Shown here: piece by piece, positions 1 to 64,000 of the stretch
Layout: every line of letters starts with the position of its first letter
Position numbering within the stretch: the stretch's first letter is position 1
Assembly (NCBI GenBank): GCA_027596195.1
Contig: JADGJG010000022.1
Coordinates: 1-64,000, forward strand
Length of the DNA: 64,000 bases
Direction of reading: 5' to 3'
Origin: Podochytrium sp. JEL0797
Lineage: Eukaryota; Chytridiomycota; Chytridiomycetes; Chytridiales; Chytriomycetaceae
The notes under the pieces: generated by a model
Database searches by the model: none
Seen by the model: the letters and a program-made list of their open reading frames with translations, nothing else
Told to the model about the DNA's origin: nothing
Position numbers and translations under genes: made by a program

Positions 1-55
<55 letters not shown>
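1..55. repeat. Poly-C homopolymer at the window edge
   Basis: The first 55 or so bases are an unbroken C run, followed by a short C/G-only stretch. No telomere-type repeat is visible. A pure homopolymer at a sequence edge is most easily read as an assembly or sequencing artefact, though a real homopolymer tract cannot be excluded. Confidence 0.9.
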
Positions 56-57
<2 letters not shown>

Positions 58-726
58 CCCCCGCGGGGGGGTCGTGGATGAGTGAGAGGGGTGCGTTGGT
101 GTGAGAGAAGAGTTTCGGAACGGGGGTCGTTATTTATTTTTTTGCTGATGGAATGCGGGGGGAAGGGCACCAGAGAGAGAATTTGCAAGGGAATGTTTGT
201 GGGAAGAGGGAAAATATAAAAATTAAAGTATCGCTTCTAAACCACCTGATTTTTTGATGATTCCGTTTGAATCTATCTTTGCGGACGGGTTCATCTCAAT
301 GCAGACGCGTCCAAAGCGACCGAACGATGGTTGGGTGGAGGGATTTGCCTGGTATACCGAACCGACTCCCTTGGCTTCGGCCGCCGTGTCTCCATCTTGG
401 ATTCTATGCCTCTCTCTAGTGCACCCTTTTCTCGAGTTCCAGCGTGAAGTTTTCTGCTGAGCGGTAATTGTGCTGAGCATTTGCTGTTCCAAACGGTCAG
501 AAGAAACATAAACAATTGATAAACAATCCCGAACCACCCCAAACCGTTAAATAAAGGTTGACGGTTGATAGAAAATCATTTTGGCGGCATCAGATGTGCC
601 AATGTCGGAGGCGGGAGAGGAAGTAAAACTTGGAAGAAGAATTGTGGCAACAAAGTTTTTTTACGCCGCTTATATTGGCCTGCTGCTGATGTGATCCAAG
701 TGCAGTGGAATGAGAAACCAATAAAT
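56..726. other. Stretch without a convincing gene
   Basis: Only short overlapping open frames are present on both strands, with no recognisable domain. The part next to 727 would be the 3' flank of the ZC2HC1-like gene. I see no RNA gene or repeat in it. Confidence 0.5.
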
Positions 727-2551
727 TTATTTGCGCACGATGGGTTTGTTTGGTCGCCCTTTTTGCTTCAGTCGTAAACAGACGTCAACATGCCGCGCAT
801 AAGAATTCTCATTAAACCGCCGCGAGCAGTGTGGGCATTCTTGTCCAACGGGGGTTGTTTTGCTGGGAGCAGGTGGTGGGAGATCCGAAGCTTTACCGCC
901 TTTGTTGAGATGCGCTTGGAGCTGTTTTGCAGCACGGAGCGATGAAATCAGTTCCTCTATAAATGAAAGAGTTAGTGGTGGAAACGTGCGGAGTGTGAAA
1001 TAGGAACTTGCCATGTTTGAGCTTCGATGCTTCCTTTTTGGCAACCCTCATTTCTTCCAACTTCCTCTCCGCCGTTAAATCCTTTTTTATCCTCGTGCTT
1101 TCCATCTCTGTCCCTTTGGTCCGCATTTTGGTCCCATCAAACAGTTTGCGCGGCTTGGAAGAAATTTTGCACGCCTTTTCGTGTTTTCCCAGCCGGTCGC
1201 TTGCAAAAGTCCGGCCACAAACGCGGCAGGGGACGAGTTTTTGTCGAGGACCGTGTTCGGGCGGTTGTTGCGATTTTCCGAGCTGGCTGTGAATTTTGAT
1301 GGAATTGGCACTGCCGAAGGAGGCTTCAGAGCGGTTATCCGAGTCTTGTTCGTCGCCTTCTTCTTCCATTTCTTCCGCTTCTTCTGAGGCAGAATCTTCT
1401 TCGGGTGTTGGAGGCTTGACGGCTCGAGAAATCACAGCTGGAGCTTTCGCCTGTTTCACATTTTGCAAGTTCTGAATTCGGGATGCGGGTGCATTTGATG
1501 TGACTGACGTCTGTGATTCGGTTCGAGGACTTGATTGCACCGCCAGCCTTCTCACGGCCGGAGACTCCTTCGTCTCCAACACAGTGGGAATATATCGCCC
1601 ACTAGACTCCCCACCTCTGTCCAACTGGGTCACTGAAGCCCTGTTCTGTTGCAACATATTTTCAATACTCGTGCTCCCCGATCGATCCGTCGCCGCCAAT
1701 TTCCCCACCGAAGCATCACTCGCATACAAACTCCCTCTCCTCATGCCCCCACCCCCATCCAAATCATCCTCACTCCGCATCACCACACTCCCCCTTCCAC
1801 TCGCCCCCCCTCCTCCACCCTTCATCAAAAAATCATCCAACAAATTCGACCGCGACAAACCCGCCCCAAAGCTCGCATACCCACCATCTCTCATCCCCAC
1901 TCCACGCGTGATGACGGGTCTCCCTTCTCCATCCATATCGCGATGTACAGCGCGTTGGTTCACGCGTTCCAGTTCGAGTTTTTGCGAACTGGATGGTTCG
2001 CGGGTCATAAATCCTGGGAGACGGAGGGAGTTTTGGGGCTTTTGGGAGGGTGGGTGGTATGGGAGTCCGTTTGCTTCGAATGAGGCGTTGGATGGGGATG
2101 TGTTGTAGCCGGGAAGTGGAAGATATGAAGTGGAAGAACGCGCGTTGGGGCGGGATCCCGTCATGAGTTCTTTGGGGAGCTCGACAGAGACGAATACTTT
2201 AGTGGGTGGTTTACGTGATGTGCTGTAATTTGGTTCAAAACTGCGGGTAGTGATGTCGTTGGGGAATCGCGACGTGCTTTGGCGGACACGATACAAGTCT
2301 TCATCGGCGTAGAGAGTTCTTTGGGATGACGAAAGATTGGGAGAATAACCGCCCGGTTTTCCGTACTGATTCAGATGTGTGTTGGAGAATGTAGTTTGAT
2401 CCAGATATTCGTCGCGGTGGCGCTGTTGTTGCAGGTGCTTCGGCGCGCCGAGAAGAGATGGTTGGGAGGTTCGGATAAAGGACTCAGAAATGCCCGGTGG
2501 AGACTTTCTGGAGACTGGGATCGCGCTTTGGTTGTGGCGAGAAGTGTGCAT
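727..2551 (-). CDS. ZC2HC1-like protein with two C2HC zinc fingers
   Basis: Two exons (2551-1012 and 956-727) give 589 residues. The first 430 or so are low complexity: Ser, Pro, Gln, a Gly run and an acidic stretch. A C2HC finger near residue 442 (CRVCGRTF...H..AC) is followed by a basic helical linker, and a second near residue 554 (CPHCSRRF...H...C). Two such fingers joined by a charged helix are the hallmark of the ZC2HC1 (FAM164) family, whose biochemical role is poorly known. The reading frame needs a 55-nt intron with a GC donor (GCAAGT). Splicing it restores a KHEELISSLRAAK-like linker expected in the family, whereas reading through leads out of the family. It is divergent from MEMO1, with 140 bp between start codons. 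Confidence 0.85.
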
Positions 2552-2691
2552 GTTCGCGACTTTGTGTAAATCTTTAGCGGAGGCTCAGATTTACATTGAT
2601 TTTCTTGGAAGCACTGCCGAATTCTTATATATATCTCAAATCAGCAGCAGGGGTGGGAATGATCGCGGGACGGAGAAAAACTCGTCGAAAA

Positions 2692-3699
2692 ATGACTTCC
2701 CGCCGAGCCAGCCATGCCGGGTCGTGGTATTCCGCCAAGGAGGGGGAACTGCGCGCGAGTCTTTCCAAGTGGCTCATCGATGCGCCTGCGACGGAGATGG
2801 TTCCCGCAAAGGCGCTGATTGGACCGTGAGTGCCTCTATGTTGAATTCGATCGCTCACCCTCCCTCACAGACACGCCGGCTTCTCCTACTCTGGACCCAC
2901 TGCGGCACATGCATATTCCCGCATTGCACCCGATGCAATCGATACTGTGTTTGTGTTGGGGCCCTCACACCATCTGTATCTCGAAAACTGTGCCGTCACA
3001 AAGTGCGAAGAATACGAGACACCTCTTGGCCCGCTGGAAATCAACACAAAAGGTTGTGAATTCGATTGATCACACACAATTAAACTGATGCTATCCTCCA
3101 CAGTCGTGGCTGAGCTTCTCTCCACCGGACAGTTTTCGCAAATGTCCCAGTCGACCGACGAAGACGAGCATAGCATCGAAATGCATCTGCCTTATATCAA
3201 AATGGTCATGGACAAGAAGCGTAACGGTCCTTATTCCATCGTTCCGATTCTCGTTGGGTCGCTGTCGTCAGCCAAGCACGCGCTCTACGGCCGCATTCTC
3301 TCGCCATACCTCATGCAACCAAACACGCTGTTTGTTATCTCATCCGACTTTTGCCACTGGGGATCTCGTTTCCGCTACACGCCTCAAGACCCAAGTGTCC
3401 CAATCCATCAACACATCGAAAGCTTGGATCGCGAGGGGATGCGGCTGATTGAGAATCAAGATGTGGCTGGATTCGCAGCATACATTGCGAGAACAAAAAA
3501 CACGATCTGTGGAAGACATCCGATCTCTGTGCTGTTGCAGTGCTTCGCGGCGGTGGGAATGCGGCGCAGCAGTGAGTCGATGCAGAACGAGAGCGCGTTT
3601 GAGGTCAAGTTTGTGCATTATGCGCAGTCGGGGAAGGTTGTGGAAGCGAATGACAGTAGCGTGAGTTATGCGAGTGGAGTGTGTGTGTGCAAGGAGTGA
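2692..3699 (+). CDS. MEMO1: MEMO1 family protein
   Basis: Three exons (2692-2825, 2871-3052, 3104-3699) encode 303 residues, close to the usual family length of about 300. Family landmarks are visible in order: an N-terminal HAGSWY motif, HAGFSYSGP just after the first intron, GPSHH, an EHSIEMHLP segment and SSDFCHWG. MEMO proteins resemble class III extradiol dioxygenases in fold and bind a metal through these conserved His/Asp/Cys positions. Work in animals links them to copper/redox handling and cell motility; the fungal role is unclear. The start is the ATG directly before RRASHAGSWY; an in-frame upstream stretch has no family similarity. The stop is only 30 bp before the RAD51C start. 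Confidence 0.93.
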
Positions 3700-3729
3700 A
3701 AAAAGAAAGTCCGAAATCTGAGTCAAAAC

Positions 3730-5226
3730 ATGTTTCCGTCGCAACCAATTCCGCGGCCATTGGCCACCTTCGAAATGGATCCCGCCACACGCTCATCTCT
3801 TGTTTCGCTGGGCGCAAAACACTCGCTCGATGTTCTCCACCTGGCAGAGACAGGAAACGGTACGAAGTGAATTGGTCAACTCGATGCTGATCCCACACAC
3901 CTCAGAGCCAGCACGGAAGCTCCTTAAACAAGCAGGACCAGGTGCGCTCAGAACCTTTCCCCATCGATCGAAATCGCCTGACGCAGCTCCATAGACGGCT
4001 TCACTTCCATCTCCGCCTTCGATTCACTGCGCGCAGAAAACAAACGAATGTCAATTACAACGGGCGCCAAAGCGATTGATGGACTATTCCGCAATGGGTT
4101 CCCTACGTGCCAGGTGACCGAGATTGCGGGTCCTCCGGGCGTGGGCAAAACACAGTTCTCGTGAGTGCTATGAATTGAAACAGGATTCGATCAAAACTGA
4201 CCTCTGATTTGATCAGGATGCAAATGTGTGTGAACGTTCAACTGCCAATCACCATGGGAGGAGCGGATGGGGAGGCCGTGTACATTGGTTCGTTTTGGTT
4301 TCGACGGACCTCTGGCGATAACCAACGCAACTCCTCAGACACAGAAGGCAGCTTCTCCGTCGATCGCGTCGCCGAAATGGCCGAATCTTGCATCAAACGA
4401 GCGTTTCCAAACTGCACTCACGACGAACACGAATCGAAGATCGACGCGCTGTTGCAAAAGATTCACGTTTATCGCGTTCATGATCATTTGGAGCAGATGG
4501 CGTTGTTGAATCAGATGGAATCGGTTGTTGAACGGAATCCTAAGGTGATTGATTCTCCGAGTGTTCGTTTGTGACGTGCGGACACATGCGTGCTGATTAA
4601 TCGCTTGGAGCAGATCAAATTGATTGTGCTTGATAGTATCGCTTTCCATTTCAGACAAGGTTTCGGAGACATGGGGCTGAGATCGCGATTGTTGTCGAGT
4701 TCAGCGCAGATTCTGCGAAAGTTGGCGGGAACGTATTCGATTTGTGTGAGTCGAGCCTCTTATCAGTGTATGATTCTGGGCAACTATCCTTCTTATCGGA
4801 ACTTTCTCAGGTCCTGGTTGTGAATCAGATGACAACAAAGATGGTCAAAGTTGGGAATCAAGATTGTTCCACGTTGGTCCCGGCTCTCGGTAATCGAAAG
4901 CATTCCGCTGGCCTGATTCTTTCTGACACATCAAATAGGGGATAGCTGGGGTCACGCGTGTACGAATCGAGTTGTGCTGTTCTGGAGAAATGACGTTCGG
5001 TGAGTTCTCGATGGATCCGCGCGGTTTCTGCCGTTTCTAATTCTTGCCAACAGTCAAGCCATGCTGGTCAAGTCTCCGAATTACCGAGAAGATACCGCAA
5101 ATTATGATATCAGCGTGAGTCGCCTTCCCGTGCGACGTCAATATTTTTTTTGTTGATGTTTTGGAATCTAAAACCAAATTGCCCCAGACTGCCGGAATTT
5201 GCGACTTGCAGCGCTCGCTCGACTGA
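3730..5226 (+). CDS. RAD51C: RAD51C-type recombinase paralogue
   Basis: Ten small exons (3730-3859, 3906-3941, 3995-4160, 4217-4287, 4339-4544, 4614-4745, 4811-4889, 4939-4999, 5054-5114, 5188-5226) keep one frame of 326 residues. Visible are a short N-terminal helical domain, Walker A GPPGVGKTQ, a DTEGSF strand, Walker B LIVLDSIAF, the NQMTTK motif and PALGDSWGHA near the end. VLDSIAF, NQMTTK and SWGHA match RAD51C better than RAD51, DMC1 or XRCC3. RAD51 paralogues form complexes (BCDX2, CX3 in animals) that help load RAD51 on single-stranded DNA during homologous recombination in the nucleus. It is shorter than the human protein (376), mainly at the two ends. The gene follows MEMO1 very closely on the same strand. 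Confidence 0.9.
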
Positions 5227-5490
5227 TTCATGTCCGATTTTTGAGTGTGGGTGGCGCGAGGCCGCGAGCCCTTGAAATTCAAAAACACAAGTTCAGTGTT
5301 TGCCATATGATTTGCTTTACCATGATACCAAATTCCAAAAAACTGGCCGCATGATGTCATCGCCAAGCGTTTTCAAATCGATCGAGGATTTGGAAATGGC
5401 TATCTCTCTCTGTCCCAAAGAGGTCGATGAAGCGGGGAACCCCCGTCTTCCAACCATGATTTCGTTGAAAGAAACTCGCGCCCAAATTCC

Positions 5491-5652
5491 GACGTGTTTG
5501 AGAATCTTCCGTCAAAGCGGATCTACTCAGACTGCTACGAAATCATACCTGCCCCCATTTGTCTGAAGAGAATTCAGAAGACGAAGAACACTCATTCATA
5601 TTACTCTCTTGCCGAGCTTGCCGAAGACTTTGAGCTTCTCGTACAACCCTGA
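5491..5652 (+). pseudogene. Bromodomain fragment, copy 1
   Basis: An open stretch of 53 codons ending in TGA reads as the first half of a bromodomain: FENLPSKRIYSDCYEII, PICLKRIQK, then SLAELAEDFELL. These match the ZA loop and the B-helix start of polybromo/SNF2-type bromodomains (LPxKxxYPDYYxxIxxP, YxSLxxFxxDF). The second half of the domain, including the acetyl-lysine-binding Asn, is missing because of the stop. No surrounding full gene was found. A similar but more damaged copy lies at 7822. I read both as relics of one exon of a bromodomain gene carried by a duplicated segment. Confidence 0.6.
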
Positions 5653-5814
5653 GGGAACTCCTGGTTTTGGATGCGCCAGTCAGATCGAAAGTGTTGTGTG
5701 TTGGACCCACAAGTCATTTTATTTTGCGTGGAGGCCACATGCCCCTTTTTCTTCTTTCATCTTTTCGGAAAATAAACACCAGTCTTACAACTTTGAGACC
5801 CAGTGTTTATTCCG

Positions 5815-6350
5815 ATGTCCGCGTCCACAACTATCCGCAAGAATGCGCCCAAGAAGTCCGTCACCGGGAATGCCCCGGGATCCAGCGTCCGCGACGTTAT
5901 CTCCGAGTCCTCCACGGATCCCGACGACACGACCCGCTCTTACAACCTTCGCTCCAACCCTTCCTCCACTCCTACACCTACAACCTCCTTTGCTCCTACA
6001 GCAGCGGCACCTCTTTCCGCGCAACAGAAAGGTGTGTTCTCCGCCCCCTTATTTCTCGTGCTTAAAGCAAATTCTTTACTGGTTTTCTAAGAAACAAACA
6101 TAAGTTATATATACCTCTAAAATCGACCACTGTTACTGAGCTGTCCAAAAAAAGTAAGCGTGAGCCTGTGGAAGAGGCTTTCAAAGAGGATGCCAGTGCC
6201 AGAGAATGCCTCGGGTTCGGCCTGCGTCGCACAAAAGAGGCCACAACAAACTCAAAAAACGAACGCTTAATCCCAGAAACGAGCGGATTTTATATCACGC
6301 GAATACAACTGCGCCGCGTCAAACTTTACTCGAAGGATACAAACACTTGA
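5815..6350 (+). CDS. Hypothetical small basic protein, uncertain model
   Basis: An ATG at 5815 opens a Ser/Thr/Pro-rich frame containing a YNLRS motif. A GT donor near 6032-6034 and an AG at 6140 can join it to a second frame with a KKSKR basic patch that ends at 6350, giving about 142 residues. Phase fits only if the less conventional GT at 6034 is used; the donor at 6032 is the one conserved in the decayed copy near 7978. I do not recognise the product. It may be a relic, because the homologous stretch in the second segment (7938-8130) is largely deleted. Splicing and coding status are both unsure. Confidence 0.3.
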
Positions 6351-6464
6351 GTTGACTCGATCTGAAGTTGCGCTTTCTCTTATGATTACTTCAACTTAAG
6401 AATTATAATATATGGATCGAGTTGTGCACCTTTTCTATTTCCAAATATAACCCTGAAAAATTCA

Positions 6465-7571
6465 ATGTCGGGTTTCTCCCTCTTCGATGTGCGCAGGCTG
6501 GCTGATGAGTGCGGCCTGCACGAGATGGTGCACAACGAAGTATCGCGGGTGATCTCGTTCGCGAACGAGGATTCACGTGTGAACGTGTACTACACGACGG
6601 GGACAGTTGGAACCTGCATGGACCACCCCATCCGCGGCAAAACGCAACTCTTCCGCCGCGATTGCTCCCTGGCTGACCTGGCTGCCATCTTTGCCGATGT
6701 CCGCGTGCACACTGGCAAAGGGTACTATCGTCGTAGTCAGATGGTCCATGTGGATGTCGCTTACGACGAACAGACGGCGTGGAAGCAGCACCAGCAATAC
6801 CTCCAGGCCGAGATGGACATCGTCAACGACCAGCTGCGCAAGTTTGACGAACTGAAGAAGGCCGAAGAGGCCAAGGAGGCTGAACGCGTTCGAGCCGAAC
6901 AGGCCCGCCGGGCCGAGATCGAACGCGCAAACCAGATTGCCTCAGAACGGGCCGCACAGGCCGCCAGATCTCGCATCCTGAACGCTCGTGGCAACAATTA
7001 CGATTATGCTCTCCAATACCATGGAAACTTCCCGCCGACCATGAAAGACGTTGTGTGTGTGGCGATTGCCGACGGCGGGTATGCGGCCATCTACGAATCG
7101 AGTTCATGCGGGTATCACGGCATTCCAACTGAGGTTGCTGGGCTGCTCGACAAGCAGCATCTCCAGAACTTGCGCTACCTGGCCCTCGGTCAGGGCGGCC
7201 AATACTATCTCGCCAAGACGAATGGTCGTGGCTTCTTCAGTGGCAGTACCGTCTTCTGCGAGAAGATGAAGTCTGCAAACAAGCTCGTTCGCTGGGTGTC
7301 ATTCGGAGAGTTTGGCCAAGTGTTTGTCCAGTTCGACGATGGGTCGTCGTGGTGGGATGGGGATGATATTCCCTATCTAGTTGGGGAAGTCAACGTTGAT
7401 TTCCTTTGGATGGATGGCCCTGCATACATTATCGGGTACAATGGAACCTGGAAGATGGAGGGCACACCATCCTGGCTACCAGATCGTTTGATCAGACTAT
7501 TCCAACGGCAGTCAATCAAGCAGATTCTGATTGACAATGACACAGAAACATTCTTCGTGCGATACTCGTGA
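6465..7571 (+). CDS. Unknown protein with coiled coil and repeat-like C-terminal half
   Basis: An intronless frame of 368 residues begins after a TATA-like AT-rich stretch near 6405 and is followed by AATAAA at 7583. The N-terminal 95 residues contain VNVYYTTGTVGTC and KTQLFRRDCSL. Residues of about 100-165 are a highly charged coiled coil rich in KKAEEAKEAE-type heptads. The C-terminal half has roughly four units of 40 residues with recurring aromatic and Gly positions (GGYAAIYE, GGQYYLAK, FGQVFVQF, PAYIIGYNG), suggesting a beta-propeller-like or other repeat fold. I cannot name the family or assign a function. A broken paralogue sits 1.7 kb downstream (8232-9226), so this is the intact member of a local duplication. 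Confidence 0.75.
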   Translation: MSGFSLFDVRRLADECGLHEMVHNEVSRVISFANEDSRVNVYYTTGTVGTCMDHPIRGKTQLFRRDCSLADLAAIFADVRVHTGKGYYRRSQMVHVDVAYDEQTAWKQHQQYLQAEMDIVNDQLRKFDELKKAEEAKEAERVRAEQARRAEIERANQIASERAAQAARSRILNARGNNYDYALQYHGNFPPTMKDVVCVAIADGGYAAIYESSSCGYHGIPTEVAGLLDKQHLQNLRYLALGQGGQYYLAKTNGRGFFSGSTVFCEKMKSANKLVRWVSFGEFGQVFVQFDDGSSWWDGDDIPYLVGEVNVDFLWMDGPAYIIGYNGTWKMEGTPSWLPDRLIRLFQRQSIKQILIDNDTETFFVRYS

Positions 7572-7821
7572 TCGGATTTAACGAATAAACATACTAGCTG
7601 TAGTTTCATAAGGCACCATGAGTTAAAGGTATCCTCGTGTCCCAATAATTTGGACCAAGCCCTTGCCTCACTCGAACGTATTGCTGCCGCTTGTCTGGCG
7701 GTTGTAAGAAATCTTAGCTATTCAGACTGCTTTGGGTTGGTATTATTTCTTCTCATCTGTGGGATATGGTTTGTAATAATTTTTTCAAAAAAAATTAAAC
7801 AGCCAAACGCGCCCAATTTCC

Positions 7822-7938
7822 TACGTGTTTGAGAATCTTCCGTTAAAGCGGATCTACCCAGACTGCTACGAAATCATCCCTGCCCCCATTTGTCTGAAGG
7901 GAATTCAGAAGAAGATGACACTCATTATCTCACCTTGA
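7822..7938 (+). pseudogene. Bromodomain fragment, copy 2
   Basis: This is homologous to 5491-5652 at the DNA level. It still reads FENLPLKRIYPDCYEII and PICLKGIQK, then diverges through small indels and stops at 7936-7938. It keeps the more typical YPD where copy 1 has YSD, so neither copy is simply derived from the other as it stands today. Confidence 0.5.
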
Positions 7939-8231
7939 GGGAATTCTGAATTTGGACATGCCAGTCAGCTGGAAAGGTTTGTACGCCGCCCCCTCATGTC
8001 TCATGCTTATCAAATTCTTAAAAGGGTTTTCAGAGAAACATACGTTGGATTATGAATTTCACCGCTGTTGCTGGGCTGTCAAACAGAGCATGCCTCGGGT
8101 ATGGCCTGCATCGCACGAAATCAGCCTGTAGCTACATTCTACCTAATATCTTGCTTCGACTTCTTTCCAAAAAATGACTTGGTTTTTGAGGTGGAAATAT
8201 CGGTGATACGTCGGTGGAAGGGGGTGTGTAA

Positions 8232-9226
8232 ATGAGGGTGAACGTGTATTACATGACGGAGACAGTTGGCACCTGCATGGACCATCCAGTCCGCGGCAAA
8301 ACACAACTCTTCCGCCGCGATTGCTCCCTGGCCGAGCTTGCCGCCATCTTCGCCGATGCCCGCGTGCACACTGGCAAAGGATAGTATCATCAAAGTGTTG
8401 TGGTGCAGTCGAAGGATTTCCCCGATGAAGAGACCGCCTGGAGGCAATACCAGCAATACCTCCTCGCCGAGTTGAACCTCGTAAACGACCAGCTACGCAA
8501 GTTTGGCGAACTGAAGAAGGCTGAAGAGGCCAAGGAAGCTGAAGGTGTTCGAGCCGAGAAGGCCCGTCTAGCCAAGATTGCCCGCAGAAGCCAGACTGCC
8601 TCCAGCCAAGTCGCACAAGCCGCCAGATCCCGTATAGTGAACGCTCGTGGCAGTAATTGCATTGATTCCTTCAAAGGCAGTGCAAACTTCCCACTGACCA
8701 TGAAGGACGTTGCGTGTGTGGTGATTGCCAAAGGTGGTTATGCGGTCATCAACGAATCGGGCTCAGGTGGATATCACGGCATCCCGTCTCATGTTGCCAA
8801 AATGCTCGATCAGCATCGTCTCCAGAACTTGCGCTACCTGGCCCTCAGTCAGGGTGGCCAATGCTATCTCGCCATGACGAATGGTCACGACGCCTGTAGC
8901 GGCAGCAAGAACTTCGGTAAGGCGATGGGGTCGACGAAGAAGCTCGTTCGCTGGGTGTGATTTGGAAAGCTCGGCCAGGTGTTTGGTCAATTCACGGATG
9001 GATCGTCGTGGTGGGCCGAACCACATCTAGTAGGGGTTTCAACGTCAACGTCGAATTCCTTTGGATGGATGGTCCTGCATACATTATCGGGTACAATGGA
9101 ACTTGGCAGATGCAGGGCGAGCCATCCTGGCTGCGAGACAGATTGCTCAAGCTATTCCAACAACGTGCAATCAGGCAGGTTCTAATCGACAAGAACACCA
9201 AAACGTTCTTTGTGCGATACTCGTGA
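8232..9226 (+). pseudogene. Broken copy of the 6465-7571 gene
   Basis: The sequence aligns along its length with the intact gene upstream but lacks about the first 38 codons. It carries a TAG at 8382-8384 where the intact copy has a Tyr codon, and a TGA at 8958-8960 where the intact copy has Ser. A net loss of about 10 bp near 9025 shifts the frame, so the C-terminal block (FLWMDGPAYIIGYNG) is read in another frame. AATAAA follows at 9249. These are several independent lesions, so it is a pseudogene and not one sequencing error. Confidence 0.85.
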
Positions 9227-9450
9227 TTGGATTCGGCTCGTCGAGTGAATAAACATACCCGCTGTCACGTTGTGCAGCTCTGGTACCCCTTTTGAAAACA
9301 AATTCCATCGCATGCGAAGTCAAGAAATTATTTCAGATTCTTTTTTGACTAGACCCCCCCGCGACGCCGTTTATGCAACCGTCGAGAATCTGAGAGAGGT
9401 GGAGATGCCATTTTGATAAATAAATAGAAAATCGAAAAATATCTTGATTT

Positions 9451-12400
9451 TTATTTCTTAGTCTTGAAAGTCGCCTCCTTCCGATTCGCCTTCGCCCCCG
9501 AACTCTTGGCCGTCAACCTCAACGGGTTAATCACAGTCCCCATCTTGGTCACAACCTTGGGCGCCGTCAACCTCGCATGCGAAGAAGTCGTGTTCCACTC
9601 CACCCCAAGCGGCATCCGAATCGCTTGCTCATACTGCTCACGCGACTCGTATCCGAAGGGAAGGTCTTTGGCCAGGTACTTGGCCGCGTTGCGGACGCGT
9701 TTTTCGTTGATGAGGACGTGTGCGAGTTTGGCGTCTTTTCGTTTCGTGGCGGCGATGGAGTCGGGCTTGCTTTTGAGGGACGTGACGAGATTGGTTTTGG
9801 GAGCAACACCGTCACCGGCCCAGGATCCCTATACGCGATCAAAGAAATTAAAGACATAGTTCGAATCCTGCGCGCCCAAAACCAAAAAAAGAAAGAAAAA
9901 ACGTACCCATCCCGGCAATGTATTATCCACAACCTCAGGCGCATCCTCCTTCACCACCTTCTCCTTCTCGTCCTCAAACTCCGCAGCCACATTGTCGTTC
10001 GCGAACGCAATCTGCATCAACTCGCGCTGCGTGAGGGACTGGAGATCGGACGCGTGCACAAAGTTGTCGGAAATATTCTTGTAAGCGGTCGCGTCTTCGT
10101 CGCTGTCTTCGTCGGAATCGTAGGAGATGACGGGTTTGGGTTTCGCAGAGGTGGCGGGTTTCTGGGGTCCAAAGGTTGCTTCGGTGGAGGTTCCCGCAAT
10201 CGAAGCATTGGACTTGCCCTTCTTTCCCTTCTTCCCCGTTTCCTCGGAAACAACCACAGCCTGCTTCTGCTGCGGCTTCACCACCTCCAACTTCCTCACC
10301 CCATCCAAATTCAACGTCACATCCACCTCCTCCATCGTCTCTGACTCGCGCTGCAATTGCTTCACCTTGTTCATCTTCTCCATGGCCTTGTCCGCGTGGG
10401 TCGTGTTGAGCTTGGTGGATTTCTGGGTCGCGGAGGTGGTTGTGAGCCAGGGGTTTGATTCATCGGTTTCTGGCGCGGATTTCTTGGAAGATTTGGTGGT
10501 GGTGGTGATGGTGGGTGTGGGGATGGGTTCAGGGGTGGCTTTGGATTTTTTGGACTTCTTGGAGGGAACAGAGACAGCGGGTTCGTCGCCAAATTTCGCG
10601 TTTGAAATCTTGGCTGAGAAAGCGGTCTTCTCCTCGGCAACTACATTAACGTGGAAGGCGTAAGCAAAAAAGAGAGAGAGGGGAAAGCCAAATAGAAACA
10701 TACCCGAGAAAGTGCTCGACTTTCCACCCACAGAAATCGCAATCGGCTTCGCCAACTTCATGTTGAATTGCGCGCTCGAAACCTTGTTGCCACCGTCTTC
10801 ATCCACCTCCACATCACTCTCCTCACGATCAACGTCGTCATCCTCTTCCGCAGCGGCACCAAAGACCATCCTTCCCACTCCTCCCAGCTTCTTCGCCTCC
10901 TTCTTGGCCACCTTCCTCCCCGCTTCCGAATCATCTGAATCCTCCTCCTCTTCCTCCATCTCCCGCCTCGCCTCCTCCAACAAAGCCCTCGACTCCTTCC
11001 TCTGATTCTCCAACCCACGCTGCATAAACTTCATGGCATAAAGTCCCTTCGTAGGTGCATTCTCTTCCTCGTCGAGTTCCATCTGCTCCTCCAGCGCATT
11101 GAACGCGGCTTCTCCGCGTCTCTTGGCGCGACCTCCAGATTCGATATCCTCGTTGTCGTCTTCGTCGCTGGAAGAGTTGAGCGCGTCCGAGTCTTCGTCG
11201 GATTCGAGGCCGGCGATTTTGCGGGTGAGGTCGTGCGATTTGTTGAGTTGGTCCATGAGGGCTTGGCGGGTCTGGTTGTTGATACGATTCACGGGTTAGT
11301 GGGGGGATTCGAAAGCGTGAATTGTAGGTGGGGGGTGAGGGAACTCACATTGGCGTCGCCGTGGTCTCCTCGCGCGAGCATTTTCTTGGCCCATTTGCCC
11401 GTGCTCTTGTGTTTTTGGGTCATGCGTTCCTGTGAAGCAAGAGAAAGAGGGGGGGGGGGGGGGGGGATCAGGTCACACGACTTGAAAGCAAACAGCAGAC
11501 TGGAAAAAAAAATACCTTGATTCTCTCGGCATGCATCTTCTCGGCCTTCTCCCTCGCCGCATCGGGATCCAAGTCCTTGAGCTCCTCCAACGTCAACCCA
11601 GATCCATCCTTGGCTGCCTTCCGGTCCGCATCCTTCTTGTGAATCTTGCGGTACGTCTTGCTCTTGATCTTGGCAATCTTTTTGGACTTTTGCTCCGCAT
11701 AGAAAGCCAACGACCGCAACTTGACAAGCTCCCTCCGCTTCTCCTCCATCTCCTCAATACTAAACTTGTTCATTTCCAAATCCTCCAACTCCATCTGCTT
11801 CTTCTCACTCAATGCTGACTCATTCAAAATCTGCGCAATCTGCTGCTCCATCGCATTCGAAGGCTTGAACTGTCCCACCAAACTCGCACTCGAAACCACC
11901 GCCGAGGGAGCCTCCTCAAACTTCGAAAAATCGAGTTGCTCGGCTTTCCGGTTCTTGGACACGGCACCCGTCCACTTGTCCACCTCGCGTTTGGCCTCCG
12001 AGTACGCCGCCACACGTCCAATGCGGTCCTGGATGCGCGTGGGGAGGGGCGCGGCTTCGGTCCCCGCGGCGCGGAGACCAGGTTTGCCAGGCCGCGTGTC
12101 GACCACACCCGGGGCGAGTTCCGTCAATTGTTTACGCAGGTTCGTGAAGGTCGAGTCGGTGGTGAGGGAACCGACGAGGTCCGTGAAGTCGAGTTTGGCG
12201 GATCCGGAGGCGGTGGCGCGGGAGAGGGCGTTGAGGTTGAATTCACTTTCGGTGTAGGCTTCGGTGGATTCGTTCAAGAGGGTGCGGCGCTTTTTTGCGG
12301 AGCGTTTGTCGAGGTTCGAGACAAAGGATTGCATTCGGTCGTCTTCGTCATCTTTGGGAGCGCTGGTGGTATCGTCTTCGGAATCGTAGAGGGCGTCAGA

Positions 12401-13026
12401 TTCTTCGGAATCGTTGTCGTCGGAGAGCGATTCGTGTTTGGACATGAGGATGTCGGTGGGGTCTTTGGGGTCGGAGGATTTGGCGGGTTTCTTTTTGAGC
12501 GAGTATTCCGGGTTCACGGGGATGGCCTTGGAGGGCCCGGCACTCAGGAGTTCGCTAAAGTCCTTGTTTTGGCGGAGCCGTGATCAGCTTTCGTTAAGAT
12601 TTCCGTTGGAAAGCTTACCACCATCTCTCCATCGTCGGAGCCCCAGTCCTCCTCATCTTCATCTTCTTCATCTTCCTCATCTTCCTCATCATCGTCCGCG
12701 TGCTTGCGCTTCGTGGAGCCCTCGTTCAACAACGACTCGTCATTTCCCTTCTTCGCGGATTTCTTTGCGTTCGCAAACAGGGCACCGAAACGCTCCTCGT
12801 CTTCATCGTCAAAAGCTTCTTCATCGTCGAGTTCCTCGTCGTCGTCTTCAGACACTTCGCTGACTTCGTGCGCGTCGTACGACTCCATCGCGTCCATCCG
12901 CGACGAACGAGTCAGGCGCTCCTCGGCCTTGGCCCGGAGTTGGGCAGTGCGGCCGGTTTTGGGTTTGGTGACCACTTTGCTGTGGGCCACTTTGCCTTTG
13001 GCGAGTTTGGTGCGCGGAGGAGCCAT
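9451..13026 (-). CDS. UTP14: UTP14, small-subunit processome component
   Basis: Six exons (13026-12619, 12562-11516, 11429-11349, 11271-10704, 10640-9907, 9828-9451) give 1071 residues. The N-terminus is basic then strongly acidic, as in UTP14. Conserved blocks follow: RIQDRIGRVAAY, an ERMTQKHKSTGKWAKK motif, TRQALMDQL, a long charged middle, and a C-terminal block starting at the GW/GSWAG junction with LPFGYESREQYEQAIR-like text near the end. UTP14 is a U3 snoRNP-associated nucleolar protein that activates the helicase DHR1 in 18S rRNA maturation. Start choice: the ATG before APPRTK, because the upstream in-frame codons cross an A-rich 5' stretch. The last exon is in a different frame from the long upstream frame, which only splicing joins. 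Confidence 0.9.
11430..11515 (-). other. UTP14 intron 2 with an 18-base C tract
   Basis: The intron contains an uninterrupted homopolymer (G on the + strand, about 11449-11466) that on the coding strand forms the polypyrimidine tract before the 3' splice site. Its length may be unreliable in any assembly. Confidence 0.7.
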
Positions 13027-13649
13027 TCGAGGATGTATGGAAAAACTGTCAACCAAAAAAAAAAAAAAAACTGCGGATCCCACTTCCACTCCACTCCACT
13101 CGCTTTCGATAACACCCCATTCTCCTTTAACTTTGTTGCTTGTGAATGCATTGAAACATTGCGAAAATGTGAAAATGACAACGATTGTTAAGTTTGAGAC
13201 GCAGTTTCATGAAGGTTTCGTAAACATGATCAGCTTCAGAGATTGCGGCGTTGCCCTTGCATCATGATATGATTGTGACGACATAATTCGCAGCTCATAT
13301 TTAAGAATTGAAATTGGATCATTCGGCCGGCATGCGGGTGGGCGTTGATGCGCGCTGTTTTAAAAACCCCTCTTAGTCACAAATAAGTAGATTCTGCCAT
13401 GCGAGTAATATCCCAGATCTGTCAGGGTAAAAAACAAGAATAATCAATGCCCCCATCACAATCACTGCACTTCACTTCATTGTTCCAAAAATAGCTTATG
13501 CGGAAGGCACCTTCTCTTGAGCCCCCCTTCTAGCAAAAGAACAGTAAAATCTCCGAGAAAGAATCGTATAAATTATGCCCTCGCGCTGCTACCACCTTCT
13601 TTTTTAACCTTCAAAAAGTTAAACCAGCCGCTCACCTCCAACACTCAAA
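13027..13649. other. Intergenic region between two divergent genes
   Basis: This 623-bp stretch separates the starts of UTP14 and the repeat protein. It has an A homopolymer of about 16 bases (near 13053) just upstream of UTP14 and a pyrimidine-rich leader before 13650. It is presumably a shared promoter region. No further gene is supported. Confidence 0.6.
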
Positions 13650-16460
13650 ATGGGAAAGAACACCAAAGCTCAGAACTCGACCGTTGCTGCCGTCAAGCAG
13701 AATGTCCAGCAAACTCCTGCCTTGAACGCCAAGGCTTCTGTCACGCAAAAGGTACGCGCCACAACGCAAGCGCGCGATATTCCTTTCGCGTTTCCATGAT
13801 CACTAACCCTTCTATTCATGGAATTCAGCCTTCCACCCCGGCTTCTAAGAACGCGGCTCCAAAGTCTGCTGCTTCTTCTCCCACCAAAGCCTCTGCTTCC
13901 CCAGTGAAGCCCCAAACCCCTCAACAAAAGGCCGCCGCCCCCAAATCCGCCACGTCCCCCACCAAAACCGCCCCTCTCCCAGCCAAGGCCGCTACCCCAG
14001 CCCCCAAGCCATCAACTCCTCAGCAAAAGGCTGTCGCACCCAAGTCTGCTTCTCCCACTAAGGCTGCCCCTGCTCCAGTCAAGGCTGCTCCCGTGAAGTC
14101 ATCGACTCCATCTCAGGCCGCTGCCAAGCCATCTACCCCACAACAGAAGGCTGCTGCACCCAAGTCTGCTTCTCCCACCAAGGCTGCTCCTGCCCCCGTC
14201 AAGGCTGCTCCTGTGAAGCCGGCTACGCCATCCCAGGCAGTTGCCAAACCATCCACCCCACAACAGAAGGCTGCCGCACCCAAGTCTGCTTCTCCCACCA
14301 AGGCTGCCCCTGCCCCCGTCAAGGCTGCTCCCGTGAAGCCAGCGACTCCATCCCAGGCCGCTGCCAAGCCATCTACCCCGCAACAGAAGGCTGCTGCACC
14401 CAAGTCCGCTTCTCCCACCAAGGCTGCCCCTGCCCCCGTCAAGGCTGCTCCCATGAAGCCAGCGACTCCATCCCAGGCCGCTGCCAAGCCTTCTACCCCT
14501 CAGCAAAAGGCAATGTCTCTCCCTATGGCCCCCAAGCCCGTGTCGAGACCCACTACGCCTTCCAAGATGGCAGCGGCGGTGCCAATGTCGAAGCCTTCGT
14601 TCGAAAAACAGGACTCGATTACTGGAAACATGTTTGACCTTCCCCAAAAGGTGAATTACATTTTTTTTGATTGCACGCGTCGCGGCCTGAACCAAGCAAT
14701 TAATTTTCTATTCTTTTTTATAGTGGGTCGATGAGTTGAAGCCACCTACCTCTCCCAACAGATCCAGACCCACGACTCCCACCACGAGACAAGCTGCGTC
14801 GTCCCCTGTCAAGCCCATGGCTGCTCAGGCCAAACCAGCGACTCCCCAGAAGCTGGCTGCTTCTCCAGTGAAGCCAATGTCTGCTCAAGCCAAACCCGCC
14901 ACTCCGGTTCAGCAGGCCAAGCCCATGACTGCTCAAGCGAAACCAGCCACCCCACAAAAGCAGGCCGCTTCTCCAGTCAAGCCCATGACTGCTCAGGCCA
15001 AGCCAATGTCTGCTCAAGCCAAGCCATCGACTCCCCAGAAGCAAGCTGTTTCTCCAGTCAAGCCCATGACTGCTCAAGCAAAGCCCGCTGCCGTCCAGGC
15101 GAAACCCGCTGCTGCCCAGGCCAAGCAGTCTGCCAAGGCGAAGCCCGTCACTGAAAACAGATTCGTCCTCGTGTCCAAGCCCCGTGTCGCCTCCAACGCG
15201 ACCGATGAAGTCTTCAGCCTGACTTTCATGTTCAACGAGCCCACCAACTTCGCCACTGTCGCCCCAGTTCCCCCCAAGAGAGCTGGACCCGTTAAAGCTG
15301 CCGCTGGTTCCCCTACCAAGGCCGTCGCTGCTCCTTTGTCCAAGCCTGCCACCCCGCAGATGCAAAAGGCTGCGACTCCAGCTTCTAAGCCATCCACCCC
15401 TGCCCCCAAAGCTGCTGCGCTCGTGAAGGCTGCGTCCAAGCCACAGACCCCGATGCAGAAGGCAGCCACTCCAGCCTCGAAACCATCGACCCCTGCCCCC
15501 AAGGCCGCTGCCACTTCCAAGCCCTCATCCCCCACCAAGGCTGCCCCTGTCGCCATGAAGGCCGCAACTCCTCTCCAGAAGCCGGCCATCCCTGCTGCCA
15601 AGCCTGCCACCCCACAGCAGAAGGCTGCATCCCCCACCAAGGCTGCACCAGCTCCCGTGAAGGCTGCTACCCCAATGAAGGCCGCAACGCCTCTCCAGAA
15701 GCCGTCTACCCCCGCTGCTAAGCCTGCCACCCCACAGCAGAAGGCTGCATCCCCCACCAAGGCTGCACCGGCTCCCGTGAAGGCTGCGACCCCCATGAAG
15801 GCCGCGACTCCTCTCCAGAAGCCATCTACTCCCGCTGCTAAGCCTGCCACCCCACAGCAGAAGGCTGCATCCCCCACCAAGGCTGCACCGGCTCCCGTGA
15901 AGGCTGCTACTCCTCTCCAGAAGCCAGCTACTCCTGCTGCTAAGCCTGCCACCCCACAGCAGAAGGCTGCATCCCCCACCAAGGCTGCCCCTGTCGCCAT
16001 GAAGGCCGCTACTCCTCTCCAGAAGCCAGCCACTCCCGCTGCTAAGCCTGCCACCCCACAGCAGAAGGCTGCATCTCCCACCAAGGCTGCACCGGCTCCC
16101 GTGAAGGCTACTACTCCTCTCCAGAAGCCAGTTACTCCTGCTGCTAAGCCTGCCACCCCACAGCAGAAGGCTGCATCCCCCACCAAGGCTGTTGCCCCAA
16201 TGAAGGCCGCCACCCCGCTCCAGAAGCCTTCAACCCCCGCCGCCAAACCCTCGACTCCTCAACAAAAGGGCAAATCGGCTTCCCCCACGAAAGCCGCGCC
16301 AGCTCCAGTTGCCAAGCCATCGACTCCCGCTGCGAAGGCGAATACCCCTGCTGGAAAGACTGGCGCGGCTGCCCCGAAGGCTGTTGACCCCGTTCCTCAG
16401 CAGCAGGGAAAGGAGAAGTCGCGTCCCACGAGTGGAAAGAACAAGGTGCAGAGAAAGTAA
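13650..16460 (+). CDS. Ala/Pro/Lys/Thr-rich tandem-repeat protein
   Basis: Three exons (13650-13751, 13829-14650, 14724-16460) give 886 residues. After a 34-residue basic N-terminus the protein is almost wholly made of A, P, K, T, S and Q. Copies of SPTK recur, usually once or twice per repeat, together with KPSTPQQKA and APAPVKAA. A more ordinary island of about 60 residues near 15150-15300 (FVLVSKPRV, FSLTFMFNEPTNF) and a short island around the second intron (ITGNMFDLPQKWVDEL) break the pattern. Family unknown. S/T-P-x-K is both a CDK-type phosphorylation site and a DNA minor-groove-binding motif in histone H1 tails, so a chromatin or cytoskeletal scaffold role is possible but unproven. 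Codon choice differs between repeats, which supports real coding. Confidence 0.8.
14010..14509 (+). repeat. 120-bp coding tandem repeat, first array
   Basis: Copies begin at about 14010, 14130, 14250, 14370 and 14490 with an exact 120-bp (40-residue) period. Each encodes KPSTPQQKA, two SPTKAAPAPVKAAP-like parts and ATPSQAAA. Differences are mostly synonymous. Confidence 0.9.
15544..16250 (+). repeat. Second coding repeat array
   Basis: Units encode KPATPQQKAASPTKAAP, then VKAATP and LQKPSTPAA. Adjacent units near 15630, 15750 and 15870 are 120 bp apart; later units are shorter where the extra PMKAAT insert is missing. Recent unequal exchange is likely. Confidence 0.85.
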
Positions 16461-17092
16461 ATGGAGATGTGTGATTGCAGGATGAGTGGGGTTTTTTTCT
16501 TATTTATTTATTTTTGACTTACTTTTAATCGTGTTTTGAATCTATATAAAAATGGACCTCTAATATCGACTTCTTGTTTTATCGTGCTCTTCAACGCATT
16601 GACTCATTCAGTAAATCCAGCATTTCCAACCTTTTCAGTTACGCAGCAATTCCCTTTGTCACGAATGCGCACGTGTATCGAAATCCTTGTGACTTTGGCA
16701 GGACGAAATTTGTTCAAGGAGTGAGGTTTCTTTGTTTTCCGTCGACAGGGTTCACCGTCTCTATCCGTGCAGTCAAGGGAGTGGTGAGATAAGCGCAATT
16801 AGAAGATGAGCAATATAGTGAGGGTCACCAATGCATCACCTTGCATCACGGATTCGGAGAGCGCGTTCCTTGTGGAAACAAGCCTGCCGAACACTCAAAA
16901 ATGAGTGACGCAATTATGCCTCTCGGAAATGCATATGATGCAAGCTCATGAAAATAGTCTCCAAAGTGCGGCAGAAATCTGCAGAGATGACAGAAACGCG
17001 TTATTTCAAATTGGTATCGGTAAATATCAAATTTATTCGGTTCATAACGCATGAGGCAACAAAAACGCGATTCGGAAAACGAGAAAGCGGGT
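16461..17092. other. Gene-free stretch
   Basis: A T-rich tail follows the repeat gene stop, then about 550 bp with only short open frames. It lies between two 3' ends. I see nothing else in it. Confidence 0.5.
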
Positions 17093-17751
17093 TTAGAAGA
17101 AGAGAGCCACAACAGCGAGAGCTCCAACCAAGGAAGCCCCAACCTGAGCAGCACCAGAGTAAAGGTTGCTGGCCGCAGTTGTGGTGGCCGCAGTGGGCGT
17201 TGTGGCCTGAGCAGACGCCGCGTAAGCGGTGGTGGTGGCAACAGTGGCGGCAGTGGCAGAAGTGTCGACAGCAGCAGTGGCAGTACCGGTGACAACGGCG
17301 GTGGCAGCAGTGGCCGTGGCAAAGACGGCGGTGGGAGTGTAAGTACCCGCCGGGAGTGGGAGGAGAGTCTGGCTGGGAACAGGGAGGTTCACGGCCCTAT
17401 TTCATAATAGACAATTGTGGATTAAATATTGCGTGGCCAATTGTGTGATTAAATATAATAAGGCCCCCTCCTTCCACTGAAGATAAGGGATCAATTCACT
17501 TACTTGCATCCATTCACCTTCTCGTTCGTGTCAGATTTGTACATGTCGATCCAGTTGGCTTGGTCGTCGCCGGCACAGTAGACCCACACGCTCTGCGGGT
17601 TCATTTCATTGCAAACGCAGGTGTTGGCGCGAGTCGCGTTGAACGGCTGCCCGACGTCGGCCTGGCCACAGCTGTTGGAGATCATGATGTCGTTCTGCAG
17701 GGCATAGGCGCAGGCGGGGGAGACGGTGTCGTGGAAGTTGACGAACGACAT
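17093..17751 (-). CDS. Small Cys-rich protein with GPI-like tail, paralogue A
   Basis: Two exons (17751-17504, 17396-17093) encode 183 residues. Exon 1 holds a six-Cys module: SPACAYALQND, NSCGQ, a CVC pair, VYCAGDD and a final Cys. Exon 2 encodes a Thr/Ala/Val-rich stalk starting with LPVPSQTLLPLP, then a small-residue site and a hydrophobic C-terminus ending in FF, which resembles a GPI-attachment signal. No N-terminal signal peptide is visible: the first residues are MSFVNFHDTVSPAC. It is the only one of the three tandem paralogues with a single Cys module. The intron is phase 2. A surface or wall role is inferred from the tail only; family not recognised. Confidence 0.75.
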
Positions 17752-18155
17752 TTTTGAGTGAGGTTTTTTGGTTTGTTTTTTGAGTTTGAATTTCAAAAGC
17801 GGCATCGCTGTCACATCGCCGTTCTATTTGTATCGAATTTTCATGTGAGAGGTTCAACGAGAACCACTCAAACTTTGAAGGTTCGACCGAATTTCTGCAG
17901 CATCCAACACACAAGCGCACAAGGATCACCAAGGTTCCCTGGCCGAAGAGTTCAAATCGAAGCAATCAAAATTATTGCTGCGGTTTTCACGCCCCTTGTA
18001 CAAGCGCACAAGGAGGTAAGGTTCACGGGCCGCCATGAGTTCAAATCGAAACAATCAAAAATACTGCTGCTCTTTACCCCTCATAGGCGGGCACACAGTT
18101 AAATACACGTTTATTTACGCTTTTATCTGAAAACGGACAAGGGGAAATTGCCTAA
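17752..18155. repeat. Intergenic region with an 89-bp tandem repeat
   Basis: Two imperfect direct copies begin at 17911 and 18000 (shared start ACAAGCGCACAAGGA; shared inner block around TTCAAATCGAAGCAATCAAAA). Related short blocks recur near 19210 and 19535, upstream of paralogue B and downstream of paralogue C. These look like duplicated promoter material. Confidence 0.6.
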
Positions 18156-19146
18156 CTAGAACACCAAAGCAGCGATGGACGCAGCCCCAATCAACGAAAA
18201 ACTGGCTTCCATGGCACTGGAAAGAAGATTCGTTGTTTTAGAAGGTGAGGCAGTCCAAGGCAAGCTCGAAGCGGAGCCGGTGGCAGTGCTGGCAACAGTG
18301 TCGCTGGCAGCAGATGTGGCAGTGCTGGCGGAAACGGATGTGGCAGTGCTGGTTGCAGAATCAGGAGTTGGCAGGGAGACGGTTGGGGCGGACGTTCCCG
18401 AAGGGAGGGGAACGAGGGTCTGGCTTGGAACAAGGATGGCAGCAATGCTGTTTGCGGCGGTTAGAAAAATCAACAAAGACGCGTCGGAACCCAGATTTAT
18501 CACTTACGCGCAAGCCTTGATACGCGCGTGGTAATCCGTGTTGTAACTCGCGATCCAGTTGGCCTGATTATCCGCCGCGCAATACGCCCAGATGCTCTCG
18601 GGGTTCAAGAGCGTGCAGAGACACGAGTTGATGGCAGTCGAGTTGGGACCTTGGCCACAACTGTCGATGGTCTGAACGTCGTTGAAAATGGCGTACGCGC
18701 ATGCCGGGGAGACGTTGGACGCAGTACCAGTGGTGGCATCGGCAGTGCTAGCAGGGGTGGGTGCGGCGGGAGAGACAGTTGGGGCGAATGTTCCCGAAGG
18801 AAGGGGAAGGAGGGGGTGGGTTGGGACGGTAAGATTTGCCGCGCTGTGTTTTTTCGTTGGAGCGCGGAGATTACGTGACTGGAAGAAGAAATACTCACGC
18901 ACAACTCTTTTTCAATCCGTTAACATCCGAGTTGTACAGATCAATCCAATATTTCTGGTCATCCCCGGCACAGTAGGTCCACACGCTGAGAGGGTCCATG
19001 GTCTTGCAAACGCATTCGTTTGCGCGCGTGGCGTTGAAGGGATGACCAACGTCCACTTGGCCACAACTGTTGGAAATCATGATGTCGTTCTGGAGGGCAT
19101 AGGCGCACGCCGGGGATACAAAGTCTTGGAAACTGACGAAAGCCAT
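18156..19146 (-). CDS. Small Cys-rich protein with GPI-like tail, paralogue B
   Basis: Three exons (19146-18899, 18843-18508, 18447-18156) encode 291 residues. Exon 1 carries a six-Cys module as in paralogue A. Exon 2 (336 bp) begins with an NLTVPTHPLLPLP linker and holds a second, diverged module (SPACAYAIFND, DSCGQ, CLC, AYCAADNQ, KAC). Exon 3 encodes the LVPSQTLVPLP stalk and a hydrophobic tail ending AALVF. Both introns are phase 2, so exon 2 is a symmetric cassette. The N-terminus lacks a signal peptide. The 3' flank closely resembles that of paralogue C. Confidence 0.78.
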
Positions 19147-19618
19147 TTTTAATGGGGGGTTTTTTGGTCAGCATCGTGCGCAAAAGCTTTTTATCCATCT
19201 GGCGGCAAGGTTCAAACCGTGGTAATCAAAAACGCGGAGGCACTAGATCAGAATGAGTCGCAGTTTCTCACTCATTTTCCTCCAATCAAGCACATAAGCT
19301 CATTCCCTGAAATTAATCATTTGATCCGCTTCCGACTTTCCCATCATCATTTATAATTGACTTATTAAACAAAAGAGAAGTTGTGGGTTTTAGCTGCCGG
19401 CGTTTGAGGAATGCGTCGAGGTTCGGGCAGGTATTCTTTTAGAGTATACTGAGGCTGGAACTGAAGGAAACTGACGTGATTTGCACGAAGTTGAATGGGC
19501 GCATCGGGCGGACTCGATGGGCGTCGGACGAAGTATCAAATTGAAGCAATCAAAACACGTACTAAATAACACACATTCGTTTATTTGAAAACGGACAAGG
19601 GGGAACAAATTTCCTAAA
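19147..19618. other. Intergenic region between paralogues B and C
   Basis: It contains the presumed promoter of B and the 3' flank of C. The block next to C (GTTTATTTGAAAACGGACAA) matches the 3' flank of B near 18115-18140, showing that the duplicated unit extends past the stop codon. No gene is supported. Confidence 0.6.
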
Positions 19619-20590
19619 CTAGAACACCAGAGCAGCGATGGCCACAGCTCCAATCAAGGAAACACTGGCTTCCATGGCACTCGAATAAAGATTGGTGGTT
19701 TGAGAAGGTGGGGAAGTCCAAGGCAAGCCCGACGCGGAGCCGGTGGCGGTGCTGGCCGCCGTGTTGCTAGCAGCAAGTGTGGCAGACGTGGCAGTGCTGG
19801 CGGTTGCAGAATCGGGAGCGGGGAGGGAGACGGTTGGGGCGGACGTTCCCGAAGGGAGGGGAATGAGGGTTTGGCTTGGGACAAGGATGGCAGCGATACT
19901 TTTCATCGTGGTTAGAAAAATCAACAAGAGACGCGTCGTAAACCCAGATTTATCACTTACGCGCAAGCCTTGATACGCGCGTGGTAATCCGTGTTGTAGC
20001 TCGCGATCCAGTTGGCCTGGTTATCCGCCGCGCAATACGCCCAGATGCTTTCCGGGTTCAACAGCGTGCAGAGACACGAGTTGATGGCATTCGTGTTGGG
20101 ACCCTGGCCGCAGCTGTCGATGGTCTGGACGTCGTTGAAAATGGCGTACGCGCATGCAGGGGACACGCTGGATGCAGTGCCAGTGGTGGCAGCCGCAGTG
20201 CTAGTAGAGGTGGGTGCGGCGTGGGACACGGTTGGGGCGTGCATTCCCGAAGGAAGGGGAAGGAGGGAGTGGGTTGGGACGGTAAGATTCGCCGCCCTGT
20301 GTTCAGCCGGTCAGAGCGCGGAGATTGTGTGATTGCAAAAGGTACACTCACGCGCAGCTCTGGGTCAGTTCGTGCACATCCGAGTTGTACATGTCGAGCC
20401 AGTTCTTCTGGTCATCGCCGGCGCAGTAGGCCCAAACGCTCGCAGGGTCCATTTCGTTACACACGCAGATGTTGGCACGAGTAGCGTTGAACGGATGGCC
20501 AACGTCGGCCTGGCCGCAGCTGTCGGACGTCATAATGTCAGATTGCAGGGCATATCCGCACGCAGGGGAGACGGTGTTCAAGAAGGACAT
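19619..20590 (-). CDS. Small Cys-rich protein with GPI-like tail, paralogue C
   Basis: Three exons (20590-20352, 20296-19961, 19898-19619) encode 284 residues, with the same two-module plan and the same phase-2 introns as paralogue B. Exon 2 is again 336 bp and nearly identical in protein to that of B, while exon 1 and the stalk have diverged more. The tail reads NLYSSAMEAS followed by a hydrophobic stretch ending in ALVF. The first residues are MSFLNTVSPAC with no signal peptide, and no in-frame secretory leader is seen in about 200 bp upstream. Function unknown. Confidence 0.78.
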
Positions 20591-20847
20591 TGGGGGAGTG
20601 TTATCTTGAGGAAGAACCGCAAAATTTCAATTGCTTTTATGGGGGGAAACTTGAGTTTTGCCACTTCCGCAATCAAGATTCCAAAAGGTTCGATTCCCTT
20701 AATTTTTTAATCAAAATGAAAAAGAAAAAAGATAAGGGGAAGGAAGAAAAAAGGGTGGTGAAAAGAATATGAGTGGGGAGGAGGTGGAGGCGATGAAGAA
20801 GCCGCTTGGGCGAGAAGGGTCCAAGGTACAAATTGCCGAGATTTTAT

Positions 20848-23065
20848 TCACCAATCTCCCGGAGTCAAAACATCCGTAACCAGAACCGTCATTTTCTCAG
20901 CACCCTCCGGCACCAACGCTTTGAAATAAGCCTTCTGTCCCAGCACACCTCTCTCTCGAATCAGCGTCGCAATCACTCCAAACTCGGGTTCAGTTGGCAA
21001 AATCGTCTTTGTGAAACTGCGTTCCTTGTCATAAACTAGCATAGGCAACCTTTCCGACGCCATTTGAATCTTGACTGTACGCACACGCTCCGATTTCCCA
21101 GCAGTCGCCTTCATTTGCGCCGCCTTCCGCGCGTCAAACGGCATAATCTGAGCATTTTCCACATTCAAAGTGACAGTCACGATATTGGCCTTCTTGCATT
21201 CGACCTTGTGCCCCCCCTTTTTCCAATCCTCCGTCTGGCATTTGGTCGTGCAATAAGCAGCCGTCAAACACCCCAAACAAATCTTGAGCGAAACCGAGTC
21301 CGATTCAGGAACCCCACAGCACGAGCACCCGCGAGCGGGAGTGGAAGCGGCGGTGTCGCGTTGTCTGGTCGTTTCGACTCGCGTGAGGACCTGGAAAATC
21401 GAAGGACGCGTGCGCGCAATGTTCCAAGGTTTAGTTTCTTCGTAATCAGCCACGTGCGGGTCGCATCCGTATTGGACAAGGAGTTCAACGGATTCTTGAG
21501 CGCCGCCCATCACGGGTTCCATGAGTGCTGTGCATCCGAAACGATTCTGAATTTTGGCGGAAGCTCCTGCCTTGTTTTGGAGCGGTTTGAATTAGTTTGA
21601 ATATCCAAAAAAAGGAGCATCAACTCTCACCTCCAAAAGAATCTTGCCGATTTTCAACGTGACAAGGTTACTCAAGTGCCCCGTAGCATAGAACACAGCC
21701 GTATTCCCAATCACACATCTCGCATTCAATTGAGCCCCCTTCTTGATCAACCATTTCGCACAAGCCGCATGATCCATCCAAGACGCCAACTGCGCAATCT
21801 GTCTCGCGCCCTGGATCGTCAACATCAACGGTGTAAACCGCATCTTGCTGGCTCGCCATTCGAGCATGCTCCATTCCGCATTCTCTTTCAACCATTTGAT
21901 GTCGCCCATGAAACACTTTTTGTGCAGCAACGGACATCCGTCGGGGGGATCAAAATCCATTCCCTCGGCCCAATCGCTGCGCAGAATCTGAGCGAGGTGA
22001 GACTTGTAAGGAGTCTGGTCGCCGTCCTCGGGAAGAAACGGAACCGACGTGTCCGCGAGAGAGGGATCCACCACACACGCCGCCGCGTCGAAATTTCGGG
22101 GAACCGCAGGAGCATCCCCCAACACCATCCTCTGGTGCAACTGATCGGCAAGCCGGTCCATCATACTCACGGCGCCTGAAGTCGAGGGTCCTCTCAAATC
22201 CGCATGACGAGCCGTGAACGTGTCAAATTCTTTGGGACCCCGGCGTTGATTCAGGAGGTTGTATTTCTCGGTCGCGGAGGGGAGGAAGCGCTCGTCGCCG
22301 GTGGGAAACTCGCGTTTGAACTTGTTGGCAAGGTCGAGCCAGAATTTGGCTGCGTCGATGGAGTTGCGTTCGAGGAGGGCGAGGGTAACCATCGCAAAGA
22401 CTCCGGCGTGGTTTTGACTTCCCTTCGGGTTCAGATGGTAAAGCTTCTGACCCACGTCAATGACTTGATCAAAGGCCTTGTTTCCGAAAAACAAGCAGCA
22501 TTGGTTCGAGAGGGTTTTTGGACATGCGGGGTTGAGGTCCAAGGAGGCTTTGAGGTCGACATTCATTTCGCGGTGGTTTTGGAGCAGAGCGTGGAAGGAG
22601 CTTCGCAGGGAAAGGATGGCGGCCAGTTTGACCTTGTCGTTGCGATCGAGGGCCTTCTGTGCCTGAATGGCATCGCCCAGGCTGCGGATGGCCATGGAGC
22701 TCTGCATGCTGAAGAAGCAGATTCCAGCCTGGACAACGAGGAGGTCTGGGCGCACGGCAAGGTCGTTTTCGCAGGCTTCCATGTTTTGGAGGAGCAAGTC
22801 GCAGGCAGCCTGGCATTTGATTGAGTGAATATAGTTAAGGAGAATATAGCACACTCACGAGGTTGCGAAGGGCATTCTGCGGCAGCTTCGAGTCGATGAG
22901 GAAGCTCCGGGCAGCAAGTTTGACACTCGCAGCGGGATCCGTGGTCGCACACGCCTCGGCAAACAGGGAATTAACATCGATGGATGCGTGGACAACCTCG
23001 GGTGCTGTGGCCTGTTGAGGAGTGCGGGGTTGTCGCTGGCGCTGTGCCTTGTTTTTTTTGGTCAT
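20848..23065 (-). CDS. MYND zinc-finger protein with helical and ankyrin-like repeats
   Basis: Three exons (23065-22859, 22809-21631, 21570-20848) give 702 residues. After a basic N-terminus there is a TPR-like helical half (residues about 60-270). Ankyrin-like repeats follow across the second intron (RFTPLMLTIQGA, NTAVFYATGH, FGCTALMEPV, ESVELLVQYGCDP). A MYND finger lies near residues 520-565 (CSCCG, CLGC, AYCTTKCQTEDW, HKVEC). MYND fingers bind proline-rich partner peptides. No SET domain is seen, so it is not an obvious methyltransferase. The C-terminal 130 residues are unassigned. It overlaps nothing and ends before the Cys-rich cluster. Confidence 0.85.
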
Positions 23066-23192
23066 TTCTAATTTTGTTAATTAAGAAAGGAATGAGAGAG
23101 ACGCGACAGAATCAATCTTTCCAAACACGCTTCGCTTCGATCTCTCGGCGGAAAATCCTTCCGCAAAAACATTCCGCAAACTCGCTGAAACC

Positions 23193-24336
23193 ATGCCACC
23201 GAGCGGGACTGCCACATTCACAACTTTCAGAGGCATCAAGCTGCACGCACTGACATGGGGACAGGATACACCTACCGCTCATCGAATTCTCGCACTTCAT
23301 GGGGTAAGACAACAGCCACCTTACTAATGTTGCGGTAGTGGCTCGACAACGCAGCCACATGGGATCTGTTTCTCGACCGAGTGTTCAAGCTGTCGCCCCC
23401 CAACTCATTTTACGTTGTTGCCCTGGACTTTGCGGGCCACGGAATCTCAGATCACAGGTTTGTGACCCACTGATTCGGCGACATTGTTCTCGACCAATCT
23501 GTGATACCACAAATGAAATTAGACATCGCGAATCAAACTATTTAATTTATAACTACGTCGAAGACGTCGCATCGGTGGTCGAGTCGCTTGGTAACGTGCC
23601 GCAAAATCGAGGAATTCGTTCTGACTTTCTATTCCGCAGGATGGAAAAACTTCTCGCTGCTTGGACACAGCATGGGTGCCGGGGTTTCAAGTATGGCTGC
23701 TGGATTCCTTGCTCCAAAGATCGCGTCCGTCACTGCAATCGAAGCGCTCGGACCACTCGCTCGAAAATCGACCGCGTTCGGTATGAGTAATTCTCCCTCA
23801 TGTTAATCTTTTGACCACCCATCCTCAATTCAAAATTTATAGAAACTGCTGCTGCAGGCATAACCTCGCGTTCCGCAATGAACGCTTCGCAATCCAAACT
23901 CTCTCGATTCTCTTCCATTGACGAAGCTGTCCAAGTCCGAATGAAGACAGGAATGCACTACATTTCTGAAACCGGAACGCGCCTTCTCGTTGCCCGCGGT
24001 GTGCGTCCAGTCAAAGAAGGTGGATTCGAATGGAGTTCGGACCCGATTGCTGTGAAAGGCACCCCTTTCAACTACAGTGAGGACGACGTAGCGTCGTTCC
24101 TGAACCGCATCGAATGCAAAGTGCTCAATATCTACGGGGATCAAGGACTTTTTAAGTGGTTCAACTTGCAGGGGCTTGGGGCAAGAACGAATCATGTCAA
24201 GGACTTGAAGGTGGTGCATTTGCCGGGAGGGCACCATCCACATTTGGAGCCTGATACGGTGGACGCTGTTGTCTCCACGTTCTTGGACTTTATGTTCAGC
24301 ACGGTTCTCGTGAGCAAGGGGGGCAGCAAATTGTGA
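23193..24336 (+). CDS. Alpha/beta hydrolase, SERHL-like
   Basis: Five exons (23193-23303, 23339-23457, 23523-23590, 23640-23780, 23843-24336) encode 310 residues, typical of serine-hydrolase-like (SERHL/MEST) proteins. Visible are LHGWLDNAATWD across the first intron (oxyanion-hole HG), ALDFAGHG, the nucleophile elbow GHSMGA, an acidic residue in NIYGDQG and a C-terminal His in GGHHPHLEPD. The triad is complete, so an active esterase or epoxide-hydrolase-like enzyme is likely; the substrate is unknown. Intron 1 is only 35 nt, with an ACTAAT branch-like site, and is among the shortest in the window. The gene is convergent with the GT61 gene, 98 bp away. Confidence 0.88.
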
Positions 24337-24434
24337 GGAATTCACTGCCTGTGAAAGTAATAAAATCGATGTATGCAACCAATTCCCTATTCTCCAAAAG
24401 GTTTGCGTGTTTCTGTTTCGCCCAAATTTCAACC

Positions 24435-25886
24435 TCATATCCTTTTATTCTGGGCATCCCAACCCGCGTTTGTGCCATTGCAAGCGATCCTCAAAAACTG
24501 CAATCCTTCATCCAAATCGCGTTCAAAGATGCCCAAATCGGCCACGTAATCAACGCTCTTCAGTGCCTCCTTCTCTGCTGTCGTCAACCCACACCCTTCT
24601 TTCCACATATCCCCCGTAGTGCACGTTTTTTGAATCTTGGCATACAATTTGTGCACGTATTCGCGAGAACCTTTGTCAGGAGCGTGTCCCACACTATTAA
24701 TGTACTTTAACCTCGCCATCTGCCCCAACACGCGAAAAGCAGGTTTGTAAACCACCGACACTTCCATCACAACCGCGTTCCGTCTCGCAAATAGCATATT
24801 TGCAAGCTGAGAGCTATGCGAGGAAATGATTAATCCATACTGAGAGATTATCTGCGCCTGTTGCAGTAAACTCTGCGACCCGTTGAGATCCAACACATCT
24901 ACTTGCGACACGCCTTTTCCATTCAGCAGGGATATGACTTGCTCCATGTTCTTCATTTTGCGTTGCCGCCCCTTTTTGGTGTGTTTGCGCACGAGGACGA
25001 GGGCTTTGAGCGGGGGGCACGTGTCGCTCGTGATTCCGGGCAATTGGAGGCGCTTTTCAGCGTTCCCGCGGAAAACGTCAAGGTCCAAAGGACTCGTTGC
25101 ATACACTTCAGATAACCTGCTCGTGTAAACGCTTTCGAAACAACGCGTCGTGTTTCCATGCCGCGCTTCATATTCATGCGATTGGGTGCTCAGGAACTCG
25201 ACGGACGCGAGATTGGGCAACGTGTGAGCGTCTTGCGCGATTTCGAGGAGGGTTGTTTCGTATGGGTTCAGGGGGGATGGGTTGTCTTGGAAGAGGATGC
25301 GTTCGAAGGAAGGGAGCGAGTAGTAGATTGAGTGAAGAAGAATGGAGTGGAATTGTATCAAGGAGAAGGCGTAATGCGCGACATGGTGGCGTGGGAGCCA
25401 TTGGTACATTAACCATGTTGGTTTGGTTTCAAAGGTTTGTGGATACATCACGGATTCAAACCGCACTCCGCTCCGTTTCATGCATATGCAAAACGCGTCA
25501 ATGGATTTTATACACCCTTTGTACTTTTCGTTTAACCGATCGGCAGCTTCCGGTGTCGTTGTGTACATAACGGTTTCATTCGACGCAATGCATACTAGTT
25601 GGAGCTCGCACACCTCGTATCGGAATTTGTCTTGGCGATAGGTGTACATTTGGGAGACTATTTCAGGATCGCTAAAGAAGGGAACGCGTTGGGCGATTTC
25701 GATGGGTTCGATTTGTTTGGAAACGGGTTGTTTTGTTTCGTCGTTCGGAGAGTCCGTGTCAAGATGTGTGAGCAGGGAAGGGGCGGTGGAAAGCAGAATA
25801 AAGTAGTACATGCAGAGACCCGCGAGAATGAGTGCGAATGCGGGCAGGGATCGTGTTGCTTCGCGTTGTTTGGATGTGGCTGTCAT
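24435..25886 (-). CDS. GT61-type glycosyltransferase, type II membrane protein
   Basis: A single exon of 483 residues. A short cytosolic N-terminus is followed by one membrane segment (about 14-34, ALILAGLCMYYFILL), as in Golgi glycosyltransferases. The C-terminal third fits the GT61 (DUF563) family: LVLVRKHTKKGRQRKMKN, a Gly-rich turn, QAQIISQYGLIISSHSSQLANMLF and AVVMEV. The usual HGAxLxN core is present as HSSQLAN. GT61 enzymes add xylose, arabinose or N-acetylglucosamine to glycans; the substrate here cannot be told. The start was placed at the ATG before TATSKQ; an upstream in-frame extension would run into the MAEA gene on the other strand. Confidence 0.8.
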   Translation of the reverse strand: MTATSKQREATRSLPAFALILAGLCMYYFILLSTAPSLLTHLDTDSPNDETKQPVSKQIEPIEIAQRVPFFSDPEIVSQMYTYRQDKFRYEVCELQLVCIASNETVMYTTTPEAADRLNEKYKGCIKSIDAFCICMKRSGVRFESVMYPQTFETKPTWLMYQWLPRHHVAHYAFSLIQFHSILLHSIYYSLPSFERILFQDNPSPLNPYETTLLEIAQDAHTLPNLASVEFLSTQSHEYEARHGNTTRCFESVYTSRLSEVYATSPLDLDVFRGNAEKRLQLPGITSDTCPPLKALVLVRKHTKKGRQRKMKNMEQVISLLNGKGVSQVDVLDLNGSQSLLQQAQIISQYGLIISSHSSQLANMLFARRNAVVMEVSVVYKPAFRVLGQMARLKYINSVGHAPDKGSREYVHKLYAKIQKTCTTGDMWKEGCGLTTAEKEALKSVDYVADLGIFERDLDEGLQFLRIACNGTNAGWDAQNKRI

Positions 25887-25921
25887 CTTTGTTGCGCGAA
25901 GGAAAAAAACTTGGCCAGAAA
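25887..25921. promoter_or_regulatory. Very short divergent promoter, GT61 / MAEA
   Basis: Only 35 bp separate the two start codons. The two transcripts must either have very short leaders or overlap at their 5' ends. Confidence 0.7.
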
Positions 25922-27608
25922 ATGAGCGCCGATGCAAAGAAGCTCGAAGGTGCAGTGATCCCCCCACGAACCGCGAACCTTACTCACATCCATTAAACCT
26001 CTTCTGCTCTATCCAGGCATGGTTGCCCTCGAACAATCCCTCGTCAAGGTGAACACAATCCCACCCGCCTCACCAAAAGGCTCACCACCCGAACCCAACA
26101 GGTCCCCCTCGAGCAATTCAAACGCGCCTTCAAAACCTCGCAAAAACATGTCGAAAAGGAATGGATCGCACTCGCCACTTCGGCGGGTGACCATCTGTCC
26201 AAAATCAATGTCAACGCTGGACAAACGGATGAAGCGCTGAAGGTTGTGGATGGGTTGCTGGCGCGGTTTCATGCGTTGAAGAAGAAGGTGTGTATCGGAG
26301 GAGGGAGGGTGGGTGGGAGGCGGAAAGCCGTGGGAGGGTTTTGTCACCCTTTGGATTCTGAACACTCGCTTACACAAAAACTAGTTGCAAGACTCGAAAG
26401 CAGAAGAAGCACTCTACATCAACCGCACTCGCACTCGCTTGCAACACCTCGATGACCTCCTCACAGTTCCATCGCTCGAAAGCCCCGCATTCGCGCGGTG
26501 GAATAAGACACAGGTGGATCGCATTCTCGTGGATTTCATGCTGCGCGAGGGATATTTTGAGTCGGCCAAGGAGCTTGCGATGGATGCTGGAATTGAGGTG
26601 TGTCTCTGCTGTTCTTGCTATTTCGAAACTAGAACTGAAGTCCAAAGAAACTTAGGACCTCGTGGATATTGAATTGTTTGCGCAAAGCAAAATGATTGAA
26701 GACGCGTTGCGCAGAAAGAGCTGCACGGAATGTCTGATGTGGTGCAAAGAAAACAGTTCGGCGTTGAAAAAGATCAAGGTGTCACTATTTTCACTTCGCT
26801 TTTCTCAACGCGTGGGTTTTAAACCTTATATTTTCCTTCCAACTATTTAGAGCAACTTGGAATTCAACCTCCGCCTCCAAGAATACATTGAACTCGTGCG
26901 CGCGTACAAACTGACTGAAGCGATCGCATATCTCAAAAAGCACTTGACTCCATTCGCAGACCAGCATTTGAAAGAAGTACAACTCGCTGCCGCGTTGCTC
27001 GCGTTCGACCCCGAAACTCTTTGTGTGCGATACAAGGTAAGAAAACTTGGTTTCCACTCCCTCCGTCCTCAAATCTCGTTTCGTTTAAATGCGCATGTAC
27101 AACCCAGTCCGTCTTTGATCCCACCCGATGGACCCACCTCATCACCCAATTCCGCTCTAACAACTGCACCCTTAACACGCTCCCCTCCTCCCCCACCCTC
27201 ATCACGACCCTCCAATCCGGTATGGCGGCACTCAAAACGCCGCAATGCTATCAACCCGAGAACCAAAACATCCATTGCCCGCTCTGCCATGCGCAGGTGT
27301 ATCAAGAGCTCGCGGAACTGCTGCCGAACGCGCATCATGTGAATTCGTGTTTGGTGTGTCGGATTACGGGGGAGATTATGAATGAGGATAATGCGCCTAT
27401 GGTGTTGCCGAATGGGTATGTGTATAGTCAGAAGGTAATTAGATTGGCGTTTCTGAGGTTTGGCGGGAGTGTGATTGCACTGACGACGCGTTCTTTTTCT
27501 TTTCAGGCGTTGGAGGAAATGGCGCTCAAACACAACGGCACCATCACTTGTCCCAGAACGATGCAGCAGTTTCACGTGTCGCAGTTGCGCAAAGCGTTCG
27601 CGATTTGA
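25922..27608 (+). CDS. FYV10: GID/CTLH E3 ligase subunit, MAEA/FYV10 orthologue
   Basis: Eight exons (25922-25949, 26017-26048, 26102-26287, 26385-26597, 26656-26778, 26851-27036, 27108-27434, 27507-27608) encode 398 residues, the usual MAEA length. Domain order is an N-terminal coiled coil, LisH (DRILVDFMLREGYFESA), CTLH (WCKENSSALKK, FNLRLQEYIEL), CRA, and a C-terminal RING-like domain with CPLC, CLVC and CPRTMQQF. In yeast Fyv10/Gid9 pairs with Rmd5/Gid2 to form the catalytic heterodimer that ubiquitinates gluconeogenic enzymes. The first two exons are tiny (28 and 32 bp) and rest on splice phase only. The last exon is short and contains the terminal FHVSQLRKAF block typical of the family. 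Confidence 0.92.
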
Positions 27609-27726
27609 CAAGAGAAGAATATAAAAAAGGAGATAACACGAGATAACTGATTTTGAAAAATCGATTCATCGCTGGTGATCCGCAAATCGAACAAAAAATA
27701 TCCACCAACCACTACACGAAGAAAAC

Positions 27727-29468
<1,742 letters not shown>

Positions 29469-29634
29469 TTCGCGTGGTGGAACCTGGAACAGGCGACATT
29501 CGAGTGGACTCACTTTAATGAGAAGAAATTAGTTCGCGTACTTTGGAGTGTTTGCACTTACCACGGAAGCGCGTGGGGTGCGGGCTTCTCCAGCACTTAT
29601 CATTAGCCAGATAATTATCCTCGAATCGCCGCGC

Positions 29635-30309
29635 ATGGGAAAACACTTTGACGCTCTCGAGCAACACCACCGCGACTTTATCACCAACCAGCACATCTAC
29701 TTCCTTGCCACTGCCTCGTTGTCCCCACACTCGCGTATCAACGTGTCCCCAAAAGGCCACGAATCACTGCGTGTCATTGCCAACAGGGCATTCCACCTCG
29801 ACCTCACTGGCTCTGCCGCCGAAACCGTCGCCCATGTCACCGAAAACGGCAGAATTACCGTCATGATGTGTGCGTTTGAAGGTGCCCCCAACATTCTGCG
29901 CCTGTGGTGCAAGGCGCGTGTCGTGTTGCCCAACGACCAACCCGAGTTTGCTTCCCTCATGCAGGACCTGTACCCTTCTTGGATTGACCAGAAGGGCGTT
30001 AGGAGCATCATCGTGATGGACATTTTGAAAGTCGGCACCTCGTGCGGTTACGCTGTGCCATACTTCGATTTCGTCAAACCGCGCGAAACGCTCGTGAATT
30101 GGGCCAGCAAAAAGTCGGATGATGAGATTGTGGCGTATTGGGCCGAAAAGAATGCGCTGTCGATTGACGGGGTGCCGAATCTGGGGACACCGGGATTCCA
30201 GGCGGTGGTTGGACGCAAGAAGTGGATTCCAAGTCTTGGCCAAATTGGAGCCTATTCAGCCATGCTGGTGATTGGTATCGCGATTGGAATGAAGCTTTCA
30301 AAACATTAA
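29635..30309 (+). CDS. Pyridoxamine-phosphate-oxidase-like FMN-binding protein
   Basis: Intronless, 224 residues. It reads as a flavin-reductase/PNPOx split barrel: an N-terminal helix, FLATASLSPHSRINVSPKG, ETVAHVTENGRITVMMCAF, GAPNILRLWCKARV. These are family strands for FMN binding. The C-terminus ends in a hydrophobic segment (YSAMLVIGIAIGM) with a short basic tail, suggesting tail-anchoring in a membrane. The substrate is unknown. The start is the first ATG; open codons upstream show no similarity. It is convergent with the next gene, 86 bp away. Confidence 0.8.
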   Translation: MGKHFDALEQHHRDFITNQHIYFLATASLSPHSRINVSPKGHESLRVIANRAFHLDLTGSAAETVAHVTENGRITVMMCAFEGAPNILRLWCKARVVLPNDQPEFASLMQDLYPSWIDQKGVRSIIVMDILKVGTSCGYAVPYFDFVKPRETLVNWASKKSDDEIVAYWAEKNALSIDGVPNLGTPGFQAVVGRKKWIPSLGQIGAYSAMLVIGIAIGMKLSKH

Positions 30310-30395
30310 AATATGAGAAGGTGTACTTTTTCGTCTTCTGCGAAATGAAAGTGAAGAAGTTATCTTCTAGATATTTGATTTCGCCCATCTTTTAA

Positions 30396-30932
30396 TTAAA
30401 CCCGATTCGACACTAAACTGAGGATTTCAAAATCCCAAGGAATCACCTCGAACCCGCGTTTCATTAATTCAGGCAAATAGAATCCAGTTTCTTCTCTCTT
30501 CTTTGCTTCCTCAAACTGCTTGGTGACTGTCTCTTTGAAAAACAGAGGAACGCGACCCTCCACCATTGCCTCAATCAGTTCTTGCGCAGACAGCGAACGA
30601 GTGCGCAGAAACCCTTGCCACACGTTGTAAACGAGATTCCCAATGGGCATTCTTGCCATATAAGAAGTTGCATCGCCTCCCATCATTGGATAGCTCGGCC
30701 GTGATGCCGACTGGTCGGGAGTCATTTGGATTCCAAACATGCGTTCAAACGTTTCTTCGGGATATTTGTCGCCTCTCAGAGCCGTCAGAAAGATGTTTTG
30801 CACGATGTAGCTGGAAACTTGGATGCGCGCCTGTGGAGGAAGACCCGAGAGGTTTGCGACGTGCTGGCGTCGCGCTGGATTGTCGGCTGTTTTTTGATTT
30901 TTCATTATAACCTCCCCTTGCTTGTTCTCCAT
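30396..30932 (-). CDS. Conserved-looking protein of unknown function
   Basis: A single frame of 178 residues starting at the ATG before ENKQGE; a second ATG ten codons later is an alternative. No signal peptide, membrane span or zinc motif is seen. It is mixed alpha-helical in character, with QIFLTALRGDKYPEETFERMF-like text and several MxxG turns. I do not recognise the family. Coding status rests on length, composition and fit between neighbours. Confidence 0.6.
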   Translation of the reverse strand: MENKQGEVIMKNQKTADNPARRQHVANLSGLPPQARIQVSSYIVQNIFLTALRGDKYPEETFERMFGIQMTPDQSASRPSYPMMGGDATSYMARMPIGNLVYNVWQGFLRTRSLSAQELIEAMVEGRVPLFFKETVTKQFEEAKKREETGFYLPELMKRGFEVIPWDFEILSLVSNRV

Positions 30933-31318
30933 CAATGCTATTACCTGGAGGAGAAGGGTGGAGTGGGCTTGTCATTGGTGGCTTATCGGTCTTTGTCGTA
31001 ATGTCGTAAAAAAAAAGGATCTGCAAAAAGTCTGGCAAAAAGTGGCCCGGACCCTCCTTTTCCTTTCCGCTTCCAAATGAGTTCTTGGAATTCGGCTGTT
31101 TGAGTTTTAATTAGTTTCATTACGTTGATCACGTCTCGGGAAGAGCATTAGCAAAGAAACCATTTAAGCACGATATAAATCGGGCTTAGCCAGCTCATCG
31201 CCCTTGGCTGTCTATAGGCCGATTACTATTTAACCAGAGAACACACGGAAAAAAGGAAGGTTTCTCTTCATTTTCTTTCTTTCAACATCATCGCGCCACC
31301 CCACTCTGCCGAATCCTT
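30933..31318. other. Gene-free stretch
   Basis: 386 bp between the start of the unknown gene and the stop of the sterol isomerase gene, both on the minus strand. It contains an A run near 31010 and pyrimidine-rich patches. No further gene is seen. Confidence 0.5.
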
Positions 31319-31984
31319 TCACGCCTTCTTCCGCTTCCCTGCCTTCCCCTCCAACTCCGCACAAGCCCTCACAATCACGCTACCACTGCTTCGCACCACC
31401 AACACAGGCACCACAAACCACGGCGCATTAAAACCCCAAAAGTACACCCAGAAATGCAAAATGGCCGGCGAAGAGTGCGTGAACCCATCAAAAATCTCGG
31501 TGCCGTAATAAATAAGGAGTCCGTACAGCTGACCACACGAGACCACCAATTGAACCAAGTGACGCGCCGGGTGGTGATGGTACAAAAGATACGCAGCCAA
31601 AAGGCACCCGGGTCCCCAGAGGACAGCAGTGAATCCCTCCATGACGACAACAAACGGGTCCGACGACATGTACCGCGAATCCGACATGGCGTATTCCTTC
31701 CACACGGCCGAGAGCACGGTTTGGTCCCCTGCGATCGTGGCGTTCGTGAAGGCAAAGTAGCCTTCGACGATGCCGTGGATGAGGGAGCATGTGATGAGCC
31801 AGGTGAAGAGGAGGCGGGTGGGGGTGTCGCGGGTTTTGCGGGAGATGAGCGTCCAGGCGGTGATGAGGGCTGTGATCACGAAGGAGAAGAAGATGACGAG
31901 GGTTTTGGACATGGAGAGTTGGGAGGGCTGGAAGTGCGGAAGGACGAGGGTCCGCGGGAAGAAGGGGTGCGCCGGTTCGGTCAT
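31319..31984 (-). CDS. EBP: EBP-type sterol delta8-delta7 isomerase
   Basis: Intronless, 221 residues. It has the EXPERA fold pattern: four hydrophobic spans and the family core SLIHGIVEGYF, SAVWKEYAMSDSRYMSSDPF, MEGFTAVLWGPG, SCGQLYGLLIYYGTE, and a Trp in FNAPWFVVP. The His and Glu positions matching the human catalytic residues (HxxxEG, MExxT) are present. EBP moves the sterol double bond from C8 to C7 in the endoplasmic reticulum. Most studied fungi use the unrelated ERG2 for this step, so an EBP gene here is notable. The start is the ATG before TEPAHPFF. Confidence 0.9.
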   Translation of the reverse strand: MTEPAHPFFPRTLVLPHFQPSQLSMSKTLVIFFSFVITALITAWTLISRKTRDTPTRLLFTWLITCSLIHGIVEGYFAFTNATIAGDQTVLSAVWKEYAMSDSRYMSSDPFVVVMEGFTAVLWGPGCLLAAYLLYHHHPARHLVQLVVSCGQLYGLLIYYGTEIFDGFTHSSPAILHFWVYFWGFNAPWFVVPVLVVRSSGSVIVRACAELEGKAGKRKKA

Positions 31985-32219
31985 TGCGAATCGCGTGTTT
32001 TTTTTGGTCGCGTAAAAAATCGGATCAAGCCCGATCAGGCCATCGCGAAATTGGCGATGACAAATTTCCTGGTTTGAATCAAAAAACTCACGTCGGGACG
32101 AAAGAAAAAGGCAGTTTAACGTATCGCGTGTACGAGTCGGGCATTTGTTTGTTTCGATGTTAAATTTTGTCACAAAGAGAAGGTACGAAGGAAATGGCCT
32201 TATTTTATTCTATCAATGT

Positions 32220-33806
32220 TTACAACAATCCAACCACGACGGCGCATTTAATTCCATCTTTGATTGGAATCCCAGTGGTACCAGCAGCGCAACTGGACGA
32301 GAACGCGTTCTCTTGGCTGAAATATGCCGGCCAACCCCAACATCCGGGCTGCTTGAACGATTGCACTGTCTCCAATGACCGATGCTGTTAAAACATATCA
32401 GCAAGTGGGTCAAAGCCTGAGCAAAAAATGATATCTCACCGAATCCGCCGAATATGCTGTCACCCGAAACCACACCTTCGCCTCCGTCCGCAGATCCACC
32501 CATACCCCATCATTGGGCTCTTGCCCAGCCACATCCATCTTTGGCGGCATCCGTTGCAAAAATATTCCCAACGTTCCCGTTGCCGTTGACACTTTCACAT
32601 ACAACAGCCACATGGACCCCGCATGAAAAAAACTCTGCGTGGAATAAACGTTCGTGCCACGATGTTTACGCGCTTGCTCAAGCTGTGCGACGGGGAATTC
32701 GTATCCGAAGCGGAAGGGCGGGTGTGGGAGCGAGTTCCAGGGAGAAGGGGTTTTGATGAGGAGGAGCGAGCGTGCTCGCGTATCGTCGCAGGCTTTTGGC
32801 GCCGTAGGAATTTCAGGAGAGTATTCGTCCTTGGGAATGTCGTAACTCAATCCCAGTATGGCACAGGGGCATGACAGCATGTGTTGTTGGATCAGTTCGC
32901 GTAAGGGGGGTGATGCCTTCACTTCGGTTCCGGAATCACCACTGTGAAGCTCCAGTGCCGCCGTGTATTTGCAAATCACAAACTCGTTACGCGCCGTAGC
33001 CAAATCTGCGGGTCCAAACTCGTCGTTTCCCCCTTCGACTTCTTCCTTCCCGACAAGTGTATCGTCTGACGCACACAAGCTCATTCTTCGATCCTTCTCC
33101 CAGTCTTTATAACTTGGTGTCTGCCAAGCTTCCAATACGCGTCCGAAAATGTCCCATCGTGCCTGTTCCCCCGCCACGAACAAACAATCCGAAGACAGCA
33201 CGTTGGCCAGCCAATACAGCGGCATGATCTTAAAATCGAAAACAAATGTCGAAATGTGTTTGGAGAGGTAAAGGAGACACGCGTCAATAATGCCGTCACA
33301 GGCGGGGCCGTAATGACTTGTGTGGGCAAACGTCAAATAGTGAGGTAGAGTTCGGGGATTCAGATTCGTTTGGATAAATTCTTGGCAGCTTAGGCAGAGG
33401 GCGTCGTCGTTGAAGAAACTGGCGGTGGCTGTATTTGTTTTGTTGGGATCAGTTTTCGCGATTGCGTGGCTTCTGACAAAACCGCATGCTCACCCAACAC
33501 TTGCATCACGCACTCCTCCGTGAGCTCTGCATACTGAAAGGATCCATATATCCTTGCTATCAAGATCTTGAATGCAGGAAGTGTAATGTTGGGATCGTCA
33601 AACTGCAGTTGCCACGCGCGTTGGTGGCTTTCGATCCAGGCCCCTTCGAGGACGGCTCGGAAATAGGGGTTTGAGATGAGGATGATGCGATGCAGGTGGA
33701 AGGTGGTGTTGAAGGCTTCGATGGTGATGTCTGAGAATTGTTGTGTGTGGAGAGTGGACTTGAGTGACGTGAGCAGGGCGTCGATGTGGCGGTGTTTGTT
33801 GTCCAT
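32220..33806 (-). CDS. BTB/POZ-domain protein
   Basis: Three exons (33806-33494, 33428-32440, 32384-32220) encode 488 residues. The BTB domain occupies about residues 10-125: FSDITIEAFNTTFHLHRIIL, NPYFRAVLEGAW, ILIARIYG. It crosses intron 1 into VLATASFFNDDALC. This junction is the evidence for the donor GTGAGC at 33493 and the acceptor ending at 33429. The middle has an acidic, low-complexity part. The C-terminal exon restores a GW-containing segment and an IKCAVVVGLL ending, as in fungal BTB proteins of this layout. BTB domains dimerise and often bind cullin-3; the partner here is unknown. Confidence 0.82.
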
Positions 33807-33934
33807 GTTGTTTTGACAATTTTTTTTACAGAAGTGGGGGACGTTATCCGAGGCAGGCCTTCGCTTGAAACAAGAGTTGGATTGAGGTCGCTGTCGAAAA
33901 TTTCGATTGGCTTTTATTACGTTTCAAGCAGAAC

Positions 33935-34948
33935 TCATGCCTCCACCTCCCATCCCATTGGCACACAAACAGTCCTCCCCACTGTCCTCGAAAAACACAT
34001 GGTCACCGTCACATCCACCATCGCTTCGGCCCCGTGCACCACCTGCACGGTGCCTCTCTGCACTTTGCCAGACTCTGTCGCAATACGCGTGATATTAAGC
34101 GCACTCGCTGGCAAACTCGGCAAACCGAACGCCGCTGTCTCATGCACGCCTTCCTCTGTGCGCGCGCATTCGCGATGGTGTTCGGATTCCCAGTCAGACG
34201 CTTGACACAGCGGGGAACAATACGCGACACAGTGGCATCCTTCACAGGCCGTGAGTGTCACATTTTGACTCAACGGAGATGCGCCGCACCAAAAGCACAC
34301 AGTCAAGCTCGTGCAAGTCTGCTCTGGAGTTGGTTTCTTCAAAATCACCGTTCCACAAGTTTTCAACTTGTCCGCGTCCACTTGCAGCGTATGGTTCAAG
34401 ACAATGCATTCGTCCTCAACAGTGCTGTACAGGTAAGCATCGCAGATTTCGGGCATGTTCAAAAAGAAGGAAATGAGCTGGGCCATTTGCTGCTTGTGCG
34501 CAGGGTCGCGGATGGGAGGCAGTGGGAGCGGCGGGTCGATCTTTTCTGCGGCCATGATGAAATCGAACGGGAGCGATTGGAGGGCAGCAGCAAAGTCTTT
34601 GAGCTGGGTAATCTCGGATTTCGTGAGCGCGCAGACGGCGAGTCGTGTCGCGTTGGCCAGGAACCACCATTTGGGACTCGTGGTCGATGCAGTGGGGAGC
34701 TTAACGCCCCAGAGTTGAGGGGAGTCAAAGAGACATTGTTGGGCGAGGGTGGTTGGTGAAAGGAGGTTGGCAGTTGTGAGGGATTTGAGCCAGGCGGTTT
34801 GGAACTGGGTGACTGTCGCGGCGGAGGGGGTCACGCCCATCCACATGGATTGCGGGATATATTGCTTGAATCCAGATCCAAGGAGGAGGCCGATGGGGAG
34901 GTCCGGGGGTGAAGGGGGGGGAACAGGGATGTCGGAAGCGGTGGCCAT
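33935..34948 (-). CDS. MYND zinc-finger protein
   Basis: Single exon, 337 residues. A Pro-rich start is followed by about 200 residues of mixed fold and then a MYND finger near residues 222-262 (CFWCG, CEGC, AYCSPLCQASDW, HHREC). All seven Cys and the His of the finger are visible. The last 70 residues show weak similarity in style to the end of the MYND protein at 20848 (GKVQRGTVQVV next to a conserved hydrophobic strand). No catalytic domain is recognised. The start is the ATG before ATASDIP; further upstream the frame is open but Cys-rich and unlike protein. Confidence 0.8.
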   Translation of the reverse strand: MATASDIPVPPPSPPDLPIGLLLGSGFKQYIPQSMWMGVTPSAATVTQFQTAWLKSLTTANLLSPTTLAQQCLFDSPQLWGVKLPTASTTSPKWWFLANATRLAVCALTKSEITQLKDFAAALQSLPFDFIMAAEKIDPPLPLPPIRDPAHKQQMAQLISFFLNMPEICDAYLYSTVEDECIVLNHTLQVDADKLKTCGTVILKKPTPEQTCTSLTVCFWCGASPLSQNVTLTACEGCHCVAYCSPLCQASDWESEHHRECARTEEGVHETAAFGLPSLPASALNITRIATESGKVQRGTVQVVHGAEAMVDVTVTMCFSRTVGRTVCVPMGWEVEA

Positions 34949-35294
34949 ATTGATCGACTTGGAAAAAAAACAAAAAACACTTTCTCCCACCCAACACCCA
35001 CCCACTGCCCTTAATGGTAAAAAACAACACGGCCGAAACAATCGGTTTGGAACACGTCATCCCGGTCACATCCAACCTCGATGTTCTCACTCAAATTCCA
35101 CCTTCAGTTGCGAACAACGCGGGCGGAATTCTGACTCTCTTTCTCTCTTGTCCTTTCCTTCTTTTCCATTTCTTTTCTTGGTTCTGCATTGGTTCTGCAT
35201 TGGTTCCGGTTGTTTGTGGCGGAGGCGGAAAATGGTTTTGCCCAGTGTGTGATTCATCGCGCCACTGCCAGAATCATCACCAAATCACACCAAA
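34949..35294. other. Divergent intergenic region
   Basis: 346 bp between the starts of the MYND gene and the FMN-binding gene. Pyrimidine-rich around 35130-35180. An open frame starting near 35014 is discounted because it overlaps the downstream gene in another frame. Confidence 0.5.
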
Positions 35295-36014
35295 ATGGCC
35301 ACTTTCGAATCCCCCACCCCCAAGGCCCTCAACGCTGTACACCGCCTCAAAGATCGCGCTTCTTACGACGAAGAATCCGTCTACACTGTCCTTGACCACG
35401 GCTTGATTGCCCACGTTGGCTTCACCCTTCCGGCCTCCATCGACGGGAGCTCCAACCTAGAAGACTGGCCCATTGTGATGCCTATGGCTTACGCACGCAT
35501 CAACAACACAATCTACCTGCACGGATACGTGTCCGGACGGCTCATGAAGGCTTTGGCCGGAACTGGTGAAGTCGGCATCACCAAATCCGCGATCACAGTC
35601 ACCTTGGTCGATGGTCTCGTGATGGCCGTGTCTCCGTTCTCGCACAGCATGAATTACAGATCATGCTGTGTGTTTGGGTACCCTGAGCTCGTTACGGATC
35701 AGGAGGAAAAGGAAACTGCCCTCTCGGCCATCACGAATCATTGTTTCAAGGGCGGTGATCGATGGGGTAGCACGCGTAAAACGAGCAAGGTGGAATATCA
35801 AACTACCAAAGTGATTCGCGTGGATATTGAAGCGGCGAGTGTCAAGCAGCGTGCTGGGCAGGCTCATGATGAGGAAGCCGACATGGCGTTGGATAATGTA
35901 TTTTCGGGTGTTCTTCCTCTAGTTGCGAAGTGGGGCATTGCGGAACCCACAGAATACAACCGCGCGCCTGTTCCGGACTATGTAAAAAAGATGGAGGGCA
36001 CCGATGCTTCCTGA
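35295..36014 (+). CDS. FMN-binding split-barrel protein, Pyridox_ox_2 / NimA-like
   Basis: Intronless, 239 residues. Typical features of the flavin-nucleotide-binding family are RLKDRASYDEES, HVGFTLPA, PMAYARINNTIYLHGYVSGRLMKAL, the MNYRSCCVFG strand, and a GDRWGSTR-type loop before the C-terminal helix. The proteins bind FMN as dimers and reduce small molecules; members are sometimes annotated as nitroimidazole reductases, but the natural substrate is unknown. It is not closely related to the other split-barrel protein at 29635. The stop is followed by AATAAA at 36017. Confidence 0.86.
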   Translation: MATFESPTPKALNAVHRLKDRASYDEESVYTVLDHGLIAHVGFTLPASIDGSSNLEDWPIVMPMAYARINNTIYLHGYVSGRLMKALAGTGEVGITKSAITVTLVDGLVMAVSPFSHSMNYRSCCVFGYPELVTDQEEKETALSAITNHCFKGGDRWGSTRKTSKVEYQTTKVIRVDIEAASVKQRAGQAHDEEADMALDNVFSGVLPLVAKWGIAEPTEYNRAPVPDYVKKMEGTDAS

Positions 36015-36216
36015 TGAATAAAGCAGAGTTTGATCGAGAGAAGTGCAGCGCTCGAATACGCGAATGACGAACTCATATGAGCGGGTGGTGATGAAATATG
36101 TTGAAAATTGGAGTCAGGCAATGCTGAATGGCGTGTGCTTATCATTCAGCGCGTGCCCGGACCACCATTTCTTTGGTGGCGACAAAGCTGTCGCGTGCCC
36201 TCGCTCTTATTTGGCG

Positions 36217-36222
36217 CACGTG
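36217..36222. promoter_or_regulatory. CACGTG box upstream of phosphatase 1
   Basis: CACGTG, 55 bp before the ATG at 36278, within a block conserved in all three phosphatase promoters (CGCGTGCCCTCGCTCT just upstream). In yeasts CACGTG is the Pho4 site that induces phosphatase genes during phosphate starvation. Confidence 0.55.
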
Positions 36223-36277
36223 ATGCGTGGCTTGGCAAATAAAGGCTAGGCTTTTTGAACAAAAAATCTTTGAAAAA

Positions 36278-37330
36278 ATGCACGCGATCGCAGCTATTCT
36301 CACCATCTCGGCTGCCTTGACTGGACTCGTCGCTTCTGCCCCGCTGGAGCGCGACGCCACCTCGTGCAGGTAAACTTCGCCCTTTCCACGCACTTCCTAC
36401 GAATGGATCCCACACTGTTCGCCCACTCAAAATCCCATACCTTCACAGAGCGATCCAAAACTACATGGTTATCGTATTGGAGAACGAAGACGCGCAGGAC
36501 GTTCTTGCCGACCCATACTTGGGCGGCGATCTTGCGTCGAGAGGATACCTCATGACCAACTACAACGGCGTGGCCCACCCTTCGCAGCCAAACTACATCG
36601 CCATGGTTTCTGGAAGCACTAATGGGTGCCACGACGACAACAATATCAACATCAACGCTGTGAGTGACCGGAACTCGCAGGAACTCGGCATTTTGACGTT
36701 TCTGATTCGAGTATTTTGCACACAGAAATCCGTCGCTGATCTGTTGGAAGCCAAGGGCCTCTCCTGGAAGAACTATGCCGAAGGATATCCCGGAGGCTGT
36801 TCGCTCGGATCTGGGTACACCACTGACGGTCTCGTTTACCGCCGCAAGCATGTTCCCTTCATCTCGTTCACCAACATCCAAACCCAAGCGACCCGCTGTG
36901 CCAAAATTGTCCCCGCCAGCCAGCTTGACCAAGACATCGCTTCCGGAACGCTTCCTTCGTACATGTTTTACACACCCGACATGAACAACGATGGCCATGA
37001 CACGAATATTCCCACCTCGTCTGCCTGGTTGCAAGGATTCTTGGAACCGTTACTTATGAACCCGTTGTTCGCCAACACATTGTTCCACATTGTGTACGAT
37101 GAATCCTACACGTCGTATGTATCTTGGATGGAGGTTCAAAATTTTTGTTCAAACTAACCATCGGAAAATTAGATTCTCTCTTCATTGGAGCCGGAATCAA
37201 AGGCGCAGGAGTTACGGATGACACGCCCTACGACCATTATTCTGGCCTCGCCACTGTGGAGCAGATCTTTGGCCTCGGAAACCTCGGGTTGAACGACGCC
37301 ACCGCCAACACGATTCCATTTGCTTGTTAA
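36278..37330 (+). pseudogene. Acid phosphatase-like gene 1 with damaged 3' end
   Basis: Exons 36278-36369, 36449-36659 and 36726-37114 parallel copies 2 and 3 and encode a signal peptide, VIVLENEDAQ, HPSQPNYIAM and DMNNDGHD. A 17-bp stretch that ends exon 3 in copy 3 is missing here, so the splice donor GTATGT directly follows ACGTC. Splicing to the intact last exon (37173-37330) then runs out of frame and stops early; reading through also stops at 37156-37158. The final 52 codons, ending in FGLGNLGLNDATANTIPFAC, are therefore stranded. The catalytic core is intact, so a shortened protein might still be made. Labelled pseudogene with that reservation. Confidence 0.65.
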
Positions 37331-37705
37331 AAACAAGATTTAGCGCGTTTCTATTCGAATAAAATCGCCCGGAGCTGGCCTTCAACTTTTTCTTTGTCAA
37401 TCACCTCCATCCTCGCTTTTTAATTAATTGTCCGAAAATAGAAAAGGGTCGAGATCAGAGTTGAGGTATTCAAGGAAGCATTCAGGGCAGAGAGACGACG
37501 AAGAAACGTGTTGAAGACTCGGAGTCACGCGGAGTGGCACGTGCCACGAATCTTGCGTGCCCCAGTCCACCTTATCCTAACGCGGTATCATGCAGCGCGT
37601 GCCCAAGTCCACCAAAAAATAGCTCGCGTGCCCTCGCTCTCATGTGGTGCACGTGATGTCTGCCTTAAAAGCAGATCCATTCGGCCAAAGAATCAGTCAC
37701 CAAAA
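37331..37705. promoter_or_regulatory. Promoter region of phosphatase 2
   Basis: Contains the 3' flank of copy 1 (TTTCTATTCGAATAAAAT), a palindromic GGCACGTGCC at 37536-37545 and the conserved CACGTG at 37650-37655, 50 bp before the ATG. The flanks of the last match those in copies 1 and 3. Confidence 0.55.
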
Positions 37706-38728
37706 ATGCACGCAATCGCAGCCGTTCTCGCCGTCTCAGCCACTTTGACTGGACTCATCGCTTCTGCCTCAGCTACTCCATGCGGGTAAATCTCTCCTCC
37801 TCCCAAGCGCTGGATCCGCCACTGTTTCCCCTTACTCAAAATCCCATACTTTGACAGGGCGATCCAAAACTACATGGTTATCGTATTGGAGAACGAAGAC
37901 GCGCAGGCCGTTCTTGCCGACCCATATTTGGGAGGCAATCTTGCGTCGAGAGGATACCTCATGACAAACTACAACGGCGTGGCCCACCCTTCGCAACCAA
38001 ACTACATTGCAATGGTTTCCGGAAGCACCAACGGGTGCACCAACGACAACAATATTAACATCAAGACTGTGAGTGATCAGAACTCACCATTTTGACTTTT
38101 CTGATTCGAGTATTTTGCGCACAGAAATCCGTCGCTGATCTGTTGGAAGCCAAGGGTCTCTCCTGGAAGAACTACGCTGAAGGATATCCCGGAAGCTGCT
38201 CGCTTGGATCTAGCTACACCACCTACTATCGCAAGCACGTCCCCTTCATATCTTTCACCAACATCCAAACCCAAGCGACCCGCTGCGCCAAAATTGTCCC
38301 CGCCAGTCAACTTACCAAGGACATCGCTTCCGGAACGCTTCCTACGTACATGTTTTACACGCCCGACATCAACAACGATGGCCATGACACAGACATTCCC
38401 ACTTCGTCTGCCTGGTTGAAAGGTTTCTTGGAGCCGTTGCTTGTGAACCCGTTGTTTTCCAAGACATTGTTCCACATTGTGTACGATGAGTCTCACACGA
38501 CGTCTCCCAACAAGATTTGTAAGTTCATATTATTTTTTGAGTGCACTCAATTGCTAACTGGAATGTTCAGACTCTCTCTTCATTGGAGCCGGAATCAAGG
38601 GTGCAGGAGTTGCGGACAACAATGCTTACACCCACTATTCTGGCCTCGCCACTGTGGAGCAGATCTTTGGCCTCGGAAACCTTGGGTTGAACGATGCCAC
38701 TGCCAAAACGATTCCATTTACTTGTTAA
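37706..38728 (+). CDS. Secreted acid phosphatase, phosphoesterase family, gene 2
   Basis: Four exons (37706-37785, 37858-38068, 38125-38518, 38571-38728) encode 280 residues. Exon 1 is a signal peptide (MHAIAAVLAVSATLTG). The rest matches the fungal phosphoesterase family PF04185: VIVLENEDAQ (metal-binding Glu), GVAHPSQPNYIAM (nucleophile region), NCAK-like and Cys-containing surface loops, DINNDGHD (metal site) and IVYDES. These enzymes hydrolyse phosphomonoesters outside the cell to supply phosphate. Compared with copy 3 it lacks four residues (GLV plus one) at the YTTYYRKH loop. All residues I can match to the active site are kept. Confidence 0.88.
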
Positions 38729-39189
38729 AACCATGCTTTGCGTGTTTTTATTTGAATAAAACTTTCCGGAGTTGGCCCTCAGTCTTTCTTTTCTTTTGTC
38801 GGGTTTGTCCGATTCAAGTTGCTACCACCTTTTCCTTGTCCGAATATATATAAAAGGGTGCAGAGAAGAGCTGATAATTCTAGAACGCAACATTGTTGGC
38901 CCTGGTATTTCGGGTGTTCAGCAGCATCCCGGGCAGGTGCATGAGAGGACGACGGCGAAACGTGTTGAAAACTCCGAGTCACGCGGAATGGCACGAGCCA
39001 CGAATTCGCTTGGTCGTTGTCACGCAGCGCGTGCCCCAGTCCACAAATCCTTGCGCGGCATCATGCAGCGCGTGCCCAAGCCACCATTTCTTTGGTGGCG
39101 ACAATGCTGTCGCGTGCCCTCGCTCTTATTTGGTGCACGTGACTTTTGCTTTAAAAGCAGAGCCATTGGCCAAAAAATCATCCACCAAA
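38729..39189. promoter_or_regulatory. Promoter region of phosphatase 3
   Basis: Carries the copy-2 3' flank, an inverted repeat CCACC..TTT..GGTGG near 39080-39097 (also before copy 1 near 36162-36179), the conserved CGCGTGCCCTCGCTCT block and CACGTG at 39136-39141, 48 bp before the ATG. A TATA-like TTTAAAAG lies between the box and the start. Confidence 0.55.
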
Positions 39190-40223
39190 ATGCACGCAAT
39201 CACAGCCATTCTCGTCATCTCAGCCACTTTGACTGGGATCGTCTCCTCTGCCCCAGCTATCCAATGCAGGTACTCTTTTCTCATCCCGCGCACCGGATCC
39301 GCCACCACTGCCGCCCACTCAAAACCCCATACCTTCACAGAGCGATCCAAAACTACATGGTTATCGTATTGGAGAACGAAGACGCGCAGGACGTTCTTGC
39401 CGACCCATACTTGGGCGGCGATCTTGCGTCGAGAGGGTACCTCATGACAAACTACAACGGCGTGGCCCATCCTTCGCAGCCAAACTACATCGCCATGATT
39501 TCTGGAAGCACCAACGGGTGCCACAACGACAACAATATTAACATTAAAACTGTGAGTAATCGGAACTCGCTATTTTGACGTTTCTTATGTGAGTTTTCTG
39601 GCGCAGAAATCCATCGCTGATCTGTTGGAAGCCAAGGGCCTCTCCTGGAAGAACTATGCCGAAGGGTATCCTGGAGGCTGCTCACTTGGATCTGGATACA
39701 CCACCAATGGTCTCGTCTACCGCCGCAAGCATGTTCCCTTCATCTCATTCAACAACATCCAAACCCAAGCGACCCGCTGTGCCAAAATTGTCCCCGCCAG
39801 CCAGCTTGACCAAGACATCGCTTCCGGAACGCTTCCTTCGTACATGTTTTACACACCCGACATGAACAACGATGGCCATGACACGAATATTCCCACCTCG
39901 TCTGCCTGGTTGCAAGGATTCTTGGAACCGTTACTTATGAACCCGTTGTTCGCCAACACATTGTTCCACATTGTGTACGATGAATCCTACACGTCGTCTC
40001 CCAACAGCATTTGTATGTATCATGCCGTTTTGAGTGCACTCAATCTTACCATTTAAAACGTCCAGACTCTCTCTTCATTGGAGCCGGAATCAAGGGTGCG
40101 GGAGTTACGGACAGCAATTCTTACACCCATTATTCTGGTCTCGCCACCGTGGAGCAGATCTTTGGCCTCGGAAACCTCGGATTGAACGACGCCAACGCCA
40201 AAACGATTCCATTTACTTGTTAA
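39190..40223 (+). CDS. Secreted acid phosphatase, phosphoesterase family, gene 3
   Basis: Four exons (39190-39269, 39341-39551, 39607-40012, 40066-40223) encode 284 residues. The exon plan is the same as copy 2, with identical exon 2 and exon 4 lengths. A signal peptide (MHAITAILVISATLTG) is followed by VIVLENEDAQ, HPSQPNYIAM, DMNNDGHD, IVYDES and a Cys-terminal end. It is closer to copy 1 than to copy 2 across exon 3, where a long stretch is almost identical, suggesting recent duplication or gene conversion between copies 1 and 3. Likely an extracellular phosphatase induced by phosphate shortage, as judged from the promoter boxes. Confidence 0.9.
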
Positions 40224-40624
40224 AAAACTTCAAATCATGCTTTTACGTGTTTCTATTTGAATAAAACTTCCCGGAGCTGACACCTCAGCCATAGACACAT
40301 TTATTTTTGGCCCGCCAACCCGCGTTTGCAAGCTCTTCCGCATGGCCAGATCCACGCTTTCGACACGCTTTATCTGTTGAGCAGGGCGAAGTGTTGCTCT
40401 CTTTTGCGTAAAACTACTTCACATTGACTTAAATTCTTTTAAAATATTTAATTTAAAAATCCGCCTTACGAAGGAGGGGGAAAGGGGGGATTGACACCGA
40501 ATAATCAATCAAATTATTGGAATCTGAAATACGAGATCCCCTATGGTCATTATAGCATCTATGGAAGAAAGCGTTAAAATAAAAAAAAAGTCGTCAGACT
40601 TGTCAAAACAACGTTCAAAAAAGA
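40224..40624. other. Gene-free, AT-rich stretch
   Basis: About 400 bp with the 3' flank of phosphatase 3, an AT-rich block near 40430-40460 and a short A run just before the next start. No gene is supported. Confidence 0.5.
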
Positions 40625-41721
40625 ATGAGCGAAAGTGGTTTGCGCAGGCTCTTTCCGTCGCTTACGTCCCTCGTTGAAACACACACCCCATCTGTTTGGC
40701 GCCATATCTTCCCCCCTGAGTCCCGCAGTCTCTGCCCTCAGGATCCCATTTCTTTTGACGTCACCGGCTTCGTTCCTTCCGAATACCACGCACACGTGCT
40801 CTCGTTCCTTGGCCATGACACCTCACCCATCACAAATCTCGCATCGCTCCCCATCCGCAGTCCGATCCTCCTGATTCTCTCTCTTGTGGGGCTTGGCGTC
40901 GGGCTGCACGGATTTTTTGTGATTCGCGAGAAGTCGTGGACGTGGCGACGAGTTTATTTATGGTACGCCGTTATGAATGCGGGTGCGATACTGTGTCACA
41001 ATCTTGCGGAAGAGGAGTCATGGATCCGGAGTGTTGGTTGGTCAATTGATGTCGCCGCAACTGGGAGGTGAGTCGCAACTCTCCAAACACCAAGCCTGTC
41101 AAACTCACAATAACAAAAAACCCCGCCTACAGCCTTTCACTCAACATGCTCCTTGCGTGCATCTATCAACCATTTCCCACCTCTAGTCCTCGCACACAAA
41201 CCCGCGACAGCACCACAATCTCTCACCTCTCGCTCCTCACCACCGCGTTCCTCTTCCTCGCGGCTTACCTCGGAATCTGCATTAACCCACCTGTTGCATA
41301 CACCCCAGAAGTAATCTACCTCTTCATCACGAGCCTATCCGCCTTAGTGGTATTTGCAAAGCTGATCCTCCCAGCTGCCGTGCTTCCTTCCTCCATCCCT
41401 CGCGCCACCCCACTCGGCCGCGTATCTCTCATCCTCGCATTCACTTTCGTATTAATGGGTGCAACGGGAATTGCAGCTGACCGCCATTATTGTGCCTGGG
41501 TCGTTGCACTGGGTGACGCGAAATCGGGGGTTCTGCGCAGCGTGAGCTTTTTGGACGCATTTTTTGCAGGATGTTTGGCTGGGATGCAGGTGCTGCTTGT
41601 GTATGTTTTGTGGGGGTGTCGTGAGGAGAAGGGCGGGGTGGGAGGGTTCGCAAGGGAGGTGGTTGGGGCTGTGAAGGCGAAGCGTGGGGGTCGGAAGGAT
41701 GCGAGGAAGAAAGTGGAATGA
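40625..41721 (+). CDS. Multipass membrane protein of unknown family
   Basis: Two exons (40625-41067, 41133-41721) give 343 residues. About six or seven hydrophobic segments are visible (ILLILSLVGLGVGLHG, LYLWYAVMNAGAIL-like, LLTTAFLFLAAYLGI, YLFITSLSALVVFAKLIL, LILAFTFVLMGATGI, FFAGCLAGMQVLLVYVL). Between segments are CHNLAEEESW and AADRHYCAW, which look like conserved polar sites. The C-terminus is a basic cytosolic tail (KAKRGGRKDARKK). I cannot name the family; the His/Asp pairs near membrane faces would fit an enzyme of the ceramidase/PAQR type, but that is a guess. Confidence 0.75.
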
Positions 41722-41823
41722 TCAAGTAGCAATTGAAGTTACTGGATAAAACAAAATCGCCACCGCTCACAAGCCGCAATCGGTTATCCATTTTGAAAAA
41801 TCTTGATCAAAAATCAGGAAACG

Positions 41824-43290
41824 ATGGTGCGGTTTTCTCCCTTCTGTGGCATTCGCTTACTGACAGTCTCTCCCTTTACCAGAACGATTACGAGGTATTT
41901 ATATAGCGGCAAAGCTCGGCTGAATCGACCGGCAACGCAACAGATCGGCAAAACCCTCGGCGAAGGAAGTTACGCCCTCGTCAAAGAGGCCACCAAGGTA
42001 CGATCCATACCCACCGCTTAACTATACAGCGCTCCAACCCCACTCCTTCTCACGATCTCTCCCCCCCGCAGATCAGCACGGGCGAGAAATTCGCAGTCAA
42101 AGTGATCAACAAGGAATTCATGCTCAACATCCACAAGCCACACCTGATTGCCAACGAAGTCGAAGTGTTGAAGAAGGTGTCCAAGGGCAGTCCTTTCATT
42201 GTTTCGCTGTACGATTGTGAGTGTCGTTAGTGGACCACTCAAAATTGACCAAAACACAAGCATTCGATGACGAAGAAAACTTCTACTTGGTGATGGATTG
42301 TGAGTTTTTACTTTATTATTCAATCATGAGTCTTGATCTGTGCTCCGCGCGCGTCCGTTCTGTAACTGAACGCCCGATTTAATCACAATTGACAGTGTGC
42401 ACGGGCGGAGATCTGTTTGACCGCATCGTTGAACGAGGCTCATTTTTCGAGGAAGACGCGGCTGAAATTATCTACTCGGTCCTCAAAGCGGTGGAATACA
42501 TGCACTCTCAAAATATTGTTCACAGAGACATCAAGGTCCGTTCCATCTCCTGTTATCCCTCTCTACACAGCATCGAATATTCGCCAACTATTCGATTATT
42601 ACCATACTCCCCGTTCCCCAGCCCGAAAACCTCATTTTCAAGTCCAAAACCTCCAAACACGTCCTCCTTGCCGATTTCGGACTCTCCAAACTTACCACTG
42701 ACACTCAATCCCCCCTCCGCACCGCCTGCGGTACCATGGGATACATGGCCCCTGAAATCCTCGAGAAAACGGGACACGGCAAGCCCGTGGACATGTGGGC
42801 CGTCGGCGTCATGACGTATTTCTGGCTCTGTGGATACCCCCCCTTCCGTGGTGGCATGGAGCTCTACAACACCCTGATTGGACAGTTTGATTTCAAGCCG
42901 GATGAATATTGGAAGGATATTTCGGACCCGGCCAAGGATTTCATCCGGAAGTTGATTGTTGTGGAGCCGGGGAAGAGAATGACGGCGACGCAGGCGTTGC
43001 AGCACCCGTGGATTGTGGAATATGCGACTCCGATTGTTTTGGAGGCAGAGGCTGTGAAGCGCGTGGCGACTGCGGACTTGGCGCCGAGAATTTCTGGGAA
43101 GCGGTTCCGCGGTGCGATTCATGCGGTGATGGCTTCGAATCGACTCAAGAGTGGTGGATCGGGGAGGAGCTTGAGTGATGGGTCCACTTTGGGCTCTGCC
43201 TCGGTGCAAGAAGGTGTTTGGGAGGAGAGCCCGGTTTCGACAAAGCGGAAGGCGGTGACGGATGTGGACGACGGTGACAACCCGATGTGA
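41824..43290 (+). CDS. CaMK-type serine/threonine protein kinase
   Basis: Five exons (41824-41997, 42072-42216, 42261-42299, 42396-42535, 42622-43290) give 388 residues. The kinase core is complete: glycine loop [15 protein letters not shown] lysine, [27 protein letters not shown] across intron 4, [16 protein letters not shown] and [11 protein letters not shown]. The DLFDRI and GYPPF motifs and the YWKDIS segment place it in the calcium/calmodulin-dependent group (CaMK1-like). A basic helix after the core (residues about 315-345, [17 protein letters not shown]) fits the autoinhibitory and calmodulin-binding position. One exon is only 39 bp. The N-terminal 40 residues are unlike other kinases, so the start may be further in. 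Confidence 0.88.
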
Positions 43291-43408
43291 TTCGTGCGCT
43301 GAGAAAAGAGATTCTTTATGAGGTTATCGAAAGCAAATAGGAAATGAAGTTCTGATAATCCCCCTGGAATGCATGGGTTCCTGGTGCGTGCCCGCTCCCC
43401 CTGGCACT

Positions 43409-44984
43409 TTATTTGCGCTTCCGCAATGCGTCCTCCCCACCGCTGACATTCTCCTTCCCGACACCCTCTCCCTGAATCGCAAACGGTTCCACGTCTTGGG
43501 CCTCTTCCGCGTCCTCGATATCATCGTACCGGCTGCCACTCACTTCCCCCGAAGGCTGGTGGTCAAGTTGCTCCTCACTTCCCACTTCTCCTCCCAGAGT
43601 TCCCTCCATCACGCCATTAGGTCCATTCGAATCGACCCCATTCACTTGCTCATTCAGCACCGTATCCGTCAACATCGCACCCTCCTCGTTCGAAACGAAC
43701 GCGCCATTTCGTCCCAAACTCGGTGAAATCTGGGCCGAAGATTCATCGCCACTGAACTGGGGGTGCTGTTGCTGCGAATACATGCGATTGTCGACGCTGT
43801 TGCTGCGACTGCGACTGAGTTCACGGTGGTGCTGAACTTCTTGGAACGGCGCGTTGAGGTAACCACAACTCTTGCATTTGAATTCTTTTGAGAGAGGAAG
43901 AGAAAATGTCAGGACTGGTTGCCGCGAAATAGAATTAAGTGGACAGAGGGGATGGGGTGACTCAACTGATGGTCTCATACAGTTCTGGCGGGCACAGCCC
44001 GTTGTGGTCAAAACACGATTGACAAACCAACGCGTATTTCGTTTGAGGGCCTTCGGTGTCGCCCACAACGGCATCCATCACGCGATCGAACCAGGTGGAC
44101 TGCGAGGGTGTGAGGGCAGCGGGCGATTTCTGAATTGTGATGGATGGCGTCCCGCCGTTGGGCAATTGGTTCATGGGCGTACTAAAGGGAGTTTCGGAGC
44201 CGTGAGGTTGTTGGTTCGGCATGGGTCCTGGTTTGACGGGAGTCTGCATGGTGTTGTGCGGAGTTCCTGGCGAATGAATTTCGTGAGATGCAGAAACGGG
44301 TAGAATTCTAGTCTTCATACCTTGCGGGTGGGGAATTTTGGCTTTCGGGGTCGCTGCCTTGGGTCGCAACTGTTTCGGAGGAGTATCAAACTTGTCGAGG
44401 AGGTTTTTGGTCGTGTCTAATCAATTTCGCACCGGTTCAGGGATACAAAGAGAAGGAAAGGAGTTTAAGAGACTCACAGTATCCCGTCTTCTTTTTGAGT
44501 TCTTCAACCTTGAGTTTCTGGTTCGTTCGGAGCAAATCGAGGTTCCGACCTGCACAGGATTCGAGTTGTGTGAGAAACCCCCCGCAAGGAGCAGATCAGA
44601 CAGGGGATTACCGTTGGATCGAATCTTCGCCTTGTACCAAATATCGACCAGAATGCGCGAATAGTAGATGCTGGAAGCGCAAAGAAGGGTCAACGCAAGG
44701 ACCCAACACTTCTCCAAAGCCCTCTCTCACCACACGGGAAACAGAGTCAGCACAGCAACCTTGATCAGCCACACACTCGCCGTGTCATCCACGGGCGAGA
44801 GCACCGTGAAATAGCCCACCAGGTAGGCCGCATACAACCCGCCGAGGTACCGCAAAATCACGGCTTGCCAGGCTGCGTTGAGCTCGGCGTAGGAAACCAT
44901 GTTCTCCTCAGTGCGTTTGATGTCGTCCTCGATGCCCTGGAGCACCTCAGCGTAATCCTGCTCCGAGGTGAACCACTTGAGCAT
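43409..44984 (-). CDS. LNPK: Lunapark, ER three-way-junction protein
   Basis: Six exons (44984-44731, 44670-44612, 44549-44478, 44416-44321, 44266-43967, 43884-43409) encode 418 residues. Two hydrophobic segments near the N-terminus flank a short loop (about 35-90). A coiled-coil and linker follow (RNLDLLRTNQKLKVEELKKKTGYY, then TTKNLLDKFDTPPK), then a Pro-rich part and the lunapark zinc ribbon YALVCQSCFDHNG ... FKCKSCGYLNAP, split by the fifth intron. These four Cys bind one zinc and mediate dimerisation. The protein stabilises three-way junctions of tubular ER. The C-terminus is acidic. It sits 45 bp downstream of SAP30 on the same strand. Confidence 0.92.
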
Positions 44985-45029
44985 TTCGAAATGGAAGATG
45001 TTTTTTATTGGCGTTTCACTTTCGTCCGT

Positions 45030-45606
45030 TCACTCCTTCATGGCTTCCTCCTCGTCGCCATTCTCGTGCCGCCTCGTGGCAAGATTCGCTTTCCACAGCA
45101 CCCCTTTTCCGCAAAAGTCAGCCCGCTTTGAAGAATCACCGACAACAAAAAGAGGTACCTTGATGCCTTAGCGCATACACGAACGCAGACACAGAGTCCT
45201 TCTCGCTGACGGGTTGTTCGCTAAAGTGTTGCTGGATGGCTGCAATCAGGTCTTCGCGCCGTTGCAGGCTTTGGGCCGATCGCAGGCCTTCGATGCGGCT
45301 GGTTTGGGTGCGGAAGCGGGGAATCAGCATCGACGGATGGGTTCGAGGTGGTACATGTGGGCAGTTTGTTACCAGTATCGTCGCAGTGTAGCGTCGTCAA
45401 CCTGTTTTCGAATAGAATGTCAGTGAGCAGGGGGTGATTCGAAATAGGAAGCGAGAGGGAAGGAAGCCAGTCTGTCCTGGCACGCGCTGGCTGAGTTGTT
45501 CATCCATAAGCATCGAATCGTGTGTTGGGCGTGGCGCGGCCGTGGGCGGTTCCAACCTGCGAGAAGTCCATCGGAAGATTTTTTGGACTTTTGTCTTGCT
45601 CGGCAT
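45030..45606 (-). CDS. SAP30: SAP30-like Sin3-binding protein
   Basis: The conserved part is exons 45401-45373, 45298-45159 and 45103-45030. It reads VDDATLRRYC, RREDLIAAIQQHFSEQPVSEKDSVSAFVYALRH, the SAP30 Sin3-binding helix pattern (LRRY, ..L...V..HF, V.EKD....FIY). SAP30 is a subunit of the Sin3/HDAC corepressor complex in the nucleus. The second of these introns is required because a stop follows RRYW otherwise. The first exon is less sure: an ATG at 45606 with a donor at 45483 gives 41 residues and a total of 121, shorter than animal SAP30. An alternative first exon could add an N-terminal zinc finger. Confidence 0.75.
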
Positions 45607-46947
45607 GAATGGAATTCGTTCCAAATCCAAGTTAAACTAGTGAAAACCAAAGCATTATCTGCGCAGCCCAAAATGCAGTGTTCGCACTGCCTGGATTTCT
45701 CGCAAATATTCATTCTCGGCAATTGAAAACACAATTAAAATACGTGTCTATTAATTTTAATAAAGAGACCGCAACTTCAAACCCCACATCGTTGGAAATT
45801 CGAGCGGATCGAAATAATTTGACGGCTTTCCAATATCTTTGAAATCAATGAATTGGATCAGACAACTGTATCACAAGAGGAATCGGGTCATGGTCTTCTT
45901 CGATGACCTTCCTTTTCATTTCCGCGTATTCCAATCACGGAGTTCAAACTCTCTTGGCTTGAGCGCGACTCGTACTAATCTCATCAGCACCGCTAAAAAT
46001 CGATGTGTTTGATTGACCAACAGATGCGGGAGTGTTCGACTTGGGCATTCTGACAATTTTTTTACACAATTTCTGACTTTTTGCAGTCAACGGATGATCA
46101 TGGGAGCTCGGCCCGGCCAGCCGTCATTTATATTGGCACTAATCACTTCAAAACTACCCGTGGAAAAGTCCTCAGCTCCATCTCGAAGAATATTGTGAGT
46201 TTCCCATTCTACGATCAGAAAAACTGAACTTTGATCGAAATCAAGCGATCGATCAGCGACGACGTGTCCTTCGCTCCAAGTCAATGTTAATATATAATCT
46301 CTGCGACTTTTCAACCCGGCTGATTGTCGGATTTAAACTACTTCAGCTTTCACGAACGCGAACGCGAACTGATAGTATTCCTCGCGAATGTTTCCAAAAT
46401 TCCACAGCCAGCTGCGCAGTTGTTTCCTATGCACGACCCATGCTTATGGAGGATTGACGATCATTATGCTCCCACCTTCCTCCGGTTGCATACTGCGAAG
46501 TGGGCATCGGAACTTTGGATTTCATTGCACGTTGGAAAAAATTGACATTCCGTGACCCACTGCATGGTAACCCTTTGTTGATTTTTTGCGGAAAACCCTC
46601 ATATTTTGTCCTTATAGGCGCCCGACACGCCTTCTTTCTGCGAGCCACAGCCAGCCCGAGTTCTTGATTTCGACCGCCAACATAATTACTTTCCTCTGCA
46701 CAACCATATGCTGATGGAGGATAGCCGATCGTAGGAAACTCTGCTCCTCCCATACTGCAAAGTGGGCATCGAAATTTCGGACTCACGCAATAACCTCCTG
46801 TTTCTTCTCGCCAACCTTTCCAGATTGGTTCGCGAGAGCCAGCTCCTTCGGGGGGTAAGAATAAATAATTTAATATATTTTTTGAGATTTGTATTTTCTG
46901 ACCATGCATTTTTATTGACTGCCTTGGGGATCGCGTTTTTTCAAACC
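45607..46947. other. Gene-poor stretch with decayed repeats and an exon-like piece
   Basis: No complete gene was found. A segment at 46087-46194 looks like an orphan exon: a TTTTTGCAG acceptor, 36 open codons reading AVIYIGTNHFKTTRGKVLSS, then an ATT/GTGAGT donor. I do not recognise the protein. Two diverged copies of a block of about 110 bp lie at about 46415-46525 and 46690-46790 (both containing a GGAGGAT core and AAGTGGGCATCG). The region borders the duplicated NLR units and may be older debris of the same process. Confidence 0.5.
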
Positions 46948-46999
46948 CCGAGTCTGCAACGACAAAATAAAGATTGGCTTTTATTACACTTGTGAATGA

Positions 47000-49900
47000 T
47001 CATTTGACGAATGAGAATAGCTGATGTTTCTTGGAGATGGAATTGGCCGCTACTGCAGTCGAATCGCTCCTTGAACGTTTCCGTGTGCGTCTTTCGACAA
47101 TCGACGCGTTTTCTGACACAACACTTGGTGCTCTTTGTTCCTGAGATGTCTGGAAGTCAGAATCAGTTGAATTCGATGCAAAAAATTCAAAAGAGAATAC
47201 AAACCTTGAATAGCTTCAAAAGCGCTCCAAACTGTTTCCCGCATGTCAAATCCCTCAACTCATGCGACCCCAGCAGCAAACTCCTGTACAACCTCTTCGC
47301 AGCACTGGTGCTAATTTGAATGACGCGTTTCTCCACATTCCTCCCTTCCATTTTCGCCAACAACTGCTCCAAACGAACGTCAACCAGCTCAGCTAAAATC
47401 TCGTTGGCACCCGCCGCCTCCTCCTCACTGCCAACGACATCATCAAAGCAGATCTCAGCATCAACTCCATACAGCTCACGCAAAGCGGCGAAAATCCGCT
47501 TGACAGCATTCCAAGCGCCAAGCTGGTCCTGATTCAAAACGCACCCAACAACCAACAAACCCAACGCTCCAACCACTTCGATATGAGTATTCGTTCCGTG
47601 AAGATGCGCGAATGTGTTCACGGCGCATAACGCGTATACCTTGGCGAGATGCGCTTCCTCTGTCATTTCTGCTCGCTGCGTCGTCGTTGGAGAGATATCG
47701 TGGGTATATTGTTGAACCAGGTATTGCGCACGAGACGCGTGGGTACATGCAAGGAGCATGTGCTGACGCGCGAGTTCCGGGGAGCTGTAGTGCGTCTTGG
47801 TTGGGGTATGTCGGGTGGCGAAGAAGGAAAGAGATTTCTGAAGAGTTTGGATCGCAAGATCATGAGATGAGAGGGTACAAGTGTCATCGCGGCGGGTCAA
47901 TAAGAAAAGTGTTGGGAGGGGTGGGGAAGGTTCGTGAATGAGTCGCGACGCGATCAATCCGGTGAGTTCCATTACTGGGGCGATAGCGGATTCATTGGCG
48001 GGTTCGATTTCGAGGAGTGAGAGGAGGGCGGTGAATGCGTGCAAAGACTCTCGATAATGCTTCAAACGGAAGAGGGACGTGGCGAGTTGACGAAGGGAGT
48101 TGCAGAGGGGTTCCAAGTATTGAGGCGTGGCGGATGAAATACCCGTGAGGTGTTGTTGGATGTGGATACACGATTGAATGAATTGGTCCGCGGCTTCAAG
48201 GGTTTCGTGGAGTGTGGTGGCCGAATCAGACAACGATTTGAAAAGAAGGGTAACGGCGGAAACGATTTCGAAGAGGGGAGTTCTCGTCGCGAGTTTGAGA
48301 ATCGACGCGTGAAGATCTGCGTGTGAGATGACGTATGCTTGTTCGCTTCCAATAACTGCGGCGTGTTCGAGACGGAGAAACAGCTTGGAATGAAGCAAGT
48401 CAATCGCTTGTTGGACAATGCGGTTTCCAGAACTCAAGCCAAGATGCTGTCGGAGCAGAGAACTAGTGACTGGGCGGGCCGGCGACACGAAGCAAATGAA
48501 TTCCAAGACACAAACAGCAGCGCGTCCCAAAGCCCCGTGCCTCTGCAGCAAAGACTCAATCGACAGATGTGTGAGGTATAGAAGTGGGTCTTCATCCTCC
48601 GGTGAACTGCTCGCAGAACTGCTGCTCTCAGTCAAAACAGGTGTCCCACCCCGGCTGGTCCCACCAATCGCGCTTTCCCCCTCCAAATCAGACTTCACAA
48701 CCAGCATACTCTGCACAAGCTCCAAGCAGGTGCCCTTCTCCAAGTCCAAGAATGACTTCACCAATGCACTGTAAAGCGCATCACCGCCCGTTTCCTCCAC
48801 AACATGGTTCACGCTCGAAAAGTCGACATTCTTCTCCCTCTTGGATCCCTTCTTCCAAAACATAACCTCCAAATCATCCTCCAATGGTGTGAACTCCATC
48901 GGAATCAGCACAGTGTGTCCCGTCGATTTCCTCGCAAACGCTTCGAAACCAGCGTAGTCCTTCATGGTGATTACCACATGGCCACTGAGCGCAGGGACAC
49001 CCTTGAACAGAAAATCTAATACTGCCATGCTCCGAGCTCCATCCAACACCAGGAGATATCGTCCCGTCGTGTGTTGACTCAACCACAGGCAAAACTTGTC
49101 CTTCAACTCATCCTCCCCCGCTGTTACACTCACACCAATCTGGAGTTGAGTCAACACACCACGTAGACTTGAAACAATCGATTCGAGACAGAGGCACGAG
49201 ATCCAGAACACGTTGGAGCGGTACCGTTTCTGAATTGTGGTTGCGTCTTTGAGGTATTCTTCGACGACGCGCGTTTTTCCAGCTACGGGGCCATAGATGA
49301 TGGCCAGCATGGGGTGCGAGTAGGTGACAAAGTTTTTCGAGAGTGCTTTGAGTTCGCGCGAGTGGAGGAAGGTCGGGTTGGCAGGTGCAGGAGTGGATGT
49401 GGGGGTCGTGCTGTCAAAGATACTATGGAAGGACGGGGACGCGGAAGCAGCTGGAGCAGATTCAGATGCAAGGTGACCATCGTTGTCGTCGCCGTCCAAG
49501 TCCGAATCCGAATCCATTTCGGACGGAGTGAGTTGAACGGACTCCGTGTCACTGTCGTCAAGAGTGATGAAATTCGTCTTGGACACTGCACGACAAGCGG
49601 CTGGGGAACTGAATGTGGACGGCTTTTGAGGAGTGGGCATCCGAGGGTGGAAAAAGTCACGAGGCGAGTAGTGAGAATCCAACGAAGCACCTGATAAAAA
49701 TTGCGTGAGAAAACATAACACAACTGAAGAATTTCTTGATTTTACTTCTGCGGAATTCAGACTGCGAAAAATCGTCGGAAACAGACGGACAAGTTGGGCT
49801 CAAGCAAGGAGTGTCGCTTGAAGGAGAAACGCCCCGCAGTGGCTCAAATGAGCACCCCGATTCCAGCTTCAGGGAAAGAGGACTATCATCTGGCGTCAAG

Positions 49901-50733
49901 AAGTCAGCGTGGTGATCAGCTGGAGCCGGCGTGTGGAGGAAGTGCGGCTTCACTCGCGACATTGATTGGACGTTTTTGTTTGTCACTTCTAATGGAATCC
50001 AATTAAAGGCAATCACTCGATCCAATTCCAACAAATGGAATACAAATGAATCGTACCAGTGTCCGAGGCGTGGTTGTTTGTATTCTGGGTCACGTGTTGA
50101 ACCCTGGTGATCGAGGGCACACCCCAAGAAGACTTGTCACTCTCCGATCCAAGCAAACCCACTGTCTCAAAACTAATCCCATCACTTTCTGGGGTCACCC
50201 CGACCACCCTTCCGTCGTTGGAGATACCGAAAGGCTCTGGAGCCGACAGTCCAGGCACCTTGCCAACAAGAAAGGATTCCCGTGAGAGTAGAGTTTTCAC
50301 AGCAATGGTTGAACCACAAGAGACTTGTTTTTGGTCGTTAGGGGTGCAGGTCGGACGCTTTTTTGTTTGCGGGCCAGGCCTCATGTCCAAGTCGGCCGAT
50401 CTTGGTGATGCCGGGCCAGAAATCAGGAAGCTAAATGGCAGAGAGGCGGTGGCCGAGATCTTGCCCGATTCACATAGTGTGGAAACCTCGGTTGAGTAGT
50501 GGGGAGAACTGGTGGCAAGACTGGAATTTTGGAACGATGGCTGGACAGGACTGGGTCGCAGCGCGGTCTTGAATGGATAAAATCTTGAAGCTTGGACTGG
50601 TTTGGGAGTCTCCTCCGTAGAGAGTGCCCGTGGGTTCGTAGCAGAGACGTGACGTGCTGCTTGTATGAAACACTTTGTTAATAACGTAGGGAAGACGATA
50701 AGAGAGGAACCTACCAAGCTGGCTGTTAGTCAT
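47000..50733 (-). CDS. NLR-like STAND NTPase with TPR-like C-terminus, copy A
   Basis: Five exons (50733-50715, 50659-50057, 49988-49746, 49690-47205, 47140-47000) encode 1163 residues. The first 400 or so are Ser/Pro/Thr-rich and disordered. An NB-ARC-type module follows: AIIYGPVAGKT P-loop, VVEEYL, VFWISCLCLES, Walker-B RYLLVLDGA, HVVITMKD and LEVMFWKK. Then come a winged-helix-like part (RAAVCVLEFICFVSP) and helical TPR-like repeats (SLRQLATSLFRLKHYRESLHAF, LARQHMLLACTHASRAQYL). The tail is basic (RRTRKRSR), resembling a nuclear signal. The P-loop has one residue fewer than GxxxxGKT. Proteins of this layout in fungi act in non-self recognition and regulated death; that role here is inference. 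The tiny first exon is supported by phase in both copies. Confidence 0.83.
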
Positions 50734-51147
50734 TTGAGTTGTTGGAGCAGTGGTTTGTTGGTTTCTTGGTGAATCACGAGTTGCTTGGTGTTCTGAGTTT
50801 GTAAGCTTTCTCGGTCAGTATTCATTTGAAAGCGATGGGAACGCGGCAGGCGCGCCAATTCAGACAGGCAATTTCAGACCCAATACCTTGCTTTGTCTGC
50901 AACTCACTGGGGTAAGACTTGAAGCGGCTGTGCGGGGGGCTAGTTTGCGAGGTGACCACCGAGATTTTTCGGTTGATTTTTGTTGGCATTGAGGGCAAGG
51001 ACTGATTGGAAAAACGAGCGTGTGATGATAACCGAATGGAATTCTCTCTTTTCCATATTCTCAGTCAGTCTTGTGTATAACTAAACACTGTGACGGGACA
51101 CCGAGCCAACTCGCCCTTCGCTCATCCTGTGAAAATCCAAATTGCAA
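50734..51147. promoter_or_regulatory. Divergent region of unit 1
   Basis: About 410 bp, closely matching 55110-55530. In unit 2 it lies between the NLR-like gene and intact derlin; here it faces a derlin remnant. It presumably still serves copy A. No gene is seen in it. Confidence 0.5.
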
Positions 51148-51318
51148 ATGACACCGTTGGAAGAATGGTTTTATGAGCTCCCCATCATCACCAGGACATA
51201 CATCACACTGGTGTTTGCTGAAACCATTGCTAGTGTGAGTACTTGACCTGCCCCTGAGACTGGGATATTGACCAACGAGACAGCAACTTGACTTTGTCAA
51301 TCCATACCAACTGCACTT
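51148..51318 (+). pseudogene. Truncated derlin 5' fragment
   Basis: Contains derlin exon 1 (MTPLEEWFYELPIITRTYI...), its GTGAGT donor, the short intron and the first 15 or so codons of exon 2 (QLDFVNPYQLH), then breaks off. The next base begins the second duplicated unit. It still differs little from the intact gene (one Cys to Ser change at the exon-1 end), so it is young. Confidence 0.92.
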
Positions 51319-51383
51319 CCGAGTCTGCAACGATAAAATAAAAATTGGCTTTTATTACATTTGCTGAATGAGCAGTTGAGCAA

Positions 51384-54300
51384 TTAGAATAACTGTTGTT
51401 TCTTGGAGATCAAATTGGTCGATGATGCACTCGAATCGCTCCTTGAACGTTTCCGCGTGCGTTTTTCAACTATCGACGCGTTTTCTGTTGCAACACTTGG
51501 TTTCCCCAATTCTCTTTGTTCCTGAGATGTCTGGAAGTCAGAATCAGTTGACTTCAATGCAGAAAAAATATCAAACCTTGAATAGCTTCACAAGCGCACC
51601 AAACTGTTTCCCGCATGTCAAATCCCTCAACTCATGCGACCCCAGCAGTAAACTCCTGTACAACCTCTTCGCAGCACTGGCGCTAATTCGAAAGACACGT
51701 TTCTCCACATTCCTTCCTTCCAGTTTCGCCAACAACTGCTCCAAACAAACTTCAACCAGCTCAGCTAAAATCTCGTTGGCACCCGCCGCCTCCTCCTCAC
51801 CGCCAGCGAGATCATCAAAACAGTTCTCTGCATCCACCCCGAACAGCTCACGCAATGCGACGAGAATCCGCTTGACAGCGTTCCAAGCGCCAATCTGGTC
51901 CCGATTTAAAACGCACCCAACAACTAACAAACCCAACGCTCCGACCACTTCGACATGAGTACGCGTTCCGTGAAGATGCGCAAATGTGTTCACGGCGCAT
52001 AACGCGTATCCCTTGGCGAGATGCGCTTCCTCTGTCATTTCTGCTCGCTGCGTCGTCGTTGGAGAGATATCGTGGGTATATTGTTGAACCAGGTATTGCG
52101 CACGAGACGCGTGGGTACATGCAAGGAGCATGTGCTGACGCGCGAGTTCCGGGGAGCTGTAGTGCGTCTTGGTTGGGGTATGTCGGGTGGCGAAGAAGGA
52201 AAGAGATTTCTGAAGAGTTTGGATCGCAAGATCATGAGTTGAGAGGGTACAAGTGTCGTCGCGGCGGGTCAAAAAGAAAAGTGTTGGGAGGGGTAGGGAA
52301 GATTCGTGAATGAGTCGCGACACAATCAAACCCGTGAGTTCCATTACTGGGGCGATAGCGGATTCATTATTGGCGGGTTCGAGTTCGAGGAGCGAGAGGA
52401 GGGCGGTGAATGCGTGCAAAGACTCTCGATAATGCTTCGAACGGAAGAGGGACGTGGCGAGTTGACGAAGGGAGTTGCAGAGGGGTTCCAAGTATTGAGG
52501 CGTGGCGGATGAAATACCCGTGAGGTGTTGTTGGATGTGGATACACGATTGAATGAATTGGTCCGCGGCTTCAAGGGTTTCGTGGAGTGTGGTCGCCGAA
52601 TCAGACGACGATTTGAAATGAAGGGTAACGGCGGAAACGATTTCGAAGAGGGGAGTTCTCGTCGCGACTTTGAGAATCGACGCGTGAAGATCTGGGTGTG
52701 AGATGACGTATGCCCGTTCGCTTCCAATAACTGCGGCGTGTTCGAGACGGAGAAACAGCTTGGAATGAAGCAAGTCAATCGCTTGTTGAACGATTCGGTT
52801 TCCAGAACTCAAGCCAAGATGCTGTTGGAGCAGAGAGCTGGTCACTGGACGGGCCGGCGACACGAAGCAAATGAATTCCAAGACGCAAACGGCGGCGCGT
52901 CCCAAAGCCCCGTGCCTCTGCAGCAAAGACTCAATCGACAGATGTGTGAGGTACAGAAGCGGGTCTTCCTCATCAACCGAACTGCTCGCACTACTGCTGC
53001 TCTCCGTCAAAACAGGTGTTCCATCCCGGGCGGTTCCACCAATCAAACTTTCCCCCTCCAACTCACTCTTGACAGCCAACATACTCTGCACAAGTTCCAA
53101 GCAAGTGCACTTCTCCGTGTCCAAGAACGACTTCACCAACGCGCTGTAAAACGCATCTCCACCCGTTTCCTCCACAACATGGTTCACGCTCGAAAAGTCG
53201 ACATTCTTCTCCCTCTTGGATCCCTTCTTCCAAAACATAACCTCCAAATCATCCTCCAATGGGGTGAACTCCATCGGAATCAGCGCCGTGTGTCCCGCCG
53301 ATTTCCTCGCAAACGCTTCGAAACCAGTGTGGTCCTTCATGGTGATTACCACATGGCCACTGAGCGCAGGGACACCCTTAAACAGAAAATCCAATACTGC
53401 CATGCTCCGAGCTCCATCCAACACCAGGAGATACCGTCCCGCCGTGTGTTGACGCAACCACAGGGAAAACTTGTTTCTCAACTCTTCCTCCCCCGCGGCA
53501 GCACTTACACTAATCTTGAGTCCAGTCAACATACCACGTAGACTTGAAACAATCGATTCGAGACAGAGGCACGAGATCCAGAACACGTTGGAGCGGTACC
53601 GCTTCTGGATGGTGGTTGAGTCTTTGAGGTATTCCTCGACGACGCGCGTTTTTCCAGCGACGGGGCCATAGATGATGGCCAGAATGGGACGCGAGTAGGT
53701 GACAAAGTTTTTGGAGAGTGCTTTGAGTTCACGCGAGTGGAGGAAGGTCGGGTTGGGGGTTACAGGAGTGGACGTGGGGGTCGGAATTTCAAAGACGCGT
53801 TGGAAGGATGGGGTCGCGGAAGCCGCTGGAGCAGATTCAGGATCAAGGTTTCCCTTGATTTCGTCGTCGTCCGAATCCGAATCCATTTCGGACGGAGTGA
53901 GTTGAACGGACTCCGTGTCACTGTCGTCAAGAGTGATGAAATTCGTCTTGGACACTGCGCGACAAGCGGCTGGGGGGCTGAATGTGGACGGCTTTTGAGG
54001 AGTGGGCATCCGAGGGTGGAAAAAGTCACGAGGCGAGTAGTGAGAATCCAATGAAGCACCTGATTAAAATTGCGTGAGAAAACATCGCCCAAATGAAGAA
54101 GAATAACTAGATTTTACTTCTGCGGAATTCGGACTGTGAGAAATCGTCGGAAACAGACGGACAAGTTGGGCTCAAGCAAGGAGTGTCGCTTGAAGGAGAA
54201 ACGTCCCGCAGTGGCTCAAATGAGCACCCCGATTCCAGCTTCAGGGCAATTGGACTATCATCTGGCGTCAAGAAGATAGGGTGGTGGTCAGCTGGATCCG

Positions 54301-55109
54301 GCACGTGGAAGAAGTGTGGCTTCACTCGCGATGTTGATTGGACGCGGTTGTTTGTCACTTCTAATGGAATCCGAGAAAAGTTAATCACTCGATCTAATTT
54401 CAACAAAAACGAATAGAAATGAATCGTACCAGTGTCCGAGGCGTGGTTGTTTGTATTCTGGGTCACGTGTTGAACCCTGGTGATCGAGGGCGGCGCACCC
54501 CAAGAAGACTTGTCACTCTCCGATCCAAGCAAACCCACTGTCTCAAAACTAATCTCATCACTTTCTGGGGTCACCCCGACCACCCTTCCTTCGTTGGAGA
54601 TACCGAAAGGCTCTGGAGCCGACAGTCCAGACACCTTGCCAACAAGAAAGGATTCCCGTGAGGGTAGAGTTTTCACAACAGTGTTTGAACCAGAAGAGAC
54701 TTGTTTTTGGTCGTTAGGGGTGCAGGTCGGACGCTTTTTTGTTTGCGGGCCAGGCCTCATGTCCAAGTCGGCCGATCTTGGTGATGCCCGGCCAGAAATC
54801 AGGAAGCTAAATGGCAGAGAGGCGGTGGCCGAGATCTTGCCCGATTCACATAGTGTGGAAACCTCGGTTGAGTAGTGGGGAGAACTGGTGGCAAGACTGG
54901 AATTTTGGAACGATGGCTGGACAGGACTGGGTCGCAGCGCGGTCTTGAATGGATAAAATCTTGAAGCTTGGACTGGTTTGGGAGTCTCCTCAGTAGAGAG
55001 TGCCCGTGGGTTCGTAGCAGAGACGTGACGTTCTGCTTGTATGAAACACTTTGTTAATAACGTAGGGAAGATGATAAGAAAGGAATCTACCAAGCTGGCT
55101 TTGAGTCAT
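51384..55109 (-). CDS. NLR-like STAND NTPase with TPR-like C-terminus, copy B
   Basis: Five exons (55109-55091, 55035-54430, 54360-54118, 54059-51577, 51521-51384) encode 1162 residues. The plan is identical to copy A: disordered N-terminus, NB-ARC-type module with the same short P-loop GPVAGKT and Walker-B LLVLDGA, winged-helix-like part, TPR-like helices and a basic tail (KRTRKRSR). All frames, splice sites and motifs are intact in both copies. Differences cluster in an acidic patch after the TPSEMDSDSD stretch, in part of the NTPase (LTGLKISVSAAAGEEEL against LTQLQIGVSVTAGEDEL) and in the last exon. The far N-terminus and middle are nearly identical. In copy B the main intron before exon 3 can be read through, but splicing keeps agreement with copy A. 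Confidence 0.83.
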
Positions 55110-55530
55110 TTGAGTTGTTGGAGAAGTGGTTTGTTGGTTTCTTGGTGAATCACGAGTTGCTTGGTGTTCTGAGTTTGTACGCTTTCTCGGTCAGTATTCA
55201 TTTGAAAGCGATGGGAACGCGGCAGGGGCGCCAATTCAGACAGGCAATCTCAGACCCAATACCTTGCTTTCTCTGCAACTCACTGGGGTAAGACTTGAAG
55301 CGGCTGTGCGGGGGGTTATTTGGGGTTTGCGAGATGACCACCGAGATTTTTCGGATGATTTTGTTGGCATTGAGGGCAAGGACTGATTGGAAAAACGAGC
55401 GTGTGATGATAACCAAATGGAATTCTCTCTCTTCCATATTCTCTATCTGTCTTATTTATAACCAATAAACGCTCTGAACAGACACCGAGCCACTCGCCCT
55501 TCGCTCATCCTGTGAAAATCCAAATTGCAA
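55110..55530. promoter_or_regulatory. Divergent region between NLR copy B and derlin
   Basis: 421 bp separating the two start codons, duplicated in unit 1. Likely a bidirectional promoter. A TATA-like TTATTTATAA lies near 55452. No gene is seen. Confidence 0.5.
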
Positions 55531-56598
55531 ATGACACCGTTGGAAGAATGGTTTTATGAGCTCCCCATCATCACCAGGACATACATCACACTGGTGTTTG
55601 CTGAAACCATTGCTTGTGTGAGTACTTGACCTGCCCCTGAGACTGATATTGACCAACGAGACAGCAACTTGACTTTGTCAATCCATACCAACTGCACTTT
55701 TCCTATGACCTGATCTTTGTCGGGCATCAATATTGGCGGCTTCTCACGAGCTTCTTGTACTTTGGGGGACTCTCCATCGACTTCTTGTTCCACATGTTCT
55801 TCCTGTGAGTTGTTTGTTTGATTTCTTCTAGCCTGGCTACTGACCCCTCCCCCATAGCGTGCGGTATTCCCGATCTCTTGAAGACGGATACTTTAGAGGA
55901 AGAACTGTTGACTTTGCGTGGATGCTGATGCTCTCGATGGCCGCCATTGTGGTGAGTGCCCCCAAATCGCCCCCAGCCAATCACAAATCGACACCTTCAC
56001 TGATCTTCGTTGTCAGACCATCACGCCCATCTTCTCTCCGAAAGCAAATTCAATTCCCTTCTTGAGTTCCCCGCTGAATTTCGTGCTGATTTACCTTTGG
56101 TCTCGAACGAACCCGACTGTGATGATGCACTTTTTTGGCCTGTTTGTCATCTCCGCGGCTTACCTCCCGTGGGTTTTCCTGGGATTCTCTTTGATTGTGC
56201 ATGGAGTCTGGCCCACAGCAGACCTCGTTGGTCTGATGGTTGGCCACACCTATTTTTTCCTGGACGACATCTGGCCGCGGGGTGGAGGCGCGGTTGTGGC
56301 AGGAGTGCGAATGGAACGACCGCGTATTGTTCGCGCTCCTGCAATTGTGAAGCAGTTGGTTGCGGTTGATTTCGCTGGAGGCAGAGGGGCTGGTTTCGGT
56401 GGCGTCGACGCGAATTTGCCGGTTGCGGAGTTTGGCGATGAGGCGCAAGAGCCTTTTCAAGCTGTTCCGGGTGCAACGGGGGACTACGAAGTTTGGAATC
56501 CTGATGGTGGTGATCATGCTGCGAATGGGTCAGAGAGTACGAATGCGAATGAGCTCAGACGGCGCCAAACTGAGGGAAACCATGAGGAGGAAGATTGA
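55531..56598 (+). CDS. DER1: Derlin, ER-associated degradation membrane protein
   Basis: Four exons (55531-55617, 55665-55804, 55858-55951, 56017-56598) encode 300 residues. Derlin features in order: LEEWFYELPIITRTYI, PYQLHFSYDLIF, the WR motif in YWRLLTSFLYFG, RYSRSLEDGYFRGRTVDF, YLWSRTNP, FLPWVFLGFSL and a GHTYFFLDDIWP segment. There are about six membrane spans and no rhomboid Ser/His dyad, so it is a pseudo-protease. Derlins help move misfolded proteins out of the ER for Cdc48 and proteasome handling. The C-terminal tail (about 75 residues) is longer than usual and acidic; no SHP box was clearly seen. The NLR duplication breakpoint lies in its exon 2. Confidence 0.94.
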
Positions 56599-57054
56599 CA
56601 AGCTGCTTGGACGGAATAAAGCATCAGTTTTATTGGCGAAATGGATTACGGGACGAAATGGCCAATCGCAGCCTTGCATCGCCGAATTTCTCTGGAAATT
56701 CCCAGGAAATTCCCTGGCGGGGGAAACTCAAGCCTTGACCTGATTAATTGTTAGCTGAAAACGATACTGTTTGCTTTCTCGTTGCGAGAATGCTGGAGAA
56801 TTGCTTAGAGTGTTGCTTACGCATCTAGCCAACTGTTATCAGTGCCTCGCAACTTGATCTCGATTTTTTTCTTTGCGCTTTTTCTTTCACAGAATCGAGG
56901 TGAGCTTTCGCCGCCCATCAACTTGCCAACACCCCTGCATCCCCTGATACGCGCCGCCTTCGAACAATCTGCCATACAATCATGCGAAGCTCACATCCTC
57001 TCTGATAAATCTTTCTGTCGGCGTTTGCTGAACGCCATTATGTTCTTCTAGAAA
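56599..57054. other. Gene-free stretch before aconitase
   Basis: 456 bp with the derlin AATAAA at 56615 and the aconitase promoter. Short open frames only. Confidence 0.5.
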
Positions 57055-59805
<2,751 letters not shown>

Positions 59806-60185
59806 GGGGTGGTGGTGTTCTTTGTCTTGTCGCGCATCGAAATGAAGATTTCTATTTTCTCTTTATACTTTTTTTTAAGAATGTTTTTCCGTTTCAGTTT
59901 GAAGATCTCATGTTTTTTTGCGAATTTTTTTTGTGTATGAGCTTGTGGAGTGATTGGCGCGTTTCCACTTATTCTGCACGTTCTGTTAATCTAAATTAAT
60001 GATAAACCGGAAAAGAATCGCGAATGAAATGCAATCACAACCAATCGCCATTTTGTGGAGAATTTTTTCCTTATTTTTCTTGGAATTGCCCAAATTCATT
60101 CATTTCGCAAACAGTTAGCAGAGGCAATTCGTTCATTGCGGGATCGGAATCGGCAACTTTCGTGAACCAGGCCAAAAACACAACC
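59806..60185. other. Intergenic region
   Basis: 380 bp with a T-rich 3' end of aconitase and the leader of the next gene. An in-frame extension upstream from 60186 to 60024 exists but looks like leader sequence, not protein. Confidence 0.5.
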
Positions 60186-61535
60186 ATGCCGAACCGCGAT
60201 CAAACGCACCAAGCCATCAAGTTCTTTCTCGGAGACGCACAGTCCACCGAGCTCCTCCGCGCTACCACCAACTCGCGCGCACCCTCCAAAAAGTCACTGC
60301 GCAGCCAAACTTCCATTGACGACCTCGACAACATGTTCCGCGAAATCTCTGTCGTCGCCCCGTATCGGTACACGTCGTCTCCGCTCCAGGAACCCGTGTT
60401 CCCACCACCGCCCGCGATGGCGGCAGGTCTGCGTTCGTATTCGAGAAAGGGAGTTGAGAGTGTGGACCACACCCTTGTCTCTTGCACGAGCGGACACGCG
60501 TCGCTCGCTCCGCAATACAACTCTGCCACCGCTGCCACACCGGCACGCAAAATGCCCACCTCGGCATCGTCCTCAACACATCGAGGCGTTGTCGTAGCAT
60601 CTCGACCGAGTTTGGACAGCTTGAACAACCCCCTGCCGCGTACGTCCTCCACGGCCTCCTCTTCAAACCACAGTCGCGCCGCATCAACACACCGCAGCTG
60701 TTCCACACATCACAGCGGTGGTGGTGGAGCTGCCAGCTCCGCACCTCCACTCACACCCACGTCCCCGAAGCAAGAATACGCTTTCCCTTCACGCAAGGGA
60801 TCCGCCACATCGTCCCTTCACGCACTTTCTTCCTCCATGTCGAGTCTGGACGCGATCGAGATGCATTGGGATGCTGCCAATTGTCGACCTGTTACTTCGA
60901 GTCCTTCGAACCATTCGTACAACTCCACTACAACGACAACTGCACTCAAGTCCGAATTCCTCGCCATCCAACGCACAACCTCCCCCGCACCCCTCTCCCC
61001 CACAGACGTGTGTTGCGGAATCGTGAAGCATGAAGGCGTCGATGCAACGGGTAGTGGCGGTGTGTTTCCGTTTTTTGGAAAGTCCGGATCCACTCAAGCG
61101 GGGAGACAAGTGGGTGTGATTGTGTTTCAGAACGCGAGTATTGCGTTGCATGGGGTCAAGAAATCGATGGTGGATGGGTTGGGGTTGTTGGGGCCGGGGA
61201 GTGGTCCGGTTTTGTGTTCGAGCGTTGCAACCAGGAGGGCAGGAGGAGGACACGATGAAGACGCGATTCGCACCCTCGTGTCAACACTAACGGATAAAAC
61301 GGCCGACGCCATCCTCCACTTGACGCGACAGAGCACCGTGCGCAGGGTGCAAGAGAAGGATCGGTATTTGATGCTGGTCACGGGGAGACGCGTGCGGAGG
61401 AGTAAATTGGCCGTGCTGTTTCACGGGGCCATGAAGGAGGAAGAGAACGCGTCGTGGGTGTTGGAGTTTGATACCAGTGAGTCCATGACGCGGTGGAAGG
61501 TGGTGTTGAGGGCTGCGATTTTGAATGCAAAATAG
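60186..61535 (+). CDS. Ser/Thr-rich protein with PH-like C-terminus, member 1
   Basis: Intronless, 449 residues from the ATG before PNRDQTHQ. The N-terminal 270 residues are dominated by Ser, Thr, Pro and His and are probably disordered. From about residue 280 a structured part follows, ending ASWVLEFDTSESMTRWKVVLRAAIL, which has the closing strand and helix with the invariant Trp of a PH domain. A short shared motif near the start (DNMFREIS) recurs as DNMFLTIS in member 2. PH domains bind phosphoinositides or proteins; the target here is unknown. Confidence 0.7.
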   Translation: MPNRDQTHQAIKFFLGDAQSTELLRATTNSRAPSKKSLRSQTSIDDLDNMFREISVVAPYRYTSSPLQEPVFPPPPAMAAGLRSYSRKGVESVDHTLVSCTSGHASLAPQYNSATAATPARKMPTSASSSTHRGVVVASRPSLDSLNNPLPRTSSTASSSNHSRAASTHRSCSTHHSGGGGAASSAPPLTPTSPKQEYAFPSRKGSATSSLHALSSSMSSLDAIEMHWDAANCRPVTSSPSNHSYNSTTTTTALKSEFLAIQRTTSPAPLSPTDVCCGIVKHEGVDATGSGGVFPFFGKSGSTQAGRQVGVIVFQNASIALHGVKKSMVDGLGLLGPGSGPVLCSSVATRRAGGGHDEDAIRTLVSTLTDKTADAILHLTRQSTVRRVQEKDRYLMLVTGRRVRRSKLAVLFHGAMKEEENASWVLEFDTSESMTRWKVVLRAAILNAK

Positions 61536-61611
61536 ATGTATAAAAAGGAAATAAAATTCAATTTCAACTTATGTAAAAAGCTTGCAAAATTCATTTCGTT
61601 TATAAGCTTTT

Positions 61612-63282
61612 ATGCAACAACGAGGCGTGAAAATAGTAATGATCAAATCTCCTTCGAGCACACCGGCCATGGACCGGCAATGGTCCCTCGCAGGGCGTTT
61701 TGAATTTCAACGCAGCCCCATCGTGGAATCCACCAAAAAGCTCCGGATCCGGCCCCCACGGCTCACGACTTGCGAGAACGACAACATGTTTCTGACCATT
61801 TCAGCACCCAGCCCGGTCCAGACTATGCCTCCTCAGCACCTGCCGCTCCCGTCCGAAAAGTGTGCGGACGCTTCGCCCCACACGACGGAAACGTTCCACT
61901 CGTTCGTGTTGAGCAGCTTGGAAAGGAGTTACTCTGATCTAGCCACCACCAATCCTCAAGAAAACCCAAGAATATCTCAAGAAGAGAAACCAAGAATCCG
62001 AACCGAACGCACTTCCTCCATCGTTCGCCGCCGCAACAAGACTCCCGCCGCGCCACTCGTCCAACCGCCACTGGAACCACCCCGTCTACGCACGGCGGTC
62101 ACTTCAGAACCGGTCTCACCAGTTTTACCCTCCATGACGTCAAGATCGTTCACGGACCAACCGTCGTCCTTTTCGTCGCCCGTGAATTCGTCTCAATCGA
62201 GCTTGTCGCGTCCAACTCGCAGCGGTGGTGGTGGGATGACGCCGTCTCCAACTCCTACTGCTGGGTTTCTCCTACCGGTTTCTTTACCTCCACAAGCTTT
62301 GGAGCCGAATTCTACGACCGTTGCTGCTCCCTCCCACTTTTTCCGAACCGGCATTCCAACCAACAAGACCGCATTCGCCGAATACATGATGAAAACGACC
62401 CACCCCTCCACTACTCCCGAGAGACGTCCTGTCCCGCAGAAACCCAGTGCACCACCTCTGGCGGCAAGCCCCGCTTCAGCACCCACAAAACACTCCTTCC
62501 GGTCCTTGACCGAATGTCCAAACGCATCCACCCAAACTTCTTCATCGTCCGTGGTTCAAAGGGACAGGATGAGTCAATCTGCTTTTGTGGCGTACATGGC
62601 GCAACGGTCTGGTCCACCAGCGGTGGTGGCGTCTCCTCCCCAAATGGCGATTCCACGTACAAGCACCGACTCTTGTTCCACGCAACGCGAAAGTGTGGAA
62701 TCTGGGGACACGGTGTTGTCCAAAACAATTGAGACAGAGTCACAACAAGCAGGTGCAATGGACTTGTCAGTGCCACGGTACGCGATCGTGAATCACACTC
62801 AGCTCGGGTCCCCCGTTGCTGCATCTACCAGCTCTCTTTTCGGGTGGAAACGCGCATCAGTAGTGGGAGGTGTGAAGCCGATGGTGTGGACGCAGTTTGT
62901 GCTCGTTGGGATGGAGGGACTTTTGTTTCTGTATCCGGTTCCGAAACGCGGTGGTGCAGAGGGATGGTTTAAAACACTCGCTAGTGGGGGGATGTTCGCA
63001 ATGACCCAGTGCGGACGTGACGCGATGAAGCAGCGGCGAGAGGTTTCGATGGGGGTGTTGAATAACTTGCCGTATGCGGTAATGGAGGTGACGCGGGATT
63101 CAGATGCTGTGGTGGAGGAAGGGGTGGGATTGTTTACGCTGCAGGTGATGGGGACGGTGGTGAGGAAGAGTGTGGGTGGGGTGGAAACGAGAGTGGAGGG
63201 GGTAAAGTGGTTGGTGGAGTGTGATGGGGAGGAATCCATGCGCGAGTGGACGCGATATATCCAGGCAGTTTCGAAATTATGA
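61612..63282 (+). CDS. Ser/Thr/Pro-rich protein with PH-like C-terminus, member 2
   Basis: Intronless, 556 residues from the first ATG; an ATG at 61669 (before DRQWSLAG) is an equally good start. A long Pro/Ser/Thr-rich region with two similar short blocks (KTAFAEYMMKT and QSAFVAYMAQR) leads to a C-terminal PH-like domain: WTQFVLVGMEGLLFLYPV, GLFTLQVMGTVV and a final SMREWTRYIQAVSKL helix with the PH Trp. Only 76 bp separate it from member 1 on the same strand, suggesting tandem duplication. Confidence 0.72.
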   Translation: MQQRGVKIVMIKSPSSTPAMDRQWSLAGRFEFQRSPIVESTKKLRIRPPRLTTCENDNMFLTISAPSPVQTMPPQHLPLPSEKCADASPHTTETFHSFVLSSLERSYSDLATTNPQENPRISQEEKPRIRTERTSSIVRRRNKTPAAPLVQPPLEPPRLRTAVTSEPVSPVLPSMTSRSFTDQPSSFSSPVNSSQSSLSRPTRSGGGGMTPSPTPTAGFLLPVSLPPQALEPNSTTVAAPSHFFRTGIPTNKTAFAEYMMKTTHPSTTPERRPVPQKPSAPPLAASPASAPTKHSFRSLTECPNASTQTSSSSVVQRDRMSQSAFVAYMAQRSGPPAVVASPPQMAIPRTSTDSCSTQRESVESGDTVLSKTIETESQQAGAMDLSVPRYAIVNHTQLGSPVAASTSSLFGWKRASVVGGVKPMVWTQFVLVGMEGLLFLYPVPKRGGAEGWFKTLASGGMFAMTQCGRDAMKQRREVSMGVLNNLPYAVMEVTRDSDAVVEEGVGLFTLQVMGTVVRKSVGGVETRVEGVKWLVECDGEESMREWTRYIQAVSKL

Positions 63283-63287
63283 TAAAC

Positions 63288-63455
63288 GATGTAAATAGAA
63301 TATGTGATAGATAAAAAGCTTGTGCAGTCTATTTTCATGCTCTCGCGTTAGCATGCGCCCCAAAAATGATCAGGATAAAAAAAGTGGATGCGAAATGTGA
63401 GATACAAATGTAAATAGAATATGCGATAGATGGAAAGCTTATGCAGTCTATTTTC
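63288..63455. repeat. Direct repeat of about 50 bp, two copies
   Basis: Copies at about 63288-63336 and 63407-63455 share ATGTAAATAGAATATG, GATAGAT, AAAGCTT and GCAGTCTATTTT. They lie 119 bp apart between two convergent genes and probably form 3' flanking material. A related AAGCTTTTATGC piece occurs near 61602. Confidence 0.75.
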
Positions 63456-63566
63456 CCCTCGCATTCACAAAATAAAAAGGAAAAAAACAGAAAATACAAC
63501 AAAATACAACGCGCCCCGCTCCGCATGCGCTCAACGCACCCCCGCTATTGGCGTCCAAATCATCAC

Positions 63567-64000
63567 TCACTCCTCCTCAACACTACACCGCACTTTCGCC
63601 ATATCTGCCAGCAGATTCTTAATCACGGTCATCCACTCCATCATGCTCTCTGGATTCTCAAACTGCAGCATCCACGTCTTGTCCTCCAAAAAGCCAAAAT
63701 CGAGGACCGTCGCAGAGGTGCTCGAGACGGAGGCAAAGGAGGCTGAGTCAGCCGTGTTTTCCATCTTTTTGCCCGTGACTCGCAGCACGTAGACGCCCTT
63801 TTCGCTGACGTGGATTTCAGATTCTGTCGTCAGCCGTAGTACGCTGCTGGGTGGATCGTGCAGTGAATTGGGACTGATTGTGGGCGGCAGAAAGTGCGGG
63901 TTCGAAGAGACAGTTGGAGCGTCGAGGTAGTTTTGGATGGAGGAGCCGAGTGAATAGAAGGGTCCGTTCATTGTATCGGTTTGAGCAGCATAGCGGTCCT
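63567..64000 (-). CDS. PH-like protein, member 3, cut by the window edge
   Basis: The frame is open to the right edge and ends in TGA at 63567-63569. The visible 144 residues end with a PH-like half: EIHVSEKGVYVLRVTGKKM, then KTWMLQFENPESMMEWMTVIKNLLADM, again with the closing Trp. The M at 63971 is in frame but the open frame continues upstream, so the true start is probably outside the window. Convergent with member 2. Confidence 0.65.
   Translation of the reverse strand, partial: DRYAAQTDTMNGPFYSLGSSIQNYLDAPTVSSNPHFLPPTISPNSLHDPPSSVLRLTTESEIHVSEKGVYVLRVTGKKMENTADSASFASVSSTSATVLDFGFLEDKTWMLQFENPESMMEWMTVIKNLLADMAKVRCSVEEE

Follow-up and report, generated by a model that had tools for sequence, protein, structure and literature searches.

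Do two adjacent genes of the chytrid Podochytrium sp. JEL0797 encode NLR-like proteins, and how did the pair arise? In the window, a stretch of 64,000 nucleotides from an 85,127 bp contig in an assembly of 995 contigs, the original prediction saw a fresh tandem duplication of an intact NLR-like gene in a probable early-diverging fungus. The host does belong to the Chytridiomycota, and its strain name, JEL0797, has no occurrence in the literature searched. The available text of a 2014 survey of fungal NLRs reports none in chytrids and names undetected divergence of NACHT or NB-ARC domains as a possible reason (PMC4986451), and in the available text of a 2025 survey the NLR numbers of Chytridiomycota species begin at one (PMC12258605).

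Tandem duplication and divergence of the two copies

The window holds nine families of direct repeats spaced 4369-4383 bp apart, and base-by-base alignment delimited two units with one gene in each:

46948-51318, copy A unit (left), 4371 bp
51319-55699, copy B unit (right), 4381 bp, contiguous with the left unit
47000..50733, minus strand, gene A, exons 50715-50733, 50057-50659, 49746-49988, 47205-49690 and 47000-47149, 1166 aa
51384..55109, minus strand, gene B, exons 55091-55109, 54430-55035, 54118-54360, 51577-54059 and 51384-51530, 1165 aa
51148..51318, plus strand, orphan Derlin 5' piece (exon 1 and part of intron 1) inside the left unit
55531..56598, plus strand, Derlin (DER1) gene, apparently complete

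Alignment of the units over 4375 columns (a few bases outside the units counted in) shows 296 difference events, and the coding sequences are 93.7% identical. One shared exon model fits both genes, bearing out the claim that an intact gene was duplicated in tandem with its five exons and all splice sites kept: the introns are GT-AG, 46-69 bp long and identical in phase between the copies, the stop codons lie four codons apart, and AATAAA is found 14 and 27 bases past the two stops. Two near-equal intact proteins had been anticipated correctly, at sizes of 1163 and 1162 residues that our model replaces with 1166 and 1165, a mismatch that is probably a matter of splice choice. The copies also differ, as foreseen, in an acidic patch, part of the NTPase and the last exon. 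The right breakpoint falls within intron 1 of the Derlin gene, and the left unit therefore carries an orphan Derlin exon 1. Duplication, breakpoints and coding constraint can all be read directly from the sequence.

The comparison of synonymous with non-synonymous differences that had been proposed as a check revealed purifying selection overall, with a dN/dS of 0.45 for the whole coding region (bootstrap 0.35-0.62; pairwise Nei-Gojobori, A against B, no outgroup), 0.27 for the NB-ARC region and 0.42 for the C-terminal region. Substitutions at codon positions 1, 2 and 3 number 61, 55 and 104, and all four internal coding indels (3, 3, 6 and 9 nt) are multiples of three. Exons 1-2 showed no purifying selection (1 synonymous against 13 non-synonymous differences, P=0.13), so that their coding status rests on open frames.

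Divergence is distributed as a mosaic along the copies. Synonymous divergence is 0.19 in the NTPase/NB-ARC region and again 0.19 in the spacer/winged-helix part, and difference events amount to 15.4% in the 3' segment 46940-47113, where most of the last exon lies; these values do not fit a fresh duplication. In exons 1-2, dS is near zero (at the average rate of the gene, their 158 sites would carry about 17 synonymous differences, and they carry 1), and the longest identical run between the copies measures 228 bp, a length reached in none of 5000 random placements. This pattern suggests an older duplication that was later patched, and gene conversion would be the source of the mosaic.

It is highly improbable that the tandem is an assembly artefact in which two alleles or haplotypes were joined head to tail. 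The fragmentation of the assembly speaks for such an error; against it, the flanks differ on the two sides within a single contig, the junction falls within an intron of Derlin and leaves an orphan exon, the NTPase region has the synonymous divergence of 0.19 given above, and a degenerate third copy exists elsewhere. That copy (C912:206-838) is a broken fragment, interrupted by a frame change as well as two stops, and was rejected as a functional gene. A segmental duplication involving C912 was likewise rejected: its first 10 kb and the window's first 57 kb share no other DNA match, and at the protein level the one similarity, to a neighbouring gene, was weak (E=0.001).

Evidence for NB-ARC ancestry

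The NTPase predicted for both proteins was examined at the level of domain and motif:

48636..49373, minus strand, putative divergent NB-ARC domain of copy A, about residues 395-640 (hhalign 92%, 209 columns; Pfam E=0.02)
53011..53748, minus strand, putative divergent NB-ARC domain of copy B, about residues 394-639 (hhalign 88% alone; Pfam E=0.061)
49272..49301, minus strand, P-loop IIYGPVAGKT of copy A, identical in B at 53647-53676
49029..49058, minus strand, Walker B-like YLLVLDGARS of copy A, identical in B

Against the Pfam NB-ARC family (PF00931), the NB parts scored 14.6 bits in A (E=0.02) and 13.0 bits in B (E=0.061), and neither reached the curated cut-off of 23.5 bits. NB-ARC was the sole family listed for the NB part of either copy among 24,736 models with E up to 10. 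Full-length A at the same limit returned two weak families and no NB-ARC, and the two copies were absent from the hits of a PF00931 scan of their own genome. We also built an HMM from 75 bacterial NB-ARC domains; ten of these were scanned against Pfam, and all ten have NB-ARC as their top family, above cut-off. This model gave 14.5 bits for the NB part of A and 13.5 for that of B, compared with 7.2 for the best of 2000 shuffles of A; on whole ORFs, A and B scored 11.2-14.2 bits, a range that three other ORFs overlap (12.5, 12.1 and 11.4).

Profile-profile comparison with the same 75 domains yielded an hhalign score of 52 and a probability of 91.9% over 209 collinear columns, which begin upstream of the P-loop, take in Walker B and sensor 1 and extend to the GLPL position. 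The best of 400 shuffles reached 25.5 and the best of 31 window ORFs 22.5. In a control on real ORFs (700 of the 1157 that lack the seed motif, duplicate loci among them), two scored slightly above A and B with higher probability, over 28 columns (L136, 93.7%) and 48 columns (L021, 94.2%), and five more scored 39-45, with alignments of 24-43 columns in four cases and of 135 in the fifth (L108). It is thus the length of the alignment, and not the score alone, that distinguishes the two copies. A chance resemblance, in which an orphan protein carries a fortuitous GKT, would accommodate the sub-threshold Pfam scores, the two higher-scoring short alignments and the absence of any NCBIfam or PADLOC match for either protein or of any relevant match among PDB sequences (a single weak hit to malate dehydrogenase, E=1.6, is unrelated); we consider it distinctly unlikely given 209 collinear columns and the gap between 52 and 25.5 among the shuffles. 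A NACHT domain in place of NB-ARC was also rejected, copy A showing no similarity to a profile of three NACHT proteins from the same genome (107 of 200 shuffles equally high), a weak test with so small a profile.

Several motifs are degenerate in both copies. The Walker A motif, GPVAGKT, is one residue shorter than GxxxxGK[ST] and retains GKT. Walker B (LLVLDGARS) lacks a second acid directly after the first, a feature given for NB-ARC domains in the available text of the 2025 survey (PMC12258605); the consensus of 30 bacterial members, LLxLDNA, likewise lacks it, which makes this criterion a weak discriminator. The GLPL proline, present in 30 of the 30 bacterial members, is missing from GGDALYSAL and GGDAFYSAL, and the sensor-1 arginine, present in at least 90% of them, is missing from VVITMKD. 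Both copies are degenerate at the P-loop, sensor-1 and GLPL positions. A VISHxDLH stretch resembles the MHD position.

A divergent NB-ARC domain is the best reading of the NTPase, and 'NLR-like' is fair as a statement of ancestry: the predicted NB-ARC-type NTPase finds its STAND/AP-ATPase match by profile-profile comparison, below threshold in Pfam. An NB-ARC domain that is apparently real and lies under standard cut-offs implies that NLR counts from standard profiles may be too low. A search of 5.8 billion proteins found copies A and B alone; it required several shared exact 5-residue words, so that relatives below an estimated ~40% identity could escape, and one such search scored 7994 candidates. 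Only tentatively do we suggest a chytrid-own family of NB-ARC receptors or scaffolds, missed by standard searches, in which ATPase motifs were lost, the fold stayed constrained and copies exchanged sequence by gene conversion. If true, NB-ARC-type NLR-like proteins existed, and turned pseudo-ATPases, near the base of the fungi; the locus supplies two copies in which to ask if a motif-poor NB-ARC domain still binds nucleotide.

Flanking regions and possible function

Two features outside the NB core bear on function:

50057..50659, minus strand, exon 2 of A, Ser/Thr/Pro-rich N-terminal region
48003..48104, minus strand, best TPR-like unit of copy A, residues 818-851 (TPR_2 E=0.043, below cut-off)

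Upstream of the NB domain, Ser/Thr/Pro content is 35-41% and the chain is probably disordered. Exon 2 matched A, B and nothing else in its own genome, and exons 2 and 3 hit no Pfam family at cut-off, in agreement with the earlier remark that no known N-terminal effector domain is recognisable. Behind the NB core lies a Ser-rich spacer, and bacterial profiles gave no winged-helix match (equally high scores in 123 and 119 of 200 shuffles). The TPR-like helices that had been proposed are weakly supported, by one TPR-like unit that is sub-threshold in both copies (TPR_2 E=0.043 and 0.093; crude TPR signature P 0.01-0.08); clear repeats and a match to a bacterial TPR-region profile (26 of 200 shuffles equally high) were not found. 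A basic C-terminal RTRKRSRSDS is kept in both copies, and the rest of the last exon is variable.

We favour, as reasonably probable, a divergent NB-ARC-type STAND gene that was duplicated in tandem, diverged under purifying selection and was partly re-homogenised, its products being NLR-like switch or scaffold proteins. The ancestral gene would have had a Ser/Thr/Pro-rich N-terminus, an NB-ARC domain and a mostly helical C-terminus. Direct tandem duplication, with one breakpoint shortly past the gene's 3' end and the other in the first intron of the adjoining Derlin gene, would have been followed by divergence under purifying selection, while gene conversion re-homogenised stretches. Both proteins would most likely act as NLR-like switches, in signalling or as scaffolds. 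Their helical C-terminus may sense or bind a partner, the nucleotide domain (GKT kept, several other motif positions degraded) may keep the switch on or off while hydrolysing little or no ATP, and the N-terminus may relay the signal. Any immune role is inferred, as are the binding of nucleotide, the lost hydrolysis and the sensing of a partner.

Rather unlikely, in our estimate, is a nuclear transcription regulator in place of a receptor. NB-ARC-TPR transcription regulators are known from Streptomyces and relatives, from which many of the fetched bacterial NB-ARC proteins derive, and the conserved basic RTRKRSRSDS in an otherwise variable exon and the Ser/Thr/Pro content would suit such a role; no DNA-binding or transcription family was matched within the present gene models. 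The public record for copy A (HDU98_004859) starts in exon 3 and splices exon 4 to a downstream SAP30-like gene, and would, if correct, favour a regulator by giving copy A a SAP30 Sin3-binding domain. We rejected this fusion, as the join requires an unusually long intron of ~1.8 kb against 46-69 bp elsewhere and is contradicted in both copies by a terminal exon of their own, whose stop codon precedes an AATAAA; no SAP30-like gene lies directly downstream of copy B.

A true non-self-recognition NLR, with an N-terminal effector that has diverged beyond recognition, is a rather unlikely alternative. It is consistent with NB-ARC ancestry, duplication with mosaic sequence exchange, the lack of relatives in protein searches and the clearer STAND genes of the same genome, two of which have TIR, NACHT/NPHP3_N and WD40 stretches in order; UNK/NB-ARC/TPR is moreover a known layout of fungal NLRs in the available text of the 2014 survey (PMC4986451). 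Neither an effector domain nor clear C-terminal repeats were found, and the C-terminal region is constrained, not diversifying.

Comparison with known systems

The two proteins come closest to NB-ARC STAND proteins with TPR (bacterial, and fungal UNK/NB-ARC/TPR), with which they share a collinear NB-ARC over ~210 residues, an unannotated N-terminus and a C-terminus that is helical and has one or more TPR-like units, sub-threshold in A and B. They differ from these in a P-loop one residue shorter, in lacking the sensor-1 Arg, the GLPL Pro, a winged-helix match and clear repeats, and in their Ser-rich spacer. Also of the STAND class, and encoded in the same genome, are the TIR-NACHT-WD40 and related NPHP3_N/NACHT proteins (C488, C786, C868 and C101); they exceed the Pfam cut-offs whereas A and B do not, and the NACHT profile to which copy A showed no similarity was built from three of them. 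With plant sensor/helper NLR pairs, finally, the locus has in common two adjacent NLR-like genes. Such pairs are often head-to-head and highly diverged in the available text of the 2025 survey (PMC12258605), whereas A and B are same-strand direct repeats with 94% coding identity; the proposed 'paired NLR system' finds no support here.

A constrained tandem gene pair

The contig carrying the window measures 85,127 bp in an assembly of 24.4 Mb and 995 contigs, and holds two repeat units, 46948-51318 and 51319-55699, that abut exactly with no gap, each bearing one gene (copies A and B).

Genes in the window (coordinates, strand, description)
20848-21591, minus, MYND-finger gene, separate from the next
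33935-35056, minus, MYND-finger gene, separate from the previous one
45033-45404, minus, SAP30_Sin3-binding gene, fused to copy A by public annotation
47000-50733, minus, copy A, 1166 residues
51384-55109, minus, copy B, 1165 residues

The left unit ends within intron 1 of a Derlin gene (last long open frame, DER1 E=2e-20) that stands whole at the right unit, and a genome DNA search with this gene matched only the gene itself and an orphan 5' piece of it. Abutting units, one whole Derlin gene and the orphan piece are the expected remnant of one tandem duplication event; the duplication of intact genes is real, as the original prediction held. A second, separate tandem family occupies 36141-40225, with three phosphoesterase-family (PF04185) copies spaced ~1.4-1.5 kb apart and showing 62-96% similarity across the detected repeat families.

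Both copies are intact and constrained. As predicted, each keeps five exons and all splice sites; the introns are GT-AG, 46-69 bp long and of matching phase in A and B. Each of the four indels inside the coding sequence has a length divisible by three (3, 3, 6 and 9 nt), and copy B stops four codons before A through a substitution. Differences by codon position (61/55/104) favor the third, and comparing synonymous with non-synonymous changes gave an overall dN/dS of 0.45 (bootstrap 0.35-0.62), lowest in the NB-ARC region, the candidate NTPase (0.27), followed by the spacer/winged-helix part (0.29), the C-terminal helical part (0.42), the linker (0.52), the last exon (0.67) and exon 3 (0.69). 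Selection was not shown in exons 1-2 (1 synonymous versus 13 non-synonymous differences, P=0.13), so their putative coding status rests on an in-frame indel and on open frames, 238 codons long in A and 332 in B, where the frame continues through intron 2 and exon 3; the chance of such frames in random sequence is ~1e-5 and ~1e-7 per frame, respectively.

The public Podochytrium sp. JEL0797 protein HDU98_004859 equals copy A exactly over a stretch that starts within exon 3 and takes in the rest of exon 4, in agreement with the proposed early-diverging fungus (Chytridiomycota, Chytridiales). Its model starts at an exon 3 methionine absent in copy B and splices exon 4 to the SAP30-like gene (PF13867, E=2e-11) ~1.8 kb downstream; we consider this a prediction error.

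Mosaic divergence of the copies

Copies A and B differ by 296 events over 4375 columns, and these are clustered: the longest identical run is 228 bp and the five longest total 807, compared with at most 202 and 545 in 5000 random placements. Synonymous differences cluster in the same way (1/158 sites in exons 1-2, 25/150 in the NB-ARC region), so the mosaic is not explained by protein constraint, and the simplest reading would be an older duplication with later gene conversion between the copies, rather than the fresh one originally proposed. The family once had another copy, since a broken third fragment (L025:206-838, near the end of contig C912 in the same genome) shares 83-84% DNA identity with A and B and carries two stops and one frame change. 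Beside it, ORF L025:2222-2575 weakly resembles a long Ser/Pro-rich ORF at window 61606-63282 (30% over 142 aa, E=0.001), and a second ORF of this kind adjoins at both places. Among 5.8 billion proteins, the search for relatives found, at its sensitivity, copies A and B alone.

A divergent NB-ARC candidate and its flanks

In Pfam, NB-ARC was the sole family for the NB part of A (14.6 bits, E=0.02) and of B (13.0 bits, E=0.061), both below the 23.5-bit cut-off; exon 4 of B gave E=0.2, and the full-length A search did not report NB-ARC. Since the standard search gave no accepted match, we used bacterial domains to build a custom profile. At least 118 contig stretches came from a motif scan; 98 domains were excised from them, and 75 remained once those >70% identical were removed (NB-ARC was the top family above cut-off in all 10 scanned in Pfam). 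This HMM scored the NB parts at 14.5 (A) and 13.5 bits (B), against a maximum of 7.2 in 2000 shuffles of A. Among 1263 ORFs of at least 250 aa, 866 of which scored, true NB-ARC proteins reached at least 62 bits and the ORFs of A and B 11.2-14.2, a range shared by three other ORFs (12.5, 12.1, 11.4).

The hhalign comparison gave a probability of 91.9% (score 52, 209 columns; B alone 88.1%, 47.7), with a collinear alignment that begins ahead of the P-loop and reaches the GLPL position, against maxima of 25.5 in 400 column shuffles and 22.5 in 31 window ORFs, and 14.9 for the reversed sequence. A wider control covered 700 of the 1157 ORFs that lack the seed motif: 23 NB-ARC-like proteins scored >140, A and B 50-53 over 195-210 columns (85-92%), two other ORFs 55-56 over 28 and 48 columns (94%), and five further ORFs 39-45 (24-43 columns in four, 135 in L108). 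The predicted NB-ARC-type NTPase falls short of Pfam acceptance in both copies, and its NB-ARC ancestry is probably real, in divergent form.

The TPR-like helices are weakly supported: over its last 350 residues copy A has the hydrophobic patterning of helices (P=0.018 versus shuffles), and residues 818-851 make up a single TPR-like unit (TPR_2 E=0.043/0.093; signature P 0.01-0.08), but the C-terminal parts matched neither bacterial TPR-region nor winged-helix profiles. At the N-terminus (35-41% Ser/Thr/Pro), exons 2 and 3 matched no Pfam family at cut-off, consistent with the predicted lack of a known effector domain; in its own genome, exon 2 was found only in the two copies.

Comparison with STAND NTPases

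Matches above cut-off in the Podochytrium genome numbered 0/9 for the NB-ARC model, 3/20 for NACHT and 12/15, on eight contigs, for NPHP3_N. Two loci, L017 (contig C488) and L018 (C786), are clearer NLR-type genes than A and B: a TIR_2 stretch (E ~1e-7, about half of the model) precedes a NACHT/NPHP3_N NTPase followed by WD40 repeats, which by their order suggests TIR-NACHT-WD40, on separate, unspliced open frames. Locus L020 (C101:42193-45714) has NPHP3_N/NACHT, then ankyrin repeats, with one TAG, perhaps in an intron, in the read-through frame. Earlier papers describe TIR in chytrid NLRs (PMC9815663) and a bacterial origin of NOD-like receptors in Mortierellomycota (PMC11291939); among the papers that our literature searches listed, none concerned this locus, and the strain name JEL0797 occurred in none of those checked for it.

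In both copies the P-loop is GPVAGKT, which lacks one residue, Walker B is LLVLDGARS and sensor 1 is VVITMKD, and the GLPL position is occupied by GGDALYSAL or GGDAFYSAL. Across 30 bacterial members, neither the P-loop GMGG.GKT, partly through the selection of members, nor the GLPL proline varies, and sensor-1 T and R reach at least 90%. The retained GKT and the lowest dN/dS in the NB-ARC region suggest a domain that may bind nucleotide with impaired hydrolysis. LLVLDGARS fits neither Walker B pattern described in PMC12258605, an acidic residue immediately after the first aspartate for NB-ARC or hhhhD[GAS]hDE for NACHT. The bacterial consensus, LLxLDNA, resembles the copies in having no second Walker B acid, so the residue there is a weak sign of decay.
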